DNA from: Haliclystus octoradiatus
Taxonomy: Eukaryota > Cnidaria > Staurozoa > Stauromedusae > Haliclystidae
Assembly (NCBI GenBank): GCA_916610825.1
Contig: OU744450.1
Location: forward strand, 4,953,030 to 5,017,029
Reading direction: 5' to 3'
DNA: 64,000 nucleotides
Shown: in pieces, positions 1 through 64,000 of the stretch
Numbering within the stretch: position 1 is the stretch's first letter
Layout of the letters: each line of letters begins with the position of its first letter
Program-made: the position numbers and the translations under genes
The notes under the pieces: model-generated
Told to the model about the DNA's origin: nothing
The model's input: the letters and a program-made list of their open reading frames with translations, nothing else
The model's database searches: none

Positions 1-1886
1 AACGTAAATAACCGGATGCCCGTCTTGTGTCAAAATACCGGAAACAGCTGTCCCAGACGCATCAGTTGTCAAGGTGACTGCTTTGCTTAACGAGTATGGT
101 TGTACAAGAGGTGTGGAGGCCAAATCTTTTTTGAAGTTGTCAAAAGCTAATTGCGCTGTGTTTGTCCAAACAAAATTCACATCTTGTTTTCTGAGCTCAT
201 TCAAAGCAGCAATTTTGTCAGCAAAATTAGGCACAAGTCTACCAAAAAAATTAACTATTCCTACAAATGATGCTACCTCCTTTTTATTTTTAGGAGGGGC
301 AATGGACAAAACTTTTTCAACAAGGCGAGGGTGAGGTCCGATACCTTCAGCTGAGATACGAAAACCTAAAAAAGTAATTTCAGACACCTCTTGAACGTAT
401 TTGTCTTTGTTGATGGAAAGGCGATGCTGTTTTAATCGCTCCATGATAGCATTAACACGTTTTTGTAAAGAATCGCGAGTGTTGCCAAAAATTAGCACGG
501 CGTCTTGATATGGAAGAATTCCTTTGAGACCGCTGAGAACAGTTTCAATAACGTTTTGAAAAATCGCAGAGCTGTTTTTCATACCCATTTGCAATCGCGT
601 GATCCGAAACAGACCCTTGTGAGTGTTTATCACGGATAAATCTTGCGCTGTTTTATCAATAGCAATTTGCCAATAGGCCGATTTTGGATCAATTTTAGCG
701 AAGAATTTTGCACCATGTATTTTGCTAAAAATTCCCTCTAAGTTTGGAATCGGATATGCATCTGATAGAATTTTATCGTTAATGTGCACGCTAAAATCGA
801 CACACATTCGTAAACCTCCAAAAGGTTTCTTGAACCAAACAATAAGGGAGGAGTTTTCGGTCCCACCTGATTCAATGGGTTTTATGACACCCATGGCCTG
901 CAAGTGCTCAAGCTCAGCGGTAGCAGCATCCTGTAAGGGCAAAGGCACAGGCCGTGCTTGGCAAAATTTTGGTGTCGCGTTAGGTTTTAATTTCATCGTG
1001 GCGATAACATCCTTGATGACGGGTAGAAAATCTGCAGACGAATTGCTACAAGTATAATTAACAGTATTTTTATTTAAAATATCTCTACCTAGTAAGCCAT
1101 AAGGGTTGGAAGATTGTACAACTTGTATGGGCATTGTAAAAGAATTATTAGTGTGATTAGTATTATTACGTTCAACTGTTGCTTTAAGTTCACCTATCGA
1201 TAAAAGTCCACGATCGTCATAAGATTGCAATTTCCTGGTTGATTCAGATAGATCAGGACTCCCAAGATTTTGCCAGATTGCTGTCGAAATAATGGTGCAC
1301 GACGCACCTGTGTCATGCTGCATGGGGACGGTAATATTATTTAATTTTACATCTTCCATAACTTCATTCATGCTATTGATACTTCCTTGTTGATCATCAT
1401 TAATATTCAATAGAAAGTAATCATTGGATTCCATTTCATTTGATTTTTGTACAACTACAGATGACTCTAATGCATAATTAGTATGACTTTGCTTGGCATG
1501 ATTTGAAGTCGTTTGTTTATTATGGTATTGTGACTTACCAGCGGAACGGCAAACGGCACTATAATGCCCTCTTGTACCACAAGCTGAACAGTTTTTACCG
1601 TATGCTGGACATCGTCTTGGTGGATGACGAGAGCCACAGTTCCCACATTCACGCTGATTACCCTGTGTTGACTTGGTGCTGTGTATGGCATCTTGATTTC
1701 CAGATAATTCTGTTGGCTGAAATTGTTGTAGTGAAATGTTGCAGTTGACAAAAGCAGTTGTCTGGTTATATTGCCGCACACGTTCCCGGAGATCTTCGTA
1801 CGTTGCGGTTGGTGTAAGGCGAATGTAATCCAACAGATCTTTACGCAGTTTAACATCAGCAAATGAGTTGATAAAAAACATCTTTT

Positions 1887-2150
1887 TCATTTCTTCGTTG
1901 GGATCTTGTTCATCTTTGAATTTATCGCTATATAAGGAATATCAGCCAGTATCAATGGCCTGACCAGTCTTGTTAATTTTATTAAAGCATCTTCGCCACA
2001 TAGAGAGAGGAACAGATCCGCAATCGGATAACGTTTATTGGCAGGATCATCTGTGAGTGATTTCGTTCGAGCTTTGGCTGCAAATGCTGTAAACCAGGCT
2101 TCTGTTCGTTCTGGATCTGATAGATTCAGTGACTTTAATTTCAAATCCAT
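1887..2150 (-). pseudogene. gypsy gag N-terminal ORF, frameshifted from the rest of gag-pol
   Basis: This ORF starts at an ATG 71 bases downstream of the primer-binding-like site, as expected for gag. The phrase DPERTEAWFTAFAAKARTKS is typical of the matrix/capsid start of animal Ty3/gypsy gag. The frame ends at 1887. Protein similarity continues in the neighbouring frame that carries the zinc knuckle and pol. I read this as an indel rather than programmed frameshifting, because it falls inside the capsid region and not at a gag/pol border. Confidence 0.8.
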
Positions 2151-2220
2151 GATAAATAGCTTATTTGATACTTTGATTTAATAATTGAGTGATGATATAC
2201 TGTATATTGATAATAAATTT

Positions 2221-2235
2221 CACTCGGGGACGCCA
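2221..2235 (-). other. putative tRNA primer-binding site of the gypsy element
   Basis: On the minus strand the sequence is TGGCGTCCCCGAGTG. It begins with TGG, the complement of a tRNA CCA end, and lies directly inside the presumed LTR end and upstream of gag. The tRNA species was not identified. Confidence 0.5.
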
Positions 2236-2238
2236 ATT

Positions 2239-2410
2239 TGTGGTGTCGTTCTAGACAGAGAACACGCTTGCATTATGTCTGAATAGAACTGACTATATTT
2301 CAACATAGATTGCAATTACTATATTAAGATCACATGACTTTAGCAGTTTCACAATAATCACAGTAGGTATTTACATGTTAATAATTAGGTGACTACGTCA
2401 CAGTAGGAAA
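2239..2410 (-). repeat. probable 5' LTR of the gypsy element (outer end uncertain)
   Basis: The side facing gag is fixed by the CA dinucleotide next to the primer-binding site. The outer boundary cannot be set because the matching LTR is outside the window, so the far coordinate is a guess. Confidence 0.35.
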
Positions 2411-2914
2411 CAATACCAACAATGCTATTTCTATGTAAGAAAGACTAACGTTTTTAAGTTTGAATTTGATCCAAGGACATTTTAGTAAGTGAAAATATTG
2501 ATTTTAAATTGAACTTTAAACCATTAATTCAAGATTCGAGCGACCTTCCGCAACATAAACAAACTTGATTATGAAATTTGTTTTATTTTAAAAAAGGGTT
2601 ACCAAGTGTTTGTATTCATAATTATTACACTTCGAAAGGGCGGAAGACGCTCAGGAAGTGTTGATGATCCTTTATTGATGAATGAGCAATGTTTGATATG
2701 TTAAATAGATGCGGTACGAATTGTGAAGTGAAAAATTATTACAACAGAAATCATATTAGGCGAACAAAAGCATCAACCCATCACATGCAGTTTAAAAGTT
2801 GAATTACTTTTAAATTTTCGATTTTATTTGAAAACCTTGTGATAGATTTGTAGAAATTTTGAAATTCAATTGCAACAGAATTTGCACGTTTTCAATAGAT
2901 CAATAACATATATT
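2411..2914. other. AT-rich intergenic stretch, nothing recognised
   Basis: There is no convincing coding frame, RNA gene or repeat boundary here. Part of it may belong to the LTR or to the repeat that follows. Confidence 0.4.
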
Positions 2915-3295
2915 CCCTCCACATTAGAAATCCGGGGGGAGGGGGGTAACTTCCATACTTTTGGTATACGGGGGGGGGGGGGGTAAAATATTAAAGGGTA
3001 CCTTTTTCAAAATGCAGAAAAAAAATTTAGGGTATGCTTAGTCATAAAAATTTTTGGAGGTATCCTTTTGACGCTTTTGCAATTTTTCCATTTTGCAAAA
3101 CAAATTTTGCCTATGAATTTTTACCTTTCCTTTGTTTCGGTTGAATCTGTCATTCATAATAATATAATTGGGGTATCTTTTTCATTATGTGGAAAATTTT
3201 TATGGTCATTCTGCCAAAGTACCATTTGAACAACCCCATCGAAGCGCAATGGAAGTTACCCCCCCGGGTTTGAAATACTCCTGTAAGAAATTCGG
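2915..3295. mobile_element. MITE-like repeat with G/C-run inverted ends
   Basis: The left end carries CCGGGGGGAGGGGGGTAAC then TTCCAT. The right end carries the inverse, ATGGAAGTTACCCCCCCGGG. A long G run sits inside the left arm (2970-2982). A related right-end sequence recurs at 63157-63200 (ATGGAAGTTAC, C run, CCGGAAT, TTACAGGGCTTC). No TSD was defined. The element is non-coding. Confidence 0.6.
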
Positions 3296-3772
3296 GCGAA
3301 TTTAATGCCAAAGATGATTGGTTAAAATTATCAAAATTGAACGAAAAATAAAATTGAAAACCTTCAACATATATATTCAGAGTACAGTTATTTGTGATTC
3401 CATTGCAGTTATTCTTATAAATGCATTCAATCAGTTATATGCTATAAATATAAATACAGTACAAATGAATTAATCTCAATGATGCAACATCAGATATAAC
3501 AGTAATAGTAATATACTATTTATAATATTGAGTAACTTGATAATTTTCAATGTTATACGTAACCAGTCTAAACAAATGCAATGTCCCCCTTCAAGAAACA
3601 GTTTGACAATTTTTTCTCGAAATATTTGTCAAAATTTATGTATTGTTTCCTCTTTAATTTAACAAGAGAAATAGTTTTCAATGTATTTGAATGTGCTATA
3701 CCAAAACGAATAAATATAGTGGATTGAATCGTAGACAAATGTTTCATAATAATCCGTTCAAAATGATTAATG
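3296..3772. other. AT-rich stretch, 3' flank of the secreted-protein gene
   Basis: No supported gene. It should contain the 3' UTR of the minus-strand gene ending at 3773. Confidence 0.4.
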
Positions 3773-5548
3773 TTAAGATATTTCCACAAACATTTCAAAT
3801 GTTGTCTTTCCAGAATTGTTTAATTCTGATCTATTATAGTAGTCTTCATCATACCAAAATGAATACTGTTGGTTTTTATCCAATTGAAAACAATCACGAG
3901 TGGATATAAACGTTGTATTAATGCCATCACACTCATATTCAGAAAAGTCTTCTTTGTCAGCAATGATTTCACCACGAATGTCTTTCACTAACATCATTTT
4001 GTTTGCGCGAGGACGTTTTAAATAACATCCAAACGGCATTGGTGGCACAGACCCACATGTCACTCCGCCGCAAATGTGATTCAATCGTATTCTGTAGCAT
4101 CCAGTTCGTAAGATGAAATAAAAACTACCCGGCTTGTCATCCTTTGCTTCAACATCAATCGAATTTAGAGCTGCATTGATGTATTCTGAAATGAAAGTTG
4201 TATTTACATACATAACATAACGAATATAGAGTGTTGAGTTGAGAATGATATTGAAGGCACTGGAAAAATCACTGTACTAGCACAATGTTATCAAAATGAA
4301 GTAAGTAACCTAGCATAATCAAACACTCCTGCCAAAAACAACTACAGCAACAACTGCAACGGCAACAACAATGCTTTGGCAACAGTAACACCAATAACAC
4401 CATACAAAAAATAACGGCGGAATCAAAACAAAAACTTTCGACAACATAGCAGAAGCAGCAATAACAACAGCAATGGGAAATAGATAATATCACAAGATGA
4501 ATTGTGCAGTTTGGGGAAAACAGAAAGTAAAGATTCAACCTTGTTTCAAATTTCGCGAGTGCCTTCACATATATCACATACCCAACAATAGAGTCCACTC
4601 ATGAGTAATTAAAAATCAAAAATTTTTCTTAACTTGTTGTACTAAGTGACTTGATAACTTTGCTAGTTTTCTTTCGATAATCGGTAAGTATTTTTTGAGA
4701 AATAAGCAGTTCAAAAAATGAGAATTTCCAATCTTAAAAAACGGAGAATGAAAATTAAGTTACATCATACTGTAAAAATTTCTATCACGACGTGTTGAGC
4801 GCGATACGTTCGCCACAACAATCGAGCATCGAGCATTCGTCCATCCAGCAACTTGATTTCCGAATATTTCGTTCTTACAAACCTAAAATTATTACTAACC
4901 TTATTTTCGTTTTTTTTTTTTTTTAAAATGTACTTACGAATGGTTAATTGATAATTGTAGTGATATTATCGAGCTCACTACTTGTGAAATTTTTACAGTA
5001 TGACGTCACTTTACTTTCATTCTCCATTATTCAAGATTTTAAAATCTCACTTTTTGAAATGGTTATTTCTCAAAAAATATTTACCCGTTTATCGCAAAAA
5101 CTTGGCAAAGTAATCAAGTCACTTAGTACAACAAGTAAGGGTAAAAATCTTGATTTTCGATTTTTTATGAGTCGACTCTATTATACTTACTTTTTTCGAC
5201 ATAGTTTGAATATTCTTTCACGACTAGAATACCATCCTCGTTGAATTCTTCATTTGCTTTGGTTTTAAACAGCTGACATGTAACATTTGTAATGCTTCCA
5301 CCAACAACATTCATAGATAACAATTGAGATTTAGCGGAGAATATCATCGTACATCTTCCCCTCGTTGTGTTAGAATAGATTTCCAATGGTTGCGCCGTGT
5401 AAAACATGCCAATTTCAGTTTACAAGTTTTGCCCATATGTCGTACGCCTTGACATAGTTTGGCAATCTCCCATACAAGCTGCCACAAAATGAAGCAAGAG
5501 AAAGCAAACTGCATACTTTAAAATGATGCATTTTAATAGCGGCGTCAT
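3773..5548 (-). pseudogene. two-exon gene for an unrecognised secreted Cys-containing protein, with an in-frame stop
   Basis: Exon 1 is 5191-5548 and starts MTPLLKCIILKYAVCFLLLH, a clear signal peptide. It ends at a donor reading AAAAAA then GTAAGT. Exon 2 is 3773-4185 after the acceptor TTTCATTTCAG. The phases agree (one base plus two). Without the stop the product would be about 255 residues, with several Cys and N-glycosylation sequons (NTT, NRS), so it is probably extracellular. A TAA at 5420-5422 is codon 43. The frame continues coding-like on both sides, for example FYTAQPLEIYSNTTRGRC. It could be a pseudogene, a null allele, a sequence error, or a wrong start with a true start at the Met at 5407. 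The compact beta-rich look is compatible with a CUB-like domain, but I do not recognise the family. The intron holds a MITE. Confidence 0.6.
4582..5184. mobile_element. MITE in the intron of the secreted-protein gene
   Basis: Long imperfect inverted ends share AGAGTCSACTCAT then AAAAATC. Farther in, TTTTTGAGAAATAA on the left faces TTATTTCTCAAAAAA on the right, and ACTAAGTGACTTGAT faces ATCAAGTCACTTAGT. The right end stops only six bases from the exon 1 splice donor. Similar end sequences (GAGTCGACCCTA) occur near 43900. Confidence 0.7.
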
Positions 5549-5700
5549 GTTATAGCAGATATAATTTCGCTTGTATAAACGATAAGCAGTGCGTATACAT
5601 CTGCATTCACTGAAGTTAACATATATTAATTGAACAAAATTATAGACCTGCTCAAGTGGGTGAAATCACTGTGGTCTAATTTTCATGTTTTGTCTCTTTG
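5549..5700. other. short spacer, likely promoter region of the secreted-protein gene
   Basis: It lies between the minus-strand start codon at 5548 and the decayed end of the BEL/Pao element. No specific promoter element was identified. Confidence 0.35.
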
Positions 5701-6082
5701 TTATGCCGTGAATTAAAATAATAACGAGGCAAGACGAACGAGGCAACGAGTGAATCAGATGATTGAATTGCAGCTGCCACGATTTAACATGGAAACTGTC
5801 TCGGATGTAATTAAAATTCGTCATCAGAGGATGGGTAAAGTGGTTATGAGTTGACTAAATTTGTTGCCTCGTATACCAGGGTTCGTCATTGTTCTTCAGT
5901 AAATGCGATATGGCCAGTTACGACACCTAGTGCGTTTTTTATACTCTTGATGAGTGACTCTACTGCATCGTTCATATGGCTGGCAGTATAGGCGTGTTGA
6001 ATTTCCACTCCACATCCACCTTGTTCTCAGAGCAAAAATGTGCCATTTTTTCCTTTTAAAAATCCTTGATCATCTCTCTTAT
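5700..6082 (-). mobile_element. BEL/Pao element, integrase C-terminal fragment (lower part of a split element)
   Basis: Minus-strand translation gives MNDAVESLIKSIKNALG followed by YEATNLVNS, the usual C-terminal part of a Pao-type integrase. Frame changes and stops are present. The fragment joins the integrase core above 8948 across a 7-bp duplication (CTCTTAT), so both pieces belong to one element split by the insertion at 6083-8947. Confidence 0.8.
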
Positions 6083-7497
6083 CATAGATTATAGAATACA
6101 GGGATTGGCAACTCTATTGTTCTCGGCCGCGCGGTCAGATTATGTCGAATTTGGCGCGAACGGAGTCACGTGATCTTGAGCCGACACAAGATTACAACGA
6201 TGCGGTCAAAACCTTGTAATCTTCGTAACTTGCATATTATAATATCCTACGTTGCTCAATATTTTTTTGAAGTTTTATTTTTTGACAATGTTAAATAGAG
6301 CTTACTTTAAATGTCCATGACAATTTAATTACGTTTAAACAAAATAGCGAGTATATATGGCCAATTTAATTCACCATGTTTTGCGGCACATTTCACCAAA
6401 ATATTGTTTTGATCACTTTTGCAATTTGCAAATTAATGTTTGTAACTTTGAAAAAGAAAATGTATGTTATTGTCGTGATTGAATTAATCTACAAGTACAC
6501 TTATAACTAACAAATCAAAATCAAGCTGAAATGTTCACTAGAAAATAATTGCGCTTCTAAATGAGAGGAATACAGTTTACAGCTAGGCGGCCTATATAGG
6601 TTTACGACATACAAGTAGCACAAAATACACTCAACAATTTTCATCACATAACAAATAATCCGTATAGTGTATGTATCACAGCAGAGGGAATGAATACACT
6701 ACAATAATTTAGCAAGCAACACACAGAATGAACAAGATATGGTACAAATATCGATAACTGGTTGGTTTGGTGAATTAAAACACTTGTAAAAATATTCAGC
6801 GTCGATGAATTACATTTATAATTACGTTATGTTACACTCACATTTACAATGAATTTTATATAATATCAAATTATGGATGTTCACCTTATGAGTTATTATG
6901 AGTTTGCTTTTAATTTGTTCCTTAGCGATTTCTTTTTCAATTCCAGTTTCTCTTTTAAGTTACAAGCAGTAAGCCCATGTCGTTCGTGTATGAAAATTAT
7001 CTCACTTCATATAATAAATTATAATAATATCTTGTAGACAAATAAAAAATAAAATCATCAGTATTGATTGTTATCTTCTAAACCAGAGTGTTGTGCTGCT
7101 ACATCCCAGGTAGATTAAACTTTTGGGATTTGCAAAACATTCAAGCGTGTTTGCTTCAAGAGTCCATCTGATCTCCTTATGGATAACTTACGAAATTCTT
7201 TTTCACAGTTCCACAACAATAATAAATAGACTTTCCGAAGGTGCTCATCCACGCAATGAATTTCAGATAGATGTTTTTATCCCTGCCGAGCAGATTTGTA
7301 GGGAATAGATCAAAATTGTTGAATATATTTGACACATCTCCAGAAATGTCCAAAACAAATATTTACTCATTCGTAGTAACTTTTGAGAAGAACCTTCATC
7401 TTCATCGATTCGGTGGATAATTTTATATCAGTGTGTTTTGATCGTGTGTGAAGGGTTACTGACCCCGTTAAACAACCTTTAGTTTTCCAAATCCTAC

Positions 7498-7506
7498 AGC
7501 AATATT
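7498..7506. repeat. 9-bp target-site duplication, left copy
   Basis: AGCAATATT lies immediately before the left inverted repeat and is repeated exactly at 8576-8584. Confidence 0.85.
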
Positions 7507-8575
7507 ACGTCTATCGAGCTGGCCGCACCACTTTCTTCGATGTAGATCATTTTGGTCTTAAAAGTTTGATCACAGCCTGATCAAACTTGATCAGTATGTT
7601 ATATTTTTTGATCAGCTTTGATCAGCGAGTTATAAGCGAATTCAAGATGTACGGCTGGCTCAACACCGAAAATCCGAACGACATAAAATAATAAACCGAA
7701 TTTGGTATCAAAAGTTTGATCACGCCCTGATCATTACTGATCAAAACTTTTTTTTCCATAATTATAATTATTGAGCGTGCAATCGGCAATTTAGCTTCTG
7801 GTGCGGCCAAATCAACACCAAAATTTCGAAAACGAGGTTATAATCATCCGAACTCTACGAATTTGGTATCAAAAGTTTGATCACGCCCTGATCATTACTG
7901 ATCAAAACTTTTTTTTCCGTAATTATAATTATTGAGCGTGCAATCGGCAATTTAGCTTCTGGTGCGGCCAAATCAACACCAAAATTTCGAAAACGAGGTT
8001 ATAATCATCCGAACTCTACGAATTTGGTATCAAAAGTTTGATAATGCCCTGATCATTACTGATCAAAACTTTTTTTTCCGTAATTATAATTATTGAGCGT
8101 GCAATCGGCAATTTAGCTTCTGGTGCGGCCAAATCAACACCAAAATTTCGAAAACGAGGTTATAATCATCCGAACTCTATGAATTTGGTATCAAAAGTTT
8201 GATCACGCCCTGATCATTACTGATCAAAACTTTTTTTTGCATAATTATAATTATTGAGCGTGCAATCGGCAATTTAGCTTCTGGTGCGGCCAAATCAACA
8301 CCAAAATTTCGAAAACGAGGTTATAATCATCCGAACTCTACGAATTTGGTATCAAAAGTTTGATCACGCCCTGATCATTACTGATCGAAACTTTGTTTTC
8401 CATAATTATAATTATTGAGCGTGCAATCGGCAATTTAGCTTCTGGTGCGGCCAAATCAACACCAAAATTTCGAAAACGAGGTTATAATCATCCGAACTCT
8501 ACGAATTTGGTATCAAAAGTTTGATCATGCCCTGATCTACATCGAAGAAAGTGGTGCGGCCAGCTCGATAGACGT
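7507..8575. mobile_element. 1.07-kb TIR element filled with a 161-bp tandem repeat
   Basis: The 43-bp ends are perfect inverted repeats (7507-7549 and 8533-8575), starting ACGTCTATCGAGCTGGCCGC. A 9-bp duplication (AGCAATATT) flanks them. A 9-bp duplication is typical of Mutator-like elements, so a non-autonomous Mutator-type element is my best guess. The interior is almost entirely the tandem array described separately. There is no coding capacity. Confidence 0.9.
7701..8532. repeat. 161-bp tandem repeat, five full units plus a partial
   Basis: Units starting TTTGGTATCAAAAGTTTGAT begin at about 7701, 7862, 8023, 8184, 8345 and 8506, exactly 161 bp apart. The units are nearly identical. Each contains TGATCA palindromes, a T run, and TTCTGGTGCGGCCAAATC. 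The GGTGCGGCC in that motif matches the inside of the terminal inverted repeat, so the array probably grew from subterminal sequence. Confidence 0.95.
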
Positions 8576-8584
8576 AGCAATATT
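8576..8584. repeat. 9-bp target-site duplication, right copy
   Basis: AGCAATATT directly after the right inverted repeat, identical to 7498-7506. Confidence 0.85.
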
Positions 8585-8947
8585 AGCATTAACGTAAACT
8601 TCTCTGTAGGCGCGCTTTTCTAAACTTTCACCGATAGAGTTCGCCATTTTCTTCATCGCCTTTCACGTTTAAGAAATTCGAGGTACTGAAAATCATTGCT
8701 ATTTAATTGACCATCCATTGCAAAATAATGAAATAATCAAGTGTACTTTACTAGCCAGCTTGAAGATATGAACGATGATAATAAAATGAGTAGAACAGTC
8801 GACCGCGTTGTTGTAATGACACTTATGATGAAAATTTGTCACAAAATTCTGTGACGGCTCAAGAACACGTGTTTCTGGTAAATCTCAAACAAAAACATAT
8901 TTAGTGCCCAGACCTTAGTTACCAATCCCTTTATTCTATAATCTATG

Positions 8948-11770
8948 CTCTTATGTACTTCTGTGCACCGATAAAAGGTGTGCCTTTATCTGATAATACA
9001 TATTTTGAGTGTCCTCTGATGGCGGAGAATCGTCGTAGGGCCATAATGAAAATGTCTGTTGATAAATCAGTGCAAACTTCTGCGTGGACAGCTCTTGTTG
9101 TAAGGCATGTAAATAAGAAAGTGTAACCCTTTGTCAAAAGTTTTCCGATTTAACTTGATTTTAAATTGGCCAAAGAAGTCACACGATGTGTTGGAGAATG
9201 CAAAAATAGGAGTTCCGATCTTGTGAGGGGGCAGGGTCTCATAAATTGCTCCTCCATTAGAGGTGCTCGACGCTTTCTGAAGATGACGCATTTGAAAGTT
9301 AAAGACTTTGCGAGGTCCGACAAGCCCTTCATCCTAAATTTCCGTCGTATTTCGTCAATAAGTCTTTGATGTTCAGGTTGTTGCAGATTAAATGATTTTC
9401 TGAGCATGATTTCAGTAATGAAGCTATCCTTTGGTAATATATATGACTGGATGATTTTGATCGTACGGGATATTAGATTCATTTGCACGGCCAATGATTC
9501 TTATCACATCCCTTTCATCTTAGAACGTCTTCATATGCTTTGATATTTCCTTTTCATCAATTTGTTTTTGTGCACTTCTATAGACAGTTACTTCAGAATT
9601 AATGACTTATTCTGAGGAGAAGGTGGTGAATTGTCTTTCATTTGAAATTTTTCTGCAGTTGCTGATAAACCGTCTCCATATTGCAACAACCCTGCGCATT
9701 CGTTTAAAGTCAGATATAGAACTGAGCCTGTCTATAACTATATTTTGTGCATGTTCTTTAGATTGAATCAAAATGTTTTTGACTTTAATCTCCTCCTCAA
9801 CATGTTCGTTGTCTTTCATAATTTCCTCCAGTTCTTGTAGAGGCCAATCACTTTTGTTCTTACTCAGAAATGAGGGACCCTTTATCCATTCGAGCAGCTC
9901 GTCATGTGGAATTCCTCTTGTAAGGGCGTCTGCAGGGTTTTCTTTGGTAGGAACATACACCAAACACGAGAGGTCAATCGCTTCCTGGATTTCTTCTACT
10001 CGAGTTCCAACAAATGGCTTAAATCTTCTTGGACTAATGCATATCCATTTCAAGGCTATTTTGGAGTCTGCCCATAGAACAGTCTTTTCGATATTTAGGT
10101 CCAGTGCGTCACGTACAGACGAAGTGAGTCTCGCCAACACTTGGCATCCCATTAGCTCAAGGCGTGGGATGATTTTCCTCTTCCAAGATGCAACAAGGGA
10201 TTTTGCACAGACAAGTTGTACATTATATCTGCCTAAAGCCAATGTCCATCTCAAAAACAGACAACACCCATATTTTTGCTCCCTGCCATCAGAAAAACCG
10301 TGTAGCTGTGGATTTTCAATGGTTGGTTCGATGGGATGTAAACATCTAGGTATCTGTATTTCTAACATTGATGAAAGTTCAGATGGCATGTCAATCCATT
10401 TGTCTAAATCGTTCTGGCGAAGCGGATCTAACGAGGAGTACCCTTCAGATTATAGTTGTTGCATCATAATCTTGAATTTGATAGTAGATGCACTCAATTT
10501 TCCCATTGGATCCCATAACTTTGCAATGCAACTCAATATATCTCGTTTGGTACGTTTTGTATTAATGTCGACAGATTTGAATTCTCTATATTTCAGCCGA
10601 AATGTATCTTAGATTTGTGCCACGTATGGCCAAGGACGTCACTCATAATGTTCAGACTACCTTGGTCGATCATATCGTTGTTGGAATGCCATGATTTTAT
10701 GTTAAACTTTCCCCGCTGTAATATAGTGTCGATTTCTTGGGTAAGCTGTAATGATTTCCCAGTACTTTCAATGGAGTGAGCAATATCATCAACATAGGTG
10801 CGTAATTTGAGCACAGATGCACAGTCAGGGTTGATGAAGGCATTTTCTACTGCTAAAAAACGAAGCCATTGATATATTTCTGGCTCTTTGGATTGATTAT
10901 CTCCCCTCTATAAGAAACGGTGGTATTGTTTATCTTCTTTGCTAATACCAATCTGATTAAATATTTCTGCTATGTCATCTGATATTGCAACTCTATTTTC
11001 TCTTCACCGAATTAGTATATTGAAAATGTCATTATTTAGATTCGGACCTTTTTCTAGGGCTTCGTTTGGTGATATACCCTTGCATTTAGCAGTTTAGTCG
11101 AATACAATCCTGAGCTTCGTAGTAGCTTTGTGGTGTGGATTCTTTCCACACCATGGTGAGGTAGATACCAAGCTGGTTCCCCAGCATTATCTCTGAAGGA
11201 TCGAGATTTTTTACGAACTTGTTTGAAACTAAAGCATATATTTCTTAATTATAAAGTTCAAGTTTATTCTCGGTTTTTAATAATTTGTTTTCTAGTTGCA
11301 GCAGGCTTGATTTTGCTATGTACTTATTGATTGGCGGCAAGGATGGATGACCTGGTTTCCATGGTATTTTAACTTCCACTCGTCCTTCATCATTAACCTT
11401 TGTGTGGGACGGGACGTGTTTAATAAAGGCATTTTATGCTTTTTCATCATCAGTGCGTACGCATTCATGAGTTGGTTTAACTCCAATAGCTTCAGTTTCA
11501 AAGAATTTAGTAAGGTTGAATTCAGTGTCAATAATTGTAGTTGCATTGTTTATTTGACAGACGGTGGGTATCATGTTTCTATTAAGTGCCAATTAAAGAC
11601 AAGCCGAATATTGAGCGTTTAGCAGAATGGCCTTTGTCTACTGATCGACTTTCTTCATCTAAATGAGCAATAGGAATATCTGTCCTAATGAGAAAATTGA
11701 GTTTACCACCCTCGCAAAAAATGTCTTTAGCAATATCTCGTAATTGGTCATACCAATTGATGCATTTCAT
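8948..11770 (-). mobile_element. BEL/Pao LTR retrotransposon pol, degenerate
   Basis: Minus-strand domains in order: decayed gag/protease (11770-11316), reverse transcriptase with TYVDDIAHS (about 10795), RNase H region (10389-9607; HGFSDGREQKYGCCLF, ADSKIALKW, NPADALTRG), integrase zinc-binding part (9494-9150), and integrase core (9137-8948; FTCLTTRAVHAEV, LSDKGTPF). Frameshifts separate most blocks and several stops are present, so the copy is dead. LTRs were not recognised. Confidence 0.92.
9607..10389 (-). pseudogene. BEL/Pao RNase H / connection region, longest surviving ORF (260 codons)
   Basis: It contains HGFSDGREQKYGCCLF (an RNase H start, with the first Asp in SDG), IPRLELMGCQVLARL, VLWADSKIALKWI and PTKENPADALTRG. 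All are hallmarks of Pao-type pol between reverse transcriptase and integrase. It is only a fragment of the polyprotein; the Met at 10389 is not a native start. Confidence 0.88.
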
Positions 11771-12071
11771 ATTTTGGTATATTAGCAGTTATGTGAAACT
11801 TGATGTGAAACATTGAACAATCGATGCTTGCTTGATAGACTATATTACCAATAGACCCTCTAATGCATCAGGCCTGTAATGTATGCGTGTATGCGTGTAC
11901 GTGAATTGAATAATCTTGTATTTCTAACAACTGCAATAAATGACTGACATTGTCAATTGCTAATAATTATATGCAAAAACAAATAGTTATTATGAGAGTC
12001 ATACGCAATTCAATGATGATGATGATGAGGTCATGAATATATTTTTGTATAATTTATAAATTCTACAATAA
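11771..12071. other. non-coding stretch with a short GATGAT repeat
   Basis: It contains ATGATGATGATGAGG near 12013. Nothing else was recognised. Confidence 0.4.
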
Positions 12072-12080
12072 TGTACTATA

Positions 12081-12891
12081 GACTTATCCAAAAGAAAAAA
12101 TGAAAGTGTGAAAGTTGAATTGCATTCTCGATTTTGATGTTCTAATTATGGGGAAAAGAATCATGAGTGAAAAATTTAAATTTAAAAAATAGTGGGAAAT
12201 GGGGCTAATACCCCTCTGAATTAATACACAAATTCAATAGGGGAAACATTTCAAAATTTCAAAAAAATATAATTAAATATCAGTAAGGTATTTTTAAATA
12301 ATTCAGTCTTTATACTGAAAATTTGTGATTCAAATTGATGCATTTGAATGTATGGCTTCCACTGTGAGTTTGACACAGTATAGAAGTGTGTGGTTTTCTG
12401 TTGTGTGGAGGTGTTGACAGATTTTAATTTCAATTTACTATGATTTGTCAAAGAATGGTAAAAATGTGTTGAATGTGTAGACATTTTTGTTGGAAAATAT
12501 GAGCATAGCAATGATCCAAAGTTCAAGACGCACTTCTAAAATCTGTTAAAATCACAGTGGAAGCCATACATTCAAATGCATTCCTTTGAAAAAAAAAACA
12601 ATTTCAGTATATAGGTTCTCATCCAATAGACTTTTAAAGGCCACAGTAATATTTCTGAGAGTGTTATCTTCATAGACATAAAAAATTATTCAAAAGTACA
12701 TGACCGATTTTCAATTATATTTTTTTGAAATTTTGGAGCGTTTCTCCGTTGACTTAATGTAATAATTTAGAGGGGCATTGAGCACCCATTTCCCAATCTG
12801 TTTTTGAACTTATGGTTTTCTTACCCATTTAGAACAATAAAATCGAGAATGCAATTCAACTTTCAAACCTATTTTTTTTGGACCAGTCGAT
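12081..12891. mobile_element. TIR element with nested inverted repeats
   Basis: Outer arms share GAAAGTTGAATTGCATTCTC then GATTTT (12110-12140 against 12838-12865). Termini read GACTTATCCAAAA and the inverse of GACTGGTCCAAAA. The direct repeat TGTACTATA lies at 12072-12080 and 12892-12900. A second inverted pair (TTTGAATGTATGGCTTCCAC at about 12344 and its inverse at about 12560) lies inside. There is no coding sequence. Confidence 0.75.
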
Positions 12892-12900
12892 TGTACTATA

Positions 12901-13446
12901 CTATCTATACTGCAACGTTATGCAGAAGTGGAAAAGTAAGAAACTGGGAAATTATACTTATATAATATTCTCCTTAATAAATTAGATTTTGACAACAGAA
13001 ATGAATAATTAACTAATAATTTAATATTAAAAATTTAATGAATTTGAAGTTTGGCGTTGAAGTTTTGATAGCTCGTAGAAAAGGTTATTAAAATATATTG
13101 AAAACACATTAAAGCTCTGTTTCCATTGTACTCACAGCAGTATCAATTTTAGATTATTAATCCTTTCAAAATGAATAATTCAATTAATATCAGATCAGAT
13201 GTATATCCGCTAATGAAATAGTTTCTAAGAAATGGTCACTGTTTAAATACTATACTAAAACCGAGGTAAACACCAAAGCCTTTTGAGGTTACAAGCTTAT
13301 CAGACCAGAATTTAATATACAGCATATCCAATATGTTCACTGCAAAATAATTGATCAAGCATACACAGTATCAATGTCAATTAATGTTCAGTGCAGCGAT
13401 CATATAATGGTTATTACTGACGATGGAGGCCCCGAAAGGTGGTATA
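12901..13446. other. AT-rich non-coding stretch
   Basis: No supported gene or repeat boundary seen. Confidence 0.4.
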
Positions 13447-13632
13447 CAGTCGAACTTGCTTAATATCCCCCCTCTGGTACGGATAAAAAGCGGGACATTA
13501 AGCGAGGTGGGATATTAAGCGAGGTAAGAATATGAGAGTTTGTATGGAGAATTAAAAATGGAAATCAGTCTTAAGTGGGGATATTAAGCAAGGTGGGACA
13601 TTAAAAGAGGGGATATTAACCGAGTTTAACTG
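13447..13632. mobile_element. pogo/Tigger-like MITE
   Basis: The ends are TACAGTCGAACTTGCTTAAT and the inverse of TACAGTTAAACTCGGTTAAT, flanked by TA. CAGT-starting ends with a TA duplication are typical of Tc1/mariner-pogo relatives. Internal copies of GGGACATTAAGCGAGG and GGGATATTAAGCGAGG suggest subterminal repeats. Confidence 0.8.
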
Positions 13633-13749
13633 TATTATGATCTCCTCCTTTTCTTCTAAGCGGTTCAATGCTCCCTGATTTTGCTCACATCCGCAATGAG
13701 AATACATTAGAGTCGAATTATCACTTGAAGAATATGATATCGCTGACAC

Positions 13750-13835
13750 AAATGAACTTGACGTCGACGTTTATGCTGTCGCTGACGTTGTGGCTGACGT
13801 TGACGTTGATGCTGACGTTGACGCGTGTCTTAAAA
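13750..13835. repeat. GACGTT-type minisatellite
   Basis: Short imperfect units of GCTGACGTTG and GACGTTGATG are repeated in tandem. Confidence 0.7.
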
Positions 13836-13869
13836 ATGCACATACTCTTCGCAATACTGATCAATTAAC

Positions 13870-14855
13870 CAATCACCATTCAAAAAAGCTTCAAGCTTAC
13901 CCTGTTTGTCGATAAATGAAAAATAAAGATAAGGTAGAACCTGACTCACTCCGGAAATGATCCATTAATATACTTACTAACATATCAAAATCGTCATAGT
14001 AAAAAGTAAGTCATGTGGGCAAGTCAAACTCACACCTAATGCACTTTTCTAAAAAGGCATAATAATGCTCTGCTCACCCTATATATGTTAGAACGAATCT
14101 CATTTTTTTCCCGATTGTTTGCAAATCTCCCCAATGTTGAAAGGAGCAGGAAACAAACATCTTCGGGAAATCAACGGCTTAAATTTAAAGCAAACAACAT
14201 CTTAGTATTTGATTAACCCTAGATTTTCTCAATCAGGCAACATTTTTTACAAAACTATGGTATATTTTATTTTAATCAAAATTATTATTAACAAAATTAT
14301 TGTCATATTCAATTTAAAACGTTTTGTTTACATCAATAGACCTAGCAGATTTCTGGAATAAAGATATTAATATGAATAATCAAAAAATCTGTCTGGTTTT
14401 CAAAACCACTAACAAAAAAGCATGGGACTTTTGAAGTAAATCTGCATAGAAATCATTAATTAAACAGACAATCATGAAACAAAAATACTTGGGCTAATAG
14501 ATTATAACGCTTATCTATCCACAATAGCGGGACATTGGAGACATTTCATATATACATTAGAAAATAAACATTATAGGATGACTCGTAAACTCTAATGTAG
14601 CCTCAATTCGACAGAATAGTCATCAGCGGTTAGTTGCAGAGCCATCTATTTACAAGAGTCGGGACACTATTTCATGTGCCGCTCTCAGCTCCAATGTGGA
14701 TAGATGCCAGTCATTTGATTTTATGAATGAAGCCACTATCTAGGCTAGTTACCATAGTTACTGTTGTCACTGATATAAATATCATATTGTAAATATTCTC
14801 CATGATGTAACTTTACCCTCAAGGGGCAAACACTTTTTATGTATATATATATCTT
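13870..14855. other. AT-rich non-coding stretch
   Basis: No gene recognised. A short ACTATC-containing area near 14740 is not assignable. Confidence 0.4.
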
Positions 14856-14860
14856 AATTA

Positions 14861-15015
14861 ATAATAATGAAATGAAGTCAAAGACTAAACAGACTAAATT
14901 TTTGCGAGAAACTTTAAGTAACAGTAAAAGAATGTTTAGTCTTTGACTTCATTTCATTATTATTATTCACCGCTCTGTCAAATGACATTGAGCACTATCT
15001 CAACTGCTATCAGAT
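14861..15015 (+). mobile_element. foldback repeat with GCTCTG...TTGAGCACTAT block, copy 1
   Basis: Two arms (14861-14892 and 14932-14968) are inverse copies around AAATGAAGTCAAAGACTAAA. The loop contains GAGAAACTTTAAGTAACAG, a decayed form of the hammerhead-like core. The conserved block GCTCTGTCAAATGACATTGA then GCACTAT follows at 14972-14999. Confidence 0.75.
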
Positions 15016-16025
15016 AACATTATTTTATTATATATCTTAATTATTAATAAAAAACATTCACTCGATAATGGTTGAAGTTAATCAGTCGAAACGTTGTGCA
15101 AACTTAGTTGTGTTGTTATTTTGTACCAAGATTATCACCAAGAAGATTCTGATAAAGACGCCACTTTCATTTCGTAAAACCCAGGCTCGCGAAATTTTAA
15201 CCAAGCCCGCGAAAATAATATCAGGAATTCGAAGTTTTTATGTTCGAAAGCAAATGCCTCGTTTTCAATGGAAAGAAAATGGCAATTTTCGAGCCTCAGA
15301 ACTTACGTGTCCCAACTCTTATAAATAGACGGTTCTTGTTATACGCATTGATCGAACGCTGACAAGCACAGAGCGCTGAATCAGAAACCTACAATAGTTA
15401 TTTAACCACGCTGATTTGAGGGTCATTCTATAAAGAGCTTAGTTAAATCCCTTTCTCTGAATTTTCTTTGCCGGGAAAATCAATACTTTTTCATAAAGGA
15501 TTACCTTGAATGTAATCCCTCAACTCTTATGTGGGTTTAATTTCAATTGATGCCGATTCGAGCTCAATAAATAGCCACTAGAATATTTCTTGTAAATTTT
15601 CAGCAGCTGCAATATGCTAAGTGCACCGCAATTCAGTTGGTTTTTATTGTTAAAAGGCTTGATGTAGCCTTCAAAAAAGATTCAATACTCAAGTGGTTGT
15701 GGAAAACAAACATTTCTTTATTCTACTATTTATTCAAATTTTAGTCAAATGATACAAAATATGGTGATATTTTGAGGTCAATAAATTGATCCTCAATAAA
15801 TAAAATTCTTATTATTAAATCTATGGATTAATATAGATGTAGGCTAGAAGTGGAGCCAATTTATAATGAAAACATAGCACAGGTTGTATAGGAGTTGCTG
15901 AGAGATCAACATAATGAAGTATAAAGATATATATTATACGTACTATTCTTTTATTCAAGATACAAGAAATCTCTTATTTAAAGCAATTGTTTTACAAATT
16001 GAGTAAAATTATATATAGTGAGACA
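15016..16025. other. AT-rich non-coding stretch with a CGAAACGTTG motif
   Basis: AATCAGTCGAAACGTTGTGC at about 15079 resembles the 3' part of Penelope-type hammerhead motifs but lacks a clear CTGATGA. No gene was found. Confidence 0.35.
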
Positions 16026-16027
16026 CA

Positions 16028-16165
16028 AGGATGGTGACTGAGTCAAAGAAAACACATTTTTAATTTAGACAGAAATTAGAAATGTGTTTTCTTTGACTCA
16101 GTCACCATCCTTATGTATTACAGCTCTGCCAATGTGTAATCGGTATTGAGCACTATCACATCTGA
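16028..16165 (+). mobile_element. foldback repeat with conserved block, copy 2
   Basis: Arms around AAGGATGGTGACTGAGTCAA and its inverse enclose a short loop. The block GCTCTGCCAATG...TATTGAGCACTATC follows at 16123-16157. The arm sequence differs from copy 1 apart from GTCAAAGA. Confidence 0.72.
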
Positions 16166-16975
16166 CGATAGATAAATCTATCTTTATTATTATATACAGT
16201 GAGACATAATTACAAATGTATGAGGCAAAATATCGATAAAAGTGCTTAATACTAAGTACAGGGTAATAGAAAAGTTAACTCATAGGTTTTATTATTATTT
16301 GCGCCCAATTTAAGGCAAACATTTATCCATTTTCTTGGTGCAATATTATATGTTTAGTATAGTAAATTATAGTGCATTTACATTTAAATATATAAGTATG
16401 TATATTGTATTCGTATTCATACCATATTATGAATAGATAAATACAAATAAATTAGAAGTATGCAAATAAAATCTAATGTAAATGTACAAATAACATAATT
16501 CAAAGGTTACCACTCACAAGTTTAATCCGTTACTCTAGGTTTCGAGTAAGAATTTCTTCAAACGATTTTTTCTTCTTTTTTTTTAAAGAAATTTATTGAT
16601 TGTGTGGGGCAATCGAATAGAATAGAATAGAAATAGTTTATTTAAAGACATATAAACAACTATGATACATGATTTTTGCTTTTTGTTCTATTTGATTACA
16701 TGTATATGTGTTATATAAGGCATTATTGTTAAGCAGTCGTTTCTTGACGGTTTATTCATAATGCTTGCTCAAAATAATTATGTATGAATAAATCATCAAA
16801 AGAGCGTTCTTGCACGAAACTCAGAGCAATTGAACGAACTAAACTCATAATTTTTCAGTCATCCTTTCCATACAATGATATATAATTCTTAAATATTTAA
16901 GATTTCAATTTAACTTTCTGTTTAAATTCGCCAGGAGGAAATGTTTGATCTTGCAAGAAAATTTTTCTTGATTCA
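16166..16975. other. AT-rich non-coding stretch
   Basis: A fragment TTGCACGAAACTCAGAGCAA near 16812 resembles the GAAACT part of the hammerhead-like family. No gene was found. Confidence 0.35.
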
Positions 16976-17160
16976 AGGTTGATTTGCTTGAAATATTTAA
17001 TATTGATCTGCAGTGTCAAAGATTTGAGATCAGCAATATACGCTACAGTAGTATATCATTACTCTAAGAGCAGATAAAAAAAACCCGGTACTCTACTAGA
17101 AGAGTATCGTATAGGTCATCTGGCAGAGCTATACCATCTAGTAATTGATTATCACATTAA
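16975..17160 (+). repeat. dispersed repeat family (GATCTGCAGTGTC type), copy 1
   Basis: It shares ATTGATCTGCAGTGTC, a CTCTAAGAG-type block and CTACTAGAAGAGTA with copies at 17890-18060 and 51320-51540. The copy is diverged. Confidence 0.6.
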
Positions 17161-17304
17161 TTACAGTCACATTACAATATCAGGGGGTACTTTGCAGCTT
17201 ACGTGGGGGGCGAAAATTGTAAAATGTCGACATAATATATATATGGGTATATAAATAAAGGAATAAATATGAAAATATATTTATTATTTGTCTTTACTGA
17301 ATGT

Positions 17305-17332
17305 GATAGTGCTCAATGCCATACAGCAGAGT
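17305..17332 (-). mobile_element. conserved GCTCTG...TTGAGCACTAT block, copy 3
   Basis: On the minus strand it reads CTCTGCTGTATGGCATTGAG then CACTATCAC. It lies about 40 bases downstream, on the same strand, of the hammerhead-like core at 17371-17410. Confidence 0.7.
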
Positions 17333-17370
17333 GTGTAATATAGTTAAAATAGTCAAAAATTAGATATTCA

Positions 17371-17410
17371 TTTTACTACTTAAACTTTCACAACTATAAG
17401 CGATCATCAG
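17371..17410 (-). ncRNA. hammerhead-like core, minus-strand copy
   Basis: On the minus strand it reads CTGATGATCGCTTATAGTTG then TGAAAGTTTAAGTAG. The CTGATGA and GAAA cores are present, but the base after GAAA is G rather than C, so stem III is weakened. A transcribed ribozyme is not shown. Confidence 0.35.
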
Positions 17411-17461
17411 GCAATTTATTAAAGGGGTATATATAGAAATTATTATATTAACATTCGTATT

Positions 17462-17889
17462 TTAATTAAATTTTATTATCAACTGAAAGCCTTTAAGACG
17501 ATTATAAATGTAACAGTGGGAAAACCTTATGTTCTGTTGGGTATAATCTAAAAATAAAAAGTCAAATATTTTCAAATCTCTAAATGAATAGGTTTTTATA
17601 TCCTTTGTGAAATTTATTCTTCCTCTTGGCATGATTATGCAGTTTGTGGGCTCATGTAACATGGCTCTATCTCGGAGACGGGTTTGTTTTGCAGTGTTAA
17701 ATATCAGGCACAATTACCATTGTTTATCGAAACATTCAGATTGCAATTTGACAAATACCCTATAGTATCAGCCCACTCAAATGACTTTAAACTGATAGAT
17801 GCGTAATATGACAACCACATATTACTTTTGAAAGTACCATCTGATGAAAATGGTTCAGAGGGATTGCGTTGTAAGTAGCTGCGGCGCAT
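17462..17889. other. non-coding stretch with two short minus-strand ORFs of unknown status
   Basis: Minus-strand ORFs 17462-17713 and 17704-17979 look protein-like but match no family I know. The second overlaps the dispersed repeat at 17890-18060. I do not call a gene. Confidence 0.3.
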
Positions 17890-18060
17890 CGTTGCGAATT
17901 GACAATCGAGGCCTATCTGCCATGAAATCTGTTGAAATTGATCTGCAGTGTCGTGGCTGAGATCAATACGGAGCATCAAACATCACTGCTCTCAGCAAAA
18001 AGAGCCACTCCTCTAGAAATAGAAGAGTGGTACGGGCGCCTTTGGTAGGGCGTTACCGTC
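17890..18060 (+). repeat. dispersed repeat family (GATCTGCAGTGTC type), copy 2
   Basis: It shares ATCTGCCATGAAAT, TTGATCTGCAGTGTCG, GGCTGAGATCAATA, CTCTAGAAATAGAAGAGTGG and GCCTTTGGTAGGGCG with the copy at 51320-51540 on the opposite strand. It could be a SINE or a fragment of a larger element. Confidence 0.7.
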
Positions 18061-18435
18061 TCAATTACTTACTCAATTAATGCGTTCGTTCAAAGCGTTT
18101 GTTTAGTTCCAAGAACCATCTACTTACAAGGGTCGAGACACGCAATTTTAGATACGCAGTTCTTAGGATTTTGGAAATGAGGCTTCAAAATTGTGTTTTG
18201 GACAGAGCAAATTTTTGACAATGCGTATATGCTAGAAAATTTAGTATTTTTAATTTTCTCGAGTTTTTGCGCTGGCTGTGTGAATTCAATGGTTGAGTTT
18301 TCAACATTCATTTGCTGAATAATTATGCCTCAGAAATTAAGATGAACAATTGAACATGCATCCTATCACAAGTTTAATACTATATATTAACCAATTACGT
18401 ATAATTCTTCGAAAGCTTGATATTGATCGATCATC

Positions 18436-18506
18436 AGCAGTCCTTTGAAAAAAAGTTAATCAGTCCTTTGAAAAAAAGTTATGTATAACTTAAAGGTTCT
18501 GAATAA

Positions 18507-18507
<1 letters not shown>
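18436..18507 (+). repeat. retroposon 3' end with AATAAA and ATG-repeat tail, copy 1
   Basis: A 24-bp unit containing CAGTCCTTTGAAAAAAAGTT occurs twice in tandem. CTTAAAGGTTCTGAATAAAT follows and then runs into the ATG array. A second copy of this end lies at about 18950-19010. Confidence 0.6.

Positions 18508-18576
<69 letters not shown>
18508..18576 (+). repeat. ATG trinucleotide microsatellite
   Basis: About 23 perfect ATG units. It follows AATAAA, so it may have grown from the simple-repeat tail of a retroposon. Confidence 0.95.
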
Positions 18577-18577
<1 letters not shown>

Positions 18578-21500
18578 AATGAATTATTCTTTTCGGGAGA
18601 AAATAATGATCAAATATTGTAGAACTGCTACAATGAAAATGCTACAACGGTTTTTGGATTATATTCTCACTGTATATTATTTGCAGTCAAAAGCTTTTTT
18701 GCTACGTTTTTGTTCCCAGGTGATAAAGTAAACAATGAGCATTATGTAGTATTATTTTACCCCTGGTGAAGGCTACCACGGCACGGATTATACTACTATA
18801 CAGATTGTAGATTTGCGTAACCAAGGACACAAAATTTTCCAAAATTATGTAAAGAAAATTTAAAATGTAGAAGTAATCAGAACCATCTATTTTGTATATA
18901 TTACAATTATTACTTTATAATTAAAAGAGCAGTTTTATGTATATGAGCGAACCCTTTGAAAAAACCATCATAATAATGGCTTAAAAGGATTCTCAATAAA
19001 TGATGATGTTGTTGTTGTTGTCAATTTATTATCAATATACCCAGATATATAGGATGTCTGGGTCCGAAAGATCAAAGATGGCATTCCTAGAATGACTGAG
19101 GCATAACATTTGTTCAATAGCAGCAAACGAAAGCTAGACTTAACTCTTTTAAGTAGATGTATGTCTCTCATAAAGCACCCCACCCCTGATGGAACTGTAG
19201 TTCTCTATACTGTTGCATTCGACTTTTTATTTCGTGAAAACTGTTTGAAATCCGTGTTATTTGGTTACCGCTGATAGCTGGTCTTCATAGATCATTCATT
19301 TTTGAGTGTTGCTACAATCATCAGCTCGAAATTCATCATGAGTTAGTGACCTCGTCTACTTCGCTTTTTTCCGAAGTATAGCACCGTCCACGCAGAGCTG
19401 GTGTAATACCACTCAAGGATAACAGTATGTAGTAACATACTGATTTAGACATCACAATGTCTGAACTCTGAACAGAGAGTTTTCAATCCAGTAATACTGC
19501 TGTGTGAATAATAAATTAGTTCCAATTTGACCGTCGTCGTGTTCGCTGGGACTCAATGTCGTTATAGCCAAGCCAGCTATACGACAAATACAAAACAGAG
19601 ATAAGAACAATGCCTGATATTGCATGAATTAATTATACATTTGATTGCAAGATTCTCTACCATAATTTCAGAGATAGGAAAATAAAGTTAGATTTTTAAA
19701 CCTCAACCTTTAAAACCAGCTTTGAGCTCGACTTCTGTTAAAAATGTGGCAAGTCTTTATCTGTTCTTAACCTCCTTATCTGTATTTATAAGTTATTATA
19801 TAAGCTATCATGCAATATTTCAAAATTTGACATGGTCACGCTATGTAAATTTACTACATTATTTGTTTATATAGATAACCAGTAACTTTTATGGCATGGA
19901 TTCAATTTTTTTCTATTTTTTTCTATTTCAGCATCAATTGTCGTTAATTTGTTTCTTATTCAGCATTTTGTTTTATTGAAAATCTATGTTTGCACCTATT
20001 ATAATTAATATACAGTATTTCATTTTGTCTTTTCCACCACAGCAGTTATTTTTAGCATATTTAATATTTAGTTTGCTGACAATTTCTATTTGAATTCTAA
20101 ATTAATTTGAAAAATTTGAGTTTTGAAATGTGTTTATACTTTCGAAGCAATTCATGATCATCACTTGATTTTAGCAATTTGTTAGTGTGGTATAAATTGT
20201 GTTCTTCTAAAAAATGTATTATTTTCATGAATTACCTTCGTGCTAATGTTTATTTTTCTTCATGATAAGTATACACAATACATGCAGTTTCATTCGAAAA
20301 TCAATCAAGTGCTCTCTATACAGAATTGAATATATTTAGAAATAGGTTGTTTTAATTGTGCAATTTATGTAGACAGGTAACCGTTCAATTCTTTAATTTT
20401 TTAAAAATTATTATTTATATGTTTTCGATAAGAAGATTACTATCGTATACACCATCGGTGTATGACTCAATAGCAATAAAATTATTTCAATATCCGTCTT
20501 ATGAAATTTATCTATCTGGCGATAACATCGCTATATTATAATAAAAACAATTTCAACTGTATATATTTTTAACTATTAATATACAATCAGGACTAAAACT
20601 ATCTTAAAGCGTATGTGGTTGATCAAATCATGTAAAGTATAAATTTACTGATTGTTTTCATCTTGAATTATTGCAGGTAACAAAAATATATATTTCAGAA
20701 CAACGAAATCGTCGGAAATCTTTTGAATTGCAATTGAAGATAATTGGCATGGCGACCCTGAATAAGGACCTATATGCATGAAATAATAAATATAATTATC
20801 TTCAAGTTTATAGAACAATTAATTAAATGTAAAAAATAAATGCAATAGTTTGCAAATGATTATAAACTTAAAAAATATTAGTCATTCTAAATACTGAGTA
20901 GGCACTGGCGACATAGCTGACGTCATAAACATTATTAGAACAATTTTGTTTATCAAAGAAATACGTATGAGTTTTAGTTACAATAGAAATTTTAATTATA
21001 TTTATATAATTTATAAATTATCTCAATCATGACAAAATTTTGTGTCTACAGTATTATTTTCATGTATAAGTGACACAAATTTATTTTTCAAAATTACAAT
21101 CACAAATAGAAATGATATATTTTCGTTACTTAGAAAAATTATTTATATAAATATAATAGAAAACAAGCTTATATGAAGTAGATAATTGCTATAGACATGG
21201 TCTGCTAGACATGTCTGATCATTTTGAAGTTGTAAGTTTTTTTTCTTTCTATATATTAATTAAGATGATTAAAGATATATTTATATACTAATTGCTCTTA
21301 TTAATAGCAGTTTGTATATACGAGTAAATGTCTTTTGAGTTTAATTACAGAGACATTTTTAAGAATGTTCAAGAGCAGATGCGTTCTTAAAAAGTTGTTA
21401 GATAATTTTGTTTTAATCCTGGTGTGAACGCTCAAGTTGGAATAGTATAAGATGTATTGTAAATTTAATTCCCTGGTTAATTGTTACTCCTGTTCTTCCC

Positions 21501-22600
21501 ATTTGCTACGTAGCATATTATCTACGGCTCTACTTAGAAAGAGAATGAAAGTAATAATACTAAAATCAATTTTTATTTTTGTACATCGCTTAATTCAACA
21601 ATATACAGCAAAAAAGCATTTTTCTCTTATTTTTAAAAGTGCTTATATTTTTCTTCTGACAAGCATGCGTAGAATATGTTTATCTCCATGGTAAAACCTA
21701 TTAATTCCCCCCATCACATCCCATATCATAGTTTATCAGTAACAATGAATTTATATCAAATTATCGCTGTTCTAACAAAACGATAATAATAATAGTTGAA
21801 CGAACGATAGAAATTTTAATTTATCTTATGAAAAACCCGTTGTGATACTTCAAGATATAAACTATATTATTTCAATTTCAACAATAGAAATCTAGACAGA
21901 TGTGGATATATATATATACGCAAAGAAACCAATAGCTCAATATATGTTGTATTCCCAGGCGACTTGTTTTTTTACGATTATGTGTGGGTGACGATGTATG
22001 AAGTTTTTTTTAACAGAACATATCATATAAGCTGTTGTTATTGTCGAAAGTTTAATTGAAATGAAAGCTTTATACCTTTGGTTCAAAGAATAGAAAATGT
22101 TGTAACAGCAGTCTTTCATCACTACAATCAAACACAGTCACGTTTAATACAATCTATTGATTAGATGGGCTGGCAAAAATCACAACAAAATCTCAATAAC
22201 CAATGGTTGCTATCAAATGGAATTTAACATACACAGGTTGTATAGTATAACTTTTCTTTCAACTATACAACATACAGCTTGTTGCTACATATATATATAT
22301 ATATATATTTATATATACAGCGCATAAATGGAACAATTATTGACAGGTGCGCTAATACAACCAATCAGTGGTTAAAGCCCAACGTATTGGAAGTAAAAAG
22401 TACACAGAAGACCGCAACGTCACATTGGAAAGCGAGTGGTTGATAAGCAAACGTATATATATAACTTAACACACACTGTTTTAGTATACATCAATTTATT
22501 AGAGAGAGCAGGTTCTTGTCAGTTATGTCATCATATAGAATAATAATGAATCATGCATATATATGTGATTATATGACACAAACTATTTCATTTGCTCAAC
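18577..22600. other. gene-poor AT-rich stretch upstream of the first GPCR
   Basis: The 3' end of the retroposon family seen at 18436 recurs at about 18950-19010 (CCCTTTGAAAAAA, then TTCTCAATAAATGATGATG). Otherwise I see simple AT repeats (for example 22290-22310) and no convincing gene. Short ORFs at 20356, 21452 and 21937 look like chance. Confidence 0.45.
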
Positions 22601-22683
22601 AAATATACACATAACACGATCTGATAAAAATAATTATTAATTCGAAAGACTTGTGAATATATATCATCGTTTCAGAAAGAAAA

Positions 22684-23775
22684 ATGTCGAATTACATATT
22701 TAATGGTAATATATCAGCCAATGATACCTTACAACCAACAACATCAAATGCTACTGCAAGAGATGCAGAAAGTCAATTGGTTACTACATTGTTGATATCA
22801 ACATATACATTAATATTCGTATTAGGTGTTGGTGGCAATTCTTTAGTTTTGCATTTCTATTGGCAAAAGAAACGCCGTGCATTATTTGATCTCTATGTTA
22901 TTCATTTAGCATTAGCAGATCTTTTCTCATCGTTTACCACGCCTATATTCTTTATACATCAAGAATTAACAACCAGATCTAGTAATCATTTATCAACTAC
23001 CGTATGTATTCTGACTAATTCTATTGCACCAATTTCGGTTAATGTATCTTCCTGGATATTAACAAGTATTGCTCATGAAAGACATCGTGGAATTGTTCAA
23101 CCGTTTAAAATGCGTTTTACGCGTGGAAGAATCCATTTACAAGTTGGTATTATCTGGTTGTTAACCTTAGCACTAATTACACCATATATTTTAGCATTAG
23201 ATAGAGAAGCTGGAAGTTGTGCTGTTCAATGGTCCAATTATCATCTTGAATTTGTTTACAATATCTTCATATTGATATTACAAAGTATTCTGCCAATGTT
23301 ATCAATGACCTATTGGTTTGTGAGAATTGCAACTGTGCTAAACGGTGCAGAACGCAAACAATTGTTTAATCCAACGCAACGATCTCAACCACCAGGAACG
23401 GCGTCTAAAAGAGGAAAACGCTTAACAAGAATTTTGCTTGTCGCTGTTGTTGTTTTTACAATTTGTTCTTTGCCGTATAATATATTTTATGTCGTTGCAT
23501 TGTATTTAGTATATTACAATTCTTATTCACCTGAACTTACAAATGAATTACTCTCTGTCAATCCGTGGTTATCCGCATTGACTGTGACAAGCTGTATTAC
23601 AAACGCTTTTGTCTACGGCGGAATGCATGCCGAGTTTCGACAATTTTTACGCGACCGTTTCTCAACGTTGTCGCTACGACGTCGAGATTCATCTGTGACG
23701 ACTACATCTATTGATCAAAATTTGCATAGCACTGCTTTATCTTCAAAGCAAAATCCACAAGAATCACAACTGTAA
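22684..23775 (+). CDS. class A (rhodopsin-family) G-protein-coupled receptor, intronless, probable peptide-type
   Basis: 363 residues with seven hydrophobic segments. The N-terminus (1-30) has three N-glycosylation sequons (NIS, NDT, NAT). TM1 holds GGN at 50-52 and TM2 has LALAD at 75-79. Cys108 at the top of TM3 can pair with Cys179 in the second extracellular loop. The TM3 end is HERHR (131-135) in place of the usual DRY. TM6 has CSLP (261-264) in place of CWxP. TM7 has NAFVY (307-311) in place of NPxxY. The tail is rich in Arg and Ser. It should act at the plasma membrane through a G protein; the ligand is unknown. A TTTCAG sits seven bases before AAAATG, so an upstream cis- or trans-splice acceptor is possible. 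The closest relative in the window is the broken copy at 38292-39377. Confidence 0.93.
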   Translation: MSNYIFNGNISANDTLQPTTSNATARDAESQLVTTLLISTYTLIFVLGVGGNSLVLHFYWQKKRRALFDLYVIHLALADLFSSFTTPIFFIHQELTTRSSNHLSTTVCILTNSIAPISVNVSSWILTSIAHERHRGIVQPFKMRFTRGRIHLQVGIIWLLTLALITPYILALDREAGSCAVQWSNYHLEFVYNIFILILQSILPMLSMTYWFVRIATVLNGAERKQLFNPTQRSQPPGTASKRGKRLTRILLVAVVVFTICSLPYNIFYVVALYLVYYNSYSPELTNELLSVNPWLSALTVTSCITNAFVYGGMHAEFRQFLRDRFSTLSLRRRDSSVTTTSIDQNLHSTALSSKQNPQESQL

Positions 23776-23779
23776 ATAA

Positions 23780-24555
23780 AGATTATTATCTCAATAAAAA
23801 CATAGAAAAAAACAAATACAAAATTCCACTGCAACTATTATTTAAATTGGAACCAATTAAATGGTATAGGACAAATATAGATGCATGGCATATATATCTT
23901 GAATACAAGTTAAATTTTTACAATAACGTGTGTTAGTGATATAGATTTATTAATGGAAAATGTTATATGATTAATAATTAATGCTTTTAGATTTTCAATA
24001 AGATGTGGTACGTAGATATAGGAACTTAGATTATTATATACTTATACCTACATAGATATATGTTATTATATGAGAACATAAAATTATATACATATAAATA
24101 ATTACTGGTTACTGACTAAAGCTATATTCTGAATTCTGCATATCACATATCAAGTCCCTTCTTTTTCTTTCATATGATTTCAAGCATTGTTGGGCCAGGT
24201 AAAATTATTATAACATCATCGAGCTTATATGTTAAAATTCATCATTTCTTCATGCCGCAAAAGTTGTTCAATTATTCATATGATTTATCACTAATTCATC
24301 ATGTTTTTATTCTTTTATAATTGATTCATTGTTAAATTGTTGTTCAGATGTAATCCATGTATTCAGATGATTTTTATGTCGACGATCTTTTTATTAATTT
24401 TGTTGATAAAATAATACTAAAAAGAGCACATAGAGATTTGTATTGCATAACATCAACAGTATAAAACAGACATTCAATTTTGAGTTTAAAACAAGACCAA
24501 TTTGAAGACAATACATAAATATCTATATATTTGTAAAACGTTGTCTTACTGATTG
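23780..24555. other. AT-rich 3' flank of the GPCR
   Basis: AATAAA occurs at 23794, soon after the stop codon, and could serve polyadenylation. No other feature was recognised. Confidence 0.45.
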
Positions 24556-24561
24556 AACATA

Positions 24562-24715
24562 GGGTTCAATGCAAAATATAGCAGAGCTTAAAATAATAAT
24601 AGTCAGAGAATCAGACAGTCATGTTTGCTACTTGAAGTGAAACTCGGCGTGAAACTTCAAGCAGCAAACATGACTGTCTGATTCTCTGATTATTATTAAA
24701 TATCTATATAACGTT
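24562..24715 (-). mobile_element. foldback repeat with conserved block, copy 4
   Basis: Arms around GTCAGAGAATCAGACAGTCA and its inverse (about 24600-24650 and 24652-24700) have a very small loop. They contain GTGAAACTTCAAG in both orientations. The block lies at 24562-24588 on the minus strand as GCTCTGCTATATTTTGCATT then GA. Confidence 0.65.
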
Positions 24716-24738
24716 ATTGGTATAACATAACATCAATA

Positions 24739-24835
24739 GAGTGCTCGATGCGGATACGCAGAGCAGTATGAATAAAAACCGTCTATAAGCTCTATCGCGT
24801 GAAACTCTGAGTAACGGAGACAACGTATAGTCTTT
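24739..24835. mobile_element. conserved block copy 5 plus hammerhead-like GAAACT segment
   Basis: The block is on the minus strand (24739-24766; GCTCTGCGTATCCGCATCGA then GCAC). ATCGCGTGAAACTCTGAGTA then ACGGAGAC follows on the plus strand at 24793-24822. The CTGATGA half is not recognisable here. Confidence 0.55.
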
Positions 24836-24839
24836 GACT

Positions 24840-25300
24840 TTATTTCTAAATATATACCTAGGTCATGGATTTTTCTGTTCAGAGTTGCTATACACTTATT
24901 AACCACGATATTAAGAATTCAAAAAGGAAATAAATTTGCTGCTTGAAATACATGCATGCACGTTCTATTACAGTGTATCTCAAGCTCATCATTAGGAAGC
25001 AAAATTAAATTCATAACCAAACCTTTACCTTAATCTGTTAACTCAATATCTTTATATACACAGCTATTACTATTTACTGTATTGATCTCAATAAAATAGA
25101 TTAAAACAGCTTTGTCGATAAGAATATATATAATATTTTATCCCGTTATTGCAATCAATTTAATCATTGACAGTCGACATCATTTTAATGTAAAATATTA
25201 TCTATCCAATAAAATCTTCATCCATGTTGTACTTTTCGTAATGTATTCATGTTGATTACAAATCCATCAAAGAAAAGTTTAATTTTATTGTTAAATAGGT
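24840..25300. other. AT-rich non-coding stretch
   Basis: Nothing supported. Confidence 0.4.
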
Positions 25301-25304
25301 GGTG

Positions 25305-25660
25305 CAGCGCAAGTGGTTATCCGACAGTCAAAATTCTCCTCTGATTCTTGATCCGTGATCAGGAGGGATTTTGTTGGAAAAACCAAGCCCGATACTACGT
25401 TGGAGATACTACGTTACTATTTTAACAACGGTTTTTAGACAAGTTAGTTGTTCCCGGTTAGGCATTGCAATGTACTTGTCACAACCGTGTTTAAAGGACC
25501 AGTCTATTGCTTTAACATTAACAGTCTTCGGCTTTTTCCCAGCGTCCTGGGACTGTTGTGTCAAGTTACTGCTCCGTTACAGGACAATCATGAAAGTTTT
25601 ATCCTGATCATAATTTGTACAGACGTTAAAAGAAAATTCCACACAAACAAATAGTTGGGA
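25305..25660. other. less AT-rich stretch, possible diverged repeat
   Basis: GGTGGTGCAGCGCAAGTGGT and GATTCTTGATCC faintly resemble Pol III A and B boxes, so a decayed SINE head is possible. Overlapping short ORFs at 25371 and 25448 show no family match. Confidence 0.25.
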
Positions 25661-25734
25661 GAGGGATATTTCTTATAGTATGATTAATTAAAAAGAGCAA
25701 AAATAGATCGAGAACAAGAACGATGCAAAGTACT

Positions 25735-25815
25735 TTTCGTAACTCAAAGTTTCACGCTTCAAATGAGTTACCATCTGATGATCGCTAAAAGCGTGAAACT
25801 CTGAGTTACGAAAAA
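25735..25815 (+). ncRNA. hammerhead-like core within a foldback, best copy
   Basis: CTGATGATCGCTAAAAGCGT then GAAACTCTGAGTTACG (25775-25810). It has a CTGATGA core, a CGCT/AGCG stem II with AAA loop, GAAAC, and a 3-bp stem III (ACT/AGT) with triloop CTG, then a GTT site. Positions 10.1/11.1 would be a U-U mismatch and no stem I abuts the core. An inverse copy of the right half (TTTTCGTAACTC, TTTCACGC) lies at 25737-25760, giving a larger foldback. Catalytic activity is inferred, not shown. Confidence 0.45.
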
Positions 25816-25967
25816 GGCCTAGCCTTAATCTTGTTTCCAATTATATGATACCCTTAAAAATATTGAATGCAGAATTTGATTTTTGACGAAACAACAAAAG
25901 AAATTGTCTTTCTTGACATTCTTGTTTTAATGGTTTGCATAGAAATACATAATTAAATCAAAGATTA

Positions 25968-26139
25968 GACGTTGTCTCCGTTAGTCAGAGCTTCACGCGA
26001 TAGCGGATATCAGATAGATACCAGCGTTTTATTCCTGACGTCTGACGATCGCTGTCGCACGAAACTCTGAGCAACGGAGATAGCCTCTTATCATTAACTT
26101 AGCTTTATATTGCTCTGACGTGCACAAGCATCGAGCACT
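25968..26139 (+). mobile_element. foldback with hammerhead-like core and conserved block, copy 6
   Basis: The left arm has GTCTCCGTTAGTCAGAGC (25976 onward). The right arm has CTGACGATCGCTGTCGCACG then AAACTCTGAGCAACGGAGA (26042-26080). The block GCTCTGACGTGCACAAGCAT then CGAGCACTT follows at 26112-26139. This is the clearest case of core and block on one strand in one unit. Confidence 0.6.
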
Positions 26140-27170
26140 TAATTGATGTTTCGCAACCAATAATATTACACATGTAGAATTACTATTATAATCATCAATT
26201 ATTTCCCTGTTTAAAGTTTAAAATTCATTTCAAAAAAATCTACACTTTACGTAGCTGTATATACAAAAGAATTGAATGTTTGTAGAGTTGTATTTATCTC
26301 TAGTTGTAACATTCAAGTTTGTATGTTGTAAATGTTTGATTTTCAACACAGACACTTAGTATATACATCCTTGATTTGGAAAACACAAGATAAATAACTA
26401 TTGATTTAGTCTGCTTGTTCAGTCTATTTACCCATACATATGAGCTGATTTAGACAATATTTTGTTGGTAACATATTGTATAGGTAAGTATATGAGCTAT
26501 ATGGAACACGCCTCCGTTCAATATAATTACTTGACAAGATAACAATGCAATTTCATTGGTAAATTTCGGATGTAAATAATTCATAAACTGTATAGCTACG
26601 TTTCTCTTAGCTAATGTTTTACTTAATGGTTTCCATGCCACCACCAGCCTGTATATTCCAAGATGTGCATATCTTTTCTTTGATATGAAAAGTATAGACA
26701 AAAATGTCACAATATGAAAATAAACTACAATATACAGTAAACCACTTGTGCTGTACATGTACATGGTTTTCGATCTAATTATAGATAATACAATGAAAAC
26801 ATTGCCGTTTTGACTCTTTCGTGAATTATATTTCGCCGGAATACTAATCAAAAAGTCCATGCGTTTTAATTATTTTCGAACAAATTACAGTGTCTGATCT
26901 TGATGATGACAATGATTATTATTATTATATGACTATATGATAATGTTTATTTTAATCATATATAAACTTTTTTTAACTAAATTTTAAATTTTTCCTTTTA
27001 TAATTGTAAATAAAATTAATAAATCGAAATGAAATTATGTAAAATGAATAACTAGCTCATAAATCTTTCCTACATTACAATTTATTACAATTCATTACAA
27101 TTCATTATTTATTAATATTCCATTTTCTCAACGGCAAAAGATATAAACATATAGTTATGCGTTAATTCCA
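26140..27170. other. AT-rich non-coding stretch
   Basis: The ORF at 26450-26860 (minus) is hydrophobic but has no recognisable domain and no supporting splice or codon evidence. I leave it uncalled. Confidence 0.35.
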
Positions 27171-27428
27171 TATATTTGTCATCTTTCTAAATCCCTGCAC
27201 TTTCTACTGTTGCTCCTACTTCCATTGTTGTTCTTCCGTAGTGGCAAGGAGTGTCTTGACAACTGAAGTCCTATAGGGCACAGTGACCTTTTTTCAATCG
27301 ATTACTTGGTATTCCATCCCGGAATTTCATCTGGTCTGTGAAGGACCATTCTTGTTAAACCATCCGATTCCATCTGGATAAAGGACATCTGCAGTAGACA
27401 TTGCTCTCTTAACTATGTTGTTAACCTC

Positions 27429-28000
27429 TTAACGTTCTGTTCTACAATCTTGTGTGAGTTTCATGAGGGCCATTTCAGCACTGTGACTATGTACAAAGCC
27501 AAACATATCAGGTGGGAAAATTGGTTTGAAGTGATTTTGGAGTTGATTTGCTAAGATTTTCTCGAATGCTTTGGGGATATGAGTGAGGATGGTAGTTGGT
27601 CGATAATTTTCTTTATTTGATGGATCATTTTTTTTGTATATTGGTGAGACTATGCCATGTTTCCAGGCTTTTGGTATTTCATTTATTGTTATTAAGTGAT
27701 TGAATAGAAAGTTACCTGCTTCTACTATACGGTGCAACTTAAACGAAGTGAAACCGCAATCCGAAATTGATTTCTAATCAGCAGCATATCCATGTCTAGT
27801 GATGGCAAGGCAAGCCATTCACCTGACTATTTGTTTGCTCTGTGAGAAGTCTTGCAATGTCTCTTTGACCCACATTAGAGGAGAGGACCTTGGTTTGTGA
27901 TTGGTTTGTCCCATGATTTTTTCTGATGGCACTCCAGAATTCTTTCTTCATTCACCTTTCCCATCCAAGTTTCAACTTCCAATAGTTCATTTTTGTCAAA
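27429..28000 (-). mobile_element. non-LTR retrotransposon (LINE) reverse transcriptase fragment
   Basis: Minus-strand frames give WKHGIVSPIYKKNDPSNKEN then YRPTTILTHIPKAFEKIL and GFVHSHSAEMAL. These are the usual LINE RT blocks 0-2 (IPKAWK, IPIYKKGD, NYRPISLL, QxGFR). Upstream remnants (WNSIKKIM-like) continue to about 28000. The catalytic part is missing, so it is a truncated relic. Confidence 0.88.
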
Positions 28001-28670
28001 GAGGAAGAACTACGAAAAGAGGCTATGAAAGCAGGTGAGGCAATATGTCTGTTAGCTTCCGAATTTCTAAAACATGGATATTCAAAATTGTATTGAGATC
28101 TCCAGCTCATTTAAAATTCCACAAGAACAGGGCTATCAAAGCATGATGCTGTTCTCAAGAAATAAATATGTAAGCATATAAGTAAAAATATAAAATGGCT
28201 CTACTAGAAATAAAAGGCATGCATGATGCAAATTGATGCGGCTTGAGCATATAGTTAATCTATTGTTTGACGTCTAATAATTTCCATGCAGAAACTGTTT
28301 CATGGCTTCAGATGAAATCCTAGAGCCTAGTAATATGAACCATCGTATAGATGCCACTGATTGAGCTCTGATGATGATGAACTGAACTCTTATTTGTCCA
28401 CCCTATAAACTATGGTTTGTCTCTATAAACTATGGTCCAACGATACGACACAATTTATCAATTTGAGTTCAAGTCTATTGTAACGTGACACAGGGTGGCC
28501 TCAATTCTACTTCGTGATTGGTCAATTCACTCCGGAGACTGACAATGAGATGTGTGCACATGCGTATCATAAATCAGTTGCACGTGTTAATCACATTGAT
28601 TAGTCACACAATTCGCGACAGAAAAAAATAAATTTTAATCGAGTTTATTGGAGTTCTATTTTAATTCTTG
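28000..28670. other. non-coding stretch, possibly the 5' flank or terminal repeat of the DIRS-type element
   Basis: A tandem repeat of CTATAAACTATGG lies at about 28405-28435. No gene was seen. Confidence 0.3.
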
Positions 28671-28674
28671 AAAA

Positions 28675-29780
28675 CATGGAAAACGTCGTTCTTCACCAGA
28701 TCAGACTTCATCAAAGGGTGATAAGTTTGAAGCAATGTTTCATGGTATTGGCAAGACACTGGAGATGATGAGCGGATCCATACAAAGTATTGCAACATCT
28801 ATGATTGAGAAAAAAATCAGAGACTCGGAAGAGACCTTCGTCTTAGATGGATGATGGTCAAGAAGAAGACCGAGCCGACACACTCATGGCTGACTCAGCT
28901 AGTAAACATGAGGGTCAAACTGGCATACAAGAGGAAGAAGATGAACTGTTGGACGAGATTGCAGAGAACCTCACGCCTAGTCAGAAAACTGGCCCTTCAA
29001 TCTCAACAAAACTGTTGAGTGTTGTAAACAAGCTCACAGCAACCACGTTGACAGGGCCAAAATTGAAGGCGAAAATTGACAAATATTCACAGCCTGAAAA
29101 TTGTTCAATGTTGGTAGCACATCTTGTAAATATAGAAATCTGGAGGGAGTTAAACCATAATGCAGAAAAAATGGATTTGCGACTCGCAGGTATTCAAAAT
29201 AATGTTCTGGCGGCCATTTTAGCGATTATTTATGCCACTGAGGACCTTCTTACACAGCGTGACTCGCGGGAAAAGGCAAAAACCACGGCAATCGGTCAGC
29301 TGGTGAAGACCAATGTAGATGCGCTGGCGTTGTTAACTACGTCAACGCAACAGCAAACTTCGTATAGACGCAATGCCGTTAAGCAGTTCACTCAGCAAAG
29401 AATACGCTGATCGATGCAAGGCAGAGTATCCCAACTCAAACAAGCTCTTTGGGGAAGATCTACCTGTGGAAATGGCTCAAGTGAAAGTAACGAGTAAAAC
29501 AGGCAAGGTCGCCACAGGAACCGTAGAGCCCCCAGAAAAGAAGAGAGCTTTTGACAATAATTCTAATTCGACTTGAAACAAGAATATGTCTTTAAACTGG
29601 CAAGACCATTCCAACTGGAATATCATGGGGAGTATCACAAAAAGCAATTCCAGAAAAAGAAATTCCGGAAGAGGATTAATCCGAAACTTAGAGGTGAGCA
29701 ATTTAGAAAAAAGCGATCAAATCTTGCGCCTATATCTCTCTCACTCTCAATCGTTGTTTAAAGGCGGTAGACTAATGTAA
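28675..29780 (+). mobile_element. DIRS-type gag-like ORF1, frameshifted
   Basis: The longest open part (28847-29410) contains LLSVVNKLTATTLTGPKLKA then KIDKYSQPENC and DLRLAGIQNN. This resembles the gag-like first ORF of DIRS-type tyrosine-recombinase retroelements in invertebrates. Upstream, a Met-led segment with FEAMFHGIGKTLEMMSGSIQ sits in another frame. Downstream, SKEYADRCKAEYPNSNKLFG (29373-29576) and a basic Arg/Gly/Asn-rich tail complete the typical layout in shifted frames. No RT or recombinase follows: the gypsy LTR begins at about 29776. The family call rests on remembered patterns. Confidence 0.65.
28847..29410 (+). pseudogene. gag-like ORF, main open segment (187 codons)
   Basis: Acidic N-terminus followed by the VVNKL...KIDKY...NCSMLVAHLVNIEIW core. 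It is separated by frameshifts from both the preceding and following coding pieces, so the full ORF1 is broken. There is no membrane segment or signal peptide. The role inferred from the family is RNA packaging of a retroelement. Confidence 0.65.
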
Positions 29781-30299
29781 TAGTATGATAATAAAGGATT
29801 ATACTCAGACAGAGAAGAGACGTGTATAGTTGCAGTAACAAGCAACGAAGGAATGGTTTATTATGAATATATATCGGAATTTATACAGAGAGAACGGATA
29901 GGATTATATGTGAATGATCACGTAAGTTAGCTGTTTACATTGTAAATTATATTGGTTAAGATAAATGTAAATAGAAACTATCGATATTATTAAATTATTT
30001 AAACTTAAATTCATAAGTCGAGACGCTTAGGTGGCGGGGTGATTCAAGTGATGCGTCTTGGTTGGTCTACATCTAAATCTGATTGATCGACATCAGGATC
30101 TGGTTGAGATGTGACATCGTCAGGAGATGAGGTGGATGCAGGACCATAATAATGACGAAGGAAACGACGGTTTCGCCAATACACTCGACCACTTTCTGAT
30201 TTGACACAATAACTACGACATCTATCATTGATTGAAATGACTTCGGCAATTTTGTCCCAACGATGAGAGATTGGATCTTGAATCCGAACAAGTTCATAA

Positions 30300-30600
30300 A
30301 CGGTTCATGAACTTTCCATGAACGTTAAATGGTCAATTTTATTTTCATGAATATTCATGAACTTGTTATGAACCTTTCATAAATTTGTCTATGAACGAGT
30401 TCATAAAAAGTGGTTATTGGACGTTCAAAATGGTTTTTGAACCCATTGTGATGTATGCTTAACTGTATGATATGTAGCCTGATATGTGCTTGAAATTAAT
30501 TGTCGCAATATGCTTATGTAACCTACGTTTTCTGTTTATTCTCCTTGTGATAACTTTATGTTGTACTGAATTATATCAATCTATAAACTCGATTTTGAGG
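30300..30600. mobile_element. repeat rich in GTTCATGAAC-type palindromes inside gypsy pol
   Basis: Many TTCATGAAC and TCATGAA motifs occur in both orientations (GGTTCATGAACTTTCCATGA, CATGAATATTCATGAAC). It separates gypsy coding sequence at 30610 from its continuation near 30297. A related sequence lies at 52150-52290. The exact ends were not set. Confidence 0.55.
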
Positions 30601-32325
30601 TGACACCAATCAAATGTTTTTCACGAGATAACTAACATCGCCAAGAGCCAGAGGACAAAGGTTGCGAGAGTGAAGATCGTACTGAGACTTTGCTTTTGCC
30701 TTCAAAGTGAGTGACTTTTTATCTGCTTCTTCAAGTAGAGCTTTGATGTCCACAGTGAATTTAGCTGGATTGATTGGTAATCTAGTACGCACAGGCTTAC
30801 AAAACAAACGTTAATCAGGGCTCAAGCCATCATTGCGTGGAGTGTTGCGATACTCCAGTAATACATTATAAAATTCAGAGGTATGAAGCTTGCAGTTGGT
30901 GGTTGTATTGATCACAATAGACTTCATTACCTTGACATTGGCTTCTGCGTGACTGTTGGCAATGTGGTGATAAGGAGAGGATGGATCGTGATGGACCCCC
31001 TACTATTGACAAAATGATTTGAATTTATGACTGCTAAATTGAGGGCCATCATCAGATGCGAGACGGACAGGTACACCCATTGTGTATAGCCAGGCCAAGA
31101 ACACTTGGACGACGTCATCGGTATCGGTACCACGACCACAATTGACAACCATTAGCCAACAACTATACTTATTAATAACTAGTAAATAATAATAACTAGG
31201 AAGTCAATACTAGAACGTTGGAACAAGTCAGCAGAAAAACACTCACCAGGACGGGATGGTGGTAGATGTTGTAGTAGTGGTCCTTTACCCAATGAAGGTA
31301 ACCGTTCTGCGCAAGCTGAACATTTACGGACCAAAGTGACAATATCGTTGGTAATGCTAGGCCAGAAAACACATTGACGGGCACGAGCAAGGGTGCGGTC
31401 ACGCCCCAGGTGAGCAGCATGAAGGTCAGCAAGGATGCCAGGACTTAGTGCGATTGGGATCATCATACGATCTGTGAGCAATACAATGTCATCACCCAGA
31501 AGTAAAAGATTATGTCGAACAGACCAATATGGATGGAGGCCGTCATCTAGGTTGGAATTGTCCGAAGGAAAGCCGCACCTTAATTAATTGAGAGTGAAGC
31601 TTGAGGTAGACTTGATCCACTTTAGCTTCAGTACGGAGATGAGTCATATGAACATCTTCAACAGAGGATGAGGTGATGGTTGCGATGGCTGAGAAATTTG
31701 ATGATTGATGTTGTTCAATATCATCTTCAGGATCAGCTGGTGATACCGGAAAGCGAGAAAATACATAGACCACAGTGTGCTTGATTCCAGCATGCCAACA
31801 GCAGTGAGTTGGTAGCTTGATAACTTTTCTTTTAGACGAATCAGACGATTGCTTGGGATGATGTCGCTGAGTGCCTTAGCGTTGATAATAGAAATTAGCG
31901 GTTTGTGATCGACCACTAACTCAAAAGTTGTACCACGGAGGAATAGATGACATTTATGAACAGCCCAGACCACATCACAAAGTACAATTTCAGTCGAAGA
32001 GTAGCCACTTTCAGCGTCTGTGACGTATCGAGACCCACATTGGAGAAGTTTCCAAGAGCCAATAGGTTGTTCACACCAAAGAGCATAGCCAAGTCCTTTT
32101 GACTGAGCAGCATCTGTTTCAAGGCGTAGATTTGCCTGATGATCGAATGCAGACAGGATACGAGGACTTGTCAGGACAGAGATGAGTTTCTCAAAGGCTT
32201 GTTGATGTGCGCCTTCCCAGACAAAATTCTGCTTTGTACTCAAGAGTGCTCTTAGTGGTTGTGAGATCTCAGCTATATCTGGACTGAACTACGAGTGCCA
32301 GGATCAGGAAACTTTTGAAGAGCGT

Positions 32326-32697
32326 CTACCAGGTTTGGAGTGACAGTGTAGCCAGATGAAAGACAGAAGGTTGGGTCAGGAACATCTTCTTTGGATTGAG
32401 TGTGATGCCATGTGCTGAACAGAGGGTAAGAACTTCACGGACACGTGCCAGATGGGTTGCCTGATCACGGTCGTAGATGACAACGTCTTCAACAATTTTG
32501 CGAAGGTTGGTGATGACAGCCAGAGTTTCGTCACCACGTCGGTTGTGTTCATCGCCTGCACTATTCAAACCCATAGCATTTCGTCGAAAACGATAACAAC
32601 CCCAAGGAGTAATAAAGGTAGTCAAGTGCCGTCTTTCTGGGGAGAGATCCACTTTCCAGTACCTATGGCGAGCATTTAGGGTAGTGAAATATTTCAT
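32326..32697 (-). pseudogene. gypsy reverse transcriptase fragment
   Basis: Contains YFTTLNARHRYWKVDLSPER, FITPWGCYRFRRNAMGL and VVIYDRDQATHLARVREVL, the central RT blocks of a Ty3/gypsy element. The catalytic box normally has two Asp (for example VDDVLIYD); here it reads EDVVIYD, so one Asp appears replaced by Glu. It is interrupted by frame changes on both sides. Confidence 0.85.
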
Positions 32698-33978
32698 ACC
32701 GAGAGGTATTTGTGAGATTTCCTCTCGTGGGACCTTTGCTGGGTACCCGGGACGTTTGACAAACGGTTCCGGGCATTCGAATCGACATTTATTCTAGGTT
32801 CATTGGAATTCTTCTTAGGGACTACGACCATGAGGTGGATCCATGAAGGGGACTCTCCGAGGGGGACCTTCTCAATGACACCTTTACTGACCATTGAGGA
32901 TAATAACTGGATTTGGACTGACTCTTGCCAGTGGAAGGGGACGGTGTAGGCCTTGTACCTCTTGACAGGGATGGCATTTGGCTCCAACTCAATAGACATT
33001 GGAGGACGAGATATAGGGGAGAGGGGTTCGTCTAGATTGAAAACCGTAGATTGAAACTCACAGATAAGATCAGGGATCTCAGAGGAAGGGTTAGGGTTGA
33101 CGTCAGGACTTTCCATCGATACAGTGTTCTGGGGAGTCAGTGGCAGGACTGCGAGAAACGGCTGAGACATGATGGGGCCAACTAAGAGGGAGAATTCCAA
33201 GGGTTATACAACCATGTCTGCTTAAGAGTGGTGCATTCGACTTCTCAACTACATAGACATTGCAGGCATAACTATGGTCCCCATGGGATAGTTCATGGGA
33301 CATGTACCGATTATGGGCAATTTGCACTTGTCTGTCTTGAACAATTCTTCTGAAGGAGGGTATAAGTTGAGTTCTAAATCAGGGTCTAGGTGGGCTAGAG
33401 TGAAGCGGCTGATAACATCACAGGCTGCACCACTATCGGGTAACCAATTCAATGGGGAGGTACTCTTATAGGTGGTGGTTGGTAATGAGATAGTCTCAGA
33501 AGACATTGCTATATTTCCGAGGTAAATATGATTCTGTGACTTCGATTGTTGCACAGCAGCTTGTGCTTTTTTGCGACAAACCACTTGATAGTGTCCAACT
33601 AAACCACAAAAGGAACACTGGGCTTCCTTAGTGGGACATTTAGGGTGAGGGTGGGTGTTTTTCCCACAGAAATTACATTTTCCACTTGGCTTAGACTGTT
33701 GTTGTGGTTGTGAAGTCTTACTAGAATGTTTACGTTTGGATTTCCCAGAACTGACAGCTCGGACTGTGGAAGGTTTGGGTTGGGAGAGTTGCTCTGGGTG
33801 CTTTTGCTAGACTCTTGAGCAGTGCAAATATCTAGTGTCTTCTGGAGGGTGAGAGAAGTAAGATTATCTATCGAATTGGCGTAAAATTACTTCTGACTCA
33901 GAAATACTTGATGCGGTGGCAGGCATGCACCTACAATTTGAATAAATGCCAGTGTATTATGAAGATCGAAGAGCAAAA

Positions 33979-34420
33979 TCATTTACAAAAATTTTCGTTA
34001 TCTACTCTACATAAAACAAATCCGTCGTCGCCTTCAGTCAACTGCGTATAATGCCAAGCACATCTGCTTTTACCATACGTCAAATGCTTTAGAGATGAGA
34101 AGACAAAATATATTACCACTGCTGTAGGTTTCAAGCCATCATCTGCTTTGTTCAATGCTGTAAGTGATGCTCCAAAGAATATTGGCTGCATTTTTAATGA
34201 CGGCTGATGTTTCTCCCACAAATGATCATTGAGGTAAGTGCTTTTAATATTATTAAGCCATGTATGCTTTTTGATGCAATCATGTCTTTGATATGATGTG
34301 GTTTAATGCCATCGTCAATTAGCAGAATGTTTCGCAACGTTTTGCATTTCTTGTCTGTGCCATAAGAAATTTCTGAGATATTTTGAAAATAATCTTCAGG
34401 CTCCCAGGGGTGGAATCGTT
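33979..34420 (-). mobile_element. reverse-transcriptase-like fragment, probably LINE-related
   Basis: FFGASLTALNKADDGLKPTA resembles the RT phrase in which GxxLxALxKxxGGxRPIAVG is expected. The rest is scrambled by stops. Too short for a family name. Confidence 0.5.
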
Positions 34421-35863
34421 CCCACGATCTAGGAATTTTACAAAGTACTCTTTACTTCAAAACTTTTTCGAAAAAGAAAGAACCTTATTACATTGCATTG
34501 CAATGAATAACTTATTATCATTATGACTGAAATATGTAAGTTGAAATCCTGTACACGTCTGCTTCCTGCAATAGATGATGCACTTTGCTAATTGATTAGT
34601 TTTTTGTAATGAACCGATACGAAGAATTATAGACGCTTAATTATATCATATATCGGTATTCACTGAAATTGGCATTCGCAAAAACCAGATATCTTCTTTT
34701 TAATCATATCTTTGTGCTCATTTTGTGCATTGCCTGATATGATCGTTCAATAGTATTCATTAATCATGCTTCGCAGTGATTATCCATTAACTATTCGTTC
34801 ACCATACACATGTCTGACTTGCAGGGAAGTATTATATTTCGTATATCTTATTAGATTAGTAACATCCAGAAGTGCAGAATTAAAAAGTGCTGAGTTAATT
34901 AAGGTGATTAAGGCTGCATGTGCATAGTCTTGCTCAATATTTGAACATGATCAAATCATATAGAAATATATGAACACACGGAATTTTATTTTATGTTAAG
35001 ATTTAATTTGAATGACACGAAAGAGCAGTTATAAGGAAAGGGCATTATAAGTTTACAATTTTGCATTCACTTTTCTTTGTACTTGGCAAACCCGTTTAAC
35101 CTGTATGATCACGTAGGACCTTCAGCATATTTATACAGGATAACGGAGCTCAAAGTAAACATTCGTTCCCTTCAATCAAATAGTGATAGGGTTGATCGCA
35201 AAACTAACAGCTTTGTCAAGCTGCGAATCGCTGAAGACGTCATTGTTGGACACAAAACACAGTACAAATACAATCTTACAACAACAAAATGTAATCACGT
35301 GAAATGTGGCCCCATCTGATTGGTCTTTGCAATGGTAGAAATACGAGCAACCTTATAAAGTCTGAGGTTTCTTTGCATGCGGCGACTCTCAGTTTCATCG
35401 AGCAGAATATTGGATAGTTCCATGGGCTATTGGCCAATTTTGTACGGATGTACACCATTTTGAGAATCTTGCTGGCACCATCCTAAAGTAGCAGAATTTC
35501 CTGGAAAATGGAAATGTTAATTTACCAGAAATAAATTATTTCCTGCCGTTAAATCAAATCAAATAAATTAAATCATCACAAGCAGTTGTCTGGGTATTTC
35601 TCAGCTGGACATATAGTGAACTCACATCTGGAAACCGGAAAGCTTCCAAATAAAATATTACGATACCACAAGTTGCCAAAACCGTGCAGAAATTGTACCT
35701 TAAAACATTATACAAGCAGCTGCTGCAAAATCATGGTGCGATATTTTACACTAGCTGGCTGATAGAAATTTGTAAAAAGATCATTTACGAAATATAACAT
35801 TACCGTGAGAAGCCGTGAGATACTATCCGTCCAATGTCTTTTGCTGCAAGCCAGAGAAGTTAT
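34421..35863. other. non-coding stretch
   Basis: Short ORFs at 35077 (plus) and 35276 (minus) show no domain. No RNA gene was seen. Confidence 0.4.
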
Positions 35864-35871
35864 ACCAATGG
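35864..35871. repeat. 8-bp target-site duplication, left copy
   Basis: ACCAATGG, repeated exactly at 36754-36761. Confidence 0.85.
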
Positions 35872-36753
35872 CAGTGATGTGAGAATTACTTTTGATAAGT
35901 AATAAATTACATTACAAATTACTTTTCCTCAAAAGTAACTAATTACATTACTAATTACTTCAGCCTAAAAAGTAATTGATTACAATTACTAATTACTTTA
36001 CCAAAAAAAGTAATCAATTACTAATTACTTCATGATTACTTTAACTTGTGAAACAAAAGATATTGCCTCCCTTTCGATAAAGACATGTCTCGTTTTGACA
36101 ATCATGGCGGCCATCTTGTTTTTTTACGAAGGGGAACGATCGATTTGATAATATTAATTTAATACTGGTGACTTCAGCAGAACATAAATTGACGTTTAAA
36201 ACTTTTTAATAAAGTTGACAAATAAATGGTTTCATTTGATTTATCAAAATGGTTTATTTTTGTCTTATCAATCTATTCATATAGCCATAAATTTTACATC
36301 ATCTTTTCAATATTCGAAACTCACTCAAATAAAAAGTGAAAAACTATGGAATCTATTCATTAACAGAACAATGTCAGAACAGAGAAGAATAGGTTATGTG
36401 ATAGGGTTTATTGGCAATATATCACACAATTCACCTGGTTTGAATAGCTCTCGTGAAAGCTGCAAATAATGTGAGATTACATCGCAGACAGAACAATAAA
36501 AAGCGGAACTTAGTGACAGCAGCGCCTTTGAAAATTATCACAAGACAACAAAGCAAATATTTTATAATCATAAAAGTAATTTGAAAAGTAACGTCAATTA
36601 CTTTCTCTCAAATAATACTCGTTACTTCAAAAAGTAATCAATTAGATTACTTATTACTTTTCTCAAAAAAGTAACTAATTACTCCTAAAATTACTCCAAA
36701 AGTAACGAGTAACGAGTAACGCGTTACTTTAGTAACGAGTATTTACAACACTG
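35872..36753. mobile_element. hAT-type non-autonomous element (CAGTGTTG ends)
   Basis: The ends are CAGTGATGTGAGAATTACTT and the inverse of CAGTGTTGTAAATACTCGTT. The subterminal regions are crowded with AGTAATTACTTT and GTAACGAGTAAC motifs. It is flanked by an 8-bp duplication. The CAGTG start, the 8-bp duplication and TAACGCGTTACT repeats match a widespread hAT group. The interior has no transposase. Confidence 0.88.
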
Positions 36754-36761
36754 ACCAATGG

Positions 36762-37303
36762 CTGCTCAGCATAAATATTTCATATTTCAGTTTAGCGGAT
36801 ATATATAACTAACATCTATGCGTATTGATTGTGCAATAGTGGAAGCAGAGACTGAAGTTTTCCAAGGTGGATTGTTTCACATCATATGGCATGGGGTCAT
36901 TATCTAAATCAATATGATGGAGCACTTGAGGGGATGCAGGGTCCAGATTTTTATAACAGTACTACTCGTAGCTTATATTGCCTTTAAAATTGGTGTTGAC
37001 ATCAGATGTCCAGACTTTATTTAGGTGTATTTTGAATACTCATACCTGTTCTCTTATAAAAGTGGTATTAATCTAAAAATAATGTTCAAGTAGCTGATTT
37101 GAAAAACGCTATACGGCTTCTGTGAATTATGATAAACGACCACTCCCAACAGCCGTACATCTACAGCTGGAAACGAGAGCGTTATTGTTACATGTCATTA
37201 TCATGTTTGATTTAGATAGAAAGACAATCGATAGGAAATTAAGACGTAATTTGGGGATTTGGAACGTTTCGGCAGTACTGGTATGTTAATTTTCAAGCGA
37301 ATA
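36762..37303. other. non-coding stretch
   Basis: Nothing recognised. Confidence 0.4.
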
Positions 37304-37499
37304 CAATAGAAACTTTCTATGACGGCACCCCTATGGGGAACTTCAAAATGTATATTATAGTCGATGTGCCGTTATAGACAGTTGTTTATAAGAAGAAAGA
37401 TACTAAATTTCACCAGGAACATCAGTTAAATTCAGAGCGTTATAAAAAATAATCCACTGTTAAGGTGACGCTATAAACAGTTTGTACTGTCCTAAACAG
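37304..37499. mobile_element. pogo/Tigger-like MITE, copy A
   Basis: The ends are CAATAGAAACTTTCTATGAC and the inverse of ACAGTACAAACTGTTTATAG. The body is nearly the same as copy B (TTATAAGAAGAAAGATAC, CACCAGGAACATCAGTTAAA). Confidence 0.78.
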
Positions 37500-37608
37500 A
37501 AAGGATGGAAAATCAAAATACATTTCAATACATTTAATAACTGTTTTTTGCAGGAAAAGTACAAAAGTAGCTGAAAGAGAACAGCATACATTTATAGATA
37601 TAAATATA

Positions 37609-37794
37609 CAGTAGAAACTGTCTATAACGGCACCCTTAAGCGACTTTCAAAATGTACATTCTAGGCGATATGCCGTTATAGCCAATTATTTATAAGAAGA
37701 AAGATACCAAACTTCACCAGGAACATCAGTTAAATTCATTGCGTTATAAACAATAATCTGCTGTAAAAGGTGACGCTATAAACAGTTTCTACTG
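37609..37794. mobile_element. pogo/Tigger-like MITE, copy B
   Basis: The ends are CAGTAGAAACTGTCTATAAC and its inverse, preceded by TA. The right flank (CCTAAACAGAAAGGATGGAA) is also found after copy A, so element and flank were duplicated together. Confidence 0.82.
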
Positions 37795-37799
37795 TCCTA

Positions 37800-38285
37800 A
37801 ACAGAAAGGATGGAAAATCAAAATACATTTCATAACATTTATGTATTTCCAATTTTAGATTTCTATCTTTTTATATTATTATCTGTTAGAAAATATGATG
37901 GCAGAACAATGACGAAACGTTGCAAAATTACTTGCTTGCTTTTCTATCTAACTTATCTAATTCAAATAGCTCAAGCAAAAGTTTGTCATGTTTGATTTGA
38001 ATATCTTTTACACAACTGAAAGTTTACAGCATGATTTCTATTAACCAATCAGTACTAAGAATACAAATCCCTTTATTATACTAGCTACATAAATAACCCA
38101 GTTTTCAGGTTATATTCGATAAAAATATATCAATAAATGTAGAATGCGCAGATGCTTGTCCGTCATTGTATTGCAGCTATCGCAGTGAGCAGAAGTTTAA
38201 TTTATTAGTCAATTTATTTGTACAATTTACTTGATAAATTCAATATAACCAACATTAGTGATCGAATTACATATTATTCTACAAT
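37800..38285. other. 5' flank of the second GPCR
   Basis: It contains ATGACGAAACGTTGCAAAAT near 37908, a Penelope-like motif fragment. No promoter was assigned. Confidence 0.35.
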
Positions 38286-38291
38286 GCAAAA

Positions 38292-39377
38292 ATGTTTTTG
38301 ATAATTTATACATCGTATAATACATCAGTGAATAACACACAGAATGATGATAATAATTCTAACACTGATCAATTACTTCCAATCATATTAATAACAACAT
38401 ATATATTGTTATTCGTTTTGGGTGTTGGTGGCAACTCAATCGTGCTTCATTTCTATTGGCAAAAACAATGCCGTTCATTATTTGATCTATATATTATTCA
38501 TCTAGCTTTATCAGATATATTGTCAGTATTTATAAGACCTATTTTCTTTATTTATAACCAGATAACTGAAAATTCAAGTCATATACTTTCAGCACCAATT
38601 TGTATTTTTTGTAATTCAATTGGACCTATTTCTGTGAATGTTTCATCATGGATATTAACAAGTATAGCACATGAAAGATATCGCGGAATTGTTCAACCAT
38701 TTAAAGTGCGTTATACCGAAAAAAGGATTCATATACATGTTGTTATCATATGGGTTTCATCTGTTATACTATTTTCACCCTATATTAATGCACTTGATAC
38801 AAGTACAGGGGCTTGTTTTTTGAATTGGAACAAACAATATGACTTTGAATTTGGATATAATGTCATTATACTATTACTTTAAAGTCTTCTACCAATGTTG
38901 GCAATGGCATATTGGTTTTTCAAAATAACAAATGTATTGAACGGTAATGATCGTAGACAGTTATTTAACGCAACCCAGACATCACAAAATTGTAACAATT
39001 TATCCAAAAGAGGAAAAAGACTAACATCAATATTACTCATCAATGTTATCATCTTCATAATTTGTTCTTTACCGTATAATATATTCTATGTTGTTGCTCT
39101 GTATTTAACGTATTATGTCCCTGTATCTAGTTGGATTGGATTTGCTCCTGTGCTACTTGATGTCAGTAGATGGTTCCCTGCCTTGAATCTTTCAAGTTGT
39201 ATTACAAATGCTTTTGTATACGGTGGAATGCATGCTGAATTTCGACAATATTTACGTGATTGTTTCTCAAAGTTGTCCTCACGACGTCGTGTCAAGGTTA
39301 GGGCAACATTGACCAATCAGAATACTCGATGTACAATCATGAATTCAAAACAAAAGTATGAAGACTCTAAACTTTAA
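38292..39377 (+). pseudogene. class A GPCR paralogue of 22684-23775 with one in-frame TAA
   Basis: The frame spans 361 codons. TAA at 38880-38882 (codon 197) falls at the end of TM5, where the intact paralogue has CAA (Gln200). One C-to-T change explains it, and no frameshift is present. The rest is well kept: GVGGNS in TM1, LALSD in TM2, a TM3 Cys and an ECL2 Cys, HERYRG after TM3, CSLPYN in TM6, TNAFVYGGMHAEFR in TM7. N-glycosylation sequons sit in the N-terminus. Truncation would remove TM6 and TM7 and should abolish signalling. It could be a recent pseudogene, a polymorphic null allele or a sequencing error. Re-initiation at the Met at 38895 would give only the TM5-TM7 part and is unlikely to function. 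Confidence 0.9.
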
Positions 39378-39379
39378 GC

Positions 39380-40242
39380 ATCATGGATTATATCAGGGTG
39401 ACGAAGAAATTGGATTGACGGAAACTTCTGCATATCAATGGAAATACATAAGATGATGCAAAATTCGTACTATTAGGCGACATTCAAAACGCTTCAAAGT
39501 GCCTGGCGGTCTAACCCGCGGTCTAAGCTGATTAGAATATGTAAATATCCAAACGAAACAATCAATCGATACATTTCTATTAGTACACCGGTTTATAAAC
39601 ATTATACAAGCACACAATCTCTTGACAAACAAAGAGATTATGCATTACACGTCTTTGAGCAATGTGAACACCTCCTCTACCAACATTGCAGTATTTGGAT
39701 AGCATGACACAATAATCTACTTTTAAAATTACGCTATTTCCATTTGTATGTGTGTATGTATGTGAGGCGGGGATTCACGATGCCATGTTAGATGCAATAT
39801 ACTTGAAACACATATCAATAGATTCGTCATTAACTAGAGGGGTACTTGACCGGCTTTATTTTTTAAATAAATACATATAAGTTAAGAAATACAAATGAAA
39901 ACTGTTACCATTTCAACAACAATCATGTCTCAGATTGAAGCGCTAATTAAATAGTTCGTACTTGATTGAATTTCTATTGTCTTGCAAATACAAAAACAAA
40001 CAAAACACATATTTATATGACAATGAAAATAATAAGATGTGCTATCCTCTGATTTTTATTTGGAAATTATATAACCAGAAATTATTATCGGTAAAACATT
40101 TGGAATAGAACGTTATCAAATTTGTAAACAAACCCGCGCTATGGAAATTAAATTACAATGTTATAAAATATTTTCTGATAAGAATTTAATTCAGACAACC
40201 CCCCGAACATGTTGTACCTTACAACTTTATGACACTTGGGTT
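39380..40242. other. non-coding 3' flank of the second GPCR
   Basis: No gene recognised; the minus ORF at 39435 has no domain. Confidence 0.4.
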
Positions 40243-40250
40243 AGTAATGT
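40243..40250. repeat. 8-bp target-site duplication, left copy
   Basis: AGTAATGT, repeated exactly at 41128-41135. Confidence 0.85.
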
Positions 40251-40816
40251 ATGGTGGCCCACCGTTGCCATAGCGTTTTTTTTTGTAAATGAGTAATAAT
40301 AAATGAGTAAATGATGATGATGATAATTAATGGCATATTGTTCGAAAGAATTTATTATCTTAAAATTAATATATTGACCAGCGTTCGAACCTGGAGTTCA
40401 ACCCTACTGTTTTAACAGTCTACCATAGCTAGACCTACCCCTGTTGAAAAGACAAAAGTATATGTGAATTATTATTTCCTGTGAAACAATATAATTGTAA
40501 CTAGACTATTGAAATATTTAGGTTGGACATATCCAAATCCAAACGTGAATTTGCGAATGTAAGATAATGATGATTGATGACGATGATTTCAGAACTCTCC
40601 CGAGAATTATAATTACATATTAATCTTTGACTCCCGATAATTAGTGATCGTAAGTGTATACATCATTTACATTGTATAGCCAAATAAACCATATTATGAT
40701 AACCAAATAAGCCATAGTCAAATGTATTTACTATACTTCTGTTTAACTTGTACTACACATTCTCATGTTTTTTAGTTATATTGTATACCATATTACATTA
40801 CATTAAAGATATGAAA

Positions 40817-40851
40817 TAGTGCTCAATCTCAATGACAGCATTTGACAGAGC
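40817..40851 (-). mobile_element. conserved block, copy 7
   Basis: The minus strand reads GCTCTGTCAAATGCTGTCAT then TGAGATTGAGCACTAT, preceded by GTCTTTGATTCCTTCTG as in copy 9. Confidence 0.65.
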
Positions 40852-40944
40852 TAAATATAACAGAAGGAATCAAAGACAAAACTTGTACAAGATGGCACAG
40901 TGTTTCAAATAAAAAATAACTTAATAAACATTTAATTTATGAAA

Positions 40945-41127
40945 TAGTAAAAAAATTTACTATGGCAACGATGGGCCATGGTGTAAAAATATTATGAGCC
41001 ACGTGGTAAATTTTTTTACTATGGCAACGATGGGCCACGTGGTAAATTTTTTTTTACTATGGCAACAATGGGCCATGGCGTAAAATTTTTTACAAAAAAA
41101 AACACTATGGCAACGATGGGCCACCAT
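40945..41127. repeat. short tandem array of the element's terminal motif
   Basis: Four units of ACTATGGCAACGATGGGCCA separated by TGGTAAATTTTTTT-type spacers. Confidence 0.88.
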
Positions 41128-41135
41128 AGTAATGT

Positions 41136-42630
41136 TTCCTAGATATATATATAATGATGACCCGCACTGCTGGGTTGATCAATTCATTTTCAAGGCTGCA
41201 CGTCTCCGTTACTTAGATTTAGAATTTGATTGACAGATTTCATCAATAGAACAATAGAATAATCGCGTGAACAATAGAGAATGGTCAATGATGCGTGTGA
41301 AATTGAGAAGGACAAATTGCTTTGTTGTTGTCACGCAAAGTTGGATTACAAAATAAAGATGTTTTCTTTCGATGCAGGAAATAGGGAATGGAATATAAAA
41401 AACTAAAAGCGTCATTAAACTCGCGGGATAACATTGATTCTAATGATATGTTTTTCGAAATTTTTACGTAACAGCTGACAGAGAAAAACGAAAAACAAAT
41501 CCAGCACGCATACACACACACACACACGCGCAGACTTTGACGTTTATATATATAGATATATATTTTTTTTTTGGGGGGGGGTGGGGGATATGGCTACAAC
41601 TTCCACGTGCTCTGGGATCAACCGGATAGTACCTAATTTAGTAAATAAAATCCTGTGCGTTCTACTTTTCACTTCAAAACTTCTGCTTCTTTCAACAGCA
41701 AAAAATGAAATTGAATATTTTCTCAATTAAATTAAGGCTTCGATCAGATTATCTAGGCTACGCAGATTTCTTCATAAATTTATTTTGAACAGTTAAGCCA
41801 GACGATTCGTATCTCAATATAAGCATGCATTTGCATGCAACTCGAAACCTAGTCATGTTATAAATCACATAGTTACATTAGTCAAACGTTTATTATATTA
41901 TTAGGTCTGTATAGCCACTTCATATACTGCTATATATGCAAATGAATGTATCAATTATTGTTTGACATGGGGAATTAAATTGTAAATGCATTTGATATCT
42001 AAAAGCCTAATAAGTATTCCAACGTGTCAACATAGCTAAACATCTTCTGATGTTAAGCAAGCATTTTCTTAAATTTCTGTTAATTTGCTTTGAAAAATTT
42101 CTTATATGAAGAAAATATATCTACACTAAACTTTGGACTTCTTGTGTGATCTTAAAACAAGACAAAATTTTCTCAAAATTAACACATTATTTTGCTTGAA
42201 TCAAGAACATACACACTTGTCCACATTTTTAGAAAAAATGGTCTTACATCAAGTAATTTTTTCTTAAACTCTTGTTACATTGATCTAAAAATTCTCAAAT
42301 GAAGGAAATATTTGTAGGAGCCTCTGACGTCATACAAAGTAATTTCAAACATAACTGCAATTAGCAGAGAAATCATAAATAACGAGGATAATAATATCTG
42401 AATGAAAATTGACAACTCAAGAGTATCGAAATATCAATAAATTGGCATACTGTTATATCATATTTAAAATATATAACTCTCGTTATTATATTTTCTTTAA
42501 AACCTCAATTTTTTCAATATAAACATTAATTGAAAAAAATTTAAAGAAAGAAAAAACGTACTCAAATCAGGTCGATAATATTCAATATTTTAATATTTTA
42601 TATAATTATTATATTTATTATGCATATTAA
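41136..42630. other. non-coding stretch 3' of the TLC-domain gene
   Basis: Contains a CA run near 41510-41527 and a T/G run at 41563-41587. AT-rich otherwise. Confidence 0.4.
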
Positions 42631-42963
42631 TCAAGCTTGTTTATCATATTTATTTATATTAATTAAACCTTTTAGACCACGAATTAAAACCTTCGGTCGA
42701 CCAACTCCTAATGATTGTAATGATAACCTTCTTCTGAATGCTTTTAAAATGATATTAAACCAATATAATTGTAATAATTCAAACGCCAATGATAGAATAT
42801 TACAGTGTAATGGTATCATAAAAGGAACCTCAAAAATACTAATATTCTTATATTGTGCGAATCTCCAATACACAAACGGTACACATACCACTCGTACTAT
42901 GAAAAATGTGACAACAAACATCACTCCATTTAGCGCATAAAACGCACCATTTGTTATCTTGAA
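42631..42963 (-). CDS. TLCD3: TLC-domain gene, last exon
   Basis: The exon opens at the acceptor TTTCTTTAG and ends with a stop after KYDKQA. It carries the last two membrane helices of the TLC domain and a basic C-terminal tail. Confidence 0.87.
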   Translation of the reverse strand, partial: FKITNGAFYALNGVMFVVTFFIVRVVCVPFVYWRFAQYKNISIFEVPFMIPLHCNILSLAFELLQLYWFNIILKAFRRRLSLQSLGVGRPKVLIRGLKGLININKYDKQA

Positions 42964-45900
42964 CTAAAGAAAGATACAATAACAAAAATATGAGTAAAAG
43001 ATATAATATCACGGTTGACACCAGAGCAGGAGGCCAACGATACATCCCCTTGTTTCAGTTTCCAGCCCCTTGCAACCAAGGTGCCAGATGCAAAAAGAAT
43101 TTTGAAAATTGGTTGCAAAAAGAATTTAAACGTTTGTGTTTTTAGATGATCTATTAAATCTTGACAAAAGGGCTGGGACTAGTTCAGGTGCACAATTTTT
43201 CAAGCTTTTTTACTTCTTGGGATTGGCTCTAACTTAGTGCTGATTGATTTTATTTCATTTTCAGCTTCGTTATATATCAATTGAAAAGGTCACTTTTTGG
43301 GTAAAAGATTTGACGACTATGCTTCAAATACTTTTATTACTTTGTCATGTTTTTTCGGTGAATAGATACATATTTTTGAGAACTAAGCTGAACTATTTGA
43401 AAAAATGTTTCAAATCTTGAAAATGGAGATTCAAAGTTAAAGGAGCAAAAATGACCGGCAGGCGCTACGCACTTAGGATCACGTGCATGTTTATTGTTTA
43501 TAACACAATGTTCATTGTTGACATGATTTTATTACAAATTAGGCTTGCGTATAACAATAGTTTCAAAGCGAGACGGTTGAATTACGCTAAGCATAAATTC
43601 AAATTGATCTCGCAGCGGTCGCCGGTCAATTTTGCCCCTTTAAGTGACGTCATAGTGCCTAATTTCTGATCATGACGAGTGAGCATGATATTATCAAGAC
43701 AGCTATCGATCATTCGTTCATGACAACGAAAAGTTCGAACATTGTGTCGTTACGGACGAACAATCAGTAGCTTCCATGGTCATATCGAGCTCCCTCGTTG
43801 TGAGCAGAAATCAGAACAAAACTTGACTAAAAATCAAGACATTTAGTACAATGAGTGAAGGAAAAAATGTTGAGATTTAATTGTTATGATTGAGTCGACC
43901 CTATTACTAAAGTGTGAAATAACTGATCAAGCCATTAGTCATTATTAGCATTAATTCCTTAATGAAATTCTTGAAAAGAAAGTATGTAATGTATTGCATT
44001 TTCATAGAGGACTTAAAATACATAAATCAAACACCACAATAATAAACATATAATAAGCAGAGAAATCAGGTTACCTCATGTAGAATTGCCCTTGTTGACA
44101 AGAACGGTGTACTCAATTCAGCAAGAAAAAAGCAAGCAACAATATAGTCTCCAGTTTTATTGCGTAGCATCTAAAAGTTAGAGATAATGCTATTGTTAGG
44201 TACAGTTGAATCTTCTTAATAGGGAGGTTTAGATTTAGTACCGGTACCGGTTCCAGTTCATGTTTAGTCAACAAGAAGACTTGGTTATACCTGTACTCGT
44301 TCTTTCAAAACAAGACGTTTAGATTCAATAACGTAAAACCTCCATTTCTGTTTTCCAGGTAAAAACAAAATTTCAGACAATTTGTTCAGGATTCATTTTG
44401 ATTCTATGTATAAATTTTATAGCGACAATAAAATTTCATTCAAAAAAGCTAAAGTAAAAGCAAAACAAAGCAAAACAACGAAATCAAAACATGTACTCCG
44501 TGGTTCATGTTTCGCGCCGAAAGGTGTTCCAAAACGAGGAGGTCAGTACAGGTTTCAGAGCATAGGGGCTTTCCCCAATGCGCAGAAGTGATGCGCAACG
44601 AGAAAGCTGTACTAGTAGCTGTACCTGTACTAAATCTATATCTCCCTAATTACCCTCTTGAAGCATGGTCCAATCAAATATCATACCTCAAGTTTCTAGA
44701 TAAATGTTTGAGTAATTTTAATAACATGATATATCAAAGTTTTTTTTAGTGATAAGTTGAATAATCTGTAAAGTATTATATCCAGTATTTTGCCTTTTTA
44801 TTCTAAATTTTCCTTGCCTTTTACAAACCAGGTAACTGATTATGAATTAGACAACTGGTTATCAACAAAACAATCAGAGATTTCAATACCACCTGATTTG
44901 TTAACCTTTTCGTCTTCATACATTACATGTGGGAGGATAATTATTATATACCATAGCTGCCCTATTGTTGCTAAACAAAACTAAGCATTTAATTATAACT
45001 GGATTCTGTTCTGTAAATAATCCTTGTTTGTCTAGCATTTAAACATATTTATGTGCACATTCTCTATTGTCTATTGTCCTGTTTATTGTTGTCCTATTGT
45101 TCTGTTGTTTGTGTGTTCAATTAACCGAAAATTAACAGGTTATCATTAAAGGTTAATCAGTGCTTAAAAATCAGAGAAAAGTATTGTTAATTCATGGGTT
45201 CAAAATTAAAATTTGACAATAAGCAAAGTGGTATTAGACTACGTACAAGAGATGTTGCGAAGGAAACAGAAAGTTGAAACCAGCTGTGTGTGGTCAATAG
45301 GGATATATTAAGGAGGGTGGGACAACTGAGAGATATGAGATGTTGAGTTAGTAGAACTGTAACCACACATCAGGAATTAAGAGCAAGAGGAGAATTAAAA
45401 ATAACGCCTGCTTGTTTCTGAATATTAGCTTGTACAAGAATGAGGGTTTACAAAAGTTATCTTTGCCCATCTTGTCACACAACCAATAGAAAATCAAATA
45501 ATTACAATAACTGAAGTATTTTCATAATAATTATTGTTTTATAATAAATCATGATCAGTCATGGTGATGTAATTGTAGCATATATTTAACTATGCAAGGT
45601 CATGTGCACTGGTAGCTCAGTGGCAGAGTGACAGCACAATGTGGGGGAGGCCAGGGTTTGATTCCTTATTGGTGCACACGCAGAAGCTCTATGTTTTTGC
45701 CTGACTGTTGGTCAGGGTCCGATAAAATGTTCAGCCTTTTGGAATCCTAGAGGCATTTCAACATTTTTTTCAGAATTTTGTTGTTGAGGTTTGACCAAAA
45801 AATCATAAAACTATCAATTTTCTTTTGAATTTGCTCTAGCCTTCCGGATCTAGGATTGCAGGATTCCTACTTTTGTCGAACCCTGGTGATGATGAATTAT

Positions 45901-46971
45901 GTCTCTCAAATAAACCTGTGCTAACGAGGTGACAATCAATCACAATTATAAATGATTGAAAACGTAACATTATCATGTCATGATTTTTCATACATAAATT
46001 NNNNNNNNNNNNNNNNNNNNNNNNNNNNNNNNNNNNNNNNNNNNNNNNNNNNNNNNNNNNNNNNNNNNNNNNNNNNNNNNNNNNNNNNNNNNNNNNNNNN
46101 NNNNNNNNNNNNNNNNNNNNNNNNNNNNNNNNNNNNNNNNNNNNNNNNNNNNNNNNNNNNNNNNNNNNNNNNNNNNNNNNNNNNNNNNNNNNNNNNNNNN
46201 NNNNNNNNNNNNNNNNNNNNNNNNNNNNNNNNNNNNNNNNNNNNNNNNNNNNNNNNNNNNNNNNNNNNNNNNNNNNNNNNNNNNNNNNNNNNNNNNNNNN
46301 NNNNNNNNNNNNNNNNNNNNNNNNNNNNNNNNNNNNNNNNNNNNNNNNNNNNNNNNNNNNNNNNNNNNNNNNNNNNNNNNNNNNNNNNNNNNNNNNNNNN
46401 NNNNNNNNNNNNNNNNNNNNNNNNNNNNNNNNNNNNNNNNNNNNNNNNNNNNNNNNNNNNNNNNNNNNNNNNNNNNNNNNNNNNNNNNNNNNNNNNNNNN
46501 ATTTCAAAAATGTTAACATTCACAAAATAGATTTTGAATGAATTGACCTTTAATACAAATGAGTTTGCGGGTAAATTGTCACATCACTGCAAGTCCTCTA
46601 TTGTGGTATCTTGCTACTATGATGCATTTAGAAAATAAAAACTTACTCTTACAAGAGGTATACCAAGGATAGTGAAGACCAGGTGATGAACAATGATTGT
46701 TCCTTGAGATCGGAAAAAGCGACAAACGGTATCCCATATAGTTGGTAATTTGCTCTTTAAAGTCTTTCCATCATTTTCATCGTGATAATTAGTGATATCA
46801 ATGAGTCTCTGTCCGACATACATTACATATAAATCATAGACAAAATACGACAAGCCAAATATAATGTAATAATACATTACAGGATCTTTATCTTTCATTA
46901 TATCATCACAAACCGATATAGTGTGACAAGAAACTAGCACAGCAAAGATAGCATTAACCATAGAAATCACC
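42631..46971 (-). CDS. TLCD3: TLC-domain multi-pass membrane protein (TLCD3/FAM57-like), two exons visible
   Basis: The central exon (46647-46971) begins after TTTGATTTCAG and ends at a GTAAGT donor. It encodes RVISMVNAIFAVLVSCHTIS, YFVYDLYVMYV and IIVHHLVFTILGIPLV. The last exon (42631-42963) begins after TTTCTTTAG and encodes FKITNGAFYALNGV, FFIVRVVCVPFVYW and LLQLYWFNIILKAFRR before the stop. These match in order the TLC-domain core of FAM57/TLCD3, including the His pair after the third helix and the FxYW and QxYWF phrases near the C-terminus. The family sits in ER or plasma membranes and is linked to ceramide and other lipid metabolism. About 35 residues between the exons are missing, probably inside the 500-N gap. 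The 5' exon (about 40 residues) was not found. Confidence 0.85.
42964..43437. other. intron sequence of the TLC-domain gene
   Basis: AT-rich, no further exon recognised. Confidence 0.5.
43438..43643. mobile_element. MITE (TTAAAGG...GACCGGC ends), copy 1, in the TLC-gene intron
   Basis: The left end is TTAAAGGAGCAAAAATGACC then GGCAGGCGCTACGCACTT. The right end is the inverse of TTAAAGGGGCAAAATTGACC then GGCGACCGCTGCGAG. A close copy in inverted orientation lies at 56412-56620. Confidence 0.82.
43650..44216. other. intronic non-coding stretch
   Basis: Contains GAGTCGACCCTA at about 43893, which resembles the end of the MITE at 4582-5184. No exon was seen. Confidence 0.4.
44217..44655. mobile_element. 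MITE-like inverted-repeat element (GTACCGGTACC ends)
   Basis: TAATAGGGAGGTTTAGATTT then AGTACCGGTACC on the left faces GTACCTGTACTAAATCTATA then TCTCCCTAATTA on the right. TAGTACCTGTACTGAATCTA at about 62589 is another partial copy. No TSD was found. Confidence 0.6.
44656..45605. other. intronic non-coding stretch
   Basis: No exon recognised; CTATTGT-type short repeats near 45065-45115. Confidence 0.4.
45606..45675 (+). repeat. tRNA-like SINE head
   Basis: It has an A-box-like GGTAGCTCAGTGGCAGAG, a B-box-like GGGTTTGATTCC, and GCAC/GTGC ends that can pair. The anticodon arm is irregular, so I call a tRNA-derived SINE rather than a tRNA gene. Confidence 0.6.
45713..45885. mobile_element. hAT-like MITE (CAGGGTCCGA ends) within the SINE region
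   Basis: The left end is CAGGGTCCGATAAAATGT. The right end is TTTTGTCGAACCCTG. It shares CTAGCCTTCCGGA...CTAGGATTGC with the element at 47128-47487. No clean TSD. Confidence 0.6.
46001..46500. other. assembly gap of 500 N
   Basis: Exactly 500 unknown bases. It probably hides the exon of the TLC-domain gene that should lie between 46647 and 42963. Confidence 0.99.
46647..46971 (-). CDS. TLCD3: TLC-domain gene, central exon
   Basis: The 325-bp exon lies between the acceptor TTTGATTTCAG and donor GTAAGT. It encodes two to three membrane helices with the family phrases CDDIMKDKDPV, YFVYDLYVMYV and IIVHHLVF. Confidence 0.88.
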
Positions 46972-47127
46972 CTGAAATCAAACAAAGTAAAATTATTTAT
47001 GTAATCCTTTACTATTATATCTAAATTACATTGATTCAGAAGTAGGATTTGATAAAAACGCTGAGCCTTCTGGTAGGATCTCATGACATTTCCAGTATAT
47101 GTGTATGTGTTCCATTTTATTTATCTG

Positions 47128-47487
47128 CAGGGTCCGACGAACTATTTCCCGAAAATTTTTACCGTAAATATTGAAAACTCATTGAAATATTAACAAATCC
47201 AAGTTCGTTTTGCCATGGTAACACAGAGAATTTTTACGAGAAAATATTCTAGCTTTCATAAAAAAATGTCTTTTGAAATCCTTGACAATTTCGACATGGA
47301 AAATAATAAATAAAAAAAAACAGTTTCGAGTAAATTTTTTAGCCTACTCTGCAAAAAAAGTTTTGCATTTGTTGTTTGGCTGAGATCAAGTAAGTTAAGT
47401 GTGATCAGGGAAAGTCGATTTTCTTCAGAATTTCGTCTAGCCTTCCGGAATCCTAGTTGATGGGTTGCCAGGTTTTGTCGGACCCTG
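47128..47487. mobile_element. hAT-like MITE (CAGGGTCCGAC ends)
   Basis: The ends are CAGGGTCCGACGAACT and the inverse of CAGGGTCCGACAAAAC. The 8-bp flanks TTTATCTG and TTTATATG match at 7 of 8 positions. It lies just upstream of the TLC-domain central exon, on its 5' side. A diverged right end, TTTTGTTGGACCCTG, is at about 53245-53262. Confidence 0.82.
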
Positions 47488-47582
47488 TTTATATGTAAAG
47501 GTGGGTGTGGGAAACCAACTAGCAACTAGTATCTTAATACAATTTATGTGTCTTTCTTGACGTTCTCATTATTAATATTTAT

Positions 47583-47612
47583 GCTCTGCTACTCACTTGC
47601 ATTGAGCACTAT
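47583..47612 (+). mobile_element. conserved block, copy 8
   Basis: GCTCTGCTACTCACTTGCAT then TGAGCACTATT. Upstream TTCTTGACGTTCTCATTATT resembles the GTCTTTGA...TTATTATT lead-in of other copies. Confidence 0.65.
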
Positions 47613-47619
47613 TCAATTG

Positions 47620-48870
47620 CCAATCATAAGATTTAATATTTTTTAATAGTATCACTATATATTCTATATATATAGATCAACATGAAGATTCTTAAGAGCA
47701 TATTAATGTCAGAATTGACTGCATTTTTTGTTCCACAGTGCAGTGAAGATGTATTTTTCCTGGTGATCATCAAATAAATGGTTTGCATACAGGGTGGCAC
47801 AAATAGTCTGAACCTGCAAACATAGTTTGTCGAAGCTAGGGTAAAATGTTGAAGCTTTCCGAAGTTTACTTTCATTTATTTCTTATACAATTTGAAGGAA
47901 GTTAATTTTATCATCTTCATTTTTCAAATCCAAAGATCTTTCCTTCGGAAATATTAAAACCGAACAATAATCTAAATAAATGTGGGATTTCAACTCATAA
48001 AATGATATTAAACGCAACGCACAACTTATTCCACAACTCCATGGGGCTTGTTGGACGGAAAATAATACATTGCTTCACATACCCTATAATTTCTAAAAAA
48101 AACATGCGGCTGGTAGGGAAGACAGGGCAGGCATGGTAAAAGAGCGTTCCTGATTACCTATGTAAGTTCTCTTACTAATATGCTGTACATCACTTTATTT
48201 CATGTTGTTTCTCTAAATCTCAATAAGAAACACTAACTAATTGTCAAGAAATTTAATTTACTAACTTTGCTTGATTATACGTTTGGCGACTCCTGTTTTG
48301 TTTCGATTAATTTTAGAATGATTGTTCAATGTTGCGGTTTCGAACGATGCCATTGCATCAGTTTCACTTTGATGAATCATTTGATATAATATTTGTGTAT
48401 ACTTTGCCTTTGAGGAGGAGTACAGACTTATTTTTTGTTGGGAAATAATGGGAAACTAATTGCACTTGTTCGAGATATGAGATACAGTTGTTGAATTCAT
48501 TACAATTAGACTGAGGACTGGTGCGTCAAAAATTAATGTTCTTTACTAAAGTTAAATGTAATACTAAAATTGCTTGTTGTTGGCTCAATTTTGATAAAAT
48601 AAACTTCCTTTAAAAATCAGAGCAACAGCTGTAGTATTTGACACTGTGAACTTTTATTAGTTATGTAATATGTAGTGGAATTTGGGAGAAATTGACCTGG
48701 CCCATGTCACCCCACAGCGTCTCAAGTCTCTCCACATGAATGATATTTTTCACACAAAATATTCAAAAATTTGCAACATTTACGTAATTGATATTTGTAC
48801 TCTTTTGAATTGAGCATTTTGGCTATTTAATGACATAAAATTTGTTACATTTGCACAACCGCAATATTTT
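47620..48870. other. non-coding stretch
   Basis: No gene recognised. Confidence 0.4.
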
Positions 48871-48875
48871 TAATA

Positions 48876-49044
48876 CAGTGTAACCCGCTTATGTGCAATT
48901 CGGATAAGTGCAATTCCTGCTTATCTGCAACCTGGCTTTGAAACCCGTTAAACAATTTTCTGGTCAAGTCCTTGGTAAACAATTTCGGATAAATGCAATG
49001 AAAATTGTTGGCAATTTTGACTTGCACTTAAGCGGGTTAAACTG
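48876..49044. mobile_element. pogo/Tigger-like MITE
   Basis: The ends are CAGTGTAACCCGCTTATGTG and the inverse of CAGTTTAACCCGCTTAAGTG, flanked by TA on both sides. GGATAAGTGCAATT motifs lie just inside. Confidence 0.85.
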
Positions 49045-49049
49045 TAATT

Positions 49050-51060
49050 CAAAATGTGAAGACTGCAGGCAATGGACAAGAAATGGAAACATCTAGAACA
49101 AATATTGATTCAAATCCAAAACAAATTTGTTCAGTAAATTTTCTTTGTTTTTAGTTTATATTCTGTAGAAAGTGAGAACATCACATCTGAATCAGACTAT
49201 GAATATCCAATATGAACTATGGGGAACTTCCTTGTGCCTAGGAATAGGTTTACCCCTGCATACGTATTTCCGACACATTCTTCCTAAAAAATTTATTAAA
49301 TTCTTATGAATTTAAGGAAATGTTTCTACGAGAATTTGAGCTTCATTTTTCCAATAATTCATAGAACAATAGAAGCTCAGTCGGAATTTACTTGTTAAAA
49401 ACAAATGAATGCCAAAGAACAATGGTAGGAAACGGAAATTCCAAACACGACAGCGAACTTTAGTATCTTGAGTATTAACTCAACTTCAGGCATTGTGATT
49501 GACCTTTTTGTTATACGAATTAGTCTCGCAAAAGCAGCTGCTACTTCCCAATATCGAATGTAGCTTGTAAGGTTATCAGAATCAGATATGATGGATGGTT
49601 TAAATGGATATCTCGTGAGCAAAAACGAATGAATATAGAGATGTTCAATAGGAATGTCCGAATGACAATATGCAGGTCTGATTACTGAAGTATGCGGTTC
49701 GCTAGCCTATTTTAAGCAACAAAGGAAATTCTTAAAACTTTTTACTTGCAGGCCTATTAAATCGATAAAAATAAATAAAAATAAACAACGAATACTTACT
49801 TTGTACTAATTCGATAGCATGCATTACTATCCAATTTGTTTGAACAATATACAGTGAGCAATGTACGACACAAATAATGTGAGCCATAATAGAAACAGCA
49901 GCCCAACAATGGCAAATAGGCTATGTTTGGAAATATCATTTCGTTTGAAATTGACTGTTGAATGATTAACCGTTTAAAAGACCAGTCACTTTCCACAGCC
50001 AGTTTTGAACATAATCAAATATGAAGCTAACCATAAAATATGCTTCGTGACCCTCTACTGATCTTTCAAAGTCCACACATTGCCATCGCCATTTTGTAAA
50101 GGAGAAACTTGGAGTGGTTGCGCAAATATGTCAGAATTTGAAATGTTTGTTCTCATGGTGACGTATACCTGGTTTCTGTAGACCAATCAAACAACTGCAA
50201 TTTCGGTGGAATCCTTCTAAGAAATATCAGAGCTCTGAAAAATATGTTTTTATCGAAATTGAATTTTATATTTATTTGCTGTGCAGGTGTCAAATCATTT
50301 TGCGCAGCCTACATATGCAGACATATGCAGACATCCTTGCTTTATCTATGCTGTTTATTGTTGTTGTTTGTGATATCAGGCTAGGCCAGAGCAACCAAAT
50401 AGAATATTACTGAATATTTTTGAATTAATTCCTTGAGTTAATAATAGCTTCCTAATATTTGAAAAATTTGTGAAAGCAGGTTTGAAATCATTTATTCATA
50501 ACAAATTATAACAATTAGTAGCGAAGCTTGTTAGGTTTTTGTATACAGTGACATAGTAGGCGAATACATGTAGTTAACCTGCACTACGGACACTATGCAT
50601 TAAAAATGTACAGCCTCAATTAATTAAGGATTAATTTACAGAAATTGGCAAGTCTACTATACATTGTATGCATGTGTAGATAGATAGATGGAGCTACAAT
50701 ATAAGCCATGGAAATTCGAGTATGTTAACGGATAAACCATATAAAAAGGGTCACCTGTCTATAGTGGTCAATGTATCTACTGTGTATAATATCAAAATAT
50801 GGCTGCTATAAACAGGTTTTACTGCATGCACTTTTGTCATTATATATCAGACGGCATTGGAACATCTTGTATGTTCCATCTGAAAAATTGATGCTGACTT
50901 GGATTAGAAGTAAAAAACAAGTAGCAAATCTCAATTGTTTATCAAGATCAGGTGTATATAATCAATGTGAATAATTCTACATGCGATTGTTTGGCGTTTA
51001 ATACATAAAGTCCATTAAAAAGTTTGCTACAACGTTGGCTACTAAATTAACTTAATTCAA
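49050..51060. other. non-coding stretch between the TLC-domain gene and malectin
   Basis: The missing 5' exon of the TLC gene may lie here. A minus-strand Met-led hydrophobic ORF at 49395-49622 was considered and not accepted. A direct repeat ACATATGCAG lies near 50310-50330. Confidence 0.4.
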
Positions 51061-51287
51061 TTAAAGACGGCATAAACAGAAAACTGTTGGAATAAATAAA
51101 CCAATTGCAATTAAAATTGGATAAAGAAATGAACTATCTTCTGATTCATATGGATCAGCAGACTTTGGACCAGATGTTTTGCGATCTTTTGGAGGTTTGT
51201 TTTCTTCTTCTACAGGTGCTTCATCTTCCTCTTTTTCATTTTGGGGCTCTTCTTCCATTGTATCAAGAGTTTGAAGTTTAGGAACAT
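51061..51287 (-). CDS. MLEC: malectin exon 4 (acidic linker and membrane anchor)
   Basis: It begins after CTCCATTGCAG and encodes VPKLQ, an acidic stretch and the C-terminal membrane helix ending CLCRL before the stop. Confidence 0.97.
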
Positions 51288-54200
51288 CTGCAATGGAGAA
51301 TATATTGGTAGTTGTATTACACTACAGATAGGGGTCGCCTACCAAAGGCACCCATCCAACTCAACTATTTCTAGGGGAGTATCTCTTTTCTCTGAGAGCA
51401 ATGACTTTGAACGCTCTTTATTGATCTCAGCCGCGACACTGCAGATCAATCTCAACATATTTCATGGCAGATATGCTGTTGATGCGAAGGGGTGCGCCAC
51501 AGCTACTCACAATGCAATTCCCACTTCCTTCAATTAATGTTGCGGAAATTTCTTTCATTTACCTCTCATATTCATTGTATGACAAATAAATCATATCATA
51601 TTACAGTGGATTATTATTAGCCTGTTATTAGTTATAAAATTATCAATAAATACCTCATATCTAAATTCTAAAACAATACAATAATAAATAATAAACAATG
51701 AATGATATGAATTACTTTAAATCATATTGAAAATCTTACCTTCTACAGTTCCTTTGAAGACAACAATGGCGTTAATTTTGGGGTTGTCATAATAGCTCTA
51801 GAAATGAAATAATTTAGATTGTTCATACGATTGCTCAGAGTGCGGCCTTGGTATAGTGGCTAGACCGTTGGACCATGGCCCGCAGGGTCTCGGGTTCAAT
51901 CCCTGTCCGGAGCACTATAGGTTGGCATCAGGAAGGGCATCCGGCTATTAAACGCACACAAGCTTCAAAGTACTAACAAATTAACCAACCACCCCGGTGA
52001 AAGAAAGCTGCAAGCTTACGTGGTTTGAGGATAAATGATAAATCCAAAAAAAAAAAATCATACAGAATATATAAATGTAAGTCTGGCCTACAGTTGTTCT
52101 ACACAGTGGTGCAAACCTAGTCTACAGTATTACCCCTGCAAAAACCAGTCCAGGAGTTAGTGAACAGTTCATGAACTTTCACGGGTAGTTCATGAACAGT
52201 CCACGAACAGTACATTACATGAATAGTTGGGGGCATTTAACGTTCATGAACTGTTCAAGAACTAGCTGAGAACTGTTTTTCGCAATGGGTAATTATCAGA
52301 GAACAAAAAATATGCATATATAGGCATACTAGATAAAATAAGAATCTAAGGAGTATCAGTATAATATTCAATGGTAGAAATTAGGCTTGCAAGCTCAATT
52401 TGGTAAGAAGAAGCTGAAAATCTGATAAAAGTTTGATCAAGTCTCATGAATGAGAGGCGATAAAAAGTAATCAAATAAGCTATACAAACGCTCTGAGCAG
52501 GTCACCCTATATATAGCTAGCCTAACCCAACATGTAAACAACCGCTAGTTAACTCAGCTTATCGTTCAACTAATATTTACCTTCAAAAATTCCACATAAA
52601 GAAGACTTGAAAATGGCGATGATTCCCCTTTGACAACTAAATTACCCCGCTTGATTTGAAAGGGAATATATTCATCATGACCAACCGCAAAACCTACGTT
52701 ATCATAGATGTCAATATCTTTGATAACAATATGTTGATGATTTAATCTCACATCAAACACCTGAATAACAACAACAACAACAACAACAACAAATCACTGA
52801 TTAAAACAAATAATATAAATATATATATCTACAAATATAATATGTCAATAAAAATTTAAAAAATATTGGCAGTTGAACATACAGATGATGATGGTCTGAT
52901 GATCGTTTAACAATGTGAAACTTCAAGTAACAGTAGGCCTAAAGATTATCTTTATATAGGCCTAATATGTGAGTTTGGTTAATATGCGTAATATTTTTTA
53001 CTGAATAAATGACGATGATAATCATGACGATGTGTAGGTGTGGTAGGTATAGGCAGGTCAAGAAAAGTCCAGAAACTTGGAGACCTGGTTTGCGGAAGGC
53101 CAGCAATATACAGAAGGGATAACGCAAAATGTAGGATATAAAGCTAAAACAATTAGAAAATATGAAAAATAAAATTTTGATTTTACGTTTTTACGTCAGT
53201 AAAATTACTCAAACATTTATCTAAAACTTGCGGTTTGCGGAAGGTAAAACATTTTGTTGGACCCTGTGTGTAGGAAATCTACAATAAATATAAACAAATT
53301 TCAGGTTCAAGTACGACTTATTGCTTCAACGGCAAATGATCCACCTTTTTTGTTTAAACAAAATAGAACAGAGCAGAATCAATGCGTTCTCATGCCTTTA
53401 TGCATTATGTATTTCTCTTATAAGATTTATAATAGCGTAGGCTACTCTGTATCTGACAATTTGTTTTTATCAACAAATTTTGGAAGAGGGAACTTTTTGC
53501 AAAATGTTTTTAGAACGTTTTTAGAGATGATTTATAAAACACGTTAATTAACCAATCAGATTCTAGAAGTATATTTGACACAAGGGCCTATATTTTATTT
53601 AGTCTTTTTGTACTAATCATAGGCTAGCCTACTGAATAATAAAAATAGAAGATGGCTCATCACGCTGGAGATAGATCTAGTTTCTCCAATTTCTCAACAT
53701 TTAATAACTGTGACAAAAATGAATGCATGTTCTAAGAAACTCATAAAACCTACCCCATCTTCAGTATAGCCTAGGCCTACAAAGTATAAAAGATTCATGT
53801 TCATAGGGCTTTACCCAGGGGCGCCCAAGCAAAAAGAGAGCGACAGAAGAGGCAACGATAAAATGCACTTTTTCAAAACATTTCTCTGAATGGCTCTTGT
53901 ACCTAGCCTGCATTGTAAATGCAGGGGGTCAGCTGCCACCTCTACTCCGGTGCCACTGACTTCATTAGAAGACAGGTAGACCTACTCCTAAAAATGAACA
54001 TATGGCGGCAAGACTATTAATAGTAACTATTGGTAGGCCTCATAAATTTCAATTATCGTACTTGTCAGTGGACCTACGCAGTACAGTAGCCCAGTAACAA
54101 TGACTCTCTAGCTGTGACAATACGTAGATGCAAAAACCATTATTTAACATGAATGGGAGGGCATTGTTTTGAATAACCAAGGATATGACTGAGCTGTCAA

Positions 54201-55233
54201 GCTGACATAAATATTGCAGTCATTTAAATTGACCAATTTGTTTGGAATTTGTGATCATATAGCCATACTTGTGAGGCTCAGCTCAAATTAAAATTTAGAT
54301 TTTGAAAAGCTAGAATTAGCAAGCAGAATCAATGCTAGATATTCAATTTTGTTTCCTATGAAATTATGGGTTGTGATTAAATATTTTAATTGAAAACTAT
54401 ATAAAATGAGAGTCAAAAATGAAACATTCTAGATTTCCGATGATATTAATTGAAAACTATAAAAATAATAGGAAATATACAAGCCTGTCAAATCAACACA
54501 CACTGACATTATAATATTAGCCGTACACATAGTACTCTGCAGCATGGCTAACTGGTACCTCTATCACCTGCTGCCAGAAATTTGGCTTGAAGTGGCTGCA
54601 GTCTACCTTTCTGTAATTTTTAACACAAATAGGCCTTATTAGGCTTAATTTCCGAGTATCAGATTATCAGACATTAGGCTATGTGACATGAAAGATTATA
54701 ATATGATTATGGCTAGCTTAAATTATCTGTATGTATCTGAAGAGAAAGAATGCGTGTCATCACCATTAACTATTACGCTTAGTACAATAATAATTCAATA
54801 TAAAGGCCTGAATAATAAATGGGAGACGGTTTGGTTACGGTGTTACCTTTAACTTTGAACCATGGAAATAAACTTCACTAAATTTCAGAACTAAAACAAA
54901 ATCACCATCTTCTTTCACAGGGATGGTATATCCAAAATCTGCTACATGATAACGTTCTGTTTGATAAAGGACTTGATCAGGTGAAGGAACTCTAGCAATT
55001 TCAGAAGTTCGTCCAAAATCAGACGAAGTTCCAATCGAAAGTCTGTCAGATTGATAATGTACACCGTTTAAATCAGTATGAGATGGACCACCACAATTTA
55101 CAGCATAAATAACTTCTCCAATCGAATAAACAGTTAAAGGTAATATACATGTCCACAAATAAAGCGAAATAAAGAATTTCATATTACAAATAAATTGAAA
55201 AATTGATGGATATGAGCTATGTCTAGCCGCCAT
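51061..55233 (-). CDS. MLEC: malectin, ER carbohydrate-binding membrane protein, four exons
   Basis: Exons: 54847-55233, 52581-52760, 51740-51797 and 51061-51287. All have GT/AG borders and consistent phases (0, 0, 1). Total 283 residues, or 265 if the Met at residue 19 is the start; the second fits better because MKFFISLYLWTCILPLTVYS is a good signal peptide. The lumenal malectin domain shows VIYAVNCGGPSHTDLNGVHY, YQTERY, LKFSEVYFHG, FDVRLNHQHIVIKDIDIYD, HDEYIPF and YYDNPKINAI. An acidic linker follows (VPKLQTLD, EEEPQNEKEEDE). The C-terminal anchor (DSSFLYPILIAIGLFIPTVF then CLCRL) is nearly the same as in vertebrate malectin. The family binds diglucosylated N-glycans in the ER and works with ribophorin I in glycoprotein quality control. 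Confidence 0.97.
51320..51540 (-). repeat. dispersed repeat family (GATCTGCAGTGTC type), copy 3, in malectin intron 3
   Basis: The minus strand shares ATCTGCCATGAAATATGTTG, GATTGATCTGCAGTGTCG, GGCTGAGATCAATA, CCCTAGAAATAG and GCCTTTGGTAGGCG with the copy at 17890-18060. Confidence 0.72.
51740..51797 (-). CDS. MLEC: malectin exon 3
   Basis: A 58-bp exon after CATTTCTAG, ending at GAAG before GTAAGA. It encodes SYYDNPKINAIVVFKGTVE, the last strand of the malectin domain. Confidence 0.95.
51838..52059 (+). mobile_element. tRNA-derived SINE with poly-A, in malectin intron 2
   Basis: The head has TGGTATAGTGGCTAGACC (A box) and GGGTTCAATCCC (B box). The body has CATCAGGAAGGGCATCCGGC, a motif seen in SINE/LINE tails of many animals. 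A run of A ends it at about 52059. Confidence 0.88.
52150..52290. repeat. GTTCATGAAC palindrome-rich repeat, second copy
   Basis: CAGTTCATGAACTTTCACGG, AGTTCATGAACAGTCCACGA and ACGTTCATGAACTGTTCAAG occur close together. Related to 30300-30450. Confidence 0.6.
52581..52760 (-). CDS. MLEC: malectin exon 2
   Basis: 180 bp, phase 0 at both ends, between TTGTTATTCAG and GTAAAT. It encodes VFDVRLNHQHIVIKDIDIYD and HDEYIPFQIKRGNLVVKGE, the middle of the malectin domain. Confidence 0.97.
52766..52792. repeat. AAC trinucleotide repeat
   Basis: About nine AAC/ACA units, just upstream of the malectin exon 2 acceptor on the minus strand. Confidence 0.85.
52896..52935 (+). ncRNA. hammerhead-like core in malectin intron 1 (opposite strand)
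   Basis: CTGATGATCGTTTAACAATG then TGAAACTTCAAGTAACAG. CTGATGA, GAAAC and stem III ACT/AGT with triloop TCA and GTA site are kept. Stem II is poorly paired. No conserved block follows. Confidence 0.35.
53053..53262. mobile_element. possible diverged hAT-like MITE in malectin intron 1
   Basis: The right end TTTTGTTGGACCCTG matches the CAGGGTCC family. GGTTTGCGGAAGG occurs at both sides. The left end (GCAGGTCAAGAAAAGTCC) is weak. Confidence 0.45.
53270..54846. other. remainder of malectin intron 1
   Basis: No exon or defined repeat seen. Confidence 0.5.
54847..55233 (-). CDS. MLEC: malectin exon 1 (signal peptide and N-terminal half)
   Basis: It ends at AAAG before GTAACA. It carries two candidate starts, 55233 and the downstream Met (residue 19) that begins a clean signal peptide. 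NCGGPSHTDLNGVHYQSD and QVLYQTERYH hold aromatic residues of the glycan-binding face in this family. Confidence 0.96.
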
Positions 55234-55497
55234 GTTGCAGTACAGGTGCTGCGCAGACTGATATGCGCGCTCAAAAACAATACCAGTTACTTAGCGGCGT
55301 GTAAATTGTAATTGTTTAAGAAATACACGTGGAGTAAATCAATGAAAAGAATATGAACAAAACGTTCAAAACGTCGCTTCTATTCATATAATTTACTTGT
55401 TCAATTATTTATCAGAAGAAATGTTGTAAAATGTCAAATAACAACAGGAAACTGAAGACTCTATTCTACAGATTTGCAGATGCAAAGCAAAGATGCG
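55234..55497. other. likely malectin promoter region
   Basis: Directly upstream of the minus-strand start. No specific element was identified. Confidence 0.4.
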
Positions 55498-55499
55498 AA

Positions 55500-55560
55500 T
55501 CCGACCCGAATCCGAATCCGAATCCGAACCCGATCCGATCCAATCTGATCTGGGTTGATA
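55500..55560. repeat. CCGAAT/CCGATC minisatellite
   Basis: Tandem CCGAATCCGAATCCGAATCC followed by GATCCGATCC. An inverted related run (GGATCAGATCGGATCGGATT) lies at about 58614. Confidence 0.75.
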
Positions 55561-55639
55561 TGTTAGGTCTTCAGATCGGATTTGTTGTGATATTTTTGGA
55601 TCAGATTATTTCGAATTTCGAATTTTGACTGAGTATCTG

Positions 55640-56215
55640 TATTCTGTAATTAATTAATGTGTTCTAGCTTCCTTTCAACAAAGAAAATAAGTTTTTCAAT
55701 GTTTGAATGTAGATTTGATTCAATTGATGTGAAATTAATTTGATAATGAAGGAAATTATCAAGATATCTTGATTAATCGTACATTACATCATTTCAATGT
55801 GTGCTGTGTCTTATAATGTTCTCATTCACAGCTCACTCTCCTTAATCCTTATTGTATTTACCTGTTATATATATTTTATATGAGGAATAAATGAAATAGT
55901 TATTGTAAACGACTAACACTGAGCTGAGTATCTCAAACGTTATATATTCATGTCATGGAATTTATTTTTAGAGTGTGGTTTTTTTTATTTTTATTGCAGC
56001 AGTATTATGATATGATATGATATGATATGATATATTTTGTCAATGGAATTTGACGGGCAAATAAAGGGAGACTTGATTAAATTAAAGCCTCCATTTACAT
56101 ACAGCCGGTAATAAACACGAAAATATATAAGTATTGACCATACAATAATTAGAGGAGTCATAGACGTCACATTCATAATTGTTACTAATAGTTTCATGTG
56201 AAGTCTTTGAATCCT
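55640..56215. other. AT-rich non-coding stretch
   Basis: Contains five ATGAT units at about 56010-56032. TAGTTACAATTATGAA-type sequence near 56175 includes an inverse GAAACTATTAGTAAC, another variant of the GAAACT-NNN-AGTAAC motif. Confidence 0.4.
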
Positions 56216-56231
56216 TTTATTATTATATTTA

Positions 56232-56257
56232 GCTCTGTCAAATGGCATCGAGCATTA
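56232..56257 (+). mobile_element. conserved block, copy 9
   Basis: GCTCTGTCAAATGGCATCGA then GCATT. Lead-in GTCTTTGAATCCTTTTATTA as in copy 7. Confidence 0.7.
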
Positions 56258-56411
56258 TTTGTGCTATTAGATAATATCTAATATATTAACTACATTTACA
56301 TTTTACAAGATTATTATTTTTGTCATTATTAATTAATCATATTAATTATATTAATTAATCATAAGCGGCTTGTTTATACAATTTTCAAAAAGATGAAATT
56401 GTCTGCTTTGT

Positions 56412-56620
56412 TTAAAGGGACAAAATTGACCGGCGACCGCTGCGAGCACAAGTTGAATTTATGCTTAGCGTAATTCAACCGTCTCGCTTTGAAACAATTG
56501 TTATACGCAGGACTAACTTGTAATAAAATTCATGTCAACAATGAACATTGTGTTATAACAATAAGCGTGCACGTGATCCCAAGTGCGTAGCGCCTGCCGG
56601 TCATTTTTGCTCCTTTAAAT
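56412..56620. mobile_element. MITE (TTAAAGG...GACCGGC ends), copy 2, inverted relative to copy 1
   Basis: The left end is TTTAAAGGGACAAAATTGAC then CGGCGACCGCTGCGAG. The right end is the inverse of TTTAAAGGAGCAAAAATGAC. The body matches 43438-43643. Confidence 0.82.
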
Positions 56621-56649
56621 GATGATAGAATGCCGTTAATGTTTTTGAT

Positions 56650-58000
56650 TCTATATGATGTTCTTCTAATGAATTCCACCATTGGATGGTACGAAGGGAA
56701 AATCAATGCTTGCTGGACTCAAGGCGTGGTGAATTGCTTGATTTGAGTTTAAATCTATGTCCGCGTAGCGTGTATTTAGAATGGTCGTAATGTAAAGATA
56801 AGGTATCTAGCGTTAAGCCCACTATAGGTAATGTGACATTTTATATAGCATAAGCAGGTCTGCTTTGACTCGTCTCAGCTCTAACGATTCTAGTTTTAGA
56901 ATACATAGACGATCAGAATAACTTGGATATTTTAATCTTCCTAGTTTGCATATAAAACCTCCTTGTAATTGTTCGCTGGACGTTTTCTATTAAGAAAATA
57001 TCTTTAGTAAGCCATGGATTCCATATTGGAGACGATGATTCTAGTAAAGGATGTACATAAACTTTGAAGGCTCGAATATACAAATCAATTTGTTTCGAGA
57101 GAAAACAATTTAATATTAAATATAATCTAGACTTTGCTCTAGCAGCTATTGAACAGTGCTTCGATAACTTTAGATCAGAAGTTAGTATGGTCTAGTATGA
57201 TTCCTAGATCACGAACGCGTTTAACATCATCAAGTTCATGGTTATCAATTGAATAAGATATTTGCGATACCTTGATACTCCCTGTACAAATACAGAAGGA
57301 GGAACATTTCTCGTATGTGATGCGAAGCTGCCAAAAATCTTCGCCCAACTGCTCAAGTTATTTAAAGTGTTCTGTAGACTATTGCAAATTAATTCACTAC
57401 GAGGACAGAACAATTTAGTGCCATCGGCAAATATTTTTACCTGTGTTGGTTTTTTTAAGACAGGTGGTTATGTCTTTGATGAATAAATAAATAAAATTGG
57501 TCCTAAAACAGGACCTTGAGGGACACCGCTAATTATACACATTTTGAGGAGGAGAATACATTACTAACTAATACAAGTTGTGTGCGATTTAGTAAAAACG
57601 ATGATATCCAATCAAGAAGTTCAAATTTAAGGCCATAAGCTTAAAATTTTAACATTAATTTAGTATGCGAAACGGTATCGAATGCTTTGCTAAAATCGAC
57701 ATAAACACCGTCCATTCTCAGACTGTTATCAGATGCAATACTCCAGTTGCGTAGGGTTTCCAGTAGCTGTGTACATGTCGACCACGGGTGTGTGAGATAA
57801 GATGCGGGTGTGCGTCTTGATAAGAATTCAGCATGTCTTGTTCGGAAGATATCAAATTGTGTTGTAGTAAGAATGATAACATTTCAGTCTTTAAGATGAA
57901 TTTCATAAGTTTACATGATATAATGTTAACGATATTGGAAAATAGTTTTTTGCCAGAGAAGATTTACCCTTCTTGAAGATTGTTAACAATTGCAGTTTTC
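56650..58000 (-). mobile_element. non-LTR retrotransposon (LINE) RT and C-terminal region, degenerate
   Basis: Minus-strand motifs in order: GVYVDFSKAFDTVSH (about 57700), FELLDWISSFLLNRTQLV (about 57610), SGVPQGPVLGPILF-type block (about 57530), FADGTKLFCPRSELICN (about 57430), then C-terminal phrases related to CR1/L2-like elements near 56880. The catalytic FADD box reads FADG. Several stops and frameshifts are present. Confidence 0.9.
57204..57413 (-). pseudogene. LINE RT thumb-region ORF fragment
   Basis: MFCPRSELICNSLQNTLNNL then SSWAKIFG follows directly on the FADG box. It corresponds to the FADDTKLF...LQxxLDxLxxWA stretch of LINE RTs. No native start. Confidence 0.8.
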
Positions 58001-58149
58001 CATATTTTTTGTAAATAGCCCGTTAACAACGATGATTCAAATAGTAGAGAAAGGTATTAGTAAAATCATTATAGAGTATGGCCTCACACAAATTGCAACA
58101 GAAGCATTTTTCATCAATTCTAGGATCACATTTATGCTTAGTAACACAT

Positions 58150-58677
58150 CCAAAATGTTTTGAAATCGGAGTAGGCAAAATAGCTTAATTTTCGCAATTT
58201 GATAAATGGCATTCCCAGTAGAAACATGAAAGTGAGGCTGTCAAAATCCAGTGCAATCATATGATTTAATTTGAGGAAATACCATCAGCCATAGTAGAAG
58301 TAGCCTTGCATCATTTAGCTCATATAATGTGCTTAAAATGTCTTTACTGTCACTATGTATCAAATTACCAAAACGAGGCTATGTACGAAGATACATAAAT
58401 CGGCATAAAAAAACGAGAAAAGCATATACACAGTGAGTAAAAAATGTTATTAATTATGTTCCAACATTCCACTAGCAGTATAGATCATGTAAATACTTTA
58501 TTTACATGATCATCGATAAAAGATTTGGGCCTGCGCGCAGGCTATGTGTAGAACTCGGATTTCTTTGGATCTCATGTAAAATATGTTCAGATTAATTTAA
58601 AAATTTTAATTTCGGATCAGATCGGATCGGATTAATGATTATTGCTGCAGATCGCTATAAGCATGCTGTTTTCGTCC
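58150..58677. other. non-coding stretch
   Basis: A palindrome GTAAATACTTTATTTACATG lies near 58488. No gene. Confidence 0.4.
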
Positions 58678-58685
58678 GAATCTAC
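58678..58685. repeat. 8-bp target-site duplication, left copy
   Basis: GAATCTAC, repeated exactly at 59565-59572. Confidence 0.85.
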
Positions 58686-59564
58686 CATAGACATAATAGA
58701 TATAGACTGCTGATGGCGTTCGAAAACGGGCTTAAAACGTAGCACCTATGGGGATCCATAATGGCTGACACATGCTCCCAAAGTGGTGGGGAAAGCAGTG
58801 TTTTGACCTAATATTGTTGTTAGAAAATAAAAGAATAGATGAGCCGGATTATTTCGAGCTACTTTTAAATCAACTAAATATGATTGTATTTAACAGGTTT
58901 GTTGTGCATCACTCAATTTCGAATCAAATCCGCTTAATTATTTTATCAAATTTTCACTGAAATATCCCAATTTTGTAAGTAGGAATATCGCTGCTTTTGT
59001 AACAATAAGACATCAATATTTCAGAGCTTGCTCAGATTTAACATGTATTAATCATCCAAGCTGTATTTACTGGACAAGATTCATGTTTACTGCTGGTTAC
59101 AGCAAAGCACAGGACGCAGAATGAGCGTAGAAAAGTTGATATTGAAACAATAACAAACAAATTCCAATAATGCTACGAAAAATATTCAAATTTAATTCAC
59201 CAAATATCCAAATATTTTACACCCCATAGTGATAATAGTTATAAAGTCTAAGATTGATGAAGATAGCCACAAATTAAGCCTATAAATATCAAAATATGAT
59301 AATTTTTTATTATAATCAATGTTTCCATATCATTAAAACCAAAAAATGTTCAAAAGCAAGAGAAATAGATATATGCAGCGATTTAAATCAATCCAAACAC
59401 TTTGTGTTTACTTCAAATACCAAATTGTATTGGAATTTTGACTTTTGCGGTCAGTTTACAACATACAACTGTAACTTTTGGGCGCATGTGTCTACCATTT
59501 TGGCTGCCCATGAGTGCCACGCGTCACGTGACCCCATCAGCGGTCTATATCTATTATGTCTATG
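58686..59564. mobile_element. TIR element with CATAGACATAATAGATATAG ends
   Basis: Ends are inverted copies of CATAGACATAATAGATATAG then ACYGCTGATGG, with an exact 8-bp duplication. Short ORFs inside show no transposase. The 8-bp duplication suggests hAT-like, but the ends do not start CAG. Confidence 0.87.
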
Positions 59565-59572
59565 GAATCTAC

Positions 59573-60440
59573 TCCCCATCATCGACCAAATGTATCGATA
59601 TCGTAACTGTATCGATATTGTTCGATCACAAACCTCTGTTCAATAACCCAACTATGTCTTTGTCTCAGTATTAGTTTACTCCCAAAAATTCAACTTTAAT
59701 TAACAAAACATATAATTATTCTAACTAAACCTATCCTCTAATGTTCTCACACTTGAATGTTCTGAACTATTTCTGTATCATTTGCCACAAGGTCAATAAT
59801 CGTTCCTTTTTAATATCCCCAATCTAGTAATATTTATTATAAATTGCATTCATTCAAGTTACATCTTGAAATGGATCTAATTTATCCATTCTACTTTTGA
59901 TGCTTGCTTCAATCAATCAATCAATTTATTTTTGATTTAACCTCAAATTCTACCTTCACAAAAGAAAAAAAAAGTGAAGTTGCCAAAGGCATGTTTTAGC
60001 GTGTTCGCGTTCGCTTATTGCTAATTTGTTATTCAAATAGCTAACATAGTTGAGATATCATTCAAACATTTGTTTGGAATACTGCTCTATCTTCTCTATC
60101 AATTAATATTTCCTTTACAATTCGTTTTCTAACTTAACGGAGTCCATCATTATAAATGAAAGCTAGCACAGCTAGCATATTGCATGATACCATGTTATGC
60201 ATGATCAGATCAGACAGGTGCGTCATGGTCAATCATTTTTTTCGTGTTGAATGAAATCGGAAACCCATCGCTGAGGATTGGCAGTAAGAAGCTCAAGTGT
60301 TTTGACGGACATGAGCTAGCTGTTTTAGATCGTTGCTTACTTAATGTTAATTGTCATGGAAAATTGTCATGGTTTGTTTGGACATAATTTTGATATTGCA
60401 CAGCTGATAAATTTTATTGAGAAAAATATGAAACCTTCAT
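59573..60440. other. non-coding stretch
   Basis: CAATCAATCAATCAATTTAT near 59911. No gene was seen. Confidence 0.4.
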
Positions 60441-62130
60441 TACTGGTATGGTTGCGTCTACGAAGCTAAAGGAGGATGGAAAGCGGATGTTTTGTATATC
60501 AAGATCTGTACCAATCCCCTTGCAACAAGCTGTTGAGAATGAAATCGGTAAACTACGGTCAAATATGGGCGTAATTGAAACTATGGAAAATGCTTCTCCT
60601 GCTGTTTTTGTAAGAAAGAAGTTTACGCATTTGTGCAGATTTTAGTGTCCGTGTAAACGGCAAGATTTTAATTGACGACTATTCAATACCAAATATTGAA
60701 ACAATTTTCTCTAAGATGGAGGGTGCAGCATATTTTGCAAAAATATACGGTCAGTGTACTGACAAGTTAAACTTGATGTTTTGCTCAAAATTTGTCAGTA
60801 GCCAATACTAACAATGTAAAGCCTGTATCGAGTAACTTATACACGCCTGCAAATGGAATGCGAATCAGTTCTGCAATTTTCCAGCGCGTTATTGAAATTA
60901 TCTTTGCTGGACTCAAATGTTTTCTTGTCATCTGGATGACGTCCTAGTATAAGTAGAAACCGAGGAATCCCTAAATAGAACAATAAATACCATTTTAGAA
61001 AGTATCTTATAGGATTTGTTCAAGAGAATTGTCCATTAATGCAGAAGAATGCACCGAACATGCCACAGAAATCTCTTTTCTGGGATACTGAATTTCTGCT
61101 ACTTGTATTCAACCTGATAAACAACTGGTTAGTAAAATGAATTCTGTTAGAGCACTAAATAATAAAAAAGAGCTCGGAGCATTTGTAGGTCTGATTGATA
61201 TTTTTGGTCGCTTAATTTCGAATTTGTCAGATAAAATTAGAACATTTACTAAATTGCATAGAAAAATACGTTTGTTTGGGATACCAGCAGAGCATTTGAG
61301 GCTCTTGAAAAGTGACTCATTGTCTAGCAATCCAGTTGTTCAACCATTCTCGCTTGTCAAAGTGGCTACGTTAGCTACTGATGCATCAGGAAACTACATT
61401 GCAACCCGAATCAACCACTTCCGAAGACCTCAACTACGCGACTCTGCCGTTAGGCAATCAAACACATGGCTTTTGATTTTGACATAGTGACATCATCCGG
61501 GACCTTAGATTGCCCACGCCGATGCTCTGTCTCGTTTATCTACAAGCCCATTAAGTTGCGAAGATGTTGTCGGAATATTGCTATTATTGAATCCTGCGAA
61601 AATGCTTTATTACAGTCATTCCATTTACTAATTTTCGACTAGCTTTAAATCTTAATCCTGTTGCCAAAAGCATAAAAGCTCACGTAATTTCCCTGGATTG
61701 GAAAGCTCCGTCAGAAGCAGAACGCCCTTTCGCATGGGTTTTGAGTCAATTCTAGCTGTGGAAAAGGACGTTGTGTATGTTGTTCTGTTCCCTATATTCT
61801 TATTACACTGTGCGACTCTGTATTGAGTAGGGCGCATTCTACTCATCAAAGCATTAATGCGATTCAGCGATTTCTAGTTCAAAACGGGGCATGGTGGCCA
61901 CTGGCCTGGTATGGCCAAAAACGTAGATCTGTTTGTTTCCAGATGTAAACAATGAGCAGATTTGCGTCCTAAAACAAGTAAAACAGTTCATGAATGGCCT
62001 ATAGTTTTACCTTAAGAGCGGCTGCACATGGATTTTGGACATGTTCCCGATATAGAAAATGTACTCATTATGACATTATCGTCGATGCAGGTATTGACTG
62101 GATCGAGGCATTTCATTGTCCTGATAGATG
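60440..62130 (+). mobile_element. Ty3/gypsy pol relic, RT to integrase
   Basis: In order: RT N-part (60448-60640; CISRSVPIPLQQAVENEIGK, VIETMENASPAVFV), RT palm with DDYSIPNIETIFSKMEGAAY (about 60680-60740), RT thumb (61137-61487; LGAFVGLIDIFGRLISNLSD, TLATDASGNY), then RNase H and integrase zinc-domain traces to about 62100. Many frameshifts and stops are present. Close in style to the element at 1-2240. Confidence 0.88.
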
Positions 62131-63000
62131 TATAGCATAAAAATAATAACCATATAATAATGATATTATATTTCATTTGAATTGATTATATCGAAACATA
62201 AAATTCAACACAATAATCACAATTAATTGCTAAAGTCAATTAAAAGGATTTCTTGAGACAATAGTGAGATTACAGACACCATATAAAATTGTTCGGATTA
62301 TATAAATTGCATCACAATTATGCAGCTTGCATATTAATAGACCTTGCATTTAAAACATCTTTGCGTAGTACTATGTGTCCCTACCGGGGTCCCTACGAAT
62401 GTATGTCCCTATGTGTACTATGTGTGGAAACAAATATGGGTGAAATGGAATACAGGGTCATGCTGCACATACCTAGGATTTGGACCGTGAATCAGAGAGT
62501 GTTTAGTATATTTTTAAATACACCTTTATGCAAATTCTGAGTTACCTTGAGAAACCTGCAACAAGTTTAGATCTGTGATTCTCTAACTAGTACCTGTACT
62601 GAATCTAAAAACCCATAAATTTCCCGCAGTGCTTTGGTACTTACTGGACACGCACTCGTTTTCTACAATAAATTTTGACTTGATATTAATTTCATTTCTA
62701 TATTTTTATGAATATATAAGATTATTGATGATATCCTGAGTGCTGTTTATATCAGAGAAAACAGAAATATATGTTTACAATTCAAATGCTGTTAGTTTAA
62801 AGTTCCTTTTTTGTACCGCACAGTGTTTCTACTACTGTTCCATCTAATTACATGTTCTTCTAGTATACACTATTCAACAGACTTGGTTACCTGCTCTGGA
62901 ATTCAAATACGCATGGCAACTAGCAGGGTATACATAATCGACACACGATTGATATATACAGCTGCGACGGTTTACAGGTAATGAAAAATATAGCCCAAAT
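62131..63000. other. non-coding stretch
   Basis: The ORF at 62289 has no domain. A partial GTACCTGTACTGAATC repeat lies near 62590. Confidence 0.4.
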
Positions 63001-63200
63001 TTTTTAGAAAGAACATAAAAACACCCCCCAAAAAAACTAAAAAAAACTTGAGCAAAGTATTTTTTTAATGAATAAGGAAAGTAACTTGCACCATGTTAAA
63101 CCTCAAAAATTTTACGGTAAACCATACCCTAGTTTATTTATTCCATAATTAAAGTATGGAAGTTACAGCTAACCCCCCTCCGGAATATTCTTACAGGGCT
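63001..63200. mobile_element. partial copy of the G/C-run MITE seen at 2915-3295
   Basis: ATGGAAGTTACAGCTAACCC then CCCTCCGGAAT and TTACAGGGCTTC. TTTTACGGTAAACCATACCC precedes it. The opposite end is unclear. Confidence 0.5.
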
Positions 63201-63573
63201 TCACGGACATCGGCCATATCAGTGTTGCATATATGTTTGTTATAACAATATTTCCCTGAATCAAGGTATTTTTAAAATACACTAACATACACTAACACTA
63301 ACTTTTCTGTAAATAATTTTCGATGAACTCATTGGGTACCTGTGAATGCTCAGTGTCGACTGCCTAACAGGAATATGCAACTGAAAATCATTCCGAAAAC
63401 ACCATGTCCATTATTTGGGACAATGTAAACTGTTGGATATTGTTTTACTTACACCAATGGGATTGTTTGTTAGACTATAATCCACATTTCTTTTCATATA
63501 ATCTAGCATCTAGCCTGCAATGTATATAACTGATTTTCACTGACAACACCTTCCCTTCAATCTAGAGGTAGGA
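63201..63573. other. 5' flank of the secreted-protein exon
   Basis: A CTAG/AG-type acceptor (CAATCTAG) lies a few bases before the start codon at 63574, so an upstream non-coding exon or trans-splicing is possible. Confidence 0.35.
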
Positions 63574-63894
63574 ATGGATTTTTCAAAGCGAAAAAAGAAA
63601 TTGTTTATGTTTCTTTTAATTTCAATAATTTTGAAGACATCTACTATCGATGCAGCACTGTCTACAACAGGTGATATATTTGAAATTAAACATACTCAGA
63701 ATGGTAAGAGTGAAGAGAAAAGTCCAATAGATGCAAGAGAGTTGATGAAACATGCGATGAAATGTCAAGATGATACAACATGCCAGGTTACCGAAGTTTT
63801 CGAGAAAGATGACAAAATTATTGCCAAACAGCACGCTTCAGAATCCCCCTCAGGTGCAAGCAATCGACAAAACAGCACAAGATTGATAAGATTG
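63574..63894 (+). CDS. first exon of an unrecognised secreted protein, continues past the window
   Basis: MDFSKRKKKLFMFLLISIIL begins a signal peptide of about 27 residues, cut after ...STIDA. The following 80 residues are polar with two Cys (KCQDDTTCQV), an NST sequon and a Ser/Asn-rich part. The exon most likely ends at 63894, where ATTG meets a GTAAGA donor. Reading on would give a 125-codon ORF ending in TGA at 63951, which is the alternative single-exon model. No family was recognised. Confidence 0.6.
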
Positions 63895-64000
63895 GTAAGA
63901 GATAATGTTGTTGATACTGTTCTACAATTTTGTCAATTTAAAATTGTATGAGTTCGTTGCAGATAATATAGGCCACATGGATTAAACCAGTGTAAGCTTA

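Follow-up and report, generated by a model that had tools for sequence, protein, structure and literature searches.

A hammerhead-ribozyme-like core recurs within a 64,000-nt stretch of the Haliclystus octoradiatus genome (contig OU744450.1; this whole stretch is called the window here), which raises the question of what kind of element carries it. The sequence-only reading of this DNA had proposed a minimal hammerhead of the kind known from Penelope-like elements (PLEs) or retrozymes. With a probability of about 0.88, we consider the motif to be a minimal type I hammerhead located in the pseudo-LTR of an endonuclease-bearing PLE. The kind is already known, and the family is probably a Penelope-like hammerhead carrier with intact copies elsewhere in the genome, and the window itself contains roughly twelve copies or remnants, short and old.

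Hammerhead cores and fold-back copies in the window

Four hammerhead cores were found at the positions first noted, beginning at 25775, 26042 and 52896 on the plus strand and spanning 17410-17377 on the minus strand. GAAACT fragments were likewise located at 24801 and 14907, and the copy at 56180 lies on the minus strand. A strict descriptor (CTGANGA, stem II of at least 3 bp, GAA, stem III closed by A-U, and H17) matched the cores at 25775 and 52896 and also picked up an unrelated site at 9612; across 60 dinucleotide shuffles of the window the mean was 0.2 matches and the maximum 1. This window-only count is just modestly above chance; the case is settled by homology and by the genome. The Rfam match suggested earlier as a check was not obtained: no hammerhead was reported over the whole window at the gathering score, or at E <= 10 over the whole window and three shorter stretches, and the strongest miRNA-like Rfam matches were palindromic arms. 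A covariance-model match, also suggested, was obtained with a purpose-built model, R1, made from 44 genome rows after leaving out 3 window rows and 11 decayed-looking rows. A box C/D snoRNA reading (UGAUGA/CUGA) was rejected, since the other copies do not retain CUGA.

The best-preserved hammerhead in the window (25767..25815, plus strand; R1 57.7 bits, E 6e-15) has its core from 25775 and a predicted cut after 25807. Its stems II and III are family-like, and two of its four stem I pairs are broken. The fold-back element around this core (25713..25835, plus strand) has arms at 25713-25759 and 25789-25835 that are 79% complementary; its left arm contains the 3' half of a hammerhead in reverse (R1 25785-25733, minus strand, E 2e-4), and no 3' hairpin was found. 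A second, decayed hammerhead (26034..26081, plus strand; R1 E 4e-6) has its core from 26042, a C in place of U16.1 and three pairs marked as broken, and is held by a fold-back element at 25944..26136 (plus strand) whose 3' end is the hairpin 26112-26136. An approximate target duplication for this copy was dropped, its sides being identical at 10/16 positions. The copy at 52888..52937 (plus strand; R1 E 5e-9) has one broken stem I pair, and neither a clear left arm nor a 3' hairpin was found there. On the minus strand, a hammerhead at 17418-17369 (R1 E 2e-8) with one broken stem III pair and a 3' hairpin at 17332-17311 make up the copy 17245..17433, which has a 9-bp direct repeat at each end, picked by eye. 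A degraded hammerhead copy was also matched on the minus strand at 16523..16569 (R1 16569-16523, E 5e-4).

Other copies are recognized by their arms or by their 3' hairpin. The palindromic copy 14846..15050 (plus strand) has arms at 14859-14891 and 14933-14965, the 3' half of a hammerhead, a hairpin at 14972-14993 and direct repeats at 14846-14867 and 15029-15050 with one mismatch; it is 88% identical over 116 nt to the genomic copy L144 and is matched weakly by R1 (E 0.04). A palindromic copy without a hammerhead (16008..16206, plus strand) has its hairpin at 16123-16151 and direct repeats at 16008-16025 and 16189-16206, again with one mismatch. The palindromic copy 24516..24710 (minus strand) has arms 24594-24638 and 24654-24698 at 96%, a degraded hairpin-like end at 24587-24566 and the direct repeat TATATAGATATTTA at each end. 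Next to it, the copy 24743..24840 (minus strand) has its hairpin at 24764-24743 and a left arm, in plus-strand reading, at 24775-24821, in which GAAACT...AGTA is kept and CTGATGA is lost (R1 E 1e-6). The remaining features are a palindromic copy at 56140..56253 (plus strand; hairpin 56232-56253), the 3' hairpin of a copy without a detectable left arm (47583..47607, plus strand), and the 3' hairpin of another, degraded copy (40821..40851, minus strand), which a profile built without it matched at E 6e-6.

In a fold-back test, 6/10 window copies (14972, 16123, 26112, 56232, 24587 and 25713) were as self-complementary as the top ~1% of 1500 random stretches, and those at 47583, 24764, 17332 and 52896 did not rise above the random stretches. 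The left arm of the fold-back copies repeats part of the right arm in reverse complement, and in hairpin-bearing copies the right arm is followed by a second conserved hairpin, GCTCTG-N-YGAGCACT. This pattern, which was drawn from these copies, has 8 exact matches in the window and 0 in each of 100 shuffles. Flanking direct repeats of 14-22 bp were present in 3/8 window copies searched, two of them with one mismatch, in a search made without a control; the 9-bp repeat above makes a fourth flanked copy. All four full cores carry broken pairs, scored as mismatches by R1, and the window ribozymes are therefore probably inactive, as decayed parts of old inserts. For the core at 25775, the ribozyme fold has +2.1 kcal/mol vs. 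an optimum of −4.2 in a nearest-neighbour model, and the ribozymes of palindromic copies would be masked within a long duplex.

Several other features were also noted in the window. An inverted repeat at 4623-5145 has 160 nt arms that are 81% complementary. Broken retroelement frames, presumably gypsy-like, occupy 31179-33806 on the minus strand, where G+C is above the rest of the window. Two similar-looking frames at 22657-23775 and 38262-39377 are ones we take to be GPCR-like; a stop codon at 38880-38882 splits the latter with the frame unchanged. A tRNA-like stretch at 45606-45676 (27.5 bits vs. an Rfam tRNA cut-off of 29) is perhaps a SINE head.

Predicted ribozyme structure across the genome

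The genome assembly containing the window comprises 262 Mb in 33 contigs. The strict core pattern gave 102+136 matches and the strict hairpin pattern 739+748 exact matches, with 0 in the reversed control of each. When 67 copies were picked by the hairpin alone, 28 had a ribozyme 3' half, and 22 of those 28 had an exact CTGANGA in place; the hairpin lies ~80 nt downstream of the ribozyme. Within the hairpin, the first pair of the inner stem covaries (27/35 distinct loops paired; mean 17.3 and maximum 24 in 1000 shuffles), and inner-stem pairs 2 to 4 did not exceed shuffle maxima. R1 also recovered the ribozymes of the loci with open reading frames (ORFs) described below. Core and hairpin searches of viral and prokaryote contigs gave 0, 0, 0, 2 and 21 matches; on 12 of these 23 loci, which are bacterial, the ribozyme model R1 found none at E <= 1. 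A genome-wide search with RF00163 scored only 73 of 24130 candidates with silent controls, and is uninformative.

For the structural analysis, 170 distinct tolerant matches were reduced to 119 with an exact core, 117 past a stem III filter and 104 distinct copies. A 58-row alignment was made from 62 non-redundant ribozyme matches after four (window:9269, L031:68, L076:1200 and L079:152), which stay among the 104, were dropped by eye as non-family. The type I core, C3UGANGA9, G12AA and A15.1-U16.1, is present in the genomic copies. Position 17, which the search pattern left free, is a base other than G in 103/104 copies (A73, T25, C5, G1). The earlier statement that no stem I adjoins the core does not hold for the family: four base pairs abut it and three of them covary. 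Pairs 1, 3 and 4 are formed in 93, 83 and 90 of 104 copies against maxima of 83, 80 and 79 in 500 shuffles; pair 2 hardly varies and did not exceed shuffles, and a fifth pair had no support. A stem I pattern, CTGANGAN{8,20}GAAACTNNNAGTNACAG, was designed for genome-wide counts of matched and mismatched stem I. In stem II, pairs 2, 3 and 4 exceeded shuffle maxima, the last two narrowly.

The first stem II pair, 10.1/11.1, is usually G-C in hammerheads, a feature that is common and not strictly defining. The U-U mismatch that the sequence-only reading had held against its own proposal is indeed there, as a trait of the family (84/104 copies; U-A in 10, G-C in 4). Most copies thus lack a Watson-Crick pair here, which counts against the hammerhead reading, and some subfamilies (L113, L057, L135) have G10.1-C11.1.

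Taken over the three helices of the 58 non-redundant copies, 80.6% of cells are paired, and at most 48.0% when partners are slid by 1-3 columns. Changes on both sides affect 62 cells, and at most 17 in the slid controls. None of 500 shuffles, which ignore the relatedness of copies, reached the paired fraction, the double changes or the covariation score; for 2/5 covariation measures (pairs changed on both sides, further pair types) the shuffles were not exceeded. The covariation proposed as a check was thus seen in stems I and II, but stem III has no compensatory change: it is 95.4% paired and nearly fixed in sequence with no double changes, and the match pattern itself favours it. RNAalifold predicted no pairs on the alignment, which still counts against the structure and may be explained by short stems held through core contacts. 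In the L144 copy, the ribozyme fold is not optimal (−4.2 vs. −8.0 kcal/mol, nearest-neighbour model). The covariation of stems I and II together with the rule at H17 supports a type I hammerhead with predicted self-cleavage, and with it the minimal hammerhead originally proposed. A different repeated hammerhead-like string, CTGATGAAGGCTAATGGCCAGAAACATGTACT, was seen at L076:1196-1253 (plus strand) and L123:160-217 (minus strand), with three matches and GCAG/CTGC around it; it is perhaps a second hammerhead family.

The source element and its proposed mode of insertion

The motif lies in both direct repeats around an intact ORF at three of the four loci examined. L144 has two 320-bp direct repeats (319 positions identical), each with a ribozyme and a hairpin, flanking an ORF of 713 aa. 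This layout recurs in L145 and L147: each has its ORF (716 and 714 aa, respectively) between two ribozymes with their two hairpins, and the repeats, 350 and 540 bp long in the alignment, extend into the ends of the ORF. The spacing is 2523, 2481 and 2549 nt for L144, L145 and L147, respectively. L146 has an intact ORF with a 3' ribozyme, and no direct repeat was found within the stretch examined.

By eye, the ORF contains FYP, MGS, YRDD and SNHPP, which we take to be motifs of a PLE reverse transcriptase, and LIYNA...NYIG, presumably of a GIY-YIG nuclease. Searches of Pfam, NCBIfam and the PDB gave no credible match, and a search of viral contigs gave no relative. Structure prediction was poor with two models (mean pLDDT 33.3 and 34.4); when the predictions were compared with PDB folds, nothing matched at E <= 0.001. 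Residues 591-600 and 641-650 were the only ones to average above 70 pLDDT (75 and 79); the strand-strand-helix-helix-strand order around them fits, in our assumption, a GIY-YIG domain. Because library matches were absent and the structure models poor, we infer the PLE naming from motifs and layout. With a 113-residue nuclease query, all 150 scored of 2724 candidates matched, and among these 150, 22 lay in open frames of at least 700 codons and several were in head-to-head order.

Insertion structure was read from 79 copies that have a hairpin and sufficient flanking sequence; in 32 of these the left arm matches the right arm of the same copy. This arm ends at most 10 nt before the hairpin in 27/32 copies and 21 to 52 nt before it in 5/32, and reaches over the hairpin in 0/32; the left boundary differs from copy to copy, from −88 to −330. 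An earlier left-arm table, contaminated by neighbouring arms, was superseded: six of its best matches extended as far as the hairpin or beyond it (+15 to +63), and four of these were the two sides of the opposed copies L031 and L045, which match each other. Ribozyme halves within 180 nt of each other are head-to-head in 43 cases (41 distinct, at least two of which are not family pairs by eye) and in the opposite order in 8 (7 distinct). With a score of 11 or more, non-repetitive flanking repeats were seen in 6/27 copies vs. 24/702 cross pairs; many other flanks are AT repeats and so say nothing on target duplication. The copies clearly display insertion of these elements as mirror-image pairs, with the PLE-type traits of head-to-head inserts, a one-sided tail and target duplication.

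These features bear on readings in which no retroelement ribozyme is involved. Inverted arms could be put down to chance or to a fold-back DNA transposon (MITE), a reading that is already contradicted by the controls of 0, the asymmetric ends, the duplications of 9-22 bp and the source copies with an ORF. It is very improbable that the core is a conserved promoter, protein-binding or hairpin-arm sequence with an accidental likeness to a hammerhead: this would suit the missing Rfam match, the U-U pair and the weak predicted fold, but stems I and II covary inside one arm, H17 follows its rule and some subfamilies have G10.1-C11.1. A non-autonomous retrozyme or SINE-like family, whose short rod-like RNAs would carry a hammerhead per strand, be circularised and spread in trans, is unlikely, and of the two kinds first proposed we favour it less. 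In its favour are target duplications and the short palindromic copies, whose two arms each have a hammerhead. Against it stand the intact ORFs flanked by the very repeats, the variable left boundary and the palindromic rod, which is so stable (−165 kcal/mol, L108) that it would hide the ribozyme; moreover, among 47 same-strand neighbours (100-450 nt apart, loosely matched), 0 were near-identical head-to-tail, the best ungapped identity being 0.64 in a comparison that was ungapped only. The Penelope alternative is supported by the location of the motif in repeats flanking intact ORFs with PLE-like motifs.

In the PLE reading, read-through RNA from tandem copies would be cut after the NUH triplet to give unit-length RNA of about 2.5 kb, and reverse transcription would start at the hairpin region. 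The GIY-YIG enzyme would open AT-rich target DNA and both strands would be extended, each on an RNA template, which would yield head-to-head inserts 5'-truncated on both sides. We tentatively suggest, at somewhat less than even odds, that two RNA templates are used, each primed on one of the cut target strands, and that their start sites are fixed and differ, one lying on each side of the GCTCTG hairpin; every insert would then be an inverted pair, able to mix subfamilies. Alternatively, a single template might give the palindromes through self-priming or copy-back, a possibility that we also rate a little below an even chance. It was proposed for the rotifer Penelope, in the part of PMC3846280 available, and agrees with the likeness of arms within a copy (median identity 0.88 within pairs vs. 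0.66 between copies) and with an automatic screen of 79 copies, in which 7 candidates matched another subfamily better and none was a clear chimera. The asymmetric 3' hairpin, however, fits two start sites, and L084, picked by eye and absent from the list of that screen, joins two subfamilies. Its left arm is like L119/L101 and its right arm belongs to another subfamily (arm identity 0.66), with ATCACATATTTA at both ends as a 12-bp duplication read by eye; the inner part is common to both subfamilies. Mixed arms inside one 12-bp duplication hint at two RNA templates in this single clear case. The arms of the window pair 25742-25806 are also 0.66 alike, and this pair was not counted as a chimera because it is old and without a clear duplication. 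We infer that the data fit two start sites flanking the GCTCTG hairpin, and two templates in one clear copy.

The mode of insertion of PLEs and the role of their hammerheads are still unsettled. This genome offers very many copies of a family in which some ORFs are still intact, and these copies give direct access to start sites, to the lengths of truncation and to the mixing of templates. It also holds a putative ribozyme that was missed by the Rfam search used. Two-template PLE chimeras were not described in the portions of the open-licence literature searched.

Comparison with known systems

Hammerheads in the pseudo-LTRs of PLEs were reportedly described by Cervera and de la Pena in 2014. 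The Haliclystus motif shares its core and topology with Rfam Hammerhead_1 (RF00163), unlike whose members the window copies gave no match at the thresholds tried. Like the animal non-LTR retrozymes, as far as covered by the portion of PMC7229834 available, it is a type I hammerhead; unlike them, its ribozyme belongs to an ORF-bearing element, and no near-identical short head-to-tail pairs were found among the 47 examined. The same portion describes the axolotl HHR_Amex2, which likewise begins helix II with U-U and cleaves.

The closest likeness in layout is to PLEs with pseudo-LTR hammerheads (PMC7761336): direct repeats surround one ORF, each with a minimal type I hammerhead, the sites are AT-rich, and extra sequence (tail) is present at one end. 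Unlike these PLE hammerheads, the Haliclystus family has a regular 3-bp stem III with a variable triloop, U-U as the commonest pair at 10.1/11.1, and a conserved hairpin after the ribozyme with one inner pair covarying beyond shuffles. The protein of the Anolis PLE Poseidon cuts and extends both strands in vitro, starting inside the RNA, and the tail is the stretch between two start sites (PMC11167929). The Anolis hammerhead requires the protein in order to cut, and it is dispensable for insertion in vitro (PMC11167929). In Anolis the ribozyme overlaps the ORF start, whereas in Haliclystus it precedes the ORF's first ATG.

The endonuclease-bearing Adineta vaga Penelope, in the available part of PMC3846280, likewise has an inverted, head-to-head pLTR pair and a short target duplication, the inverted pLTR being shorter and a ~31-bp tail standing on one of the two. 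Compared with what that part describes, Haliclystus differs in having very many copies, those read being mostly short, and in one copy that joins two subfamilies.
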